64,000 bases of DNA from positions 310,001 through 374,000 of the forward strand of contig JAVLUZ010000548.1 in assembly GCA_036768485.1 (NCBI GenBank). Reading direction: 5' to 3'. Origin of the DNA: Mermis nigrescens (lineage: Eukaryota; Nematoda; Enoplea; Mermithida; Mermithidae). This document shows, one piece after another, positions 1-64,000 of this stretch; within the stretch, counting starts at the first letter, position 1; each line of letters begins with the position of its first letter. The notes under the pieces are model-generated. The model was given only the letters and a program-made list of their open reading frames with translations, searched no databases and was not told the DNA's origin. The position numbers and the translations under genes were made by a program.

Positions 1-2
1 TA

Positions 3-455
3 GTGGGAAAAGTGCATTTTGTGGAAGGACTCGGCTGTTTTGACGAATTGAAGGAAAATAAAAGCGAACATAAATTGCTAGTTTTGGACGATTTAATGTA
101 CGACCTAAAGTCAGATTCGAGGTTGAGCGAATTGTTTACCAAGGGCTCTCATCACTGGAATTTATCAATAATACACATTGTTCAAAATGCATTTTTCGAC
201 GGGTTGAGGACCAGTCGAATTAACGCCCAATACATTGTCTTGATGAAAAACCCCTCGGACAAGCTGCAAATACAGAATTTGGGTAGACAACTATTCCCAA
301 ATTCGAAGCATTTCACGGAAGCATTCTTGGACGCTACGAAAGAGCCATTTGGGTACCTGCTGATCGATTTATGCCAAACTACGCCCGAGAATTTGCGACT
401 CAGAACAAACATTTTTCCAAATGACGCTGTAAATTACGTATATTTACCTAAATAA
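3..455 (+). CDS. Polinton packaging ATPase (FtsK/HerA-like), C-terminal part
   Basis: This is the C-terminal half of the genome-packaging ATPase, which in this family pumps element DNA into the capsid. The reading frame is already open at the window edge, so the Walker A region lies upstream. The visible part has a Walker B-like strand (LLVLDDLM), the family stretch SHHWNLSIIHIVQN and the C-terminal GYLLIDL segment. It aligns along its length with the ATPase at 59057-59703 in the right-hand element (same LVLDD/LILDD, TRG/TRS-CHHWN and YLLIDL blocks). No promoter can be assigned because the start is missing. The stop is followed by a short AT-rich gap before the next ORF. Confidence 0.88.
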   Translation: MGKVHFVEGLGCFDELKENKSEHKLLVLDDLMYDLKSDSRLSELFTKGSHHWNLSIIHIVQNAFFDGLRTSRINAQYIVLMKNPSDKLQIQNLGRQLFPNSKHFTEAFLDATKEPFGYLLIDLCQTTPENLRLRTNIFPNDAVNYVYLPK

Positions 456-543
456 CAATAAATACGACTGTTTTAGATTAAGATTTATTCTGCAGTTGCG
501 CGGCTCTGGCAATTAGTTTATTGCTTGATTTGCTCTCTCTCTT

Positions 544-1014
544 ATGGAAAATGGGCAGTGCTATTTAACTAGAAATTTATTTCAACGCGTAGTACTAAAC
601 AGAAATATGGCTGTTGCGTCGCCAATTTTAGCTCTAATTTTCTTTATCTGTTTCTTGAGTGCCACAATTTGTGACGTTCATATGCTAAATCAGCCCCCGT
701 GCAAAAACTCAAGCTCAGTGGTGCTTATTCATTCACCTAGCAACCAAAATAAGACGACTCTGATTCGCTTCAATGATTCAGAGAGGGCGGGGCTAATTAG
801 ATTTATTCGCGAGAATCTAGATTGCCCCACCAAAGCCGAAGGAAAGTATCCTCTTTCGCCCGACTGTTTCCGTATTATATTCTACAAGCCCGATATTTAC
901 ATTTGTTGCGCTTTTGATAACTTATTTCTCGAATTGCGCATTTCCTCGCTGAACTTGCCGTACAAAAGCACAATACAGCTACTTCATTCGCTCAACGCTA
1001 CATTGTCGCCCTAG
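544..1014 (+). CDS. Putative secreted or membrane glycoprotein of element A
   Basis: I do not recognise this protein. The frame opens at 544, but the Met at 607 is the likelier start, because it is followed directly by a hydrophobic stretch (residues about 25-43, ILALIFFICFLSATIC) that looks like a signal peptide or membrane anchor. Downstream are N-glycosylation sequons (NSS, NKT, NDS, NAT) and several cysteines (PPCK, DCP, DCF, ICCAF), as expected of an extracellular, disulfide-bonded protein. It sits between the ATPase and the ~105-aa gene on the same strand. An envelope, receptor-binding or host-interaction role would be guesswork. No counterpart is visible in the right-hand element. Confidence 0.55.
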   Translation: MENGQCYLTRNLFQRVVLNRNMAVASPILALIFFICFLSATICDVHMLNQPPCKNSSSVVLIHSPSNQNKTTLIRFNDSERAGLIRFIRENLDCPTKAEGKYPLSPDCFRIIFYKPDIYICCAFDNLFLELRISSLNLPYKSTIQLLHSLNATLSP

Positions 1015-1192
1015 CAATTTACCTCGTTTTCGTAACGCAAAATGGTTTCTGCGGCGTTTGAGTTGTTTATCAGAATGATTCATCGAAAACTTAAAAGTGA
1101 ATAATTGTTTTTTTCTAAAGAATTTGATTACAATTACGCTTATAGTGTTTTATTGCTACATTTAGCTAATTGAAATTTTAAAATCTCAAGGT

Positions 1193-1504
1193 ATGGCTAT
1201 ATCGAGTGCGGAAAAAGCTGATCTCGCCGATTTCTTTTGGACGCGCTTCACACCTGAAACAAAAGCCACATACAAAGAAAGCGTAAAAGACTACAACCTC
1301 TCCAACAGATTGTTTGGGCGCCGTCGCGTATCCTCTTTTTGGTACTTTGCCGGCCTGCTCTGTGCGGCAATGAAGCAGCGCGATTTGAAGGCCGGTTTCA
1401 TCCAAGAGCTGTTTGATTGTTTGTCGGGAGATGAAAAGCTCGATTTTTCAATTTATAACGAATGTAGCGCCACTGAGCGCGAAAAATTTTTTTGGACATT
1501 TTAA
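1193..1504 (+). CDS. ~105-aa family protein, element A member
   Basis: A small, probably helical 103-aa protein and the most diverged member of a family with copies at 54789-55106, 56457-56783, 57914-58231 and 63609-63927. The shared pattern is an aromatic-rich FFW (YFW elsewhere) followed by F, then a charged helix with KES/RES, an FWYFA block aligned to FWVFA, and a late LF or LW near residue 75. I know no domain name for it. Its repeated presence among Polinton genes says it belongs to the element. Function unknown. Confidence 0.55.
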   Translation: MAISSAEKADLADFFWTRFTPETKATYKESVKDYNLSNRLFGRRRVSSFWYFAGLLCAAMKQRDLKAGFIQELFDCLSGDEKLDFSIYNECSATEREKFFWTF

Positions 1505-1586
1505 AAAATGAACTTGGTTTCTTGGTTTAATGCGATTCTGGTTCGTATAAATTAGAGTGACGCTTAGTTTTTAGTCATTATTTATA

Positions 1587-1928
1587 ATGTCGCGTCGTCT
1601 GCATAATCATATTGACGAATTGCGTGTATTAGCTAGATGTAGTCCTAGTCTGCGAAAAGCTTATTTGAATAAAGCCAATAAAGATTTAATTTACTGTATT
1701 TCTGACGCCTGTTTTAACATATTGCAGGGTAACGTACCGCTGACACCCACTCAAAAGAAAGCACTGAGACGTTATAAAAACAACATTCACTACTTGGGGA
1801 CAAAAACGGGCACTAGTTTGACGAAAAAGCGTAACATTATTCAAAAAGGGGGGTTTTTACCATTATTGTTAGGGCCTTTACTTAGCATAGCAGCTAGCCT
1901 ACTTACGGACGTTATTAGCAAGAAATGA
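1587..1928 (+). CDS. GGFLP protein (Polinton small conserved protein)
   Basis: A 113-aa protein with homologues at 25075-25439 and 59710-60060. All three share an N-terminal helical part, a central C-x-FN-L-GN-PL/PF block, a basic linker and a C-terminal KGGFLPLLLGPLLSIAASLL-type hydrophobic helix. The GG step followed by a hydrophobic amphipathic segment resembles a protease-released membrane-active or capsid-associated peptide, so a virion role is an inference. The stop overlaps the start of the next gene (ATGA, 1925-1928), indicating translation from one transcript. The same overlap is kept in the right-hand element. Confidence 0.72.
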   Translation: MSRRLHNHIDELRVLARCSPSLRKAYLNKANKDLIYCISDACFNILQGNVPLTPTQKKALRRYKNNIHYLGTKTGTSLTKKRNIIQKGGFLPLLLGPLLSIAASLLTDVISKK

Positions 1929-3021
1929 AATTTACAAATAAGATGGTTTTGGTACCTCAAGACGTTGCGTTACAACAAGCAAATGATGAAAAATCGCCAT
2001 TACAGAAACAAATTGACGAATTTAAAAGCGAGCTTGAAAAAATTTTACAAAGTACCGAAACCCCCGAACGTCAATTCCAATTATACTCTCAGCTGTTTAG
2101 CCGATACTTAAATTTAGAATCGGAAAAACGACAACCGCTACTTGTTAAACTAGAGGAAACTGTAGAAAAACCACAATGGTACGAAACAGTTTTGGATAAT
2201 CTTCCAAAAGCAAACAAAAACAGGCACAATCGCTAGTTTCGCATATTCAAAACAGCCAACAAATTGATATTGATGCCGATAGTGGCGAAATTTCAGTAAA
2301 CGGCGAAAACATACCAGGCTCTAACGTTGTTGACTTGATTAACGATTTTAGCAGAGAGCGCGTGCACGCGCAACCCCCAATTGGGGCAGCAGAGTTTGCC
2401 CATGCGTTATCCGTAGACAGAGTTCCTAAAAGCTGCATTGGAAATCCTAAAAGGCGAAAAATGTTGAAAGTATATAACCGTAAAATCACATCAACCCCTA
2501 CATTAATGGAACACGAGGCAACTACAATTGGTCCTGTGCCTAAACGCAAACGCAGCGATGCTGACGATTCATCGGAACTAGTATTAGCGACTAAAATACG
2601 CTTAACTGAACCAGCGAGTCGTATGCGAAAACTTGAATCTACGGCGGTACCACAACCTAAAAAATTAAAACTCGAATCAGCGTCCAACAAGCATAAACTC
2701 CAGTTTGCGCAACTTCCTGCGGCCAAAAGATTGAAATTTTCACCGACGAGCTTAAAACGTAAGCTCAACTTGGCATTACTCGCGAACCCCAAAAGATTGA
2801 AGCTTTCACCAGCGAGCCTAAAACGTAAGCTCAGCTCAGTCAGCCTGCCCGCTGCTAAAAGACTCAAACTCACGACGAACCTCAAGCGGAAACTCGCATT
2901 TGCGGCACTACCAAAATCTAAAAGACTCAAGCTCACGACAACAAAAAAGCGACAACTCGAATCAACCAAATTTCCACTGCCCAAACGATTAAAATATTTA
3001 TCCTTATACGGAAATGACTGA
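1925..3021 (+). pseudogene. Partner of GGFLP protein with basic repeat tail (frameshifted)
   Basis: Homologue of the 188-aa protein at 60057-60623. The first part (1925-2236) matches its N-terminus (MVLVP, then a helical region). The frame is then lost around 2200-2215 and resumes through an ISVNGENIPGSNVVDLINDFSRER block that matches the G-LVIDGRKINGSNITDLVND region. After that the protein departs from its homologue into a tail of about nine imperfect ~14-residue repeats built on KRLKLSPASLKRKL, rich in Lys/Arg and resembling stacked nuclear-localisation or DNA-binding motifs. The 3' end overlaps the integrase start by a few bases. The one-base break could be decay or sequence error. Confidence 0.7.
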
Positions 3022-4087
3022 CGAGCTGTTTGAGTCCATTTATAAAAATTTAGATGATCCATCATCTTTCGCAAGCGCCAAATTGTTATATGATGCCGCC
3101 AAAGCCAGAGATGCATCTGTTACTTTGAACCAAGTTAAGAAATGGTTATCTTCACAAGATACTTACACCCTGCACAGACAAACGTACAGAAAGTTTAAAC
3201 GAAACAAAATTCACGTTTTTGACATTGATCACCAGTGGGAAATGGATCTTGCGGATATGACCCCTTTAAAAAATTTCAACGACGGATTTAAATTTATTCT
3301 GACATGCATTGACGTACTCAGCAAATACGCCTGGGCCAGACCCCTAATGAACAAATCTGGTACTAGTATTTCAAATGCGTTCACAAGCATATTGTCGCAG
3401 GGACGTAGACCGTGGCGACTTAGAACCGATAAGGGCAAAGAATTTCTAAACCACAATTTTCAAAATTTATTGAAAAAACAAGATATTCACTTCTTTACGT
3501 CTCAAAACGAGGACATTAAATGCGCGGTGGTGGAAAGATTCAACCGCACTCTAAAAAACAGAATGTACCGCTATTTTACCGAGAAAGGTACTTATAAATG
3601 GACCGATGTTTTGGATAAACTGCTCAACAATTACAATAATACCGTGCATCGGTCGATCAAAATGAAACCGGCTGAGGTTAATGTTAATAACGTTCAACTA
3701 GTATTGGATACCCTGTACGGCAGTGTGCAACGCCAAAAGGAACCAAAATTTCAAGTTGGCGATTATGTACGAATTTCCAAGTACCGTCAAGTATTTGATA
3801 AAAGTTACAAGCCCCAATTCACCGAAGAAATTTTCAAAATTTCTAAAGTCATTAATCACCCTACCGAGCCCCTATATAAACTCGTTGATTTGAGCGGCGA
3901 GGACATTGTTGGAACGTTTTATGAGCGCGAGCTCTTGAAAATCGAATACAACGAAAATCGTGCCTACAAAATTGAAAAAGTTTTAAAAAAACGTCGCTTG
4001 AAAAACGGCCGTATTCAGCTGCTTGTGAAATGGTTTGGTTATCCTGAAAAGTTTAACGAGTGGGTTTTAGAAACCGATTTGGAATGA
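3014..4087 (+). CDS. Polinton integrase (rve/DDE) with C-terminal chromodomain
   Basis: Complete 357-aa integrase that would insert the element DNA into the host chromosome. The order is an N-terminal helical region, an rve core with the expected acidic residues (first Asp in DLAD or CIDV at about 75-100, second Asp in RTDKGKEF at about 140, Glu in VVERFNRT at about 174), an SH3-like region with VGDYVRIS at about 250, and a C-terminal chromodomain (about 318-357) with VKWFGYPEKFNEW. Closely similar to the integrase at 56818-57878. It starts inside the tail of the preceding gene and its stop overlaps the protease ATG, so this looks like one polycistronic block. The frame is intact. Confidence 0.95.
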   Translation: MTDELFESIYKNLDDPSSFASAKLLYDAAKARDASVTLNQVKKWLSSQDTYTLHRQTYRKFKRNKIHVFDIDHQWEMDLADMTPLKNFNDGFKFILTCIDVLSKYAWARPLMNKSGTSISNAFTSILSQGRRPWRLRTDKGKEFLNHNFQNLLKKQDIHFFTSQNEDIKCAVVERFNRTLKNRMYRYFTEKGTYKWTDVLDKLLNNYNNTVHRSIKMKPAEVNVNNVQLVLDTLYGSVQRQKEPKFQVGDYVRISKYRQVFDKSYKPQFTEEIFKISKVINHPTEPLYKLVDLSGEDIVGTFYERELLKIEYNENRAYKIEKVLKKRRLKNGRIQLLVKWFGYPEKFNEWVLETDLE

Positions 4088-4593
4088 ATGGATCGGAAAT
4101 TGCGAGTATCGTCAGAAAAGATTCCATATTAAAATGTATTTTTCTTGGCGTTTTTGCCAGCAATCAATTACCTACACGAGTCCCGTTTCGACCAGCAGCG
4201 CTCATTGCCAATACAGACCCTCAAGATCAACCAGGACAGCATTGGGTCGCATTTTATTTTGATTCGGAAGGCAATGTTGATTATTTTGATTCATTTGGTC
4301 TTGCACCCTTTGTTGCTTCGTTTATTTTATTTATGAACCAAAACAGCAAAGTGCAAAATTTAAATAAAACCCGCCATCAGAGCTCATTTAGCGCCTCTTG
4401 CGGGCTGTACTGCATATTTTTCTTGTTTCATCGTTGTAGAAACTTGGAAATTTCCAAAATTTTTGGGACAAATTTCTTCCATAATGACAGTATCGTGTGC
4501 CAGTTTATGCGCAATACCTTTAGCATTTGTCCAAGTACGTGCCGTTCCGATTCGCAAACTTGCGTACCTTACTGGAAGATGAATATTATATAA
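4084..4593 (+). CDS. Adenain-like cysteine protease
   Basis: Virion maturation protease of the adenain/Ulp1 class, thought to cleave capsid precursors in Polintons. I chose the ATG at 4084 (MNGSEIASIV) because it overlaps the integrase stop as ATGA and aligns with the start of the homologue at 62373. The frame is open further upstream, but only inside integrase coding sequence. Catalytic elements visible are His in QHWVAFYF, Asp in YFDSFG, Gln in RHQSS and the nucleophile Cys in SASCGLYC. About 170 aa, with a C-terminal extension compared with the right-hand copy. Confidence 0.92.
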   Translation: MNGSEIASIVRKDSILKCIFLGVFASNQLPTRVPFRPAALIANTDPQDQPGQHWVAFYFDSEGNVDYFDSFGLAPFVASFILFMNQNSKVQNLNKTRHQSSFSASCGLYCIFFLFHRCRNLEISKIFGTNFFHNDSIVCQFMRNTFSICPSTCRSDSQTCVPYWKMNII

Positions 4594-4644
4594 AGCGTGC
4601 GCGCTAAAATTTAAATCATTTTAGTAAAACGCTCATTTACAAGC

Positions 4645-5407
4645 ATGCAGGATTCTAATCAATTTTACGTCACATTGCCTAGCAATACCGAAAAAGACAG
4701 CACTGCTTCTAATTTCAGAGTGAAGTTACCGCATAGACTCAGACTAGACGGTGATTGGGAAGTTGGGCTAGTAGAACTTATTTACCCCTATTCGTGGTAC
4801 ACGATTAACGAGGGTGAAAACTATGTCATGCTACAAATTGAAGCAAAATTTGAAAAAATTCTTTTTCCAGCTGGAAATTACGAAACTGTCGAGAAATCTT
4901 GTTTATGCTATAAACACGGCCGTTCAAAATAAAACTAATTTTTTAAAAATAGAGTATAATGCTCCAACAAACCAAATGACTTTTTTCCTAGACCCCAAAA
5001 CGATTAAAGGCGTGTACGCCAATAAGCGATTGTCTCAAATTTTGGGTTTTGATCAAACAATTTATAGATTTACAGCCGACAGCGAGCCTATTAGGGTATT
5101 CAGCACAAGTGCGCCGGACATCAATAAGCACAATTTTGATACTTTGTACGTCTATAGCAATATTATAGAAAATCAAATTGTTGGAAACACAATGGCCCCG
5201 TTATTGCGCATTGTTGAGGTTCAGGGCAAGTTTGGGAGTATAATAAACAAAGTTTTTGATAATCCCCATTACTTGCCGCTTTTGTTGAAAGATATTGCGT
5301 GGATCGAAATCAATATAAAGACCGATTTTGACGAATTTGTGTCATTCGAGACGGGAAAATGCGTGGTCAAGCTTCATTTTCGTAAACGCTCTCTTTATTT
5401 TCAATAA
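4645..5407 (+). pseudogene. Minor capsid protein (penton-like), one frameshift
   Basis: Matches the intact 259-aa penton-like minor capsid protein at 62801-63580 along its length. The N-terminal part (4645 to about 4890) has QFYVTLPSN and the GDWEVGLVELIYPYSW block. The C-terminal part continues in the next frame with LSQILGF, VYSNIIENQIVGNTMAPLLRIV and the CVVKLHFRKR ending. The break falls near 4885-4900, a single-base event in otherwise well-conserved sequence. The predicted product is a single jelly-roll vertex protein. It lies between protease and pX-like genes, as in the right-hand copy apart from gene-order changes. Confidence 0.85.
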
Positions 5408-5413
5408 AAAACA

Positions 5414-5884
5414 ATGCACGTAGTTTATGTGCCAAGCAGCGCCAACGACTGGTTAGACTATTACAAAAGCACATTGTCCGAAAACCCGCAGTACCAGTTG
5501 GGCGGCGCCATCAAAGGTTTTAAAGCCTACGCGCCCTTTCACAGGGGAGAGGGACTGGGCAGCTTTTTCAAAAGCCTGTATAGACTGGCCTTACCATTAC
5601 TTAAAACAGTTGGGAAGCACGCGCTAATAAGTGGGTCAAAAATTGCTGCTGACGTAGCCACGGGTCGCAAGCTCAAAGAGAGCGCTATCGAGCATGGAAA
5701 ATCTGGTGCGGCGCAGGCACTAAGGGATACTGCCGATCGCATTCATCAGTCGGGGAAAGGTATCGGCGTTCGTAAAAAAGAATCCAAAGTCAGAATGCTT
5801 AAAAAGAGACCTCACAGCAGAAAAACATCATTTAAAAGAACCAAGCTTCCTAAATCAGTCGGTTTGGACGTTTTTGGCGATTAA
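5414..5884 (+). CDS. Minor virion protein, adenovirus pX/pVI-like
   Basis: A 156-aa protein with homologue at 60665-61114. The shared order is MHV plus a ~25-residue N-terminus, a Gly-rich GEGLGSFFKSLYRLALPLLK amphipathic segment, a GKHALISGSKIAADVATG helix and a C-terminal basic region full of Lys/Arg (RMLKKRPHSRKTSF). GLGSFF followed by an amphipathic helix and a basic tail is typical of Polinton proteins compared with adenoviral pVI or pX, which link core DNA and capsid and help disrupt membranes. It starts 7 bases after the penton stop, and the capsid gene starts 3 bases after its own stop. Confidence 0.72.
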   Translation: MHVVYVPSSANDWLDYYKSTLSENPQYQLGGAIKGFKAYAPFHRGEGLGSFFKSLYRLALPLLKTVGKHALISGSKIAADVATGRKLKESAIEHGKSGAAQALRDTADRIHQSGKGIGVRKKESKVRMLKKRPHSRKTSFKRTKLPKSVGLDVFGD

Positions 5885-5886
5885 CC

Positions 5887-7219
5887 ATGAGTAAACTGTT
5901 GGACGAAAGCTCTATTCCCAGTAGTAAGAGCGAATTAGACTTTTTACCGTACCTACAACGCAAGTGGCTATACGAAGGTCGTTTTGGGCTGAAGTTCAGT
6001 TGCAAAATCCGTGTACCAATGATGGGCCATACGAGTTTCGAATGCCTCCCGATATGTATATGATAGACTTATCTAAAAATTATGTTTATTTTGTGATTCG
6101 TATAACAAAACCCGATGGAACATTGTGCAAATTGACCAAGACGCAAGGAGCATTAGGTGGCGATGTTGTTTTGCCTATAAACCTGATTGGAAAAACGTTT
6201 TTCAAACAAATAAAAATGTTTCTCAATGGAAAACTAATTTCCGACAGTGGTGACAAATACGCCTATCGATTGTTTTTGGAAACTGAGCTAAATTTCGGTA
6301 GAGACGCAAAGAAAAGTCAATTACAAGCTGCCATGTACTACGCCGACTATGATGACGAGCAAATGGGCCAAAAACATGGTTATTTCAAAAGAATGGATAT
6401 TTTCAAAGATAGCGCGTGGATTGAGGTGATGGCCCCCATACATGCGGATTTAATGTTTCAAGAGAGATTTTTGATTAATCAGTGTGAATTACGCCTCGAG
6501 TTGTACAGAAATGCTGACAAGTTTTGCTTGATAGACAACGCCCAAAACCCCTCCGTAAACTACAAAATTGAAGTCCGACAAATGTGTTTCTACGTTAAAA
6601 AAGTTGAAGTCGCCGAAGGAATCTCGCTCGCCGTTGAATCGATGCTACAACACACCACTTTAAAGTACCCAATCAGGCGCACACAAATCACAACGCTACA
6701 TGTTACGGAAAACCGACGATCAACGCCCTTAAACTCGTTGTTCAGCGGCTCGTTACCGAGACGTTTAGTTGTTGGCATGGTCAATGCGGAAGCAGCAAGA
6801 GGGTCTTACGCGCTATCACCCTTTGAATTTCGAGATTTTGGAATTTCCTGAAATCAAAATTATCAGTGGCGCGAGCGAGTGTACCTTCGACTCCTTACAA
6901 ACTGAATTTCGATGATAATCAATTTCTTCGAGCCTATGTTCAGCTGTTTGAAGGCTTGGGAATTGCACAGGATGACAAAGGAAACACCATCAACGTGGGA
7001 AGATTCAAAAATGGAAGCACCTTTTTTGTCTTTGAGCTCAGTGCCGATGGTACTGACACCAATACGTGGGAATTGATGCGAGAAGGAACAACGAGCTTGG
7101 AAATGCAGTTTGGAAAAGCCCTACCCATTGGCGGCGTAGAGTGTATAATTTACGGTGAATTTGATTCCTTGCTTATGATTGATCATACTCGTCAAGTATT
7201 TTTCGACTATTCTGTTTAG
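5887..7219 (+). pseudogene. Major capsid protein (double jelly-roll), several frameshifts
   Basis: Homologue of the intact 430-aa capsid protein at 61077-62369. The start at 5887 (MSKLLDESSIPSSKSELD) aligns with the intact copy. The frame is lost at the TTTTT run 5941-5945, where one T fewer is present than the homologous frame needs. The main body runs 5964 to about 6850 (GPYEFRMPPD, NLIGKTFFKQIK, DKYAYRLFLETELN, SLPRRLV). Two further one-base shifts near 6852 and 6875 separate it from the C-terminal part ending 7219 (WELMREGTTSLEMQF, IIYGEFDSLLMID). As written this copy cannot give a full capsid protein. Confidence 0.9.
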
Positions 7220-7285
7220 TGTGTGTACGTTTTTAAATAAAATTGCACAGATACATCGTTTTTCACATTTACCATTAGGTAGCAG

Positions 7286-7337
7286 TGACGTCATTAGGCG
7301 GTACCGTGGTGGGAGGGTTTTGCAACACTTGACGTCA
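7286..7337 (+). promoter_or_regulatory. Two CRE-like TGACGTCA sites upstream of the PC4-like gene
   Basis: TGACGTCATTA occurs twice, at 7286 and 7330, 44 bases apart, about 80-130 bases before the preferred start at 7416. The octamer is the consensus bound by host CREB/ATF factors. A TATA-like AGTATATG follows the second site. Whether they act as enhancers here is inference. Confidence 0.4.
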
Positions 7338-7415
7338 TTAAGCAGTATATGCGATTTTCAAGCTGATTTAGCTCATTGTTCGTTCCAACCCCTTACCATT
7401 CAGTACGCTTCAGCT

Positions 7416-7871
7416 ATGTCTTTCTCTAGAATGTCAAACAGAGTTGAGTTTAGCCTCGGAAACAACATGTATTGCATAGTTTCCAAGTGGAAAGGTGTTA
7501 CTAGCATTGGATTTCGTGTGTGTCAAAATTTTGGAAAATTACCCCTTTACCCTACGACTCATGGCATTAACTTGATGCGCTTTCAGTACGATAAGCTAGT
7601 TAATTTGTCGGATAGTCGTTTTAATGCCCTTATGTTTAACGTTCCAATGGAGACGGTAGATTTGGGCTATGAAACCTACGTTTCGATTGACAAGGAGAAC
7701 AAGCTCGTTGTATTGAAAAACGATACTAAGAAACAAAAAATTGAGCTGACGCCCACCCAGTGTCAGGCGTGGCACAGGCAGAAGGACGATATCGCTAAAG
7801 CTGTCCTCGGTATAGCAGGTACTAGTGTAATTTGCTTACTTTTCATCTTGTTATTTTTATGTAGCGCCTAA
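7416..7871 (+). CDS. Protein with two PC4-like repeats and a C-terminal membrane segment
   Basis: The frame opens at 7179, but the capsid gene ends at 7219, so I prefer the Met at 7416 (MSFSRMSN), giving 151 aa. Residues about 10-58 (FSLGNNMYCIVSKWKG, then GKLPLYPTTHGINL, FQYDKLVNL) resemble the PC4/p15 ssDNA-binding transcription coactivator fold, with the FxLGN start, strand pair and GI-L-LxQ-xxL end. Residues about 85-130 (VDLGYETYVSID, KLVVLKN, KIELTPTQCQAW) look like a second, shorter repeat. A hydrophobic stretch near the C-terminus (AVLGIAGTSVICLLFILLFL) would be a membrane anchor, which is odd for a DNA-binding protein. The match is from pattern only. Confidence 0.5.
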   Translation: MSFSRMSNRVEFSLGNNMYCIVSKWKGVTSIGFRVCQNFGKLPLYPTTHGINLMRFQYDKLVNLSDSRFNALMFNVPMETVDLGYETYVSIDKENKLVVLKNDTKKQKIELTPTQCQAWHRQKDDIAKAVLGIAGTSVICLLFILLFLCSA

Positions 7872-8225
7872 TTTTAGGAATCCTAGAGGCCATGAAAGTA
7901 CCAACGTCAAAAGCACGTAATAACCTTTTTGATTTTTAATAGTCTTAGTAGCTCGCGTTTTATTGTTTAGGCGATTCCTCAAAGCCACTAAAATTTATAA
8001 AACTCGACGATGATGAAGATACTCAAAGTGAATGCTTAAATTTAAGTGTGTGCTTTTCAATTTAAATTGTTATTAATATTTAGGCGGCTCAGTGGTGGCA
8101 AAAACGAGCGCTGTTACATTCGTTCCCAATGAGAAAACGCAAAGTAAACCATAAAACCACATATATCAACTCTGTAACGCTAGTGTAACTCATTTTCAAC
8201 AATACCCTTCTAGGTTGCGTAATTT

Positions 8226-8471
8226 ATGAGCACACTCTTTATTTTAGGCGAGGGGAATATAACCGCCGCCAGCGCTGATCTTTTGAGTGAGTTTTATTTA
8301 CATTTTTCTAAAATTTATTCTCATTTAAATTCGCAATTAGGTCAGAACGATAGTCAAAAAGATCAAGTGGAGGATGCTGTTTTTCCCTATTCGCAGCCCC
8401 GTGATGGCAATTGGGATCGTTATCCCAATGTTTTTCTTTTTTCCGAGTCAGCCGCAGTGATTCACCATTAA
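8226..8471 (+). CDS. Small hypothetical ORF, element A
   Basis: An 81-aa ORF with no family I recognise. It has an acidic/Gln-rich middle (GQNDSQKDQVEDAVF) and no obvious domain or membrane segment. It follows the PC4-like gene on the same strand after 350 bases in which I see no gene. Coding status is uncertain. Confidence 0.25.
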   Translation: MSTLFILGEGNITAASADLLSEFYLHFSKIYSHLNSQLGQNDSQKDQVEDAVFPYSQPRDGNWDRYPNVFLFSESAAVIHH

Positions 8472-8880
8472 AAAGCATGTTTGTAGTTGATGTATTTTGA
8501 TTAGTTGTAGTTGGGTAGTACTTTACAATTTAATAATGTAAGCTGTATATTTTATACTAGAGAACTGCGTTTATGCGCGTATAGTACCTATGCTTAATCG
8601 TACATGACGTATCTTATAGTTTTAGTATAATACGTATTGTGGGGTGCTGCGTTTAAACGTATAGCAGTTTTAGCGCAAATAGTACTCGATATTTTGATGA
8701 CGTATTTTAATTCAGTCGTAGCTATCTCCTCTAGGCGCCCAAACGTGCGCTCATTAAATATCTAGCATCATTTTCAAACACATGTACCCCAGCAAAAGTC
8801 TGTTTTTGTATACCCGGCTACTTGAAAAATCATTTTTTAGATATACTCACAACGTGCTTAAATAATTGATTTAAAATTTC
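8472..8880. other. Non-coding stretch, possible right flank of element A
   Basis: No gene seen. AT-rich with repeated short patterns built on TATAGTA, CGTATAG and TAGTAC (8510-8700) that may belong to the terminal region of element A, but I could not find the matching inverted repeat because the left end lies outside the window. Confidence 0.3.
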
Positions 8881-8890
8881 TGCTTACGAC

Positions 8891-9161
8891 CATACGTGGG
8901 CAGCAAGAAAATTCTGGGGGGGGGGTGCAAGATTTTTTTGAAGGTCGAAAAATGGCCTTAAAAATAGTGTGGTATGGCGATAAAAACACCATTTTTCGAC
9001 AGTTTCTCATCAAGCACTATCCATTGGCATCAGAAAATTGCGAAAAAAGCTGAAAAAAATTCTCAAAAATTGAATTCTGGGGGGGTATTTTGATTTCTGG
9101 GGGGGGGTATTTTGGTTTCTGGGGGGTGCATACCCTCCCCCAAACCCCCACGCCCAGGTGT
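8891..9161 (+). mobile_element. G-rich MITE (family M1) with 9-bp target duplication
   Basis: Starts CATACGTGGGCAGC and ends GCCCAGGTGT, roughly inverted at its tips. GCTTACGAC flanks it on both sides (8882-8890 and 9162-9170), a perfect 9-bp target-site duplication. The interior has runs of G and the repeated phrase TTTTGATTTCTGGGGG. Sister copies are at 26053-26336 and 33166-33420. A 9-bp duplication is typical of Mutator-like elements. Confidence 0.8.
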
Positions 9162-9436
9162 GCTTACGACAATTCATTAATCAACATTTGTGATTAATCA
9201 CACAGGCTCAATTCTTAGCACTTTATAAAAAGCAATTACTAGGTACATTAGTAGACCCTCGGCTTAAAGAGGATTGAAACCCCCCTTCTTATGTATCATA
9301 AAAAACCCATTTCTTTGCGCACATTTTTTGTGCCGAGTATTGTTTTTATTGGAAAGAAGGAGTCAGAAAAAAGTTGTCACGATTATGCAATGTAATTTTG
9401 TTTACACACAAATAATTCACAATTTGCCAATCGATA

Positions 9437-10338
9437 TTAGACGCAGTGGCGTTTCATTTCCAATCTATACAAATTAAAACGATCATATAAAGGAACAATA
9501 TAATCGACAAATTCTTCATCATCGTCATAAATTTGATTCAAGTTAAAACAAACATCAATCATATTATCGCGCTGCTTCAAATACAAATTATGAATGATAT
9601 CTTCAAAACAGTTTCGTATTAATAGTTTTTGAAGGGGATTTTGGAAAGACATTCATCAGCAAAATCAAGTGACAATAAACTTAAACGCGTACAATTTAAA
9701 TAAGCATTACACAGTATAGAGTCATATTCTCTCGGCACAATTACCGTATTTGAAATAATCTTTTCCGGATCTAAGCGACGAATAAATTCAGGAAAATGTG
9801 TGTTAAGGCGCACATGTGTCATGGTGAGCATCTTAATCGGTTTGACCACCGCCGTCGGCCAAAATGTCAGCTTTAATCTAGCATCCTGTAGAACCAACGA
9901 TCGTTTTTCCGAATCAATTTCCAAAAACCGATCTAAAATACGACATCCCCAATATGCATTAATTTTGACGTTTGACAATGATAGTGTCTCCAGATTTGAT
10001 CTTTCAAGTGCATCCTGCATGTACCGATGATATTTTCCTTTCAACATGCAGTTTCCTCGAAAACGCACAATTAGCAGCTCAACCTTAGAACCGCCTATGA
10101 CCGGATATAACGCCAACTTGTTGTTGGGATTACCGGCACAATGAACGCTCCTCGTATAATTATGAAGTCTAACATTTTCAATAATCCTGGCATGTAATGT
10201 AAAATTTGCTTGAAAAGGGACATCAAAATTTCGAATAACATGAAACCAATTTTTGCATACAGCCTCGCAGTTTAAACGCTCTTTCACATCCAAATTGGAA
10301 AAAACGCGTAAAAGAATGTTTGGCGGTAAACTTTCCAT
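9437..10338 (-). pseudogene. F-box protein gene with one frame break
   Basis: The minus-strand frame starts at 10338 with an F-box: MESLPPNILLRVFSNLDVKER followed by CEAVCKNWFHVI at residues 3-36, the Skp1-binding module of SCF ubiquitin ligases. The remainder (LETLSLSNVKIN, MLTMTHVRLN, LSLLSLDF) has leucine-rich, FBA/FTH-like character. The frame stops near 9619, but a second frame (9652-9437, acidic, YDDDEEFVDYIVPLYDRF) continues it. The one-base break lies around 9640. Nothing shows whether it is a host gene beside element A or a host-derived gene carried by it. F-box families are large in nematodes. Confidence 0.75.
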
Positions 10339-10782
10339 ACCAATAAGACAATCAAGCGCGACCTAGTCTACACTCCAAACGGAATGCTGCACGGCTTAAT
10401 ACAGCTCTTTATACCCGCAGGTAGCACAAAAAATAGCTATGTCACTATGCATATTAGAACAAGCACAAATAGGTAAGTAATTACATTTCCCTTATTCATA
10501 TGTACATGCACCCGAAATCTTAAGCTTATCATAATAAGCGAGAAAATACTGTGTACTTCAAGGGGGTGACGTCACTTGAATGATGCCATGAGCTCGATTG
10601 AATAATACACCCCTCCCCTCGGCGGTAGGGCTACATGCAGCTTTAGCCACCTGCTTAATACACCCCCCTGGCCTTGGCTCGACGCGCAGCTTTAGCGCCC
10701 TGCTTACAAAGCAGGCGCACAAAGTGCAGGTGCACTATGACATAGTGCGTGCCAGAGGGCCCCACGTTACTACTAATGCGCG
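10339..10782. repeat. Non-coding upstream of the F-box gene, with dispersed repeat R3
   Basis: No gene. It contains a TGACGTCA site (about 10567) and, from about 10600 to 10765, a GC-rich segment (GCGCAGCTTTAGCGCCCTGC, CAGGTGCACTATGA) whose inverted, diverged copy lies at 31987-32105. The copy suggests a small mobile repeat rather than a promoter. Confidence 0.5.
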
Positions 10783-13546
10783 CTAGTTTCTGGCCCTTTC
10801 GCAGTAACCATGTTTTACATCATGAGGAGATGTAAGGGTTGGCTGCGGTGGGGGCACATTCATGGTGGGTTGGTTATCTGCAGTGTATGTGACGTATGGG
10901 CGATTGAAACTGTGTTCATTGCGATAATTCGAGTTATAGTAAGTTCCACGCTGTTCATTTGGGAACTGCACAATAGGAGCCTTTTGTCGCAGTTGATTAT
11001 TATAGTGATTATCGTAACGCAATTTTGATAATTTGCGCGCAAATTTTGGTAATAATCATTACAATTTTGCCTATAATTCGATCGTGCTTGCTTAGGTTCA
11101 AAGCGGTTATCATTATTCGCATAGTTAGATGAGTGATGTTGATTAGAGTTACGATATCGTAATTGACATCGATGTCTATTTTGCAAATTTGAACGCAATG
11201 GCAAACAATTTCAACGCAAAAAGAACACTACTGGCTGCAATTGCGAGGCCATAGAATTATTATTGCAATCAGGTTGGGTATTAAAATTAGCATTATTAGA
11301 CGCTCCTTGCCTCTGACGCAGTAAAACATTCCTCATAAATGTGACATATGCACTTACAAAAGGTACAATATTTATGAGAGGAACTTTCTGGTTTCTCAGC
11401 ACGTGATGAGCAATGAAACGTTCTATGATGCGAACAATCTGAATCGTTTTGGTTAGATGTGCGAGGAGTATCCTTGGGTACTGCGCTGCCTACAGGAGCA
11501 GCTGTTACTGATACGTATGGTGTTACTGCCTTTTTGTCCTCAAATTCCTTATTAGCAAATTCAGCGCTTAGCGCATTGTCCAAAAATTCAGCTAAGGATG
11601 CTCTAGGCTTTTTGTGATATGCTTCTTTCGAAATGTGCGGTAATAGACCTTGTTTTAATTGATGTCGCATCAAATTATTGAAATGGTGCAAGTCAACTTC
11701 AAGATAAGGGTCAGATTTTATTAGTTCTTTGCGAAGCGAGAAATAATAAGCTTTAACCGATTTGTTAGGCTGCTGTTTATGTGCCAAAAAACGATTAAAT
11801 AGCGCACCGGTGTCCATTGGACAAATTTCGGCTATTAGCGCTTGTTTCGTTTTCGAGTAAGATTGTTTTATATCAGCAGGTAACAAATGGTATAAACGTG
11901 TAGCATAGGTATCAAGAAATCCAGTCATGAATTTCAAACGATCAGCTTTGTCGATATCATAGGTATTGGCAAGTGATTTGAATTCTGCGATATATGCTTT
12001 TATATCACTTTTATCTCCATCAAAAAATTTCTTGCTTGCGATTGCTACTTGCATTTGTTGTAAAAATGGTCCACAATTCAAGGAATCAGTGAGATGCAAT
12101 TTATTACGCGAGCCTTCAGATGAAGAATCTGAACTATAATGATCGGCGCGATCTACTTATGCGACGTGAACGGCAGCTACGCGGGCAATCATAGCTATTA
12201 GATGAGCTTTTGTCAGAAAATTTTACATGCCTTCTCCTACTAGATGATTCAGGTAGAGGCGCAGATTCGTTTTGCAAATTTGCAGGTTCGTTATTAATGC
12301 CAGACAGATTTATCTCTACAGGTTGCATTTCGATGTTAGAAGAATGCAAAATAGGATTATTAAATGGTATTTCCACATTCATGGGATTAGGTACGTAGTT
12401 GTTTGGAAGAATTTCTCATTGCGGTGGAAAATACTGCAGCGGTGGTGGATTTTATTGCTGCTGCGAGTTTGAATTCAATGAATTAGGTACAAAAGAAGGC
12501 GCATTACGATTTAAAGACAGCAACGGCTGAGATGGCGGCGTCTGCAAAAGCAGTACCGGCGGCTGCAAAATTGTAGGTATATTTTCCGAAAAACCCGAGT
12601 TTTGCACTGTTTGCAAACCCATGTATGACGGATTTTGTGATGAATAAGATATCTCAGGCGCGCTATTTGTACAACTTTGAGCAATTTTTCGGGAACAGTT
12701 TCCGAAGGTGGCGTGAATTAGATGCGCGGTTGTCAGTGGGCAACAATGAAGATGCACAATGCGTACTTTAGCACGATTCGCACTTTGCGCATTGAATTCA
12801 GAAAAATTTGCGCTATCAATAGAGTGGTTAACGCGCTCAGACGGATTATTTTCAATGCGATTCAAAACTGGTTGGGTTTTAAGCATAGTGCTTAGCTCCA
12901 GACGCAGTTTACGCATTTCATCCACATTTTCCTTTTATCTTGACTTACGCGCGTAGAAAGATCCAAAAATTGCAAATGGATAGCTTGTAGCGCTTTTAAA
13001 ATAAGATCATTAGTCACATTAGCACTAGCACAATCTTTGTTGGCATTTCTGCTATGACTTTGATTACTTTCTATGTCAGAATCAGGATTTTTGCGCTCTG
13101 AACTGGTTTTGGGATTATTTGCCGTGTTGAGAGTAGTTGTATTATCAATCATTGTATGATTTGATGAATTATCAATGTTAGGGTCCGATCTGGTTAATGA
13201 AGTTTGATTAATACGCGATCGCACGGTAGTCAATAACCATTCATCTTCAGACTGTGTATTGCTCGCTGGCATTTAGTGATGCGGGTAATTGATCATTATT
13301 CACCTTACTAGTTACGTCTTCCTTATTTTTACCATTACTCGCAGAATTACTTGCGCTATTAGAGTCAACAGGCACGGTGGGTAATTGGCGAGATGAAGTA
13401 GGTGGCGTAGAAGGTTTTTTCAATTTAGCGGGCAGTGTCCGCAAAACCTTTTTCCTGCCATTTTTAAGTATCAAAATGTCGAAAATATGACCTTGGGTAA
13501 AATAAATTTCAATACATCGAAATTTTTCCCAAAATAAATGTTTCAA
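10783..13546 (-). pseudogene. LTR retrotransposon gag, multiply frameshifted
   Basis: Minus-strand fragments in several frames together give a gag polyprotein. There is an N-terminal low-complexity Ser/Asn-rich part (13546-12134), then a capsid-like region 12099-11296 with the retrotransposon-gag pattern (KFFDGDKSDIKAYIAEFKSL, ADRLKFMTGFLDTYA, FLAHKQQPNKSVKAYYFSLR). It ends in a perfect zinc knuckle C-x2-C-x4-H-x4-C (CTFCKCICHIYEEC), followed by an Asn/Arg-rich tail. No protease, reverse transcriptase or integrase follows toward 10783, so the element is truncated. The LTR-like block at 14054-15080 lies on its 5' side. I cannot say whether it is Gypsy- or BEL-like. Confidence 0.75.
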
Positions 13547-14053
13547 ATTTGGCCTTTATCGTTCCAAAAAACAGGTTTCTTCACATGAGTAGTATTTGCT
13601 TACGTGAAGTAAGATATACCTGATGTGAAATGATCAAAGACAGGTAGGACTAAGCCTAAGGCGCAAGAAAATGTACTTGGTTAGAAAAAGAGTTAGGTAA
13701 ATACCTAAGTGGCAACATTTTGTTGTCAAAAGAGAAAAGTGATAAATCGTTGCCTGCGGGTTGACGTTTATAGAAAAATGCGAGCGTGAAAGCTGCCTTT
13801 GTCGATGAAGATCCGACGGAAATAGAAAAAATAATGATGACTTTACCACGATACACAAAATCTTTACCACGGACGCTTACTCAAATTGCGCACTGCCACA
13901 ATCGCGGTCGATACAACAACAAAGGTGAACAAAATGTTACACATATTTAGATGGCCAAAATGATGATTTTTGGATCGAAAAATAATTTTACGATGATTGA
14001 TCAGTTTGGCTGTAGCTAGCAGCCTAAAAGAGGGACAATCCAGTGTAAATACA
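13547..14053 (-). other. Leader region between gag and the LTR-like block
   Basis: No gene. On the minus strand this is where a retrotransposon leader is expected. Immediately inside the LTR-like block the minus strand reads TGGATTGTCCC, starting with TGG as primer-binding sites do (at about 14033-14045). The tRNA was not identified. Confidence 0.35.
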
Positions 14054-15080
14054 TGGGTCCCTAACGTCTACAAAATCGACATAGGAACTGGATGTATTTG
14101 CCTTCGAGACTTACTTAGGTACGTAGGTACTTAGGTCTGCTCTTAGCACTGGTCCCAATTACTTAGCCTGGGATCGCTTTGGTCTTTGGACCCTTACAGA
14201 CCTTACGGCTTTGATCCCCTCGGTCCTAATATTGCTGACCGGTTCTTGTCAGGTGATCTCAGCAGCTATGCCCTAGGACCTAAGGCTACCTACCTAATTC
14301 TCGGAATTACCGCGGAGGTCAGTTGACCTATCTTAGCTCAAGTTGATGGATTAACTTGTTTTCTAGTTTCGAATCAATCCGAAATGTTTTTGGTTCCTAA
14401 TGTACGTAGCACAATGAAATTTGAAAGCAACACCAACGAGCTCTATACTGATCAATCATCATTAAAGATTAAATAATATTTTTGATCAATTTTGGGTTTG
14501 AGAAAAGAATTAAGGCTTTTTAACAAAATAAGTAATCATATGGAATTTACCTATCCGTCCACTCAGAGTCCCGAAATCCTCGACGTAGGGAAGCTCCAAC
14601 CTAACCCTTGGTATATCCGAAACCCATGGGTAGGTTTTCTCTAATTTAATTCAAACGCTAAATACACGGCCTAGCTGCCGGACAACAAAATAATGCAAAA
14701 GAAAAACAAAACGTACTCCACTGTACAATTGTACGACTGCCAACGAACTCTAACTAAGATGGCCACATAGGACCATTACAGTAGATGGAACTAACGTCAA
14801 AATAGCATAATACTGGAATTCTTTTAAATCACAACAAATGTTCTAGACTACAATAAGCGGTAATGCAAGAAACAATTACTATTATTATATACTTAACTCT
14901 ATGTTACCGGACAAGTATCTTAATGTTTTTTATTATTGAAAATTGGGAAAAAAGTGGGAAGACCAAATGCATAGCCCACAGTACACTATTGTAGATAGCT
15001 ACTAGTATTGGCTATGTGAGTGGCTACCGCAAACTGCTAAGGCAAGTTCGCCAAAACGTGTAACTCTCACAGTTACATAT
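14054..15080 (-). repeat. LTR-like block, minus orientation
   Basis: Its reverse complement is clearly similar over most of its length to 51899-52998: shared TTGGCAGTCG, GATGACTGTCCAG/GATGATTGATCAG, AGAAAACAAGTTAAT, GGGCATAGCTGCTGAGA, GGTCAGCAATATTAGGAC and GAAGGCAAATAC, ending TGTATTTACA. Two copies in opposite orientation, one 5' of a gag gene, fit long terminal repeats of the same retrotransposon family. Boundaries are approximate to tens of bases. Confidence 0.65.
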
Positions 15081-16999
15081 GCTATAATACAGGAAACACA
15101 AGGAATAAGTTTCCGAACCTAGTTCCGAAACTTTAAAGTTTTGGAACTGCCCCCCTCTCCTTAGGGTAGCAGGCTATACTACTCCCACTGCAGTCAATGA
15201 TTTTATCACAGGAGCTAATAACGATAATTTCCGATATTCAAGCATTGCTTATCTCATTGAAGAAATTTTAGAACCAGTGTCGATAAGCTCATCTATTCAA
15301 AATTTTTTTGTGTTTTTGGAATTCGCAGAATAAATGGATGATCGCCTAAAATGCTCTTTTCACTTATTTCAGTTAATGCGCTAAAAATTCGAATATTTTC
15401 TTGATCTTTCTTATACAACGGCTCTAGAGCTTGAGTTGACAACTTGGAAAATATATTAGCTGGATAAGGTTATTCGGATTTTTCTTTTAGAACCGCTTTA
15501 GAGTCAGAGGGTTCAATTTGAGCTGATTAACACAGATAAGTTGAGGTTGGAAGGACTATTTCACCTGATTTGATTTCAGAACTTCCTAAGGTTTTCTTTC
15601 TATTTAGATTTTTGCATTTTCTACGTTGTCAAAAAGACAGTTGTGGAATGCAGCAAGAACACTTAAATTGAAAAAATTTGAAGCGGTAACAATGGAATAA
15701 GGTATAATCAAAAATTATGATAACAATTATATATTTAACAACATTAACAACAAGCTGAATGGGTCTGAATGGAAGATTATCTGCAAAACCGAAAAGAGAT
15801 TGAGAACCGTTTATTAAAACATTATCAATTGAACCAGGCACACTTCTTGAAGCATCATATGATAATAAATCACTTCCACAAAATAATTCAGAATGTATAT
15901 TAGGACTGAGAGAAATAGGAGTGGTATAGTTTGATAAATGTTGGATCTGTTTTTTCAACATTCGTGGTTCGGGACATATAACTTTTTATAAATGATGAAG
16001 AATATAAAGATTCACTTATACGACTGTCGTAATAAATAGGTGATGAATCAAACGTGTAACTACTGTGACTTGAGTGTCAAGCAATTTTTAGAGGAATTTG
16101 GCTAACATGTGCTGTACCTAAGCTTGTAAACCATTGCTTATTACTGAAAACCAATAAGACGTTTTGTGCAGTTTATGGTGGGGTTTGCAGGTAATAGGTC
16201 CATACCGCCAGATAGAGAAAACCAAAGTATTTCTCATGCAAAATTGGCAATGATTGATAACAGGTATTATTTACAGTGTAATTCCAAAAATTTGATCTGG
16301 AACGATTTTCACTCATTCCCATATTATTAGAGCATTTCCTCAAAAAAAGGTGTAAATGTCATTCCTGTTTAGCAGGGCTCGCGCTCTCAAAGTTGGGACT
16401 AGGTGGAGTAGCTGCCAAACCAGTTGCAAATACCTAGCTGCGGATCTACATAATTTAATCCAAACATTCTTAAAATAAACTAATTCAAAATCTCGGATTT
16501 TCTCAATCTAAAATTGAAGTTTTGCATTAATTGGATAAGAACTGCAAAACGTCAGGTTGAAATAAGTAGGCATAGATTTCACAAAAGGTACACAGAATTT
16601 GATTAAAAATTTGTAAAATGACTCCTTGAGCTATTTCAAGCAAACTTTTTTTGACCGGCAGCAAGTCAATGCATGTGTTAAGATTAATGCGCCTTGAATA
16701 CGCTCAACGACTACAAAATAATAATTAAATTCAGCTTCCAAAATTCCAAGATTCGTAAATTGGCATTTTTCTTTGAACTTGTTTCTATCCCAGATGACAC
16801 AGAATGAATCTTGAGGTGTTCATTCTCCAGTATCCCCTAAATCTGTTAAAATAGTATGTGCGTCGTAGGAGGAAATATTTCCTATCTCCATTAAAAATGC
16901 GAATCACAGTGATCAGAACAGCACCAGACAAAAGTACATTTAATGTACATTTAATGGAAAATTGGTTGGCCAAATATTATTCGAATTTTCATGTGATGG
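15081..16999. other. Non-coding, nothing recognised
   Basis: About 1.9 kb of AT-rich sequence. The longest frames (such as 15961-15629 on the minus strand) have no recognisable motif and look like chance. It ends at the left inverted repeat of the relic Polinton. Confidence 0.4.
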
Positions 17000-17119
17000 A
17001 GTAGTATAGAGGCGGGTCGCAAGCGCATTTTGGGGGTCCGCCACAAACAAAACATAGGCAAAGCCCATTCAAGCCATGTCAGCTCAGGGGTCCGCGGGGG
17101 TCCGCCCGCTAGAAGGGAA
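17000..17119 (+). repeat. Left terminal inverted repeat of relic Polinton (element 2)
   Basis: Begins AGTAGTATAGAGGCGGG and matches the reverse complement of 25682-25813 almost throughout (shared GGGGGTCCGCC, TAGGCAAAGCCC/GGCGAAGCCC, CATGTCAGCTCAGGGGTCC). Polintons have inverted repeats of about this length with AG at the outer end. TGATGG just outside (16994-16999) may pair with TAATGG at the other end as a 6-bp target duplication with one mismatch. Confidence 0.85.
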
Positions 17120-17429
17120 TTTCAAATCTGATTAATCTTTGTGGGGATAAATGATTGAATTGGGTAAGAAAGAAAGTTGCTCGCTCAAGAGATCAAACCA
17201 CTGATGCCTCACACCTCAGCTAAGGAGCGGTAACACTGGGCTCTGCGGGGAACATCCAGATTTTTCTCGAATGAGAGTCAATCCTGTCTGGGCATTGCGG
17301 TTAAACCCATAAAGTTATGTTTCGAGTAGAGCATATATTAAGGTTACAACAAGTTTTTTCAATATTTGACTAAGGTTTAACATAGTCTGGCAGCTTTTTA
17401 AATATTTAAATTTTATTATAAATATCAAA

Positions 17430-17611
17430 AGCGGTATAAAATCTATAAATATCAACGAACTTTAGCGATTAGTCAGCATGAAGTCAATAAATATCAGTGA
17501 CGTTTCATCAAGCTTACTCGGTCTTTGTGACTAGTGAGATAAAGTCTATAAATATCAGTGACGTTTCATCAGGCTTACTTCGGTCTTTGTGACTAGTGAG
17601 ATAAAGTATCA
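17430..17611 (+). promoter_or_regulatory. Tandem TATA-motif repeats before the relic polymerase gene
   Basis: AAAATCTATAAATATCA (17438), AAGTCAATAAATATCAG (17481) and AAAGTCTATAAATATCAG (17541) occur in ~60-base tandem units that also share GTGACGTTTCATCA and GTCTTTGTGACTAGTGAG. The core is the same motif that precedes the genes of element B. Its location immediately upstream of the polymerase relic fits a promoter. Confidence 0.6.
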
Positions 17612-17655
17612 GTGATATTTATAAAAATCATCGAGCTTTTCATGGTCTATGTGAC

Positions 17656-20600
17656 TATTACAAAGCACAAAATGGAGAAGCAATACATCTATAATGTATG
17701 TAATAAAGCGTACTCAAGGCCAAACAGGCTCAAAGAACATAATAATTCTGTTCATTTAGGCTCACGTTTCAGATGTCCCCAGTGTAATGTATTGTTTAAA
17801 CTTCCAAGAAATCTAGTAAATCATTTTGAATTGGTTCATCAAACTTCATTTGAATGTATTTATTGTAATATGACTTTCGATTCCAAAAAAGATTTATTTT
17901 CAAAAGAACATCTACATAATTGTCTTTTAATAAAACCTATCCGGGACTATACTGGAGCCTAAGGAACAGCTTAAGAAAGACAATATTATACCCGAAGATG
18001 GACTCCTACCTAATTTGGACGATTACTCCAATCAAATGACTGATACTGTACGAACTTATTGGCCGCTGATTCGTACTCAAAAGAACATAAAAGATCTATT
18101 AGATCACACATATAATTATCGATGGGGCGTTGGCGATTACATGGCAGTGTTAACCGATGGTTTTAATAATGAGCAAGAAGCATTCAGAATAAATGGCGCC
18201 TTTGGCTTCACATTGAAAAATCGAGAAACGGGCGCTAGTAAATATTGGTGCCCATCGCAAAATAATTTTAATCTTTTAGAAATACCCGTACTTATTAAAG
18301 ATGGTGAGGACATAAAACAATTAGCTGAGCAATTAAATGAAATTGATATTGAGAATAAAATAAGCCGGCCAGATACTAAATGGGCAATAGAAGCTATAAC
18401 AAATATTGAATTCTATGTAACACCACAAAAGAATTTTATAGCCGGTTGTACTGACGTCAATCTTCCAACATCAATTTCATATCAGAGGCATACTTTACAT
18501 ATGACCCAAGATAGACAGCGTAATAAATTTAAGGACAATCTATGTTTCTTCAGATGTTGAGCCCAATGTTTAGTTGATGATTACGAAAATAAGGATTCTG
18601 TATATAAATCTTTCCTTAAATATTGTAATTTAAAGAACATTCCGACTAATGTAAATACTTTTCAGGGTATAGCATATACGGATTTAGAAATTTTAGAAGA
18701 TTTATTCAAGGTTTATATTCAATGTTTTCATATTGATGAAGATAATCAAACGGCGGTTTGCTGGAAAAAAGACAGTTAGGCGATATAAAAAAGTTTTGAA
18801 TGTTGATATTTCGATCACTGAATCTGGAAAGGCGCATTTTAGTTATATTTTAAACCTAGATCAGTACGCAAAACGTTACAGTTGCTTAATGTGTGACAGA
18901 CTTTTCAAAGACGCGGAAAAATTAAGCAAGCATATATCAAAGCATTGTAATCATGGGGAGACTCGGCATAAATTCCCAGGTGGTGTCTTCCAGTTAAAGA
19001 AGACAGTGTTCGAAGAGCTCAATGAATTTGACATAGAAATTCCACATGATGATGAATTTCGTCCTTATCTCACTGTGTTTGATTTTGAAGCACTTTTAAT
19101 CAAGAAACTCTTTTAAAATTCTAGAAAAATTGAGTTCATAGCACAGCACCAACCCGTTTCTTGTGCAATTCACACAAATGTCCCCGGATTTGAACCCACT
19201 TCTTTTGTGAACAATGAATTAGATCAGCTAGTCATTCAGCTATTGCAGCATCTAGAAAAAATCCAGCTGTCGCAAAGCGCTCTTCTTCTCAGAACTTTTG
19301 TTTCAGTTTTTGTAGAAATCGATAAAAAAATATGGGCTGGTGAGCTCAAACAACAAAGAAAGATACAACACACGAAAATGGAGGATTAAATAAACTTATT
19401 CGCACAAAGGCAAATTACAAAAATACTGTAATCAATTGATTTGTCTAGGATTTAATTCTGGTAAATATGATATAAATCTGATAAAACGAAATTTGTATCC
19501 GGCTCTTATTCAACAAATTAGGAAGAATCCAAACAGCAGTAAGTGGCCTACGGCTATTCTTTTGGAATGACACTACTCTTTGTATGACAACCAGCCTTTT
19601 CAAATTCTTAGACATTAGCACATATGTAGCTTCGGGGTTTAGTTTAGACGCATTCACAAAAGCATACAAGGCAAGTTTAACAAAAGGTAAATTTTCTTAC
19701 GAATATTTAGACTCATTTGATAAATTGTATGAAACTCAGTTACCGCCAGCCGAAGCATTTTACAGTAAGTTAAGAGAAGAGTGCATAAGTTCACAGGATT
19801 ATGAGCAATGACAAAAAAATTGCGCGGATAACAAAATGGAGACACTTATGGACTATCTCGTATTTTATAACTTCAGAGATGTTGTCCCATTCTTAGAGGC
19901 ATGTATGACTACGGCTCAACTGTACTGGTCCCAATTTGATATTGATATTTTCAGAGAAGCTATGTCATTACTCGGGGTTACAGAACGTTATCTCTTCAAA
20001 AATGTCCCAGACACAAGCTTTGCTATCTTTAGTGAGCAAACAAAAAATCTTTATTATTCTCCTAAATCAAGCATGAGAGGTGGACATTCGATGGTGATGA
20101 CACGACTAGCGATTTAGGACCAGACTTTTATCAGAAATAATCCATCTAAGCCAGTAAAGTCTATAATTGGACTAGACTTCAACGCACTCTATTTGTGAGC
20201 ACAATCTATGGACACTCCAAATGGATATTTTGATCACTGGGTATTGGAAAATGGAAAATTTCACAAAATTAGCGCATCTAAACCCATTTCAATAGAATAG
20301 CTCGAATACGAAAGCAAGAAAATCGGTCATTTTATTCAACATTCAGGAAATGGGAAGGAAAAAGTGGTGGGACCCAAGGCTCTTCCAGTCGACGGATTCT
20401 ATAGTGACACAAATACAGTTTATGAGTTCTATGGCTGCTTCTGGCATTGTCACGAATGTCTGGCAGGCAGCCGTAATAAGAACTGTGATCCAGATGAGGA
20501 GTTTGAGCGTATTAAAGAGAAAGAAGCCTATATAAAATCACTAGGCTTCAATCTCATTACGATTTGGGAATGTAAGTGGCCACACTGAGAGAATCGACTA

Positions 20601-21780
20601 CCTCAAAACTCAAGACACACGAAAATTTTATATGAAAAGATGGGTAGGTCAACAAGAAATGATAAAATATGTTTTAGATGGCTCAGTTTTTGGTTTCGCA
20701 AAAGTAGATATTTCAACGCCGGACCATTTGAAAGAAAAATATTCTGATTTTCCACCCATAATTAAGCACGCAGAAATAACTCGGAATGATATTGGAGACC
20801 CATTGAAACAGTATGCCGAGAAGAATGGTCAGTTAAAAAGGCCTCGTATAAACCTAATGAAGATTTTTTGAAAAAGAAATTATGTTATCAACTGTAATGA
20901 TTCGATTTTTAGTCTCTCACGGTCTCATTTTAGAAAACCTTCGTGAAATCGTTCAATATGACAGAACTAGACCATTTGAAAATTTCAGGGATATTGTCAC
21001 AAAACATAGGCAAGAAGGGGACATTGACCCAAATCTAGCTATGATTGCTGACACATTTAAACATCTTGGCAACACAGGATACGGCAAAAGACTAATAAAT
21101 AAAGAATAACATATTGACATTTCTGACATAGACTATAAGAAAGCGGCAGAATGTAGCCTAAGTCCTTACATTAAGAAAATCAAATGCATAACCAATAATT
21201 GTTATGAAGTACATATGAGAAAGAAGGAAATTTCACTAGATCTACCTATTGTTGTAGGATTGTCAGTGTATAATTGGGCCAACATCCGAATGTTGGAATT
21301 CTTCTATGATGTTCTATTAAAATGTTTCGATATTTCTGATTATCAATGTATGCAAGCAGACACAGACAGCATTTACCTAGCGTTATCGGCAGAAAATTTA
21401 CAAGATATTGTACGACCAGAGCTGAAAGCTGAGTTTACGCATATATACCCAAGCTGGTTTGTCATTTCAAAAGCTAGCAAACGGAAACCATGTCTTCTGA
21501 AGGAAGAATTTTGAGGAACAGCCATGTGTTGTTTGGCCGCCAAAATTATAAAGCTGTAGATGAAGTTACGAATAAAACTAAATCGAGCATTAAAGGCTTA
21601 ATGAAAAATGTGAATAAGTTAAATTTCCAGCAATATAGCAGCGTATTAAAGTAGCAAGAAGCCAAAGGCGGCAAAAATATAGGCTTCCGGATGCAACCAG
21701 ATAATCATATGTGGACATATACCCAAGAGAAGCAGGGATTACCTTATTTATATGTGGAACGGAAAGTTTTACCGGCAGGC
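17656..21780 (+). pseudogene. Polinton protein-primed family-B DNA polymerase, heavily broken
   Basis: Fragments in all three frames give the Polinton polymerase in order. C2H2-type fingers come first (RFRCPQCNVLFKLPRNLVNH, FECIYCNMTF; the first Cys of an earlier finger is Tyr), then CLMCDRLFKDAEKLSKHISKH at about 18880. Exonuclease-like TVFDFEALL follows at about 19080 and LGFNSGKYDINL at about 19445. Polymerase motif A-like LDFNALYL is at about 20170, a small nuclease-like segment VYEFYGCFWHCHEC at 20420-20460, motif B LGNTGYGK at about 21065 and motif C QADTDSIYLA at about 21357. The C-terminal FRMQP, YTQEKQGLPYLY and KVLP run to 21775. Stops and frameshifts are numerous, so it is not functional. 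Confidence 0.88.
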
Positions 21781-21945
21781 ACGTAGCTGTGCGGGACTGG
21801 GGGGTCGGATCTCCCAAAATTCAGAAAAAAACCGGAAAAAATAGAACTTTTAACACGTTATTTTGTGCTATTTTTGGCTCAGACCCCCCCCCCCCCCAAA
21901 ATTGGTGTTGGTCCCCCCAAAATAGGAGGGCCAGCTACGTGCCTG
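21776..21945. mobile_element. 170-bp MITE with 14-bp perfect inverted repeats
   Basis: Bounded by CAGGCACGTAGCTG and CAGCTACGTGCCTG. It has a C-run and G-rich interior and interrupts the C-terminal polymerase segment, showing it arrived after the polymerase was in place. The related unbroken segment at about 23090-23160 gives an approximate empty site. Confidence 0.75.
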
Positions 21946-24065
21946 TTTATCAGATGGAATTTCGACTATCCAATTAGACATTAAAACAAAGTTCAACTAC
22001 AAAAGGATTCCTATCTAAAAAAATACATATTTTTTCGGTATCATTTAAGTCAAAATCACCTTAAAATTCAAAAACAATAAAATTCCTGCTATAAGACCTG
22101 GCGCTTAAGTGGTGTGATAGCTACATATAGGGGTTGGGAGTGGCCCCTAGAATCTGGTGCTATTTCGCCCTATTAGAGCCCTCGTTGTAAAGATTTATTG
22201 TAGATGGCCACAATTTTTTTGAAAAATCTTGTTATGAAAAGTTTTTAAAAAGTCTCAGGAAAGTCTTGTGAAGTTTTAAATTTTTTTGTAGAGTTTCAAA
22301 ATAATTTTGTAAAATTCTGTCTCGTTTTCTTCTTCGGCTGTAACGGCAAATTAGGCGGCACTCGCGAGTTAGACTTCGAAATTTTGTGTGAAATCTTGTT
22401 GAAAGTTTGAAAAGTTTCAGAAAAGTCTTGTAAAGTTTTGAAGTAGGCTTGTAAAGTTACAAAATTTGGCTAGATTGCCACTAAATTTTTGTAAAGTCTT
22501 ATAAAAAAGTTTGTGAAATTTCAGAATATTTCGTAAAATTGAGAATCAGTTTTGTTAAATTCTATGCGACTTTCACATGCTTTGAGACAGAAGTTTTTCA
22601 AAAACATAAGCTTCTTGATGCAACCATGCGTGGTCAGCACCAAAATTCTGAGGAGGGGTCAAAGTGGTGTAAATGGACAAAAATAGCTCTAAAAATAGCT
22701 AAAATTAGCATTTTGGAGGGGTCTGTGGGGAGTATTTTAAATTCTTGAGGGGTCATAACCAGACATGCACGTGGGTGGGATTGGGGGGTCCTGACCAACC
22801 CCCAGAATAGGAAAATGAAACATTTCGCCGGGAAAATAAGGCAAAATGAAGGCCACAAACGGGTAAAAATTGAAAATTTGCTTCAAAAGTGCTCCAAATT
22901 GACTAGAAACTGTGTAATAACGTACTTTTAGCGCTATTTTGGCGTTTATGCCAATTTTTCAGGTCATTTTAGCCAAAAAGCTCGGTTTTGGACCCCCGAC
23001 CCCCAGACCGACTGATCGCCCCAGATCGGCCATGCTGAGCATCTATGTTCAGGACCCCCAAAGACCCCACGCCCATGTGTGGCTGGGCGTATATACAAGC
23101 GAAGCAGGGATTACCATATTAATATGTGAAGCGGAAAGTTTTACCGACAGTTCCATAAGACATTTAGACATAGTTCAACTAAAAACGGATTCTCCAGCTA
23201 AGAAAAGCATCATTTTTGATACATTTCAGTCAAAAATCACCTTAAAATTCAAAAACAATGAAAACTCCTGCTATATCTGTAAGACCCTGGGCATTTGAAT
23301 GGTGTGACAGCTACACATAGGAGTATAGAGGGGGCCCTAGAATCTAGCGAACCTGCACTATTTTTTGGCTATTCTGCCTCTTTGAAGCCTACCCCCCTCG
23401 CTGCCTTTATGTTATCACCGCCTGATTGTAGAAATTTGTCGTGAAGTTCAAAAATTAAGCTATATTGCCGCAACATTTTTTGTAAAATCTTATGAAAAGT
23501 TTGTAAAGTTTCAGGGAAATCTTGTAAAGTTTCAAAATTTTCTGTAAAGTTTCGAAATAATTTTTGTAAAATAAAAATAAAAATCTTGTAAAGTTTCAAA
23601 ATTTGGTTGTTAGGCTTCAAAATTTTTGTGTAAAATCTTGTGAAAAGCTTGTGAAGTTTCAGAAAAGTCTTGTAAAGCTTTGAAGTAGGCTTGTAAAGTT
23701 TCGAATTTATTTTGTAAAGTTTGGTAATCATTTTGTTAAATTTGAAAATGTCTACAGAGTTTCGAAATTATTTTGTAAAGTTTCGGAATCATTTTGAAAA
23801 GTTTGGAAATTATTTTGTAAAGTTTAGAAACTTTTTTACGTGCTTAAGCATAGGAATCTTGTAAAGTTTAGGAATTTTTTTGTAAAATTTGAAAATTATT
23901 TTGTAACCTTTGGAAATTATTTTTAAAATCTTTTGAAAAGTCTTGTAAGATTCAAAATTTTCTTGCACTTTAGGATATAAATATTAATAATTGTTTGAGT
24001 TTATAAAGCATGGAGATCATAAAGCAGTATTAGACGGAGGCGGGCAGGCTAGCCTCTTTTTCAGG
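21946..24065. repeat. Tandem duplication of polymerase 3' end with TTGTAAAGTTT repeats
   Basis: Two diverged copies of one segment: the polymerase C-terminal coding end plus its downstream sequence (from about 21690 and again from about 23085, sharing AAGCAGGGATTACC, CACCTTAAAATTCAAAAACAAT and GGCCCCTAGAATCT). Each is followed by an array of imperfect ~20-base units around TTGTAAAGTTTCAAAA (22190-22570 and 23420-23970). A G-rich insertion related to the M1 repeats occupies roughly 22620-23085. ACGTGCTTAAGCATAGG lies in the second array at 23837. No intact gene. Confidence 0.6.
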
Positions 24066-24066
24066 T

Positions 24067-25060
24067 ATCAACAAATTGCAGAAGGTTCTTAAAAATAGGA
24101 AAGGAATACCGGCTGACACGGTGAGAAAATTCCTGAAAAATCAGTTTACTTATCAGCTACATAAAGCAGTTTTGAAACGTTTTTCAAGACGCTCTATAAT
24201 TGTTTCTGGGCCAAATATCATGTGGGATGTTGATCATTTAGATTTAAAGGAATTTAAAGGTAAAGACTATAGAAATCATTAAATCTTTATGGCGGTTGAT
24301 GTCTTTTCACAAAAGGCATATGGTGAGGCAATAACTAATAAGAGTGCTGATGCAACTGCTACAGTGTTTGAAAAGATATTAAATGATGCAAAACCACAAT
24401 CCATCAGGAGCGATCATGGCAATGAATTCAAAGGTGCCTTCAATAATTTATTAAAAGCTCATTCTGTCACGCATATATTGACAAGCAACCCAGAAATTGA
24501 AGCTAATTTTGTTGAACGGTTTCATAGGACATTTCGTGAAAAGCTTATGCGGTATATGACTTATTATTTTGATGGAAACTGGACTAGAGTATTTAAAAGT
24601 ATTCGCAATAGTTATAATAATACTCCTCGTTTAAGTTTAAACAACCTGGCCCCTAATGATGTAGATTCAGAGCACACTGGTAAATTATTAGAATTTATGT
24701 TAAAAAGACAGAAAAAATATAAAAATGAACGAATATTTAATGTTGGAGAAATTGTTAGAATAACTTCTTTGAAAGGAAATTTCGCAAAAGCTAGTAAGCA
24801 TACATTCACAGATGAATTCTTCAAAATCAATAGCAAATCTCAATGTATACCAAAAGATATAAGCTGGAAGATATGTTAGGCGAACCTATAACTGGTGCTT
24901 TTTATGCCGAAGAACTACAATTGGCCGAGCCAGAAGCTGAAAAGCACAAGAGAGTCAAAAAAGCTATAAATATCAATAAATCACAGTATAAAGTAAGATT
25001 TAAAAATTGGCCAGCAAAATTTGATAGGATTTTATCGAGAAAAGAATTAAGATTTTACGA
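24067..25060 (+). pseudogene. Polinton integrase relic, element 2
   Basis: Coding pieces of an rve integrase: an N-terminal part (24076-24282) ending in DHLDLKEFKGKD, an in-frame stop at about 24280, a core (24289-24830) with MAVDVFSQKAYGEA, IRSDHGNEFKGAF and NFVERFHRTFREK (catalytic Asp and Glu retained), then a frameshift near 24840. The C-terminal region has GAFYAEELQLAEPE and a chromodomain-like end (YKVRFKNWPAKFDRI). It is clearly diverged from the two chromodomain integrases at 3014 and 56818. Non-functional as written. Confidence 0.85.
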
Positions 25061-25074
25061 ACAGCCTAAAAAAA

Positions 25075-25439
25075 TGGCTTTAATAAGGCTGAAACGAAAT
25101 TTGGCTTTTCTTCATTTATTAAGCACCGTGAGACAGCCACAAAGAGATGCACTGATAATTACGGCAACTAAGGACCAAATATTATGCATATGCGATTGCG
25201 CAAACAATTTTTTGAATGGCAATTTTCCACTCTCTGACAAAGCGGTAGACAAACTTAGGCGATATCAGAATCAAATGAGATGCTTAGCTAGCAACAAAAA
25301 GGCAGCATCTAAAGAAAAAAGAGACGTTATCTTACAGAATGGTGGATTCTTACCTATTTTACTAGCTCCGATTCTTTCTATAGCCGGCACTTTACTAGCA
25401 GATGCAATCATGGGTAAAAAGGATGCAGAGAATGTTTAA
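25075..25439 (+). CDS. GGFLP protein, element 2 copy
   Basis: About 121 aa from the Met at 25075 (MALIRLKRNLAFLHLL). The frame continues unbroken from integrase sequence upstream, so the Met was chosen by alignment with the copy at 59710. The match is strong: VRQPQRDALI, CDCANNFLNGNFPLS, KLRRYQ-QMR and the NGGFLPILLAPILSIAGTLL ending. CTATAAATATCA at about 24965 lies about 100 bases upstream. It is the only intact ORF of this relic. Virion-associated role is inferred as for the other copies. Confidence 0.7.
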
Positions 25440-25681
25440 ATTTAATGAGTAAAACAAAAAAATCAGGGTTAGGTACCAGTTCACAAAAAAATTTTTTTGT
25501 TCAAGTTCGGGCCTGCACACGTACCCCAAATTTAGTGATCGAAATTTGCCCAAAAAATCTGTCCATATTCGCAGAACAACCTGGCGCAAAGCGCCAGTAA
25601 CATTTTCTCTATCCAATATTTTTGACTAAAGGGTCGGGCCTTGACCCTTTTTTGGGGGCTTCTCCCTCCCTGTGACTGCGT
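25440..25681. other. Non-coding between GGFLP gene and right inverted repeat
   Basis: No gene seen. It contains GGCGCAAAGCGCC, a short palindrome at about 25582. A duplicated GGGTCGGGCC/GACCC phrase lies next to the inverted repeat. Confidence 0.3.
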
Positions 25682-25813
25682 ATCCCTTCTAACGGGGGTA
25701 GCTCCGGGCGGACCCCCGTGGACCCCTGAGCTGACTTGGCTTGAACGGGCTTCGCCTATGTTTTGTGTGTGGCGGACCCCCGAAATGCGCTTGCGACCCC
25801 CCTCTATACTACT
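25682..25813 (-). repeat. Right terminal inverted repeat of element 2
   Basis: Reverse complement of 17000-17119 with about 12 extra bases near its inner end. The outer tip is CTATACTACT. Immediately outside is AATGG, so TAATGG (counting the last T) may be the partner of TGATGG on the left. Confidence 0.85.
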
Positions 25814-26052
25814 AATGGTTTTGAATTAAATTCCTTTAAATTTCCAGGAGATATTAAATGCAGAAACAGAGGATGGCTGTTGGTCTAGCGTTTCAGAAAC
25901 TATGCCTTTAGATAAAAAAACCGACGTTCGTGCAAACTGTTCGTTTTCTAAAATAACATTGTATGCCAAGACTTTTATTTTCCAAGTTTTCGGCTAAAAT
26001 ACAATACACTTTTTTCACAGATATGGGGTGACCCGATCTTCTCGTCCCACAC

Positions 26053-26336
26053 ACACCTGGGCGTGGGGGGTGTTGGGGGTATACACCTCCCCCCAGAAAT
26101 CAAAATACCCCCCCCCAGAAACCAAAATACCCCCCCCAGAAATCAAAATACCCCCAGAATTCAATTTTTGAAATTTTTTTTCGTTTTTTTTCACAATTTT
26201 TTGATGCCAATGGATAGTGATCGATGAGAAACGTCGAAGAATGGTGTTTTTATCGCCATACCACCATTTTTAAGGCCATTTTTTGACCTTCAAAAAATCT
26301 TGCAACCCCCCAGAATTTTCTTGCTGCCCACATATG
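26053..26336 (-). mobile_element. M1 MITE, minus orientation
   Basis: Reverse-complement copy of the M1 element: ACACCTGGGCGTGG at the left tip and GCCCACATATG at the right, with the repeated CCCCCAGAAATCAAAATA interior. GTCCCACAC (26044-26052) and GTCCAACAT (26337-26345) are an imperfect 9-base flanking repeat, consistent with an aged target duplication. Confidence 0.7.
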
Positions 26337-26507
26337 GTCCAACATATAGAATTAACATTTGTTGATTTTTCAGCTGAGGCAGGTGGAAACACTGAGAATA
26401 AGGATAATATGATAAAGAAAGAAAAACTATATACAGGCGCCATAAATTTATAATTATATTTCCTCATTTCTAAACTGTACATTTTGGGATAAATTTACAA
26501 AACTGAC

Positions 26508-27165
26508 TTAACAGTAGAATGTGGTGAATTGCGGCATCCCAGGTGCGTACACTGCGATTCTCCGGGATTCCCCAAAATAACTTTTAGATTCACAAAAATT
26601 CGTACCACCTTCACGATTACCACCATCAAAATTATCAGGATTACTATCGAAACCTTTACTAATAGGTTCGGACCGCATGCAAAACATAGTCATCGTGGAG
26701 GGAATAACCATCTGTTTGGAATAAGCCTGAAAAAATTCTGGATCATCACAAATCAGTGGCTTAAAATTTAGGTTGTAACTTTCTGTTTCCGAGCGATAAG
26801 ACAATAGATTTTTATTTTCATCGGACATTGATTCATACTTACCCGAATTCCCCTCATCATCCGCATGGCTCGTGGTCGCTAATTGCACTCTCGCCCTCCC
26901 GTCTTCACAGGGTCTGTAAGTCAGTGGATCTTCTTGATTTCTGCTATTATCACGGAACTGGTTTTGATTATTTGAACGAAAATGGTCGAAATTTAGGTTA
27001 TCATTCTGCAGAGAATTGTTGCGTGAAAAGTTTTGAGACCTGTTTCGATCCATTTGACCCATCAAAAAATTTTGAGGCCTATTTTCATCGAGTTGACCGA
27101 TCCTTCTCCTACAGACAGCCTGAACATGTCCTGTTGTACCGCAAAAATGATGTATTATAACCCCG
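26508..27165 (-). pseudogene. Retrotransposon gag C-terminal fragment
   Basis: On the minus strand a zinc-knuckle-like HHFCGTTGHVQAVCRRR (about 27150-27100) retains C-x4-H-x4-C but has His where the first Cys is expected. An Asn/Arg/Gln-rich stretch follows (MDRNRSQNFSRNNSLQNDNL), then an acidic, unassigned region to 26508. The frame is lost once near 27065. This is the layout of a gag 3' end entering the protease region. It is a different family from the gag at 10783-13546 and has no LTR nearby. Confidence 0.55.
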
Positions 27166-27399
27166 TCAGGACTCGAGACGCCATTCGTGATCTTATTTGA
27201 TATCCAATACTGATACCAAACATTCCTGTCCTACTATCCTGACGCTGTCGATAATATGGAATTTGCGGTTTTTCAAATTTCTACAAATTATCACGATCAT
27301 TAGGATTATTTGAGAATGTAAACCGGTTAGATTGCCTATTAACAGATAATCCTAGCGTTTGTTGATTATTTAACCTTAATTTAGGGGTTGATGTATATG

Positions 27400-27880
27400 A
27401 GTAGTATAGCGTGCCACCCTAGCATGCATATCTTATAACATTGTAGTGTTATAAAATGGGCAGATCTGCTCCCTGGCCCAAACTCGAGGTATCACTTGGG
27501 AGCAAATGGGTTGGGGACCTGCCCGGACCTACCCGTAAGCCTAAGGAGTGCCTGTGGACCACTAGCAAGGCTAGCGGGTACTAAAAGGGGTTCCTCCGCA
27601 TTTTGTCGATTTTTTTACAGTAACAGCTGGTTCCGGAAACAACTTGTACCAAAACAAAGGCAATATAAGTTATGGGTGAGGGGAAGGTAGTATTGTTGTA
27701 TTTTTTGAGGGGTATGTTAGCGTAAAGTGGAACTAGTGTGAAGTGTAAAGTAGTGTAAGGCAAGCTTAGTTTTTCCTAATTTTTAACCAATTTAAAAATG
27801 TTTATTATTCACATTATATACATGAATGAATCAGCTTTGATACCTTAATTTTTTCTTACAGTAACAGTTGGTTCCGAAAC
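27400..27880. other. Terminal-like region of a third Polinton relic
   Basis: AGTAGTATAG at 27400 repeats the outer decamer of element 2. The following 350 bases (CTGCCCGGACC, AAGCCTAAGGAGTGCCTGTGGAC) resemble the 54.3-54.7 kb region at the left of element B. I see no gene. Confidence 0.4.
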
Positions 27881-27905
27881 AACTTGTTCCGAATTAACAT
27901 TGTCA

Positions 27906-27927
27906 GTGTGTGTGTGTGTGTGTATGT

Positions 27928-27984
<57 letters not shown>

Positions 27985-27993
27985 CGTTGGGGG
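27906..27993. repeat. TG dinucleotide microsatellite
   Basis: About 80 bases of nearly pure TG repeat with a few TATG or TTTG interruptions. Frames running through it on both strands are artefacts. Confidence 0.95.
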
Positions 27994-28104
27994 TAGCAGT
28001 CCCTGTGGGAGTCCACAAGCGCCACTGAGTACACAAGCGCCACCAAGTTCCGCTAGCGCCACTGTGTTCACTATAGCCATTATAGCAATTTTAGTATGGG
28101 GTTC

Positions 28105-28494
28105 ATTATAGTTACGAAAGTAATCAGCTATTTCGTCATCAGAGCATTGTGATTATTATCTACGCGCAAATTAATTATTTTGATGGCCCTTGGCTCTTCA
28201 TAAAACAAAATATTGTCCGAGTAAACTTTAATTTGGTAATCAGGTAACAGAACGTTTTGAATTTTTTTAACAGCATCAAGACCATATTTTTCTGTATCAG
28301 TGTTAAAATCAGCTGTGCATTAGATCTAAAGCTAGCCGTTTTTGCAGAGTACATCGGCTGTTATCTCCTTTCCTAATAGACTCCCATTTAAGGCTATTGT
28401 CCAGCTTTGCTATTCGTGTAACAACAGCTCGGGGTAGCGATAAATTATCATTTGATGCAATTTTAATGATGTTAATAAATAGATAGACTGTCAT
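28105..28494 (-). pseudogene. Unassigned Polinton-side ORF, divergent from the integrase relic
   Basis: The minus-strand frame begins MTVYLFINIIKIASNDNLSLP at 28494, loses frame around 28310, and continues with ADFNTDTEKYGLDAVKKIQN and a DYQIKVYSDNILFYEE segment to about 28150. No family recognised. It starts only 16 bases from the integrase relic start, so the two were divergently transcribed. Confidence 0.35.
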
Positions 28495-28509
28495 AAAATG
28501 AAATAAAAA

Positions 28510-29105
28510 ATGGAAAAAGTGTTAGAGCGAATATATTATGACCTCGAAACGGGCTATAGTAGCGTGGTACAGCAATATGAGAGGGCTAAAACAGTAAAGC
28601 CAAAAATAGACCGGTCCTACGTGAAAGAATGGTTGGAAACGCAGCCCACCTACACATAACACAAACCCGCCCTCAAGCGATATTATCGAAATAAAGTGTT
28701 AGTAAGGAGCATTGATGAGCAATGGCAAGCTGATATTGTAGATTTGCAGTCTTTAAGCAAGTTTAACGATGATTTCAAGTATCTCTTGAATTGCATAAAC
28801 ATTTTTCAAAGTATGCATGGTCTGTTCCTCTAAAATCCAAAAGTTCAAAAGATGTTCTGACCGCTTTTCAAAGCATTTTTCATTCATCAAATCGAAAACC
28901 GTACAAGCTTCAAACAGATGCAGGGACCAAATCTACAAACAAGGAGTTCCAGAAATTTCTAAAATCTGAATCTATCAATTTTTTCACAACCAGAAGCGAA
29001 ACAAAAGCTAGCAAAGTTGAATGTTTTAATTGCACGCTTAAAGAACGTATGTGGCGGTACTTCACCAGAAGCAATTCGTATAAATATATAAATATATTGA
29101 CGTAA
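28510..29105 (+). pseudogene. Truncated Polinton integrase relic (third copy)
   Basis: Very similar to the integrase at 56818-57878. It starts with MEKVLERIYYD, has a stop at about 28657 (TYT then TAA), a frame break near 28800 and then continues (YAWSVPLKSKSSKD, YKLQTDAG, FFTTRSETKAS, LKERMWRYFTRSN). The Glu of the catalytic ERFN is still readable but degraded to ECFN. Coding similarity ends abruptly at 29105 in repeat sequence, before the SH3-like region and chromodomain. Confidence 0.85.
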
Positions 29106-29750
29106 GTAGTAAGGCCGGACCCTTCATCACCCCTGTACTTAGGCATAGCACGTGCTTAAGCATAGAGACTCCAATTTGGACCACGCACGCTCTTAGTACA
29201 CTTGCACTCAGATGCTTAAATTGCCGTATTTTTGACCATACTACTACACAAAGGCGCTAAGCTTCGAACTCGAGCATTCTATTGTTGCACTGGTCGGTGA
29301 CCCTGGACGAATTCATAACTTTCTTGCTTTGGTGCGAAGCGCCAAACTTTTAATGCACAGTCGGTTATCCTGGACAGGCGGAACCAATTATTTTAATTTG
29401 CATAAGTAAGCATCCCCTTTCACGGCCCATTATAATTTTAGTTCAGATCATCAGCTCAATACACGTTGAAACATTGGCCCGAATTGCCGAACTCGAGCAT
29501 GCTATTTTAAGCTTGACAAAAATCGCCAAATTTTTTACCATACACAAAAGTACAGGCGCGAATTGCTGAACTCGAGCATTCTATTTTAAGCATGGCATGA
29601 AGCGCCGAATTATGGACCATACTACTACACTTTAAAGCACAAAAGTATTGGCAAAAACAGCCGAACTCGAGCGTTCTATTTTAAGCAAGGCATGAATCGC
29701 CGAATTTTGGGCCATACTACTACACAATAAAGTATAGGCGCAAAGCACTG
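29106..29750. repeat. Tandemly iterated GCGCCGAA/ATACTACTACAC repeats
   Basis: No gene. Several diverged units share ACTCGAGCATTCTATTTTAAGC, GCGCCAAATTTTGGACCATACTACTACAC and GGCGCGAATTGC. Parts recur inverted at 34500-34800. It starts with CACGTGCTTAAGCATAGAGACTCC at 29144. Confidence 0.5.
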
Positions 29751-30354
29751 AACTTACTTCTTACCCTCCAGCAATGCCTAAGGCGCATGCACTCAAGCAC
29801 TTCCTCAGCCGCTTGAATCGCCGAATTTCGCACCATACACGAAAGTATAGGCGCAAAGCGCCAAACTACTCAAAGTCGTTTATCCATGACGAGCGGAACC
29901 AATTAATTTTAATTTGCATAACTAGCGATCAAAGTCCCCCATGCTACTGCTCTAATTTTAGTTCATATCATCAACTCACTGCACATTGACTCGCAGACAA
30001 TGAGTCATCATAGGTTCTATTTTGCATGTTTTCCGAACTTTGAGACATGTAAGTGCGTGCAAAATAAATCATCATCAAAAGCGAGGCGCTAAATTTGGAC
30101 TGCAGGCTATACAACAATAATACAACACCTTAATTGATCAAAATAAGAAAAAACAAGCCAAATAAAAATTTAGAGAGAATTAGCCTTGCAGCACAACATA
30201 TAGCACATGCTCAATACAAATTACTACGCCACAATGCATTAGTACAATGCATAAAACATCATAAAATGGGCTCCTTGTAGGCACGAAGCACCAAATTTCG
30301 GGTAAAAATTATTTAGAGTAGTGTACCGATTATATTCTGAGCATTTTTATCCGA

Positions 30355-30968
30355 TTTGGATAGTCTAGCAGAGCACTGCTAGACTCTTCAACAGATGTGA
30401 CAACTTCATTATTGTCTTCTCGTTTCATCTGCTCATCCTCAAATAGATCGGCATTTTTGCGAATCAATTTTTTGAACATGTATTTTCGACTAGCTCAACC
30501 TGTCTCATCAGCTTCATTTTTTCCAAATTTTAATGTAAATTGGTAAAAATTATTAGCGTTTTCTAGTTCTTCCCTTAATTCGCTTTTATCTAGAGCATCT
30601 AGGAGTGAGTCATAAAGATCAAAGAGATTATGGATTTTATCAACAAAACTGCTGTAAAATGGTTCGGTTTGGAGGTCTTGTATACTGTTCGGAAAATCTT
30701 AAAAATCTGAAAGCACGACTTTCACTGAAAAGCCCCAAAACGGGTTAGTCCACCAACTTTCGATTACAGTCTGATTTGAGCTGCTTCCAGACACATCTGA
30801 AGAATCCTTATTGTTACCGCCTCCACTACTATCATCATCCGTCATTTGTTCAGACTCTGATGTATCATTCCTCATATCTGATATCCCATGCATGAGGTAT
30901 TTGTATCTTTTTAAAGTAAAATTATTAAGTAATTGCTTATCGCAGATTTCACTGATTTTATTCATTTT
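30355..30968 (-). pseudogene. C2H2 zinc-finger protein, broken left-arm copy
   Basis: Inverted homologue of 33535-34172. It begins NKISEICDKQLLNNFTLKRY, where the fourth-position His of the finger is Tyr, continues through the acidic Ser-rich stretch (SESEQMTDDDSSGG) and NPFWGFSVKVVLSDF, then stops at about 30699. The remainder is readable in another frame to 30355. Less intact than its twin. Confidence 0.65.
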
Positions 30969-33165
30969 GTCAACTATTCAAGATGTTGCATTCCTTATAT
31001 AAACTTTATTGCACATGTGATTCGCGTTTACATCACATTCTTGACGTAGAAGCTCACATTCTTCACAATATTGGTCACTACCGTCACTTCATTCAATTCA
31101 ATAGCCTAGCATGCGTTTTCTTGATATGCAGAACGTAAAGCCTGGTTCTGAAATGAAAATTATCATTGACAAAGTGCTGCTATTTTGGACAATATCTCCA
31201 AGCATCTCAATTTTTGTCGGTAATATCATCAATAATAATACAACCTCACGCAGTTTGCTGGTCAGTTTTTAGCTGATGCAACTACAAATAGGTGATTTTT
31301 ATGAAGCGCGCATAAGATATGCCCAATTGAGATTTTCGGCGTAATGTGGCGATGTGATGGTTTTTGTGCAGAATGTGATGATTTTGTGCACCTCATATTT
31401 TGCAGAAAAATCTCATATTCGAATTGTGCACCTCACATTCTGCACAAAAACGATCACATCGTCACATTCCGCTGAAAATGTGTACCAGGAGGTTCATACC
31501 TTCTCACCCTTGGCGACTGATAAATTAAAAGCAAACGCGCCCAATTTTCAGCGGAATGTGGCGATGTGATGGCTTTTGTGCAGAATGTGAGTATTTTGTG
31601 CACCTCACATATTGCAAAAATCTCACATTCCAAACTGTGCACCTCACATTCTGCCCAAAAACCATCACATCACCACATTCCGCTGAAAATTGGGCGTGTT
31701 TGCTTTTAACTTATCAGTCGCCAAGGGTGAGAAGGTATGAACCTCCTGGTACACATTTTCAGCGGAATGTGACGATGTGACGATTTTTGTGCAGAATGTG
31801 AGGTGCACAATTCGGAATGTGAGATTTTTCCGCAAAATGTGAGGTGCACAAAATCCTCACATTCTGCACAAAAACCATCACATCGCCACATTCCACTGAA
31901 AATCTCAATTGGGCATATCTTATGCACGTTTCATATAGATCACCTATTTGTAGTTGCATCAGCTAACAACTGACAGTAGTAATGCCTGGGGTCTGGCACG
32001 CAGTCTGGAACGCAGCACCTCATAGTGCACCTGCACTTTAAGTGCCCGCTTTTATAAGTAGGACGTTTTAGCTGCGAGTCAAACTAGCGCCAATGGGGGT
32101 GTATTGTCATTTTTTCAGACTCTGATGTATCATTCCTCATATCTGATATCCTGTGCATGAGGTATTTGTGTCTTTTTAAAGTGAAATTATTAATGAATTG
32201 CTTAGCAGATTTCACAGATTTTATTCATTTTGTCAATTATTCAAGATGTGGCATTCCTTAAATAAACTTTATTGCACATGTGATTCTGTGTTTACATCAC
32301 ATTCTTGACGTAGAAGCTCACATTCCTCACAATATTAGTCACTACCGTCACTTCATTCAATTCCTAAGCCTAGCATGCGTTTTCTTCATATGCAGAACGT
32401 TAAGCCTGGTTCTGAAGTGAAAATTATCGTTGATAAAGTGCTCCGATTTTTGACAACATCTCCAAGAATCTCAATTTTTGTCGGTAATATCGTCAATAAC
32501 AATACAACCTCGCGCAGAAAGGTTGTTTGCTGGTCAGTTGTTAGCTGATGCAATTACAAATAGGTGATTTTTATGAAACGCGCATAAGGTATGCCCAATC
32601 GAGATTTTCAGAAGAATGTGAGCGATGTGATGGCTTGTGCAGAATGTGAGGATTTTTCGCACCTCACATTTTGCAGAAAAATCTCACATTCCAAATTGTG
32701 CACCTGTACAAAAACCATCACATCGTCACATTCCTCTGAAAATGTGTACCAGGAGGTTCATACCTTCTCGCCCTTGGCGACTGAGAAGTTAAAAGCAAAC
32801 GCGCCCAATTTTCAAAGGAATGTGGCGATGTGATGGTTTTTGTGCAGAATGTGAGGTGCACAAAATCTTCACATTCCGCACAAAACCATCACATCGCCAC
32901 ATTCGTCTGAAAATCTCGATAGGCATACCTTATGCGCGTTTCATAAAAATAACTCTATTTGTAATTGCATCAGCTAACAACTGACCAGCAAACCACCTTT
33001 TCTGCGTGAGGTTGTATTATTATTGACGATATTACTGACAAAAGTTGAGATTCTTGGAGATGTTGTTAAAAATCGAGCACTCATCACTTCAGAACCAAGC
33101 TTAACGTTCTGCAAATGAAGAAAACGCATGATAGGCTTAGAATTGAATGAAGTAACGGTAGTGAC

Positions 33166-33420
33166 CATATGTGGGCAGCAAAAAATTTGGGGCGGGTGCA
33201 AGATTTTTTGAAAGTCAAAAAATGGCCTTAAAAATGGTGGTAGGGCAATAAAAACACCATTTTTCGACGTTTCTCATCAAGCACTATGCATTGGCATCAA
33301 AAAATTGCGAAAAAAACGAAAAAAATTTTTCAAAAATTGAATTCTGGGGGGTATTTTGATTTCTGGGGGAGTATTTTGGTTTCTGGGGGGTGCATACCCC
33401 CAAACCCCACGCCCAGGTGT
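33166..33420 (+). mobile_element. M1 MITE inserted in the right palindrome arm
   Basis: CATATGTGGGCAGC to GCCCAGGTGT, flanked by GGTAGTGAC on both sides (33157-33165, 33421-33429). The left arm preserves the uninterrupted site (reverse complement of 31070-31090), so the insertion and its 9-bp duplication can be read directly. Confidence 0.85.
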
Positions 33421-33534
33421 GGTAGTGACCAATATTGTGAAGAATGTGAGCTTCTACGTCAAGAATGTGATGTAAACGCGAATCACATGTGCAATAAAGT
33501 TTATTTAAGGAATGCCACATCTTGAATAGTTGAC

Positions 33535-34172
33535 AAAACGAATAAAATCTGTGAAATCTGTGGTAAGCAATTACTTAATAATTTTACTTTAAAAAGACAC
33601 AAATACCTCATGCACGGGATATCAGATATGAGGAATGATACATCAGAGTCTGAACAAATGACGGATGATGATAGTAGTGAAGGCAGTAACAATGGGGATT
33701 CTTCAGATGTGTCTGAAAGCAGCTCAAATGAGACTGTAATCGAAACTGGTTGGACTAACCCGTTTTGGCGCTTTTTAGTAAAAGTCGTGCTTTCAGATTT
33801 TGAAGATTTTCCGAACAGTATACAAGACCTCCGAACCGAACCATTTTACAGCAGTTTTGTTGATAAAATCCATATTCTCTATGATTTTTATGACTCACTC
33901 CTAGATGCTCTAAATGAAAGCGAATGAAGGGAAGAACTAGAAAACGCTAATAATTTTTACCGGTACACATTAAAATTTGGAAAAAAGGAAGCTGATGAGA
34001 CAGCTTGGGCCAGTCGAAAATACATGTTCAAAAAATTTATTCGCAAAAATGCCGATCTATTTGAGGATGAGCAGATGAAACGAGAAGACAATAATGAAGT
34101 TGTCACATCTGTTGAAGAGTCTAGCAGTGCTCTGCTAGACTATCCAAATCGGATAAAAATGCTCAGAATATA
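33535..34172 (+). pseudogene. C2H2 zinc-finger protein of Polinton-associated type, right-arm copy
   Basis: NKICEICGKQLLNNFTLKRHKYLMH gives one good C2H2 finger (C-x2-C-x12-H-x4-H). Then comes an acidic/Ser linker, a helical domain (NPFWRFLVKVVLSDFEDF, FYSSFVDKIHILYDFYD) and a C-terminal WASRKYMFKKFIRKNADLF part. One stop at about 33926 and a loss of start context make it a near-intact pseudogene. The architecture (one finger, acidic linker, W-rich helical region, RKFLL-like end) resembles zinc-finger proteins often found beside Polinton genes in invertebrates. That family link is from memory of the pattern, not a search. Confidence 0.6.
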
Positions 34173-34797
34173 ATCAGTACACTATTCTGAAGAAATTTTA
34201 CCCGAATTTTGGTGCTTCGTGCCTACAAGGGCAGAGTTTCTATGTTTAAGCGTTTAACCCGTTTTATGATGTTTTATGCATCGTACTAATGCGTTGTGGT
34301 GTAGGAATTTGAATTGAGCACGTGCTGCATGTTATGCTTTCTGGCTACTTCTCTGTAAATTTTTATTTGGCTTGTTTTTTCTGATTTTGATTAATTAAGG
34401 TGTTGTACTATCGTTGTAAAGCCCGACGTCCAAATTTAACGCTTCGCTTTGATGGTGATTTATTATACACGCACTTACATGCCTCGAAGTTCGAAAAACA
34501 TGTAAAAATAGAACAGCGTGCCAATGCTTCAACGTGCAGTGAGCTGATGATGTGAACTAAAATTAGAAGAGTAGCATGGGGACCCTGCTCGCTAGTTATG
34601 AAAATTGAAATTAATTGGTTCCGCCCGTCCTGGATAACCGACTGTGAAGAGTTGGGCGCTTCACGCCTGTACTTTCGTGCTTCATTGTGTAGTAGTATGA
34701 CACCATTGTAGGCGCTTTGCCCCTACAAGGTGAGAGTCTATATGCTTAAAATAGAACGCTCGGAGTTCGACGCTTCTCGCCTATACTTTCAGAGTCT

Positions 34798-34885
34798 ATA
34801 TGCTTATGCGTGTGCTATATGCTTAAGCACTGCTATATGCTTAAGCACGGCTATATGCTTAAGCACGGCTATATGCTTAAGTACG
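34798..34885. repeat. Short tandem repeat CTATATGCTTAAGCACGG
   Basis: About four units of ~19 bases built on TATATGCTTAAGCAC, half of the TATGCTTAAGCATA palindrome seen elsewhere in the Polinton regions. Confidence 0.7.
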
Positions 34886-34909
34886 GAGACTCCAGAAGGG
34901 CCGGGATTA

Positions 34910-35304
34910 CTACTGTAGCGGGGTCAAAATTTTAAAAACTGGCTCAATTCTTGAGAAAAAGTGACATCCCCTGCACAAAGTTTGGAAGCGACCCTAAAAA
35001 ACTGCCACGGGCCTCTCAGAAAAGTGCCACGCTGTGGTTAAGCATAGGAGTAAAAACTTCCAAAAATAATATTCTAATTAAATATGGTTCCACTTAGGTG
35101 TCTAACAGGGTAATTCAATTTTTCACAATCCTCGCATTTATGTATGCGCACTTGTCAGATCGTTTTCCCAATTATTTGCTCGGTATTATCGTCGCTTTGA
35201 ACCCGTTGTGTGAATAGTCTAGTGGTAAATAGTTTAAATGAATGGACATTGTTTTCAAAATAATCAAAAATTTAAAAATAAAGCCTGCAATATCATAGGA
35301 AGCA
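34910..35304. other. Non-coding, nothing recognised
   Basis: AT-rich sequence between the palindrome and the first copy of repeat T1. No gene or clear repeat beyond an isolated GGTTAAGCATAGG at 35037. Confidence 0.35.
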
Positions 35305-38300
35305 GTTAGGCATACCTATAATATACTTGGATACCTCAACACCTGTGCACACCCCTAAAGCTATAACAGGACACATCTAGATGGTGCGGTTTTTTAAAAG
35401 ATGATAATAAAAAAATTCGCTGCCAGTGTTTCTTTTTGTTTTTCTTGAAACTTAAAAACTGGCTCTGTAAAGAAGCTGTAAAGTTTTTGTGTAACGTTAT
35501 AACATAGGATGTATTTTGGGAGGTTTTTTAGACGGCATGTGGACAACTCAGTATAGACTCCTCAAATAAATTAATAGCACAGATTTGTGGAGAGCGGATG
35601 CTTCAAATTGACTTTTTTTTGTTTGTTGAAATTGCATTATTTCTCGAATGACAGTGTAAAGAGTGCGAAAATCTGGGGGTGAAAGCACATTTTAGGTCGA
35701 GTTTTCAACCTGCTTATGTCTATACTGAGTCCGGTTTTGAGTTTTTTAAAATGTTTTCTGACAGAAATGTGAACGGATCAAGGGCTACATTCTGCATATA
35801 AGCAAAGACTTTTACGCTCTATGGTGAGTTAGATCCTGAGTTTAAAGTGTTACACTCGTACTTACGGTGTTAAAAAATGATTTTAACTTAAGATTTCTCT
35901 GCCAAATTTTTCCGCTTTTGCGTCAGGGTAAATTGAATACAACAGTGATAAAACGTGCCTTTCAGGGCTACACATCGCAGCAAACCGCGTTTAAAAAAGT
36001 TATTTATGGGGGTGTAAAGTTCGAAATCATAGGTAAAAAATGAGCGAAGAAACACGTTTTTTCCGAATTTTGATTAATAAATCATACCAAATAATCTTTG
36101 CAAGAGAATTTTGGGACACAGGAATGTACTACAGATCTAAAAGCTACAAATTGTACAAACCGAATTTCTTCAAACTCAATGGGGAGTTCGGTACGGAATT
36201 TTAAAGTTTACAAGTGTTCTAAATAATGGAAAATACGTTTTAGTTGCGTTTTTTGTTCGCCACTTTCTCCGTCCAGAAGTCGGGATAAGTCCAATAGAAT
36301 AAAATAAAGTGCTTTATATCGGGTGCATGTCAAAGCAAATTGTCTATACATTGGTATTTAGCGATTTTAAAGTCCAAAATTTGGTGTTTAAAATGCGTTT
36401 CTATCTTGTTTTTTTTACCTGCTTCTCCGGCTGAGTCAGGGACACAGATTATCAAGTCGAGAAATGGACCGGGAACCAAATTTGATATGCCAGTATGGCG
36501 CATATGTTTACACTCTACAGTGTGGTAAAGTGGTTTACACCTATTGTTAGTTTGCCCATAGAACATGATGGAGACTTAATTTTTTTCATAAATATTAATC
36601 GTAATATCGGAACAATATCAAAATTACGAATCTGATAAAAATCTTCTTTACACTAGGTGTTCACATGAAGTTTACACTACATATGTATTTATCTTCGTTA
36701 GTTTAAGATTCCAGAAACCTAATTTTCTCCTGGAGTCTAGAAACTTTCAGAGAATCAAATGTGAGACGTCACTTAGGCGTGTTTGTTTACATCCAACAGT
36801 GATGTAAAGTAGTTTACACTCATTGTTTATTTGTCCTCAGACCATTGTAATCATGCAATTTTTTCATAAATGTTGATAATAATATCCGAGTAATATCAGA
36901 TTTACAAATCGAAATGAAATCCTCTTTACACTAGGCGGTTGTGTAAAGTTTACACTGCTAATTAATCTTCGTTCTAGAGCTTTGCAGAAAACCTGAATTT
37001 TTTGCCGAAATCTGAAAATTTACATGGAATCAAATAAGGGACGTCAGCTGGGCGCGTTTGTTTACACTCAACAGTGATGTAAAGTGGTTTATCTTCGTTC
37101 TAGAGCTTTGCAAAAACCAAAATTTTTTCCGAAATCTGAAAATTTACATGGAATTAAATAAGGGACGTCAGCTGGGCGCTCTTGTTTACACTCAACAGTG
37201 ATGTAAAGTGGTTTACATCTGTGTCTATTTGTCATTAAACCGTTATGGACACGTAATTTTTTCATGAATGTGTTGATCGTAATATCCGAGTAATATCGAA
37301 TTTACAAATCCGACTTAAATTTTCTTTACACTCGTTGCTAGTGTAAAGTTTACACTATATAATAAGCTTCATTCTAGAGCCTCACAGTAACTTATTTTTT
37401 CCCTAAAGTCAAAAAATATATGCGGAAACAGATGTGACACGTCTGCTAGGAGCGCTTGAAGAGTAGTGTAAAGTGATTAACACCTAATGTTAATTCGTTC
37501 TTAGAACATTATAGAGGTTTCATTTCTTAATAAATGCTGATCGTTATATCAGAGCAATATCGAAATTATTAATCCCACTAAAATTATTTACACTCTTGTG
37601 TAAAGTTTAAAATGTGAATTAAGTTTAGCTCTAGAAAGTTTTGGAAGCATATTTCTTTACAGGATGTTCTACGTAACATAAGAATTACTAATCAGAATGT
37701 TTGTTTCTTCTACAACTAGCAGCTTTGTAAAGTTTAAACCATTCAATTATTAGAAGAACCGCACAGTAAATGAAATCTAGTATTGTATTTCCAAATCTTG
37801 CTAATTAAAAGTAGGGTACTAGCAAAAGAAAAACGTTTCGATGGAACAAAAAGGGAATATACTTGGGATTGTGAATTATCGAGGATGTAAAGGAGGGAAC
37901 TAGGAAAAATCTCCCTATGTTATATGCTAAAAATCGCAAAATATGTCAAAAATCAGACTTTCTCTAAACAATGCAAAAAATCGAAGTATATTCTGCGGCC
38001 TTTGGAAAATGTAAAAGTTTAGTAAACAATTGTTGTAGACATGTGTAAAAGAGTATCTACATAAGGTCTGTTGCACGTCAGCTTCCGTATTTCCTACTGC
38101 TTTGAACCAACAATATCATCGATTGTCTTGAATGCATCGATATGTACTATTTCATTCAATTCGCTTAGCTACTGCATTGCTAATTCGCTAGTTTTCTCAA
38201 TCAATTTTTTGGTAATTTGAATATTGCTTTCACTTTGACACTTAGAACGGCTGTATCTGCTAAGTGACGTGGCTTAGTAATAATGAAATACGAACAACTT

Positions 38301-38770
38301 AATTATGATTTGTTAACAGCATTTCACTTTCAGTCACATTATTAAGCAACTCAAAGTTGAATGAAGTCTGCAAAAAGTTGCATTAGCGTAAGATGCTTTA
38401 AGATATGTTTAGTTTTCTCTAATTTTCACTTTGTAATAACGTAGGCAACTTGAAGTCAAAAACATGCCAGTAGAAGTTGAGAAATGTGTGTAACTCATTT
38501 TAAAAATAAAATGGACTTAGAACCTTTTGGAAAACCAACATCGAATGTCAATCAGAGAAAATTATTTTAAAATAATGTGTTTTTCAGGACTGCAGAATAT
38601 ACTTCGATTTTTGCATTGTTTAGAGAAAGTCTGATTTTTGTGTCATATTTTGCGATTTTTGAAGTATATAACATAGGGAGATTTTTCCTAGTTCCTCCTC
38701 TTGCATCCTCGATAATTCACAATCTCGAGTATGTTCCCCTTTTGTTCCATCGGAGCATTTTTGTTTGCTA
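35305..38770 (+). mobile_element. Repeat T1, copy 1 (non-autonomous element, 3.5 kb)
   Basis: Begins GGCATACCTATAATATACTTGG, as does copy 2 at 43885. It contains many spaced GTGTAAAGTTTACACT units with TCTAGAGC or CCAGAGCGTT spacers (36650-37740) and ends in a ~1-kb unit with long inverted arms (GATGGAACAAAAAGGGAATAT at 37840 against ATATACTTCGATTTTTGC to TTTTGTTCCATC at 38590-38757). No ORF of substance. It lies just upstream of the first recognised monooxygenase exon. Confidence 0.7.
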
Positions 38771-39411
38771 GTTTTATATGTGCGTGGCAGAAACTTTTAA
38801 TGAAAGAATAGTAGCAAACTGCAAATAAGGCTGCTTTGCTTTCAAAATCGCTAGTAAATAGTGGCGGATTGAGTAATTTCCGTAATGAAGCGGTACTACA
38901 ATTTTTCAAATACAGTTTGAAATAAGTTCAGAAATTGCTACACATGGGAGTAGCGTTTTGTCGTCATTTATACTTCTATTGAAAATGACTTTGCGGTGCA
39001 AAACTTTTTCGGAAAATTTCATAATTTTTGAAAATTTCACACAAAAAAAGTTGAAGTTTATTTTAATTGCGATACGATTTGGCGCAGCGCCGGAAAATAA
39101 ATGAAATTCAGGCAAAAGACATGATGAATCACTTCAGTCATTTCCTGTATTTGTGCACATGGAGCAAAATTAATTAAAGAATCTGATGCTATGCGCCACT
39201 ATGTTTAGAGAATATGGCTCCCAGATTACTAAAAAGTCACTAAATCTAATAAATATGCTGAGTCCGAGAAAAATGTACAGTCAGATGTTTAAAGCAAAAA
39301 TTAACATATCCATTCTTTAATCCGCCAACTAACTTAGCCAGCCCTCCATCAAATTCGCTCTTGCAGGTAAATCGAGCTGAATGAAAAATTATTTAAGTAG
39401 CGTTTTTTCAG
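38771..39411. other. Non-coding upstream of the first recognised monooxygenase exon
   Basis: No exon identified. A splice-donor-like CAG/GTAAAT at 39364-39369 could end a short upstream exon, but I could not match the preceding sequence to the monooxygenase N-terminus. The FAD-binding GxGxxG exons were not found anywhere in the window. Confidence 0.3.
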
Positions 39412-39642
39412 ATCTGTTGAATCATGTCACCGATACATTCAGTAGTGTATTGGTAGCCACTGGTCATCATGCTTACCCTCCACTGGCCAAAGCTCGAAGG
39501 CATTGAAAACTTCAAGGGTCGTGTGATGCACAGTCACGGTTACAAAGATCAAACTGGATTTGACGACAAGCGAATTTTAGTCGTTGGGATCGGAAATTCG
39601 GGAGGCGACGTTGTGGTTGAATTGGGACGAGTTGCTTCGCAG
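39412..39642 (+). CDS. Monooxygenase exon with NADPH-binding motif
   Basis: Acceptor TTTTTTCAG, donor CAG/GTTACT. Reads NHVTDTFSSVLVATGHHA in one frame, then WPKLEGIENFKGRVMHSH and LVVGIGNSGGDVVVELGR in another. The break lies between 39455 and 39475. VATGHHA and GRVMHSH-YKD are hallmarks of the family, and GxGNSGGD is the NADPH-binding loop. Confidence 0.85.
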
Positions 39643-40954
39643 GTTACTATATCAAAAAAAATCTGAATTTTTAGCTTTTTCGCGCTAAGGCGAAGTTAAG
39701 AGAGGGAAGCAAACTTTATTTAGAACGAAATATTATATAAAACAAATGCATCGCATGATAAAATAAAAAATTTACATAACTATACTTACAAACCGTGTTA
39801 GTAAATTTTATTCTCTATAGTACAACGTAGTCAATGTTCCACTTGATTTCGGGGTCTAACAATATAGGTGGGCAGAACAAAAATTCTGGTGGTTGTGCAT
39901 GATTTTTCAAATGTCAAAAATGGCCTCAAAAATGGTGGTATGGCGAAAAAACACCGTTTTTCAACGTTTCGAATCGAGCAGTATCCATTGGCATCAAAAA
40001 ATTATGAGAAAAACAAAAAATTCCAAAAATTGAATTCTGGGGGGGGTGTTTTGGTTTCTGTATGGGGGGTGTTTTGGTTTCTGGGGGATGCATACCTCCA
40101 AATCCCCCACGCCCAGGTAAGCTAACACGCTTTATAACCTTGCCAAACATTATCATCATTCTCGATTAAATAGAAATGATTGGAGAATAGCTGAAATTGC
40201 TTGTCGTGAAAAACAGGAATATACTTGTATTTTTTTGACTAATTTCGACTTTATGAATGTTTTTTTCATGTCATGCGCCAACCGAACTGTCGCAAGCCTT
40301 GCCATCAAAACTAAAACATTTTTATCGCGAACGAAATAAATCGAGTATTATTTTAATTTAGTATGATGAAAAACTTTTTTACGTCAAAACGGCCTTAAAA
40401 ATTGGCTTAAACGCTTAACTGACGTAATATAATGTCATTCACTGTTCTGATTAAATTTTAAGCACCTTAGCGAAACGTCTTTGTGATTTTAGAATATATA
40501 TGGTCTTGAATTCACTAAGCTTTCTCCTGAAAATTAACTATCAATCCCTCCCCTCGTGCATGTCTGTCAATGACTATAGATCGGCAGAGTCCTGAATTTT
40601 ATGAATCGTGGGCATACACAGGCAGCAAAAAATTCTGGCAGGTGGGTGAAATCGTTAAAATCGTCAAAAATATTACTAAAAATAGAATTCTGGGGGTCTA
40701 CAGTAATATGCAGGGGTTTTTTTAATCATGGGGTGTATACCCCGAACCCCATGCCCATGTGTGATCAGGAGCCTTTAAATATCTAAAGCACATCCTTTTA
40801 GACGTTTCTCATTAGGTTTTATCTAACGTCAAATACCAAACAGAAAGTTAGAAGAATAAACCTTGTTAAAAATCGAATTTTAAATTTTTGCGGGAATTTT
40901 TTTCCTTAACTCCTGATTCAGCTTAGGACGCTCATTTCATTACTAGGTTCATAT

Positions 40955-40985
<31 letters not shown>

Positions 40986-41087
40986 TTCATTTATTTAATT
41001 ATTTATCTATTTATTTATTTATTTATTCATTCATATATTTTATTTATTTAATTAAGTATTTGATCAATAAATTTATTTATTTATTCT

Positions 41088-41126
<39 letters not shown>

Positions 41127-41147
41127 TTCATTTATTATTTGTTCTAG
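39643..41147. other. Intron with M1-like copies and a TTTA microsatellite
   Basis: Holds a diverged M1-like element (about 39866-40118), a shorter relative (about 40611-40766) and a long ATTT/TTTA tetranucleotide tract (40945-41135) ending 12 bases before the acceptor TTCTAG. No gene. Confidence 0.7.
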
Positions 41148-41366
41148 GTTTATTTATCAACTCGCACTGGCTGCTGGTGCCTTAATCGTACGTTTGCTTT
41201 CGGTTATCCTCTGGATATGATTATGCAAAGACGATTAAAGCGCTGGTTGCTCAATTGCGCGCCCGGCATTATGAACTCGATGATGGAATTTGTGGCCAAT
41301 TGTAGGTTCGACCACCGTTTATATGGCTTGGCTTGCAAACACAGAATTTTCCAACAGCACCCAATG
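41148..41366 (+). CDS. Monooxygenase exon, middle
   Basis: Starts phase 0 after TTCTAG. Reads VYLSTRTGCWCLNR, PLDMIMQRRLKRW and RFDHRLYGLACKHRIFQQHPM, the family's (R)RG-WVLNR and FDH-LYGL-PKH--QHP blocks. Donor ATG/GTTTGT. It joins exactly to VNDDLPNRI of the next exon. Confidence 0.88.
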
Positions 41367-44300
41367 GTTTGTTTTAGAATCAAGAAAATTAATACATGAT
41401 TTTATAAAGTTGATTCGATCTCTTCGTTTTATTCCGTGTACATTGAACGAAGCTGAAAAAATATCCGCAAAAGGGACTCTAAATTAATGGTAAGGGAACG
41501 ACTGCTTTGAGGGTTTGGCGTATTTTGGACCCATAGAGTGTCTACTAACTCCTTGCTGAATGATTGCGAACCTCATCCTTCTAAAATTGTTAAGCGTGAA
41601 ATTTTTGGCGCTTTTCCGCTCTATACTTTTTTACTATATAATGACGTTTGTCTGTTCTAAGAAGTTCGAGCATCGCCTAAAAATATAGATGTGACTAGAA
41701 GCGCTATAGCAAATAAAATCAAAGATATGATTGCTGCTGGACAGCAGCTTTTACTCTCCATTTAATAGCGGTCATTGTGGCCAGGTTGCTCCACAAACCT
41801 AAAAATATAAATGTCCCTACTACACGTAGGTAGGCACCTAGCTTCTTAGTTTCAGAAATGTTCGCAGGTCATAAAAATACTGAAGAATTTCAAAATATAA
41901 TGATGTGAGTCAGCGGGAAGTCCTCTAAATTCTGAAAACTCAGATCATAATTGTTCTCGAAAAGGGGTTTGGGGGTTTAGACCGCTAGAACGGCTATTGA
42001 CCCTCACATAATGGCTGCGATTCCCCTATAACAATCGATTTTTCGAAAACAAATTTAGCTGACGTAAGTGTCAACTTGAAATACTCATTTTTGACTATAC
42101 TCGTCCATTGTCCAATTTACTCGAATTGTTTAGAAATGTTTCTATGTTCTAGACAGAACAAGCATTGTCGTCAAACGTAAAAAAACAGTTTTTTTGACCA
42201 CTCAGATTTCCATGCTTTACACGTATCCTTCAGCCAGATCCCTTTGATCTTATAAACTCTTGTGAATTAAATTGCAGATAAACACTATAAGCTGCCAGCT
42301 TTTTCTACCGCGAAAGAATTTTTCTCCGATCGAATATGAAAAGCTTTTCTCGATGGGTACTCATAATTGATACGTAACTCCCACTCAGCGGACTAGAACA
42401 ATTATTCGTACCCTGCCAAAAAAATACTCAAATCTAAAACAATAGAATTCAAAATTCTTGGTGAACTTGTGAAATAACGAGACAAAGTGGGAAAATCGGC
42501 GGAGCGAACGCGCAGCAAATACGACTTTCAGTGAAAGAATATTGGAATTTATATCCAAATCACAAAAGGTGGCAAATAGGCATTTTTTACGCTTATCAGA
42601 TCCACCTTTTGCGGGCATAAAAATTATGAACGGTCTTGTACGAGTTTTAAATGTATGACGTGAGGAAGAGTCGAATTCTGGGAAATGTCCACTGGGGCTA
42701 AAATCGCCAGAAATAGCACCAAAGATTTAAGACTGGGGGTATAATCGATCTTTGGAGCTAAATCTTTTGGACTCTGTGAAGTCTAGAACCCCAGGGCACC
42801 CTTGAGACCTTCCCTCCCGTGCATGCTTATGTAACACGATAAATCTATTTGCCTCTACTCCGTATTCAAATTCATTTTTGGTCATTTATGCTATTTTAGT
42901 TTAATTTGAAAATCAAGTTTTCTTTGAATGGGCCTTTTGAACAATTTCCCGCCACCGTTTTTGAATTTACGGCGCGGGCATGAATAGAGCAATATCTTTT
43001 AACATCTTTTCAAGCAAACAATCCTCGTTCTTGTTACGTTTTCTCCACATAAATTCACATCGATAAGATGATTGAACCCTTCAAAGTAAGATGATTGAAC
43101 CTTTCAAAAGATCGGCTAGAAAACGGTGGCCGGGAAATTGTTCAAAAGGTCCCTTTGAATAACCTCAGGTTCAAATCACAAGCACGCTTGGGCGCGTGGT
43201 CGAGGGAGAGGGCTTTAAGACTGTGTCTTCAGAGCTAAATTTAATTTTTCTTTTTTTTGCGATTTTTCAATACCAATAGATAAAGCTCGATGAGAAACAT
43301 CAAAAATGACTTTTTGTTCCAACCATAATTGTCGGGCCTTTGTTTTGTAGCTTTAGGATCTTTTGGGGACCTCTGAATACCTCAGAATGGAAAAGTGAAA
43401 AGTCTTCCTAGGGGAAATTAGCAAGGCAAGTAAAGGCCAAAAAATGGAAGAACAGAAACTGTGAAATAATGTAGTTTTTACGCTATTTCAGCATTTATAC
43501 CGGACTTTTTTGGTCATTTGGCCCGAAAAAGCTCACATCGATCACGTTGTTTATCTACGGCCCGTGGCGTAAATGAATAATGAATCAACGAGATGACAGG
43601 CGCCAGTTTTCACCTTGGTCACTGACTTTGTTCGACCATTTAGGAAACTTTTGGCACACAAACCGCCATTCACCTATAGTCTGGTTCACATAAGTTCGTG
43701 CATAATCCTTAATAACTATCATCGACAGTAAGCTGACGGATTGCAATTATTGCATCGATCTTATATATAATTATCGTAATCTGTCGGCCTGCTGACGATG
43801 AAAATTTTTAAGATTTAAGCACGAAGTTATGTGAAACAGACTATAAAATCATGCGTTCGCCATCAATCATAGACAGCGCGTTTGCGCGTACCTATAATAT
43901 ACTTGGGTACCCCTACCACCTGTGCCTACAGCTATAACGGGACACATCTGGGAGGTGCAAATTTTTCAAAGATAAATAACAAAGAAACTCGATGTGAACT
44001 TTTTCTTGTTTGTTTACACTCAATACCGAGTGTGTAATGAGCGTGTAAAACTTTGGCATAAAGTTATATGTTTATCATATCGCGCATTCGGGTGCTTTTT
44101 TCCGCAACATGTACACAACTCCCTGTAAATGCCTCGTACAACTTCATAGTTCAGAATTGTAGGAGATAGAATTCTATAGAACAATATATTTTTGTTCTAT
44201 TAAATTTCGCATTAGTACTTGAGGGGGAGTGTAAAGAGTGTAAAAATCTGCGCGTGTAAAGACAGATTTTGGTCGAGTTTTTGACTTGTTTATGTCTGCC

Positions 44301-46921
44301 AAATTCTTCGTATAAGAGTCCCCTAGGAACCTATTCATGGAAAAGCACTATAGCGTAAAGGGCTACACGAGAAATTTATTTGCGAATTGTGTGAACTCAA
44401 TACGGAGATAGTTCTGGTGGTTTAGAGTTTACACTCAGGTATTGAACGAAAAAACACGTTTTTACCTTCTTTTAATGTGTCAACTGCTCCGGTCATAAAT
44501 CAGGACATGCGAAATATTATAAAAATAAAGTACGTCTGAAGGGTAACAAATCCCATTTGGACGCATATCTTTGAACTCAATACAGAGTTGTTTCTAATGG
44601 TGTAAAGTTTAACTAGCTTAAAAACACGGTTTTGACCATTTTTTGTCCATCTATCACTCCGATTTCAAATTGAATAGTGTGAACTACTTTAAAAATGAGG
44701 TACATGTCAATGGTTACACATCGCACTTGGTCGCGTTTCTTTACACTCAATACTGACTTATTTTTAGGAGTTTAAAGTTCCATTTTCGGGGTAAAAAAAG
44801 ACGTTTTTGGCAGGCTTGTGTCTGTCACCTTATAATGCTAATTATTAAAAAATATACTAATGATCGAGGATCATGCATGCACTTAAGCGTGTTCAATTAT
44901 GCCAAATATTGAGCCATTGTAGAGGTGTAAAGTTTACAATAAACATTCATTTTACTTCCAGAGCGTTGCTAAACGTGAATTTTCTTTCAAAATGTTCTCC
45001 GTAACGTAAGGATTACGAATCTGACTGTTAGTTTTTTCTACACCTATTAGTTGTGTAAATTTTATACTATTCAGTTAATGTAGAGTTGTAAAGTTTACAC
45101 TAAAAGTTTATTTCACGTCCTGAGCGTTTTAAAACGTAATTTTTTGGATAGGTTCTCCGTAACGTCAGGATTATGAGTCTGACTATGTTTGCCTTACATT
45201 CTGCAGTTGCGTAAACTTTGCATTGAAAAGGAATTTTAGTTCCAGAGCGTTGTGAAAGCTTTATTTTTTTAAATGTTCTATATAACATCGGAATTACGAA
45301 TCTGACTGTTAGCATTCTCTAACACTATTCATTCATTGTTGATGTATAAAGTTCACATTTCAAATTTATTTTACTTCCAGAGCATTGTAAAACGTAATTT
45401 TTTTCAAAATATGTTCCATTAGGTCAGGATTTTGAATTTGACTGTATGTTTTCTTTACACACAGTAGTTTTGTAAACTTTACACTGGAACATTAGCTTTA
45501 GTTCCAGAGCGTTGCAAAAGCATAACTTTTTCCGAAAATGTTCCATGTAACGTCAGGATTACGAATATGAGTGTAAGTTTTCTTTAAACGCAGTAGTTGC
45601 GTAAGTTTACGCTGAAAAGATTTGATCTGTTCAAATAAGGTAAGGTTGTCTTGTTTAAAAAATATTGCTGATGTTCATAACAATCTTGTTTTCCGCGTTC
45701 TCGGACTACTGTCATTATTTTGGCATGTTACTGTATGTCTTTACTAATTGATTAACTCAAATCTTGTTAATTAAAAGTAGGGTACTAGCAAACAGAAATA
45801 CTCTGATGGAACGAGAAACGGTGAATATATTTGCAATTGCGCTTTATTAGGGATATAAAAGGAGGGAACTAGGGAAAACTATCGATGCCTAGAGGAGTCA
45901 GAAAGAAAAATGTGCTCAGCTTCGGCATCCAAGCCTACAAAAATCGTAGAATATGCTGAAAATCCGACTTTTTCTATGCAACGCAAAAATCGAAGTATGT
46001 TCTGTGGCCTCCTAAAATAAGTTTCACTGATTAAAATAATAGCTTAAACGCATAATACGTAACGCGACGTTTTGCAGATTTCATTCAACTTGAGTTGCTT
46101 AATATTGTGGCTGAAAGCTTAAACGCTGTTAACAAATGTATAACTAAGTTGTTCGTATTTCATTATTACTAACTAAGCATGTCACTTAGCAGATGCAGCC
46201 ATTCTAAGTGTCAAAGTGCAAGCAATATTGACATTAGATTTTCTAACCGTTTTCAGCAGCTGTAAATCAATATTAGGCGCATATAACTTTTTAATTTACT
46301 AGCTAAAACGACTTTCACTTTATTTGATCCACATAAATTGGCTACAAATGCACCTTAAAAGTCTGATGCAGTTTTGCCGCGCAGCAGCGGGAAAGTTCAT
46401 CATAACTTTTTGATAAGGCTGTAGGCTGTAAGCTATCCATGCCTTGTATTCATTCTTTAGATTAAAGAGCTACTTCCTTCCGCAGGCCGCAGAATATACT
46501 TCGATTTTTGCGTTGCTTAGAGAAAGTCTAATTTTTAGCATATTTTGCGATATTTGTAGGCTTGGATGCCAAAGCTGAGCATATTTTTCTTTCTGACTTC
46601 TGTATGCATCGATAGCTTTTTCCTAGCCCCCCTTTTTATATTCCTAATAAAGCGCTATTCCAAGTATATTCTCCATTTTTGTTCCGACGGAGCATTTTTC
46701 TTTGCTAGTATAAATTATTTATCCGCATAAATCTTGGCCTTTAACGGGCAACAACCGAATTCTGCTGGGTCCGCCGGGGCTAAATCGTCAAAAATATAGC
46801 ACCGAAATATACATCCTGGGGCGGTCTATCGATTTTTTGGATATCATTCAAATTCTAGGGGGTTAAGGGCAGCCAGACCCCCACGCCCATGTGTGACCTG
46901 ACCTGACTTCCTTTATCACAG
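41367..46921. other. 5.5-kb intron swollen by repeats
   Basis: Contains G-rich MITE relatives at about 42650-42840 and 46745-46900, unassigned AT-rich sequence 41500-43880, and T1 copy 2 (43885-46715). Nothing looks coding. A segment near 42920-43160 shows a short inverted repeat around GAACAATTTCCCG/CGGGAAATTGTTC. Confidence 0.65.
43885..46715 (+). mobile_element. Repeat T1, copy 2
   Basis: Shares with copy 1 the start (GTACCTATAATATACTTGG, CTATAACGGGACACATCT), the spaced GTAAAGTTTACACT/CCAGAGCGTTG units (44900-45610) and the terminal foldback unit (AGTAGGGTACTAGCAAACAG at 45775 to TTTTGTTCCGACGGAGC at 46680). Same orientation as copy 1. Lies wholly within a monooxygenase intron. Confidence 0.7.
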
Positions 46922-47236
46922 GTCAATGACGATTTGCCGAATCGGATTATTTCGGGCTCGGTTGTCGTAAAACCAAACATTTCTCGATTTTTGGCTAACG
47001 GGGGCGTATTGTTCGACGATGGATCCGAAGTGCACGATATCGATGACGTAATCATGTGCACCGGTTACGACATCGCACTGCCTATGCTAGAAAAACAACT
47101 CGCGATCGTCGACGATCAGAATCTTCTGAATCTTTACAAATTTATGTATCCTCCTCAGTTAGATAAATGGCCCACACTGTGCCTGATTGGCTTCGTGCAA
47201 CCTTACGGGGCCGTTATGCCCGTTTCAGAAATTCAG
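46922..47236 (+). CDS. Monooxygenase exon, C-terminal half
   Basis: Acceptor TATCACAG, donor CAG/GTGTAA. Reads VNDDLPNRIISGSVVVKPNI, FDDGSEVHDIDDVIMCTGYD and LIGFVQPYGAVMPVSEIQ, matching the family's VN--LP-RI, D-V(I)-TGY and LIG--Q--G--MP--E-Q blocks. Uninterrupted. Confidence 0.92.
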
Positions 47237-48676
47237 GTGTAAATTCAATCTATTTTAGATTAATATGCAGCTTAATTCTAATACTTTTCTGACAATAATT
47301 TACCTTTTGATTTTCTAACACAATTTAACTTCATATTGAGTTATATTCAGCAAGAATGGGTGGAAAATCAAAAACAAAGACTATCAAGTGAATTAGGGTG
47401 TAATTGACAAATAAAAAATTAATAGAGACACTTAAAAATCAATATAAACAAAAAAAGAATATAAAATAAATAGCAGAATCATTCTCAGAAACGAGGTTTA
47501 TCACGTTTTTATTTAATTTATATTGTGACATATTATTTAGTATCTGATATTATTCATGGCGCACATAATGCTTTCGTGGATACTTACGAGTATAAGGGAT
47601 AAAAATTTCATTTATGCTTTAAAATGCTGCACTGAAGTGTCAAAAAATTCTAAAAACCCCCATAAATGGTTGAAAAGTCTCGAAAACAACATTTTCGTTT
47701 ATTTCTTGCATAATATAATATGTGCTTTTGGAGCAAAACGCCAAAGGATTAGGCGCGATAGCGTCGAGGATTTTCGTATATTGCACTTAAAGCTTCGATG
47801 AAAAGCTAAAATTTTTATTTATCGCCATGCGGTTTTTTTGGGGGAGGGTGGTTTGAATCTCCAGGATGGCGACTAACCTCCTTGCAAAATGGCTATGACG
47901 ACTCCCCAGAATTGTCGATTTTTCGTAAAATTGTAAAAACTGTGCCTTTTTATGCGTTTTTATTTTGGCTCAAAAGTCTCAAATTTTCGGTGCTTCATGC
48001 CATATATACATGTTTTGACTATATTTTGATCCATTTACTTCATTTTAAATTTTTTTTGAAATTATTTTATGTTTTAATGTTCTATAAAGGACGAGCATTG
48101 TCCAAACCGTCAAAAAATAGCGTTTTTGACTGCCCATAAAATGCATTTTTCGAAAAATTTCTGGGCGTGATCTCCCAGAATTTCCATGTTGTTGCACATG
48201 TATAACCATCGCCCTAATATTTTTCCGTGTATAGAAGAAGTTTTCGTCATGTAACATAACTTTTAGCGTATTATCGATTATTTTCCTCCAAAAAATATTC
48301 AGGCTACCAAAACATCAGTGAGTCGATCTGGTTGTTCCCCGAAAATTCGGACATTTACATTATATATGTCACAAGTTGGGCCGATGTCATTAGAAATACC
48401 TACTCATTATTTGTCGATTAAGCTAATTATGTACGTCAGAAATTTTGGATATGGCCGACTCAGCGCCTGCCTAAACATGCACTTCATCGCGTTAAATTCT
48501 TTGGGAGGATAAAAATTATATTACCCTAATATTGGAAGAAAGCATAAAATAAACAAAAGACTATAAAAAATGCGACAAATATAAAATGCGAGCAATATCG
48601 TTTTTAAGGCCCGATTCCACTGCGAACATCTACTGATGGGAATCGGGAAAGAAGATATGATTGGATTCATTCCTAG
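47237..48676. other. Intron; a short exon is expected here but not found
   Basis: The family normally continues after SEIQ with an AR(W/Y) stretch of about 20-25 residues before the next exon. I saw no convincing match. Frames such as 47556-47801 have no motif. Contains AT-rich unassigned sequence. Confidence 0.5.
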
Positions 48677-48904
48677 CCGATCAGAAAATGCAACGTCAGA
48701 TCGAAGCCGATCGTGCCGCTAATGTTAAACGATACGGGACGTCGCGACGTCACACTATTCAACTCGACTATGTGCCTTATATGGACGATCTCGCACGACT
48801 TATCGGAGTAGACCCACCCACTTTTGGTCATGCGCACTTCAAATGTGCGATTTGCCTCTGGCGCTGAAACTGGCATTCGGACCCGTAGTGCCGTATCAAT
48901 TTAG
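48677..48904 (+). CDS. Monooxygenase exon with frame break
   Basis: Acceptor TTCCTAG. Reads DQKMQRQIEADRAANVKRYG, SRRHTIQLDYVPYMDDLARL, then the frame shifts near 48805 and resumes with LPLALKLAFGPVVPYQF. Ends TTAG/GTATGG, splitting an Arg codon with the next exon. RHTIQ-DY-PYMD-LA-LIG and FGP--PYQ(F/Y)R are family signatures. Confidence 0.88.
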
Positions 48905-48960
48905 GTATGGTTGTACAGGGCGTTTAACATAGATATGTATCCATAATGTTTTTTAACTTC

Positions 48961-49493
48961 AGTCTGTTTCCTTTATTCGAGAGCTGTTTCACTAAATTTT
49001 TTGAAGACTACAGTAAGTACGTCTAACTAGGTGATTTACTGTAACTAGACAGAAACGTTGAGTGGGAGCGAGCGGCCGCCATTCTTTCATTTTTAATGCA
49101 CTAAATCGTCCATATAGACATAATTCAAACATCTAAACAGTGCTGTGACATACATACTACAGTAAGTGCGCTAAATAAAAATCTTGCAGGAGGGATCGAA
49201 CCCGTTTCGCTTCGACGACAATCAAACGTTCTATCACTACGCTAAGCGGAAGTTTTTGGTGATCTTTAAAATGCTAGTCCATTGTGTTCAACGGTCGATT
49301 TATAACAAGCTGAATGCGCGAATTCCATCCGCATGTTGCATGATCTGCTGGAAGACGAGACTGAATTATGCCGTAAAAACTTTTATTCTACATTAATCTC
49401 CAAATGACCTACAGTAAGTAGGGAAGATAGAGTTACTGTAGCCTCGGAAAAGACTTGCTCAAAAAGCTCTCGGATAAATGAAACAGACTATAA
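48961..49493 (-). mobile_element. Foldback-pair MITE, copy 1
   Basis: Tips CAGTCTGTTTCCTTTATTCGAGAGCT and its inverse ending GAAACAGACTATA. The interior has GCTACAGTAAGT-type motifs and, on the minus strand at about 49250-49190, a tRNA-like sequence with a B box (GGTTCGATCCC). It is the inverted twin of 49582-50124. Confidence 0.8.
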
Positions 49494-49581
49494 ATGGTCC
49501 AAGTTTGATGAAAATTTGGCCAAAAATGAATAGATTACCATTGTAGCAAAATGAGTTCCAAACATTATTCGTTAGAAATCT

Positions 49582-50124
49582 ATAGTCTGTTTCATTTATC
49601 CGAGAGCTTTTTCAGCAAATCTTTTCCGAGGCTACAGTAACTCTATCTTCCATACTTACTGTAGGTCATTTAGAGATCACTGTAGCTACATAGGAAGGAA
49701 GGGTTTTTCAATAAAATTTCTTACGGCATAATTTGTTCTCGTCTTCCAGCAAATCATGCAACATGCGGATGGAATTCGCGCATTCAGCTTGTCATAAATC
49801 GACCGTTAAACACAATAGACTAGCATTTTAAACATCGCCGAAAACTTCCGCTTAGCGTAGTGGTAGAACGTCTGATTGTCGTCGAAGCAACACGGGTTCG
49901 ATTCCTGCTGCAAGATTTTTATTTAGCGCACTTACTTTAGTATGTCACAGCACTGTTTAGATGCTTGAATTAAGTCTATATGGACGGTTTAGTGCATTAA
50001 TGGACGGTCACTTGCCCCCATTCAATTTTTCTGTCGAGTTACAGTAAATCACCTAGTTAGGCATACTGTAGCCTTCGAAAAATTTACTGAAAAAAGCTCT
50101 CTCGAATAAATGAAACAGACTATA
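49582..50124 (+). mobile_element. Foldback-pair MITE, copy 2
   Basis: Bounded by CTATAGTCTGTTTC and GAAACAGACTATAG, 14-bp perfect inverted tips. Together with copy 1 and the 88-bp spacer it makes a ~1.16-kb palindrome that could form a long hairpin in transcripts or DNA. Confidence 0.85.
49846..49917 (+). ncRNA. tRNA-like sequence with Pol III A and B boxes inside the MITE
   Basis: TAGCGTAGTGG (49853-49863) fits the A box and GGTTCGATTCC (49895-49905) is an exact B box at normal tRNA spacing. D and T arms fold reasonably. The acceptor stem pairs poorly, so I do not call a working tRNA. A tRNA-derived promoter within a MITE, SINE-like, is the better description. Confidence 0.5.
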
Positions 50125-51617
50125 GAAAATTGATTCACTAAGCACACTTACTTTACTCATCACGTCACCAACCAATTCGATGAAGTGTAAAGCCATTCCT
50201 TTTATCCGGCATTGTTTTCATTCTCATCCCGTTGGCGACCTGCCAATTCGAATGCCTTTCTGAGAAGTCTTACTACCATATGAGCATGGGAGCAACCTAA
50301 TGATGGGGGTCCGATGGAGCAAAATCACCTAGAATCGCGTTGAAAAGATTTCTGGGGTCCAATAAGCGAAATCGCCAAAAAATCACTAAAAATTCCATTC
50401 CTCGGGTCGATCAATTTTAGGGTTCATTCGCCTGCTTGGGGAAGAGGGATCAAAGCCCCATACACCTATCCGCCATGCTTATGTTTGGTCGCCACTGAAG
50501 TGAGAACGGAAGCAATGCTGGAATATGGTAGGAATAACTTTAGCTTTTGGATTGAATTGGATTCAGGCCTAGATATACATAGTAGGTAGCATTTGATGCA
50601 ATATATTTTTATCAAATTCAAACCAAAAACTAAAGTTAAAAAACCCTTCAGATACATAGCTGGTTCATGCTGACAGGCCTTGAATAGGTATTGGGGTTTG
50701 GGCAGAAGGTTTCGGCTGGGCCGTATATGGGGAGCGCTCGATTTCTGCGAGCTCAACAATAACAAAGGGCAAAAACGTTCCTACCGGACACTAAGTATTG
50801 ACATCAAAAATTACAAAAAACGAAAAACTTCTAAAAAAACCCATAGACGCTCCCATTCTCCACGTGTGCTTGAAGCGCAGAATGCAAAAACGCCTGTCGC
50901 TCAATATTAAATTTTCGCTGTTTCGCAATTTTTTATGCCAATAGATTGATCTAGGCGGTGAAAAGCTAAAAGTCTTGGAAAATACTTTTTTAGCCCTGCC
51001 ATCATGTTTTATTGCACTTTCTGACCTTTGAACCTGTTTGAAGCCCAGACATATAAGCATTGTGTGTGATACTGCTAATTCAAGTTTTTTTCGCATAATA
51101 TATTCGCGAATTCTTCATCATGAAAATCAATTTTCAGCTTTCACTTAAAAGCAATAAGACATGCGGCAATACCTTTCAATGAAACTTTCTGTAGTTGATT
51201 GTAAGCCTTTTAGTTTACGCCACTTTATAATCAGTTAACATCCTCGGGAAACTGTAAGTTATGCTAACGAATTCGTGATAAAACAGATTAGTCTATTTTC
51301 AAACACATTCTTGTTAAATCGATGTAAAGCAACAATAAAAAATGCATTTAAACCTCAAAAACATTTCTTGTTGAATTGGTGTAAAGCGGCAATAAGAAAC
51401 GCATTTAAACAAAGGAACAATTAATATCGATAGCTATACAAAACATAAGTTTTCAATTGCAAAGCTTCTGCAGATTATCATAAAGCCACTCTTGAATCCA
51501 CCCGGTTATTGCATTATGATTCTATGGTTTTTAAAATATAATCATAATTATTTTTTATAAGGTGTATTATAGGTACTGATGTAGTCATGATGAAATTTTT
51601 AAAAATTTTAATGCCAG

Positions 51618-51843
51618 ATTACGAGGTCGACACGCTTGGCCCGGCGCCCGCGATGCATTATTGACTACATGGGATCGCGCCCTAGCTCCATTGCGAGCAG
51701 GCCGACGCGAAAATCAAATTAACTGTAACAGTTCCGGCTCTAAAGATGATTCGAATTTTCATCGATTCTCGCTATGTCACGCAATCTTATTTTTTCTTTT
51801 TGTTACCATTTTCTTTCATTTATGTAGAATTTTGTTCTGTTGA
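51618..51843 (+). CDS. Monooxygenase last exon with membrane anchor
   Basis: Acceptor GCCAG; completes the split Arg codon. Reads LRGRHAWPGARDALLTTWDR, matching the family's G--W-GAR-AI-T-WDR block. It ends in a hydrophobic tail (SLCHAILFFLFVTIFFHLC) typical of the C-terminal ER anchor. Stop TGA at 51841-51843. Confidence 0.9.
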
Positions 51844-51898
51844 GGTATGTAAGATGTTCTAAAATCATACATTTCTTACATTTATTAAAGACATTCCA

Positions 51899-52998
51899 GT
51901 TGTAACTACGACAGTTACACCGCACGAACATTATATCGAACCGCGGAAGCAAATCGATTATGACTTTACATCATTATGGCATCCCATAACTAGTAGAGAA
52001 CTAACCATCTTAGGTGATGTGCTAGCTCGAGGTTATGCCTTCAGTTCCTATTGCAATCCTATCTTTCAATTCAAAATTCCATTAGGTACTTGTCCGGTAA
52101 ATCAGAGTTATGTATGCGTTAAGATCAGTAAATTACTTATTTGAATTACCGCAGTAAATATTTGATCTTATGACTTGGTTAATAGTTAATTCAGTCTGTG
52201 CGTAATTTGTTTTGGATAACGACTAGACATCATGTACTGTAATCAATCATGTGTAGTAGTTAGTTGAAGCCGAGTTGGCAGTCGAGTGCGTTACGCCATT
52301 GGAGCCCTTATTGTTCTATTTCGTTTTAGCTGGCTTGCAGCCGCGCCGTTGTTATTTTAGCGTTATTAAAATTAGAAAAATAACTTCCCAGTGATTACAT
52401 ATATCGAGGGAAGGTCGGGCCGCGACGAAAATAAATATTTTATTTTATTCCGACTGAATTTGGAAGGTAAACGATTTTATGCATTACCTTCAACTTATTT
52501 TTGGAAATTTTCTTATCTATTTCTCAACCCTAAAAATAGCTAACATACTATTTAATCTTTTTATGATGACTGTCCAGATTAGAGCTCGCTGTTGTTTGAT
52601 TCAAGATTTAGAGTGCTACACGAATTAGAAACCACAACGTTTTCGGAATCACTCAGTGGTTAGAAAACAAGTTAATTTATCAATTTGAGATATGGGTTGA
52701 GATAGGTCAAATGACCTTGCAAGCATTCCGGGGTTAGGTAGGTACTCAGAGCTAGGACATAGGGCGTAGCTGCTGAGACTCCAGACGGAAAGCGGTCAGC
52801 AACATTAGGACTGAGGGAGTCGAAGCCGTAGGTCATTGAGGGCCGTTGGGTTTAGAGCCGCCCTGCGAGCTTGTAGAACCTGGCCAGCGCTAAGAGCGGC
52901 GTAGGTACCTAAGTAATTCCCGAAGGCAAATACAAGTCCGTGTCTGTGTTGCTTTAGCAATAGTCAAGTACCACAGAGGCGACCGCTGTATTTACACA
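51899..52998 (+). repeat. Solo LTR-like block, plus orientation
   Basis: Homologue of 14054-15080 in opposite orientation. Starts TGTAACTACGACAGTTACACCGC and ends near GCTGTATTTACACA. No gag or pol beside it. Lies 56 bases after the monooxygenase stop, so it may supply or disrupt the 3' end signals of that gene. Confidence 0.65.
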
Positions 52999-54224
52999 AT
53001 CAAAATATTTTAAAATTCGATTCTTCTTAGATTGTTTTTCATGAGTCGTAACCATACGTGGTCAACAACCAAGTTATAGGAGGGGTCCGATAGTGCAAAA
53101 TCATCGAAAATAGCACCAAAAATTCAACCCGGGGTGTCAATCAATTTCAGGGGTTTTCAGATTCTCGAGGGAGAAAGTCTAGAACCGCACGAACATAATA
53201 TGCAGTCCTAATGGGGATCTTGGTGCTATGATTGGCCACACGAATCCGCTTTACACCGTGCTCAGCCAAAAAAGAAATGCGGCTTCGTCTAGAGTCGAAG
53301 CATTACTCTTCGAGTTTAAGCGAAAACGTGTAGATTGAATTGAGATTATGCTACTTTATTTATACCTAAAAAGTTAGGTTCAAAAGGACGAAATTAATTT
53401 TCAGATTAAAAAAACTCTGAATTTCTACATATGCGTGAGCTTTGATGTTATCGATTTATGCTTGCAAAAATAGGCTTTGCTTTGTTCCATTTCTTACAAT
53501 TCTTGCTGGATCTCCAAACGTCAATCCGATACAATGTCGTAGACCTTTTTCTTGCAAGAACGTTTTGAAGGTGCATGTAGAAAAAACGCTTTGAGCCGCT
53601 CCATTGTTTCATTATGTGATAGAAAGAGATAAATGCTAGGTCATGCTATCGCCAATTAAGATGAGAATAAATTAGGCGCATGCATATATTAGGTATTACA
53701 AAAGGATGGTGTATCGGCCATACATAGACCTTGATTTGTTGATGTGCTCACATTTTTTGTTTAATAATATTTTATTTGCTTGTTCTCGATTTTTGTCCAA
53801 GTCCGACTAAAGATCCATTGAACTTCACTTTGCATCCACTGGAAGTTTGAATTAAGAACCTGTCGAAGTTCGAATAGCGTTTCAGCAAAGTTCGACAAAT
53901 TTTGACGTCGAAGTTCCCTTTACGTCAACTATAAAAAACTAGAACTTTGTCGAAGTTCTATAGAGAACTATGAATTAACACGTTTTTTCAATGATATCAT
54001 AAGAAATTATATAGCAGTATGGTGTGAGCATTCTTGCATATCCAGAGAAAATTTCAAGATAAGAAAATAGGGTTCTTATAAACAAACTTAGCGATCTATT
54101 CTTTTAAAATGTTTATTAGCATCCCCCGGTTGTTTCACACAAATAAAATCAATGCAAATTTTTTCTGCTTTTCGCACGGAAGTAGTTAAGCGTGCGTCTC
54201 TGGGACAGTGTGTTATAACATACC
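52999..54224. other. Non-coding with one G-rich MITE relative
   Basis: A relative of the M1-type repeats lies at about 53050-53200 (CATACGTGGTCAACAACC, CCGGGGTGTCAATC). Around 53840-53970 there are several TTCGACAAA/GTCGAAGTTC repeats. No gene recognised. Confidence 0.4.
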
Positions 54225-54788
54225 CTATGCTTAAGCATAGGCGGGCGGGCCCAAACTTGCACCCTGGGGTGGGGCCAGGGTGCAATGGTTAAGGATAGGC
54301 AGTGATGAAGGATATAGGGCGTGCCTGGACCGGTCTTTTAGCCCGAGGAGTCCCTGGGGGAGGAAAAGGGAGTTTCCCGGGAAACTATGATTATTGATTT
54401 TTTGCCATGAATAAGACTAAGGGTCCCTGGGGGATGGTGCCCCCAAGCCTAGGGATGGTAGCCTAAGCGATTCTGTGGAGGTGGTCTAAAGTGCGCCTAG
54501 GCCTACTAGTAGGAGGGGAGGTGACACAAGAAGAGCAGTCCTACAGGGGGTTTCCCGGAAACTCAAAAATTATCGATTTTTTAGCTCAGAAGCCTAAGAG
54601 ATGGTGCACGCCTTGGGGATGGTGCCCTGTAAGCCTAAGCAGTCCGCAGTGTAAAGTGCATTTTGTTTTTTCAGGCGTGCCCGGTGTAAAGAAGAAGATA
54701 AGGTAAGACCTGTTGCATGGTCGGGCGCCGTGTAGGGGCGCAACGGGCTTAAGCCACTCGGTAGCGAACTAAGACCCGACCTTTTTAT
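54225..54788. repeat. Left end region of element B with two direct repeat units
   Basis: Starts with the 16-bp perfect palindrome CTATGCTTAAGCATAG (54225-54240). Two imperfect ~170-base units follow, each with TTTCCCGG(G)AAACT, an ATTGATTTTTT/ATCGATTTTTT phrase, GGGGATGGTGCCC and AAGCCTA. Similar sequence at 27470-27740 precedes the third Polinton relic, supporting a terminal location. The matching right repeat is beyond the window. Confidence 0.5.
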
Positions 54789-55106
54789 TTACAAGTTTTT
54801 CAGCATTACATCAAGAACGACGTGATTGTCGATAAATTTTTCGTATAAATTAGCGTAGTATTCTTTTGCCTCAATGCTAAAATTGTCCCATAAATTCATT
54901 AGAGCATTGACGTTATTTAAAGCAATGCATTCGCTTATATGCTGCGAAAAATGCTGAATAGCTTTAGAGTCATTTTCGACTAGTTTCATCCTATACTCTA
55001 CGTCTAGTTTAGGCCAAAAATATTTAGCTATAACGCTTTTGGAAACTTTAGAAAAATGCATTAAGTGTATGACGATATGATTGTAAACTTCTCGATTGTG
55101 CTCCAT
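54789..55106 (-). CDS. ~105-aa family protein, element B member 1
   Basis: Intact 105-aa protein of the repeated family. It shows the pattern clearly: VYNHIVIHLMHF near the start, KYFWPKLDVEYR at about 30-41, KAIQHFSQHIS at about 48-58, LMNLWDNFSIEAKEYYANLY at 68-87 and an IDNH near 93. A minus-strand TATAAATA lies about 30 bases upstream (55139-55146). First gene at the left of element B, transcribed outward. Function unknown. Confidence 0.7.
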   Translation of the reverse strand: MEHNREVYNHIVIHLMHFSKVSKSVIAKYFWPKLDVEYRMKLVENDSKAIQHFSQHISECIALNNVNALMNLWDNFSIEAKEYYANLYEKFIDNHVVLDVMLKNL

Positions 55107-55141
55107 TTTTCTTTTCGTTATTTACTCACGATTATCATTAT

Positions 55142-55513
55142 TTATAACATTATGTTCAGAAACGACAAATTTTCGTAAAAATAGTTTTCGAATGCGGCGT
55201 ACAAAATATTTAAATTTCGGCCCTTTTTTATCATTTCTTTCGCCACGAGTCCCCAAAACGCATAAAAGGCGTAGATTCGCAATTTCGGATAAAGTCCTAA
55301 AATTTCTCTCGATAAATTTTCAAAATGCGGCGAATAAACAGAATCGGCGTCGATGTCTAGCGGCTGGCTCGTAAATTCGAATTCGGCTTCGACGATTCGG
55401 CTTTTAAAATCATTATTAATGCCGCCGTCGAAATTCAAATGCAATTTATCGCTAATATAATTTTTAAATAAAGATAAGGCGTGATTCGTCGCTTCGAGTC
55501 GTCGTGAATCCAT
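55142..55513 (-). CDS. Unassigned 123-aa protein, possible distant ~105-aa relative
   Basis: No family recognised. The C-terminal half (YAFYAFWGLVAKEMIKKG, YAAFENYFYENL) has the aromatic FW plus basic helix plus YENL pattern of the ~105-aa family, but the N-terminal half (VEAEFEFTSQPLDIDADSVY) is different. Same orientation as its neighbours at 54789 and 55602, with 35-90-base gaps. Confidence 0.5.
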   Translation of the reverse strand: MDSRRLEATNHALSLFKNYISDKLHLNFDGGINNDFKSRIVEAEFEFTSQPLDIDADSVYSPHFENLSREILGLYPKLRIYAFYAFWGLVAKEMIKKGRNLNILYAAFENYFYENLSFLNIML

Positions 55514-55601
55514 CTAAAAATTTAATTCAAAAAGTTAACAACAACAGCAATAACAAAAAAGCCGTATGCACATACATAAAAACAATAACAACGGTAGGTA
55601 C

Positions 55602-55940
55602 TTAAAAAGGATAAAACGTCAGTATTTTGTTATAATCACTGTACATTCTCGTAACAACGCGAACTCCGCGGCAATATCTATGGCTGTATGGATTATAGCC
55701 CAAATCAGATGAATGAAAGTATACAAAAATTTCAAAAATTTCGCCATTTTTCTGCGGTTCAGTCCAATATTGCCCATAATTGAAGGCTTTTAAAATAACT
55801 TTTTCAAGTTTTTTAGCGCTTAAAATAAAGTAGCTGCTATCAGTCGCATTAGGATACAAATGTTTTCCGATATGGTTTTCGAACTGGCGTCGTGAAAGGA
55901 AAAATTCATGGTCTCTATAATCAAAATATGGGCCCCACAT
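55602..55940 (-). CDS. Unassigned 112-aa protein of element B
   Basis: No confident family. Aromatic-rich. The C-terminus (RYCRGVRVVTRMYSDYNKIL then TFYPF) has the VRVVT-x-IxTFYP strand pattern that also occurs at the end of some small RNase-fold domains, and FENHIGKHLYP supplies possible catalytic His residues. This is a weak resemblance only. It starts 131 bases from the divergent zinc-ribbon-like gene. Confidence 0.5.
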   Translation of the reverse strand: MWGPYFDYRDHEFFLSRRQFENHIGKHLYPNATDSSYFILSAKKLEKVILKAFNYGQYWTEPQKNGEIFEIFVYFHSSDLGYNPYSHRYCRGVRVVTRMYSDYNKILTFYPF

Positions 55941-56006
55941 ACTGCGAATGAGAACAGACTACGCAATGAGAGCGGACTGAATGTTTCCTGGAAAAAGTTT
56001 CCCGGG

Positions 56007-56020
56007 AAAGTCTATAAATA
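56007..56020 (+). promoter_or_regulatory. TATA motif AAAGTCTATAAATA
   Basis: Located 51 bases before the ATG at 56072, just after TTTCCCGGGAAA. Same core as the sites at 56401, 59661, 60612, 61022 and 62763. Confidence 0.7.
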
Positions 56021-56071
56021 AGAACATTGTAAAAAGGTTTTAAACTACTAAGAACGAATTTCTAACCAAAA

Positions 56072-56401
56072 ATGGAAGAATTGAGAGAAATCAAAAAATT
56101 GCCGTTCACCGAAGGCGAAAATAAGCCCTATGGGAGGTCGATTAGACCGCCTATAGAGCTATGTGGTAGAAATCTGGAGCGCCCCATGTTCCCCCTGATG
56201 ATTCACCTCTGCTACTTTTGTCAGAAAAATAGTTCTGAAAGGGATTTTTTCGAAACAAATGCAGGCAGGTGGTACTTCAATATACAAATGTGCCCCAGGT
56301 GCAGCGAATTCAATAGGGCCATGCAAGAAGCAGGGCAGCGAGTGCTGAAGCGCTACACTGAGCAGCAGGCCGAGGCGGAAAAGGCCAAGGCTGCTTACTA
56401 A
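56072..56401 (+). CDS. Zinc-ribbon-like 109-aa protein
   Basis: Two CxxC pairs (CYFCQ at about 47-51 and CPRC at about 74-77, 23 residues apart) suggest a zinc-binding ribbon or treble clef. The C-terminus is a charged helix (RYTEQQAEAEKAKAAY). The first 35 residues are basic/proline-containing with no motif. Function unknown. A transcription-factor-like ribbon is possible given the TBP in the same element, but nothing specific supports it. Its stop directly abuts the next TATA motif. Confidence 0.6.
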   Translation: MEELREIKKLPFTEGENKPYGRSIRPPIELCGRNLERPMFPLMIHLCYFCQKNSSERDFFETNAGRWYFNIQMCPRCSEFNRAMQEAGQRVLKRYTEQQAEAEKAKAAY

Positions 56402-56414
56402 AAGTCTATAAATA
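56401..56414 (+). promoter_or_regulatory. TATA motif AAAGTCTATAAATA
   Basis: Begins at the last base of the preceding stop codon, 42 bases before the ATG at 56457. Confidence 0.7.
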
Positions 56415-56456
56415 AGGGCGCGCGCCAGGTATATTTTATATGTTAAAGCAACTACC

Positions 56457-56783
56457 ATGTCTTCTCCTGGCGAACTAGCGTATCATCATTTTGTTCAAAG
56501 GCTCGTTGAAAAAGCAAACAACCGCTACTTGAGCGTCAAAAATGTTCAAAATATAGGCTCGTGTTTCTGGGGATTCATGAGCGAAGAGTTTAAACGAGAG
56601 CAACGCGAAAGTGATAAACGCAACGCGTTCTGGGTCTTTGCTCAAAGTATAAAGCAAACGATTCTGAATAAAGATATTGATGCTATATGTAGTCTATGGT
56701 CGTCGTTCGACATAAATGGAAAAAACATGTGGGAGAATCTGTACGAAAACTGTATCGCTTATCATGTAAATCGTGTGTTGTAA
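56457..56783 (+). CDS. ~105-aa family protein, element B member 2
   Basis: Intact, 108 aa. YHHFVQRL near the start, CFWGFMSEEFKREQRESDK, AFWVFAQSIK, ICSLWSSFDINGKNMWENLYE. It is the copy that links the diverged element A protein (1193-1504, FW/KES/FWYFA) to the other members (YFWPK, LW, ANLYEK). Own TATA motif 42 bases upstream. Ends 34 bases before the integrase ATG. Confidence 0.7.
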   Translation: MSSPGELAYHHFVQRLVEKANNRYLSVKNVQNIGSCFWGFMSEEFKREQRESDKRNAFWVFAQSIKQTILNKDIDAICSLWSSFDINGKNMWENLYENCIAYHVNRVL

Positions 56784-56817
56784 TGTTAATAAATAAATAA
56801 AAAAGAAAAAAACGGAA

Positions 56818-57878
56818 ATGGATAGAATACTGAAAAAATTGTACTACGACCCGCAAAGCGGGTTCACAGGCGTCAACCAACTTTACACTCGAGTGAAAAA
56901 ATTCGCCCGACCGCCAAATTGGAACAGGTAAAAGCATGGCTGGAAAAACAACCTACCTACACTTTACACAAACCCGCATTCAAGCGTTATTCTCGAAACA
57001 AAGTCCTAGTGAGCAGCATAGACGAGCAGTGGCAGGCTGATTTGGTCGATTTGCAATCCCTAGCCGACCACAACGATAATTTTAAGTACCTACTCAACTG
57101 TATAGACATTTTCTCAAAGTACGCATGGTCCGTTCCACTAAAAAGCAAAAATTCAAAAGACATTGTTGAGGCTTTTAAACACATTTTTGCATCGTTTGGC
57201 CGCAAGCCCTACAAGCTACAAACGGATGCGGGCAAAGAATTTGTAAACAACGAGTTTCAGAAATTTTTGAAATCAGAATCTGTAGATTTTTTCACCACTA
57301 AAAGCGAAATGAAAGCATCTGTAGTAGAGCGTTTCAATAGAACACTCAAAGAACGCATGTGGAGGTACTTTACTAAAAACAACACGCACAAGTATATTGA
57401 CATTTTGCCAAAAATTATGAAAAATTACAACAATTCGTTTCATAGAACAATAGGTACGTGTCCGGCAAATGTGACGGCTAAGAACGAGCGTGAAATATTA
57501 AACAGAGCATTCCGCCTTACGGGCGATAATCAAACTGAATTCAAATTCGAAATTGGCGATAACGTCAGAATAAGTAAAGTGAAGCGTACGTTCGAAAAAG
57601 GGTTCTGGCCCAATTGGACCGAGGAGTATTTTTTAATTAAGGAAAGATATGCTAGAACCCCGCCTGTCTATGTTTTAGAAGATCAAATGGGCGAAAAACT
57701 AGATGGTATTTTTTACGAGCCCGAACTGCAAAAGATTAACGTTTCCACTGACGATTTGTTCATTATTGATAAAATTATAAAAACGCGAAAAAGAGGCGCA
57801 AAAACTGATTATTTGGTACACTGGAGGGGCTATCCGCCAAAATTTGATTCATGGGTCTCTAATGTGCTAAAAGTATAA
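56818..57878 (+). pseudogene. Polinton integrase with chromodomain, one A-run frameshift
   Basis: Starts at 56818 (MDRILKKLYYDPQSGF, matching the third copy's MEKVLERIYYD). The frame is lost at the A run 56895-56900, where one more A would keep it open. It then runs intact from 56919 to 57878. The core has QADLVDLQSL and CIDIFSKYAWSVP (first Asp), LQTDAGKEFVN (second Asp) and VVERFNRTLKERM (Glu), followed by IGDNVRISK and a chromodomain (TDYLVHWRGYPPKFDSWV). Apart from the A run it appears fully conserved, so a sequencing error is a real possibility. Confidence 0.92.
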
Positions 57879-57881
57879 ATA
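57869..57881 (+). promoter_or_regulatory. TATA motif AAAAGTATAAATA
   Basis: Overlaps the integrase stop codon and lies 32 bases before the ATG at 57914. One or two changes from the consensus. Confidence 0.6.
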
Positions 57882-57913
57882 ACGATTTCGTCTATTGTAA
57901 ATCTTTTAAAAAA

Positions 57914-58231
57914 ATGGAGGTTGGACAGTGTTTTTTCAATCATGCGTTGCACCGTTTGTCTCAATACACGTACTTTTCTGACGCCGCACTTGGCGCGTAT
58001 TTTTGGCCAAAAATGAGCAAACAATATAGGCGAACATTACTAGAAATTGATGAACACGCCATTTGGCGCTTTTCAAAGTATATAAGAAAATATTTACAAA
58101 GAGGCGAACTGAGCACGCTTTTCAAGTTATGGGAATTTTTAAGCCCAGAGGCCAAATTTTATTATGCAAATCTATACATAAAAATTATTGATGAGCATTT
58201 CACCCCATCCATGACAAACGTTCTAATCTAA
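57914..58231 (+). CDS. ~105-aa family protein, element B member 3
   Basis: Intact, 105 aa. CFFNHALHRLS, AYFWPKMSKQYRRTLLEID, AIWRFSKYIRKYL, LFKLWEFLSPEAKFYYANLY, IDEH. Closest to the member at 54789-55106. All of these positions are shared, suggesting a compact alpha-helical fold with invariant aromatic residues. Followed by the TTTGTAAAG repeat array. Confidence 0.72.
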   Translation: MEVGQCFFNHALHRLSQYTYFSDAALGAYFWPKMSKQYRRTLLEIDEHAIWRFSKYIRKYLQRGELSTLFKLWEFLSPEAKFYYANLYIKIIDEHFTPSMTNVLI

Positions 58232-58239
58232 AAAACGCA

Positions 58240-58490
58240 AATTTTTTGTAAAGTTTGGAATAAATTTTACATGCTTAAGCATAGTACTTTTGTAAAGTTT
58301 GGAATATTTTTTGTAAAGTTTGGAATATTTTTTGTAAAGTTTGGAATATTTTTGTAAAGTTTGGAATATTTTTTGTAAAGTTTGGAATATTTTTTGTAAA
58401 GTTTGGAATATTTTTTGTAAAGTTTGGAAAATTTTTTGTAAAGTTTGGAATATTTTTTGTAAAGTTTGAAAAAGTTCTTGTAAACTTTAG
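58240..58490. repeat. Array of ~10 TTTTTTGTAAAGTTTGGAATA units
   Basis: Near-perfect tandem units of 20-21 bases, more regular than the related arrays at 22190-22570 and 23420-23970. The second unit is interrupted by ACATGCTTAAGCATAGTAC (58269-58287), as the array in element 2 is at 23837. Lies between convergently placed genes (57914 plus, TBP minus), so a terminator, replication or spacer role is possible. Confidence 0.85.
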
Positions 58491-58494
58491 AATA

Positions 58495-59013
58495 TTATGT
58501 ATCTAATCTGCATTTCTCAAGCATTGTTGAAACTATTTTATACGCTATATGCAACTCGTGCTTGTGTTTTGCACCTGTGAGAATCATTTTTCCGCTTGTA
58601 AAGAGTAAAAAAGTCACATTTCTATATTTGTATACTAGGCCGGGAAATAATTCTACTTCGTACATGCATTTTCTTTTCACCAGCTCATAAAACTTGCAAA
58701 GATCAATGCGAAATCCCAAGTTAGCCGAGCCAACAAACAGCACAGGCTTTATTTTCAACATTAAATTCTCCATTTTTAGTATATGGATGAATGCCTTTAT
58801 CGTATTTTCTCCTTCTTGAACAGTTTTAGCTCCAACACATACAATTTTGCCCGACTTGAAAATCAGCAACGTAGCTGGGAGTAATCGAAATATGATGCCT
58901 GGAAATTTTAGGCGATTGTATTGCGTAGTATTTGGCAATTTAAGGTAGATATCATCTAGATTTAGCGTGTTTGGTAGTGCTGTAGTTAGCACAATGTTCT
59001 GTATTGTAACCAT
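58495..59013 (-). CDS. TATA-binding protein (TBP) homologue encoded by the Polinton
   Basis: Complete 172-aa TBP core of two ~85-residue direct repeats forming the DNA-binding saddle. Repeat 1 (residues about 2-82): TIQNIVLTTALPNTLNLDDI, LKFPGIIFR, LLIFKSGKIVCVGAK. Repeat 2 (about 85-170): VGSANLGFRIDL, YEVELFPGLVY, FLLFTSGKMILTGAK. The DNA-kinking phenylalanines are present in both repeats (FPG, IF-SGK / FPG, LF-SGK). It has no N-terminal extension, unlike host TBP. The sequence is strongly diverged from metazoan TBP yet keeps every structural block. It is divergently paired with the packaging ATPase, with 43 bases between the start codons and TATA motifs facing both ways. Intact frame with no introns. 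It probably directs RNA polymerase to the element's own promoters. Confidence 0.94.
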   Translation of the reverse strand: MVTIQNIVLTTALPNTLNLDDIYLKLPNTTQYNRLKFPGIIFRLLPATLLIFKSGKIVCVGAKTVQEGENTIKAFIHILKMENLMLKIKPVLFVGSANLGFRIDLCKFYELVKRKCMYEVELFPGLVYKYRNVTFLLFTSGKMILTGAKHKHELHIAYKIVSTMLEKCRLDT

Positions 59014-59014
59014 T

Positions 59015-59050
59015 TTCTATAAATACCTATATATAAATTGTTATTTATAA
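59015..59050. promoter_or_regulatory. Bidirectional TATA promoter between TBP and ATPase genes
   Basis: Plus strand TTCTATAAATAC at 59015, 31 bases before the ATPase ATG. On the minus strand GTTTATAAATAAC (59038-59050) faces the TBP gene, and a central TATATATA is shared. The whole intergenic gap is only 43 bases. Confidence 0.7.
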
Positions 59051-59056
59051 ACAAAA

Positions 59057-59703
59057 ATGATTTTCAAACACCCTTTCACCTGTCTTGTCTCTGGACCAAC
59101 AAAGTCCGGTAAAACTACATTTGTTGGGCAATTAATCGAAAATAGAGCACACTTGATTGATACCAAAATTAAAAGATTTGGTGGTGCTTTGCAGAAAATC
59201 AACCACTTTACAGGAAAATTGAAAATGTTTCGTTTATAGAGGGGCTTCCTGATTTCTCATACTTGAAACAGTTTAGTCCTGTGCCGCAACTTTTGATTCT
59301 CGACGATCTGATGCAAGAGAGCAAAGGTAATACTCAGATTGTACAGCTGTTTACTCGTAGTTGTCATCATTGGAACATTAGCATTATTCACATTGTTCAA
59401 AACGTGTTCTTTGAGGGACTCAGAACTTCACGTATAAACTCTGACTATATAGTTTTATTTAAAAATCCTGCCGATCAATTACAGGCGCAAGTTTTATCTC
59501 GTCAGCTTTATCCTGCCAATCCGAAATATTTCATAGAAGCCTACTCTGATGCTACTGCTCAGCCGCATGGCTATCTGTTGATTGATCTTACTCAGAACGC
59601 TAGAGATGAACTTAGGCTAAAAACGAATATCTTCAGCAGTCATCCAGCTGTTTATATGCAAAAATCTATAAATACTACAAAAAAAGGTGATGAAATCAAA
59701 TAA
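59057..59703 (+). pseudogene. Packaging ATPase, full length with one A-run frameshift
   Basis: Walker A GPTKSGKTT at residues about 14-22. The frame breaks at the AAAA run 59171-59174, then continues through a WWCFAENQ-type segment and LLILDDLM (Walker B), TRSCHHWNISIIHIVQN (sensor-like), VLFKNPADQLQ and GYLLIDLTQN to the stop at 59703. Same family as the C-terminal fragment at 3-455. The single missing base is the only defect, so the gene may be intact in reality. Confidence 0.9.
59661..59675 (+). promoter_or_regulatory. TATA motif AAAATCTATAAATAC inside the ATPase 3' end
   Basis: Coding for the ATPase C-terminus (KSINT) and 34 bases before the GGFLP ATG at 59710. Confidence 0.7.
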
Positions 59704-59709
59704 AACAAA

Positions 59710-60060
59710 ATGGGTAAAGAACGATTAAGACGCAATATTATTTGTTTACACCTTCTAAGTCAAGCAAGGAAACCTCAAAGAGACGCTATTATAAATACTG
59801 CCAGTAAAGATCAGATTCTTTGTCTCTGTGACTGTGCAAACAACTTTCTTAACGGTAATATTCCCTTTTCTGAAAAGGATATCAACAAACTTCGAAGATA
59901 CCAGCATCAAATAAGGTACTTGGCAAAAAATAAACAGGCAAACACAAAACAAAAAAGAGGTATTTTAATACAAGACGGTGGTTTTCTTCCACTTTTACTC
60001 ACTCCTATTCTTACAATTGCAGGTACTTTACTAGCTGATGCAATAACACGCAGGCAATGA
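59710..60060 (+). CDS. GGFLP protein, element B copy
   Basis: Intact, 116 aa. RLRRNIICLHLLSQARKPQR, CDCANNFLNGNIPFS, KLRRYQHQIRYLAKNK, then QDGGFLPLLLTPILTIAGTL. About two thirds identical by eye to the copy at 25075. Stop overlaps the next ATG (ATGA at 60057-60060), as in element A, so the two proteins are translated from one mRNA and probably act together. Confidence 0.78.
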   Translation: MGKERLRRNIICLHLLSQARKPQRDAIINTASKDQILCLCDCANNFLNGNIPFSEKDINKLRRYQHQIRYLAKNKQANTKQKRGILIQDGGFLPLLLTPILTIAGTLLADAITRRQ

Positions 60061-60623
60061 AGCACACTGAAAAAATGATTTTAATACCCGCTGAAATCAG
60101 TGAACGTTCTAAACCAGTCGACGTTTTGCTTGATAACTTAAATAATGAGATGCAACAAATTTTAAGCAGCAAAAATGTACCATCTGATGTAAAACTTGTA
60201 AAATATAATCAAATACTAGGCAAATTTAAGCGATTGCTCGAACAGAAGCAGCAACCATATAAAGCTACTATTGTAGGACATGCAAGTGACACAATTAATG
60301 ACGAAGAAATACTCGCTGGTATACCGAAAAATCAGATTCCAAAGGCAAAACTCCTTCTACACTACATTCGCACAAACCCATTTGTGGAAATCGAGCCTAA
60401 TGGCGAGCTTGTAATAGATGGTCGAAAAATCAATGGTTCAAACATCACAGATTTAGTTAATGATCTGGCACGTGAGCGCAAAAAAATAAGCAGGCATCCA
60501 GGCACAAAAGAATTGCTGAAAGTGTTTAATCGCACAAATGTACCCCTAGAAAGTATTGCTAATAGACAAGGTAAGGAGATCTTTGCTGCAGGCGACGAAT
60601 TTGACTGGGATGAAAGTCTATAA
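60057..60623 (+). CDS. Partner protein of GGFLP, intact copy
   Basis: 188 aa. N-terminal MILIPAEISE, a helical middle (LLDNLNNEMQQILSS, YNQILGKFKRLLEQK), then VEIEPNGELVIDGRKINGSN followed by DLVNDLARERKK and a Trp-containing acidic end. The IDG-x2-I-x-GSN-x2-DLVND block is the family core, found in many Polintons beside GGFLP. It lacks the basic repeat tail of the element A version. Its stop codon is part of the next TATA motif. No motif reveals its function. Confidence 0.75.
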   Translation: MKHTEKMILIPAEISERSKPVDVLLDNLNNEMQQILSSKNVPSDVKLVKYNQILGKFKRLLEQKQQPYKATIVGHASDTINDEEILAGIPKNQIPKAKLLLHYIRTNPFVEIEPNGELVIDGRKINGSNITDLVNDLARERKKISRHPGTKELLKVFNRTNVPLESIANRQGKEIFAAGDEFDWDESL

Positions 60624-60627
60624 ATAC
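60612..60627 (+). promoter_or_regulatory. TATA motif GAAAGTCTATAAATAC
   Basis: Encodes the last residues and the TAA stop of the preceding gene (GAA AGT CTA TAA). 37 bases upstream of the ATG at 60665. Confidence 0.72.
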
Positions 60628-60664
60628 TTATTGTTTTATTTTTTATGTGAATAAAATTTTAAAA

Positions 60665-61114
60665 ATGCATGTACAATTCACTCCTGACAATTACACCATT
60701 TGGTTGGAATACTACACTGGGCAGGCTGCCCAAACCGGCTATGGGTTGGATGGGTTTAAAGGCATCCCATACCAGCGGGGTGTTGGCCTTGGCAGTTTTT
60801 TCCGCTCACTTTTTAGAATGGCCGTCCCTGTTTTGCAATCAATAGGTAAGCGTGTTGGAAAGCATGCTTTGGCAGCAGGTGCAAACATAGCGTCCGATTT
60901 GGCTCAAGGAAAACCGCTTTTTGAGTCTACTAAGGAACATTCAAAGCGAGAAGCTGCTCAACTTTTTGATGAAGCCTCTCATGCCCTTCAGCAGCAGCAA
61001 GGAGAGGGTCTTGGTTACCGCTCAAAGTCTATAAATACTAATGCAATTGATGCTTTTTCTAAAAACGACAACAAAAATGGCTCTCATAGACGTAAAATCT
61101 ATCCCAAGTACTAA
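60665..61114 (+). CDS. Minor virion protein, pX/pVI-like, element B copy
   Basis: 149 aa from the ATG at 60665. A longer in-frame reading would need GTG at 60647 and lacks support from the homologue, which begins MHV. GVGLGSFFRSLFRMAVPVLQ, GKHALAAGANIASDLAQGK, then a Gln-rich stretch and a basic end. The basic tail is shorter than in element A. The end overlaps the major capsid start at 61077, and the TATA motif for the capsid gene lies within it. Confidence 0.75.
   Translation: MHVQFTPDNYTIWLEYYTGQAAQTGYGLDGFKGIPYQRGVGLGSFFRSLFRMAVPVLQSIGKRVGKHALAAGANIASDLAQGKPLFESTKEHSKREAAQLFDEASHALQQQQGEGLGYRSKSINTNAIDAFSKNDNKNGSHRRKIYPKY
61022..61038 (+). promoter_or_regulatory. TATA motif TCAAAGTCTATAAATAC
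   Basis: Inside the pX-like gene (codes SKSINT), 38 bases before the capsid ATG at 61077. Confidence 0.72.
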
Positions 61115-62369
61115 AACCGAACTTGACCTTTTTACGGTCCCTCCTACCCAGGTGGTGATAAAGCGAGGCTTCTGGCATGAAATCCAGCCAACGCATCCCA
61201 TTACTAACGAGGGGCCGTATGAGTTCAGAATTCCTCCTGACCCGCATTACCTACAACTGAGTAAAAACCACATTTATATGCTATTAAGAATTAAAAAACC
61301 AACAGTCGCAGCTGGAGCATCAGTACCCGACTATGCGCCTATCAATCTAATTGGTAAGACTTTCTTCAAGCAGGTGAAATGTTTCCTAGGAGGCCGCTTA
61401 ATTTTTGATAGCTCTGATAAGTATGCATACAGATCGTACTTTGAAACTGAATTAAATTATGGTTATGATGCAAAGCATTCTCAACTGCAATCTGCACTTT
61501 ACTTTCACGAAGGAGGAGGCAATGTGGACACAAAAGACAATGAAGCATTTAAAATACGTGCTAGAATGTTTAAAGATGAAAATTTTGTAGAAGTCGCGGC
61601 TCCATTGCACATTGACTTGTTCTTGCAAGACAGATTTCTGATTAATTTCACCGATTTTCGCTTAGAATTACATAGAAATAGCGACGCATTTTTACTGCAG
61701 TGCTTTGAAGACGCTGTTTTAGAATTAAAAGTCTCACAAATGAAATTTTTTATTCGAAAAGTTGAGGTTTTAGACACTCTCAATTTAGCACTCGAACAAA
61801 CAATGCTCTCATATACAGCAAAGTATCCTATTAGGCGCGTGGCTATGACTAACTTACACATTTCAAATCCTGCTAGAGAAACGCCCAATTATACCCTGTT
61901 TAATGGTCAGCTACCTAGGCGTATGGTGTTTGCTTGTGTCGATGGCAATGCATATCGAGGCAATTTGACCAAATCGCCATTTAATTTCAAACCATACAGT
62001 ATATACGATGTAAAAGTAACGTGTGGCGGCACAACCTACCCCGCTTATCCACTCAACATTGCATTCAAACACGATAGGTACTTGCAAGCTTATAATCAGA
62101 TGTATGATGCACTAGATATAGGACGTGAAGGTAATTTCATTAGCAGAGACGAGTTTAAAACAAGCCACTGCTTCTTTGTGTTTGACCTAACGCCTGACGC
62201 AGATGATGGAGGGCATTGGGATCTAGTGCATGAAGGAACAACGAGCATAACTGTAAGGTTTGCTGACAATTTGCCTGATTCTGGCGTGGAAATCATTATA
62301 TACGCCGAATTTGATAACTTAATACTGATTGACAAAAATCGAAACACGTTTCATGACTATAATGCATAG
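61077..62369 (+). CDS. Major capsid protein (double jelly-roll), intact
   Basis: 430 aa from the ATG at 61077 (MALIDVKSIPSTKTELD). An upstream in-frame Met lies inside the pX-like gene. Two jelly-roll halves: the first with GPYEFRIPPDPHYLQLS, NLIGKTFFKQVK, DKYAYRSYFETELN and VAAPLHIDLFLQDR, the second with LPRRMVFACVDG, CGGTTYPAYPL, HWDLVHEGTTSI and IIIYAEFDNLILID. Hexamer or trimer capsomer protein of the icosahedral shell. No internal defects, in contrast with the element A copy. Confidence 0.95.
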   Translation: MALIDVKSIPSTKTELDLFTVPPTQVVIKRGFWHEIQPTHPITNEGPYEFRIPPDPHYLQLSKNHIYMLLRIKKPTVAAGASVPDYAPINLIGKTFFKQVKCFLGGRLIFDSSDKYAYRSYFETELNYGYDAKHSQLQSALYFHEGGGNVDTKDNEAFKIRARMFKDENFVEVAAPLHIDLFLQDRFLINFTDFRLELHRNSDAFLLQCFEDAVLELKVSQMKFFIRKVEVLDTLNLALEQTMLSYTAKYPIRRVAMTNLHISNPARETPNYTLFNGQLPRRMVFACVDGNAYRGNLTKSPFNFKPYSIYDVKVTCGGTTYPAYPLNIAFKHDRYLQAYNQMYDALDIGREGNFISRDEFKTSHCFFVFDLTPDADDGGHWDLVHEGTTSITVRFADNLPDSGVEIIIYAEFDNLILIDKNRNTFHDYNA

Positions 62370-62372
62370 AAA

Positions 62373-62798
62373 ATGAATACCATTGAAATATTCAAAATTC
62401 TTCAGCGTAATATTAAAAAGGATATATTTTTAGGTGTTTTTCCATTAGACCGCCTGCCACCTATTATAACCTACCCTGCGGCTCTAGTGATTAATTTAGA
62501 TACTAGCAATGCGCCTGGCTCGCACTGGGTCGCCATATACTTTCAAAGCAATAAACACTGCGACTATTTTGACAGCTATGGGCGAAAACCATTTAACCAC
62601 TTATTGCATTATATTTCAAATAATGCACTCACATATGCGTACAATAATGCGCAGGTACAGGGGCTCTTTTCAATCAGCTGTGGTCACATGTGTGTATATT
62701 TCCTAGTTTGCCGTGCACAAGGTATTTCGTTTAAGAACATTGTCACATCAATGCAACATGAAAAAATCTATAAATACTTCAATAATTTTAAGTTGTAA
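62373..62798 (+). CDS. Adenain-like cysteine protease, element B copy
   Basis: 141 aa. IFLGVFPLDRLPP, then His in GSHWVAIYF, Asp in YFDSYGRKP, Gln in NNAQVQG and Cys in SISCGHMCVYF. Follows the capsid stop by 3 bases without its own TATA motif, so probably expressed from the capsid mRNA. Shorter than the element A protein at the C-terminus. Confidence 0.93.
   Translation: MNTIEIFKILQRNIKKDIFLGVFPLDRLPPIITYPAALVINLDTSNAPGSHWVAIYFQSNKHCDYFDSYGRKPFNHLLHYISNNALTYAYNNAQVQGLFSISCGHMCVYFLVCRAQGISFKNIVTSMQHEKIYKYFNNFKL
62763..62777 (+). promoter_or_regulatory. TATA motif AAAATCTATAAATAC inside the protease 3' end
   Basis: 23 bases before the penton ATG at 62801. Encodes protease residues KIYKY. Confidence 0.72.
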
Positions 62799-62800
62799 AC

Positions 62801-63580
62801 ATGGATATGAAACAATTTTACCTTACTCTTCCAAGCAATTCACAAGAAACAAATACTGCAGCCACATTTCTTACCAATCTGCCTAGACAAATTGTATTGA
62901 ATGGTGAGTGGGAGGTTGGTTTAGTAGAAATAATTTATGCAAATACATGGCACAATGTTTCCGAGGAGCAGAATATGATACAATTTTATGATATAAAAAA
63001 CAATGTGCGACAAAAATTGCTTATTCCTCGAGCAAGATATTTAAATATACATGACCTCATTCAAGCTATGAGAAATGGAATAAAAACAATTAGCTCAATA
63101 GATAAATTTGATTACATGCAATATTTTGGCATAAAGTATGATGAAAATAGAAAATTTTGTCATATGACAATAAATTCTAAATATATTCAAAGTGTAAAGC
63201 TGACAAAGCATTTAATGTATATGCTGGGATTTCTAGAGAGCCAGCTTAGTAATATAGATTATACTGTGAAAAAAGAATTTAGCATAGTTGCGCACCATTC
63301 GCCTGATATGCTAGGTGGTATGCATAATTTTTACGTGTATTGCGATATAGTTGAACCTCAAATAGTTGGGAATACTTTTGCGCCACTTCTGCAAGTTGTA
63401 AATATTGAAGGAAAATACATGGATATTGTAAATCACTCGTACATTAGCCCCCATTATATACCTGTACTCAAGAAAGCATTCAATACTGTTGAAGTGAACA
63501 TTAAAAGCGACCAAGATAAACCCGTTCCCTTCGAATTTGGCAAAACTATCGTTAAACTGCATTTCAGATATCGCCTATAA
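62801..63580 (+). CDS. Minor capsid protein (penton-like), intact
   Basis: 259 aa, full length. QFYLTLPSN near the start, GEWEVGLVEIIYANTWHNVS, a long beta-rich middle, MLGFLESQL, FYVYCDIVEPQIVGNT, HYIPVLKKAFNTVEVNIK, KTIVKLHFRYRL at the end. It is the vertex protein in Polintons. Serves as the reference for the frameshifted element A copy. Confidence 0.93.
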   Translation: MDMKQFYLTLPSNSQETNTAATFLTNLPRQIVLNGEWEVGLVEIIYANTWHNVSEEQNMIQFYDIKNNVRQKLLIPRARYLNIHDLIQAMRNGIKTISSIDKFDYMQYFGIKYDENRKFCHMTINSKYIQSVKLTKHLMYMLGFLESQLSNIDYTVKKEFSIVAHHSPDMLGGMHNFYVYCDIVEPQIVGNTFAPLLQVVNIEGKYMDIVNHSYISPHYIPVLKKAFNTVEVNIKSDQDKPVPFEFGKTIVKLHFRYRL

Positions 63581-63585
63581 ATATC
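63572..63585 (+). promoter_or_regulatory. TATA motif CGCCTATAAATATC
   Basis: Covers the penton stop codon (CTA TAA), 23 bases before the ATG at 63609. Confidence 0.65.
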
Positions 63586-63608
63586 ACCGTTTATCAAATA
63601 TCGTAAAC

Positions 63609-63927
63609 ATGGATCAAGGACAAAAAATTTACAACCATTTCTTAATGCACCTGCTTCGCCTAGACGATATATCTTCCTCAGCCTTAGGCAGCTACTTTTT
63701 GGCCCCTGCTCAATGCTGAGTACAAAGAAACAATTTATTGCAATATGATGCAGAGGCTTTCAACAACTTTTCTCGCCTCATCAAACAATGTTGCACTCTC
63801 CGAGACATACACACTCTAGCTAATCTGTGGCAAAAATTTCAATGACCGAGCAAAGCAATATTTTGCATACTTTCACGAACGATCAATTGATGAGCACATA
63901 CTCTGCTACATTGTGCTTGAAAACTAA
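63609..63927 (+). pseudogene. ~105-aa family protein, element B member 4, broken
   Basis: Starts YNHFLMHLLRL-type at 63609, reaches SYF, and loses frame at the T run at about 63693-63697, where there is one T more than the family pattern allows. Later pieces in other frames supply NLLQYDAEAFNNFSRLI, LANLWQKF and SIDEH before the stop at 63927. Three shifts in all. The pattern identifies it clearly as a family member. Confidence 0.6.
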
Positions 63928-64000
63928 TATTGCCAAGTGTAAACTGATGCTGGTATACTGCGGGCCGCGCGCTAAAAGTTTGTACATAGGATACCTAACA

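What the first reader, a model, noticed from the sequence alone, without database searches (positions are those of the whole stretch)
58495..59013. TATA-binding protein homologue inside a Polinton-type element
A complete two-repeat TBP lies between a ~105-aa element gene and the packaging ATPase. The sequence shows both FPG/SGK-GAK saddle repeats, an intact frame and no intron. TBP homologues are established in large nucleocytoplasmic DNA viruses. I know of none in the usual Polinton gene set (polymerase, integrase, ATPase, protease, capsids). If real, the element brings its own promoter-recognition factor, and its strong divergence argues against a recent host copy.
Basis: partly seen in the sequence, partly recalled or inferred. 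Interest (0 to 1): 0.96.

Follow-up and report, generated by a model that had tools for sequence, protein, structure and literature searches.

The report
Virus-like transposon with own TATA-binding protein
A virus-like mobile element of the Polinton kind carries an intact gene for its own TATA-binding protein, and 11 of its 16 predicted genes have the identical TATA tag just upstream, so the element likely supplies its own factor for switching on its genes.

The parts
58495..59013 (-). TATA-binding protein gene, 172 aa, intact
59042..59049 (-). TATAAATA box of the TBP gene; first T 36 nt before its ATG
59018..59025 (+). TATAAATA box of the ATPase gene; first T 39 nt before its ATG
59014..59056 (.). 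43-bp divergent TBP/ATPase intergenic stretch holding both boxes
   Evidence: sequence; ATPase ATG 59057
58239..58496 (.). 21-bp minisatellite next to the TBP stop codon
59057..59703 (+). packaging ATPase in two frames (59057-59239 with a P-loop-like GPTKSGKTT, 59173-59703 with the rest); frame broken between 59173 and 59239 in this copy
   Evidence: the second piece is 55-56% identical to the E2 ATPase piece; Pfam matches are all below cut-off
56818..57878 (+). RVE integrase with chromodomain; the likely ATG 56818 is in another frame than the body from 56919
   Evidence: PF00665 52.5 bits (cut-off 32.6), PF00385 32.3 bits (25.1); start codons
61077..62369 (+). major capsid protein, double jelly roll (predicted)
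62373..62798 (+). adenain-like protease
   Evidence: PF00770 E 4.8e-4, 20.3 bits, just under the cut-off of 21.3
59710..60060 (+). 116-aa ORF, element gene; box at 59667-59674
   Evidence: relatives in E2 and E3; box
60057..60623 (+). 188-aa ORF, element gene; overlaps the gene before it, no box of its own
   Evidence: relative in E2
60665..61114 (+). 149-aa ORF (called 155aa in the text after its GTG frame), element gene; box at 60619-60626
   Evidence: relative in E2; box
62801..63580 (+). 259-aa ORF, element gene; box at 62769-62776
   Evidence: relative in E2; box
54789..55106 (-). 105a ORF, member of a small element family; box at 55139-55146 (-)
   Evidence: family members 105a, 105b, 108aa, 105c; box
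56072..56401 (+). 109-aa ORF with two CxxC pairs; box at 56013-56020
   Evidence: no Pfam match; box
56457..56783 (+). 108-aa ORF of the 105 family; box at 56407-56414
57914..58231 (+). 105b ORF; box at 57874-57881
63609..63924 (+). 105c, broken copy of the 105 family; box at 63576-63583
61030..61037 (+). TATAAATA box of the capsid gene, inside the gene before it

Best explanation
This is a Polinton-type element that encodes an intact TATA-binding protein and carries the identical TATAAATA box 32-59 nt upstream of 11 of its 16 predicted genes, and the protein likely binds those boxes to start transcription of the element's own genes. Shown: protein identity, element context, the motif and its strand bias (the saddle is a confident structure prediction). 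Inferred: the element TBP bends these boxes, recruits host TFIIB (both glutamates that contact TFIIB are kept) and host RNA polymerase II, and is likely less open to host regulators such as Mot1/BTAF1, TFIIA and TAF1, because most of the basic helix patch they share is gone. The TBP gene has its own TATA box, so it would regulate itself. With the usual spacing of about 30 nt from TATA box to start site (recalled), the start site of TBP and that of the ATPase would each fall inside the other's box, so the two would tend to be expressed in alternation.
For: TBP identity. Element context. TATAAATA upstream of 11 of 16 predicted starts, wrong strand 0 of 16, 100 nt downstream 1 of 16; random starts inside the element at most 7 of 16 in 20,000 sets; 1000 dinucleotide shuffles at most 2 for this word and 6 for any 8-mer; 2000 sets of random stretches from 8200-54500 at most 5 for any 8-mer. 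E2, a related Polinton, 0 of 11. Boxes fall in all three codon phases of the gene before and in three cases form its stop codon, so selection is on DNA. Four Phe and Glu119/Glu121 kept, K/R lost at positions 69, 74, 77, 81; roles of such residues in PMC7221094 (passages, section 12). TBP and ATPase boxes face each other in 43 bp.
Against: E3 (17350-29200) has 9 boxes but no TBP trace, so host TBP may suffice. TATAAATA is also a good site for ordinary TBPs (recalled). Two polar groove residues are replaced (V60, L92) and both stirrup loops are two residues shorter. Integrase, ATPase and 105c frames are broken here, so this copy may be dead. The two glutamates are also kept in 9 of 9 viral-contig TBPs, which were found with a pattern that includes one of them. 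Pfam scans of the visible ORFs show no TFIIB-like partner. No expression or binding data.
Confidence: 0.6

Rival explanations
1. The TATA boxes are real element promoters but are read by host TBP; the element TBP is a captured passenger or has another use.
For: E3 has 9 boxes and no TBP trace. The word fits ordinary TBPs (recalled). The TBP has lost two groove residues kept in nearly all other rows.
Against: A passenger would not be expected to keep an intact 172-codon frame, four Phe and both TFIIB glutamates while integrase and ATPase frames are broken, nor to sit under the same box as the other genes. E2, in the same host, lacks the boxes (0 of 11).
Confidence: 0.22
2. The element TBP works against the host: it competes with host TBP or ties up TFIIB, lowering host transcription or diverting it to the element.
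For: TFIIB contacts kept while most of the basic patch shared by TFIIA, TAF1 and Mot1 is lost (PMC7221094).
Against: Does not explain the uniform boxes on the element's own genes.
Confidence: 0.09
3. The TBP is, or is becoming, a host gene (a TBP paralogue kept after the element decayed).
For: TBP is intact in a copy whose integrase and ATPase frames are broken; the tree puts it on the eukaryotic side (88/80).
Against: The capsid, protease and most small ORFs are also intact, so the breaks may be recent or assembly errors; promoter layout is that of the element.
Confidence: 0.06
4. Assembly error placed a TBP gene from elsewhere beside the ATPase.
For: A minisatellite flanks the TBP on one side; long-read contiguity was not testable.
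Against: On the other side only 43 bp separate TBP from the ATPase start, and both promoters there carry the element-wide box.
Confidence: 0.03

Closest known systems
Polintons/Mavericks and adintoviruses
   Same: Integrase with chromodomain, double-jelly-roll capsid model, adenain-like protease, ATPase pieces
   Different: Carries a TBP and a uniform TATAAATA promoter. The usual gene set has no TBP (recalled); E2 in the same window shows neither in its visible part
TBPs of giant viruses (NCLDV) and mirusviruses
   Same: A DNA virus with its own TBP. Mirusviruses: TBP in 59% of genomes against 0% of Nucleocytoviricota in that study (PMC10132985, passages); megavirus TBP beside TFIIB and RNA polymerase genes (PMC11464507, passages)
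   Different: Those genomes are far larger, and megavirus has its own polymerase. In the 50 BFVD rows listed, identity is at most 22%, lower than to cellular TBPs (33-43%)
Herpesvirus late-gene TBP mimic (KSHV ORF24)
   Same: Replaces TBP at viral late promoters and uses host Pol II (PMC7498053, passages)
   Different: A TBP-like domain within a larger protein, reading a TATT motif and binding the Pol II tail; here a stand-alone TBP with clear sequence homology and a canonical TATA word
Virophage and endogenous mavirus-like promoter motifs
   Same: One shared motif upstream of many genes of a small integrated virus (PMC8547959, passages); the box here often reads TCTATAAATA, and mavirus uses TCTA
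   Different: Virophage motifs are thought to match a helper giant virus's factors; here the candidate factor is encoded by the element itself

Membership tests
TATA-binding protein (PF00352) | Two TBP repeats above the curated cut-off | tested here: met
   136.9 bits against 22.9, two stretches
TATA-binding protein (PF00352) | Saddle fold | tested here: met
TATA-binding protein (PF00352) | Four intercalating Phe (role recalled) | tested here: met
   F37, F52, F123, F138; Phe in 113 of 113 eukaryotic and 14 of 14 archaeal rows at each
TATA-binding protein (PF00352) | Binds TATA DNA | not testable with these tools
   No binding assay
Canonical cellular TBP with the full contact set | All four polar groove residues (role recalled) and the N-lobe basic patch | tested here: not met
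   V60 and L92 in place of Thr and Asn (T112 of 113, N113 of 113 in eukaryotes); E69, A74, H77, M81 where at least 112 of 113 have K/R
Polinton/Maverick | RVE integrase | tested here: met
   PF00665 52.5 bits, cut-off 32.6; chromodomain 32.3 bits, cut-off 25.1; N-terminal frame broken
Polinton/Maverick | Double-jelly-roll capsid protein | tested here: met
Polinton/Maverick | Adenain-like protease | tested here: inconclusive
   PF00770 20.3 bits against 21.3
Polinton/Maverick | FtsK/HerA-type packaging ATPase | tested here: inconclusive
   P-loop-like motif by eye; Pfam matches all under cut-off; PDB profile nothing significant; 55% identical to the E2 piece
Polinton/Maverick | Protein-primed DNA polymerase B | tested here: inconclusive
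   Not in the visible part of the element, which runs off the window; weak PF03175 (E 0.008) in one E3 piece
Polinton/Maverick | Terminal inverted repeats and 6-bp target duplication | tested here: inconclusive
   No inverted pair of 25 nt or more within 50000-64000; the right end lies outside the window
Giant-virus or mirusvirus TBPs | Groups with those TBPs in a tree | tested here: inconclusive
   The tree puts it next to eukaryotic TBPs (88/80), away from 10 viral-contig TBPs of unexamined identity; joining it to the main viral clade is not rejected (p-AU 0.218); named NCLDV sequences were not in the tree

The most novel reading that the evidence does not exclude
A Polinton that runs a self-contained, TFIID-independent promoter system: its own TBP, stripped of the host-regulator patch but still able to dock host TFIIB, reads one TATA box on most element genes. 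Box classes TATAAATAA (TBP and small accessory genes) and TATAAATAC (ATPase, capsid and morphogenesis genes) set early and late phases, and TBP and ATPase form a mutually exclusive divergent switch. The TBP comes from a lineage that branched off before all sampled eukaryotic TBPs.
Probability: 0.22. Interest if true: 0.94.

Novelty: new variant of a known kind. Interest (0 to 1): 0.83.

Why it matters
Polintons are thought to sit near the root of many eukaryotic DNA viruses (recalled), yet how they drive their own genes is little known. A small capsid-bearing transposon with its own TBP and matching promoter boxes would be a minimal, testable case of the step from host-dependent to self-directed transcription, otherwise known from giant viruses, mirusviruses and herpesviruses. 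It also gives a concrete signature, a TBP gene plus TATAAATA boxes, to look for in other Polintons.

Tried and rejected
Searches that gave nothing: viral-contig scans with the TBP alone, the capsid protein alone, capsid alignments A3 and A4 and ATPase alignment A7 found no relative. Integrase alignment A6 gave one distant locus, L093 (27%), with no TATAAATA on either strand. So promoters of related Polintons outside the window could not be compared. Rfam: no match in the window at gathering scores. PDB profile of the ATPase pieces: only one chance-level row, E 0.28. Phage, plasmid and E. coli record searches were not run.

Rejected: chance ORF (E 2.1e-40); processed host pseudogene (no frame break, 43-bp pairing with the ATPase, element-type TATA box); codon constraint as the cause of the motif (three codon phases).

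Not settled: TBP origin. AU tests do not reject a metazoan clade (dlnL 15.45, p 0.094), a viral clade (p 0.218), pairing with P0003 (p 0.073) or a place inside the eukaryotic crown (p 0.252). The tree had 59 rows: the query, 26 of 120 listed proteins, 22 of 80 archaeal loci and 10 of 12 viral loci. In one search, 4 of 117 eukaryotic rows were dropped as longer than 345 aa, and 14 of 80 archaeal and 9 of 12 viral loci were used. The two promoter classes were noticed after the fact (5 of 5 against 0 of 6, p 0.002). Gene starts of both elements were chosen by me from ORFs and similarity (ATPase 59057, integrase 56818, 155aa 60665, capsid 61077, 105c 63609; E2 capsid 5890 and 5887).

Full report

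PROMOTERS. TATAAATA occurs 23 times in the window against 6.8 expected, 12 of them in the last 9.3 kb. Eleven of those 12 stand 32-59 nt upstream of a predicted start on the gene's own strand; the twelfth (59790) lies inside the 116aa gene. Controls: wrong strand 0 of 16; 100 nt downstream 1 of 16; 20,000 sets of random starts in the element at most 7; 1000 dinucleotide shuffles at most 2 for this word and 6 for any 8-mer; 2000 sets of random stretches from 8200-54500 at most 5 for any 8-mer. The five starts without a box are 188aa (overlapping the gene before it), the protease (4 nt after the capsid stop), the integrase, and the 123- and 112-aa ORFs. Of seven boxes checked against the gene before, six lie inside that gene and one just after it; they use all three codon phases, and three supply its stop codon. 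So the conservation is at DNA level. The ATPase, 116aa, 155aa, capsid and 259aa genes have TATAAATAC, the other six do not (p 0.002, noticed after the fact).

NATURAL CONTROLS IN THE WINDOW. A second Polinton (E2, 1 to about 8000; matching pieces mostly 25-56% identical) has the box at 0 of 11 starts and no 8-mer shared by more than 2 of 11. The region before its ATPase lies outside the window, so whether E2 has a TBP there is unknown. A third, decayed region (E3, 17350-29200) has 9 boxes, among them one exact and two near copies of GTCTATAAATA upstream of a polymerase-like gene (weak PF03175, E 0.008 in one piece), a minisatellite related to the one beside the TBP, and no TBP trace (next best profile hit in the window E 0.66). 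This is the main evidence that the boxes may also work without an element TBP.

RESIDUES. Against 113 eukaryotic, 14 archaeal and 9 viral-contig TBPs the protein keeps the four intercalating Phe, one Asn and one Thr of the groove, and Glu119 and Glu121. In PMC7221094 (passages, section 12) two C-lobe glutamates contact TFIIB, with about 40% conservation at one of them in viral TBPs, and an N-lobe basic cluster contacts TFIIA, TAF1, Mot1, Brf1 and Brf2 and is not conserved in viral TBPs. Matching my positions to that paper's labels is my inference. Here K/R is lost at 69, 74, 77 and 81 and kept at 63 and 73. The nine viral-contig TBPs also keep both glutamates, but were found with a pattern containing one of them. 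V60 and L92 replace groove Thr and Asn, which may alter specificity. Both stirrup loops are two residues shorter (A2).

ORIGIN. The tree places it as a long branch (1.74) beside all eukaryotic TBPs in the set (88/80), outside a well-supported crown (98/95), but AU tests reject none of four other placements. Single-sequence search of the protein set found 3 relatives among 27 candidates, at 32-35% identity; the profile search returned 2690, 120 listed. The 50 listed viral models match at 22% identity or less.

MECHANISM. With a TATA-to-start spacing of about 30 nt (recalled), predicted leaders are 2-29 nt long. Counting 30 nt from the TBP box (first T at 59049) gives 59019, inside the ATPase box; counting 30 nt from the ATPase box (59018) gives 59048, inside the TBP box. 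This reciprocal overlap is why I predict alternation and self-regulation. Pfam scans of the visible ORFs show no TFIIB-like gene, so host TFIIB is the likely partner.

LITERATURE. Held library only. 'polinton' with 'TATA-binding protein' 3 papers, with 'TATA' 25, 20 listed; 'adintovirus' 29, 20 listed; 'virophage' with 'TATA-binding protein' 5; two of 'Maverick', 'TATA', 'virus-like transposon' 67, 15 listed; 'polinton' with 'promoter motif' 11; viral TBP phrases 22, 15 listed; five Maverick cargo terms 2; 'TATA-box binding protein' with 'polinton-like virus' 2. In the passages I opened, TBP appears in giant viruses (PMC11464507, PMC12085832), mirusviruses (PMC10132985) and mirusvirus-like elements (PMC10675990), not in a Polinton; in PMC12220804 and PMC13037468 the only 'TATA' matches are an author name. 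The main texts held of PMC11071296, PMC11071308 and PMC10120064 contain no word beginning with TATA or TBP. Most of the listed papers were not opened, and subscription papers are not in the library.

VERDICT. A real TBP gene, built into the promoter layout of a Polinton. Its action on the element's uniform TATA boxes is the most likely mechanism (0.6) and is untested. New variant of a known kind.

Noticed in passing
1-8200: A second Polinton (E2) with ATPase, 116-, 188-, 155- and 259-like ORFs, an unbroken 357-aa integrase frame, protease and a capsid gene in pieces; no TATAAATA at 11 starts.
   Followed up: partly
17350-29200: A third, decayed Polinton-like region (E3): polymerase-like pieces, two integrase pieces (one 70-81% identical to the E1 integrase), a 116-like ORF (68%), nine TATAAATA boxes, no TBP trace.
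   Followed up: partly
58239-58496 and 23472-23960: Related 21-bp minisatellites (69-80% identical) in the TBP element and in E3.
   Followed up: no
54789-55106, 56457-56783, 57914-58231, 63609-63924: A family of about 105-aa proteins in four copies (one broken) within the element; no Pfam match above cut-off.
   Followed up: partly
56072-56401: 109-aa ORF with two CxxC pairs, zinc-ribbon-like by eye, under a TATAAATA box; no Pfam match at E up to 1.
   Followed up: no
48961-50121: A stretch that matches its own reverse complement at 81% over 1.2 kb, a long palindrome-like repeat.
   Followed up: no
L001-L012 (viral contigs): Twelve IMG/VR contigs encode TBPs; seven of the ten placed in the tree form one supported clade near Thermoplasmata TBPs. 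Which viruses they are was not examined.
   Followed up: no
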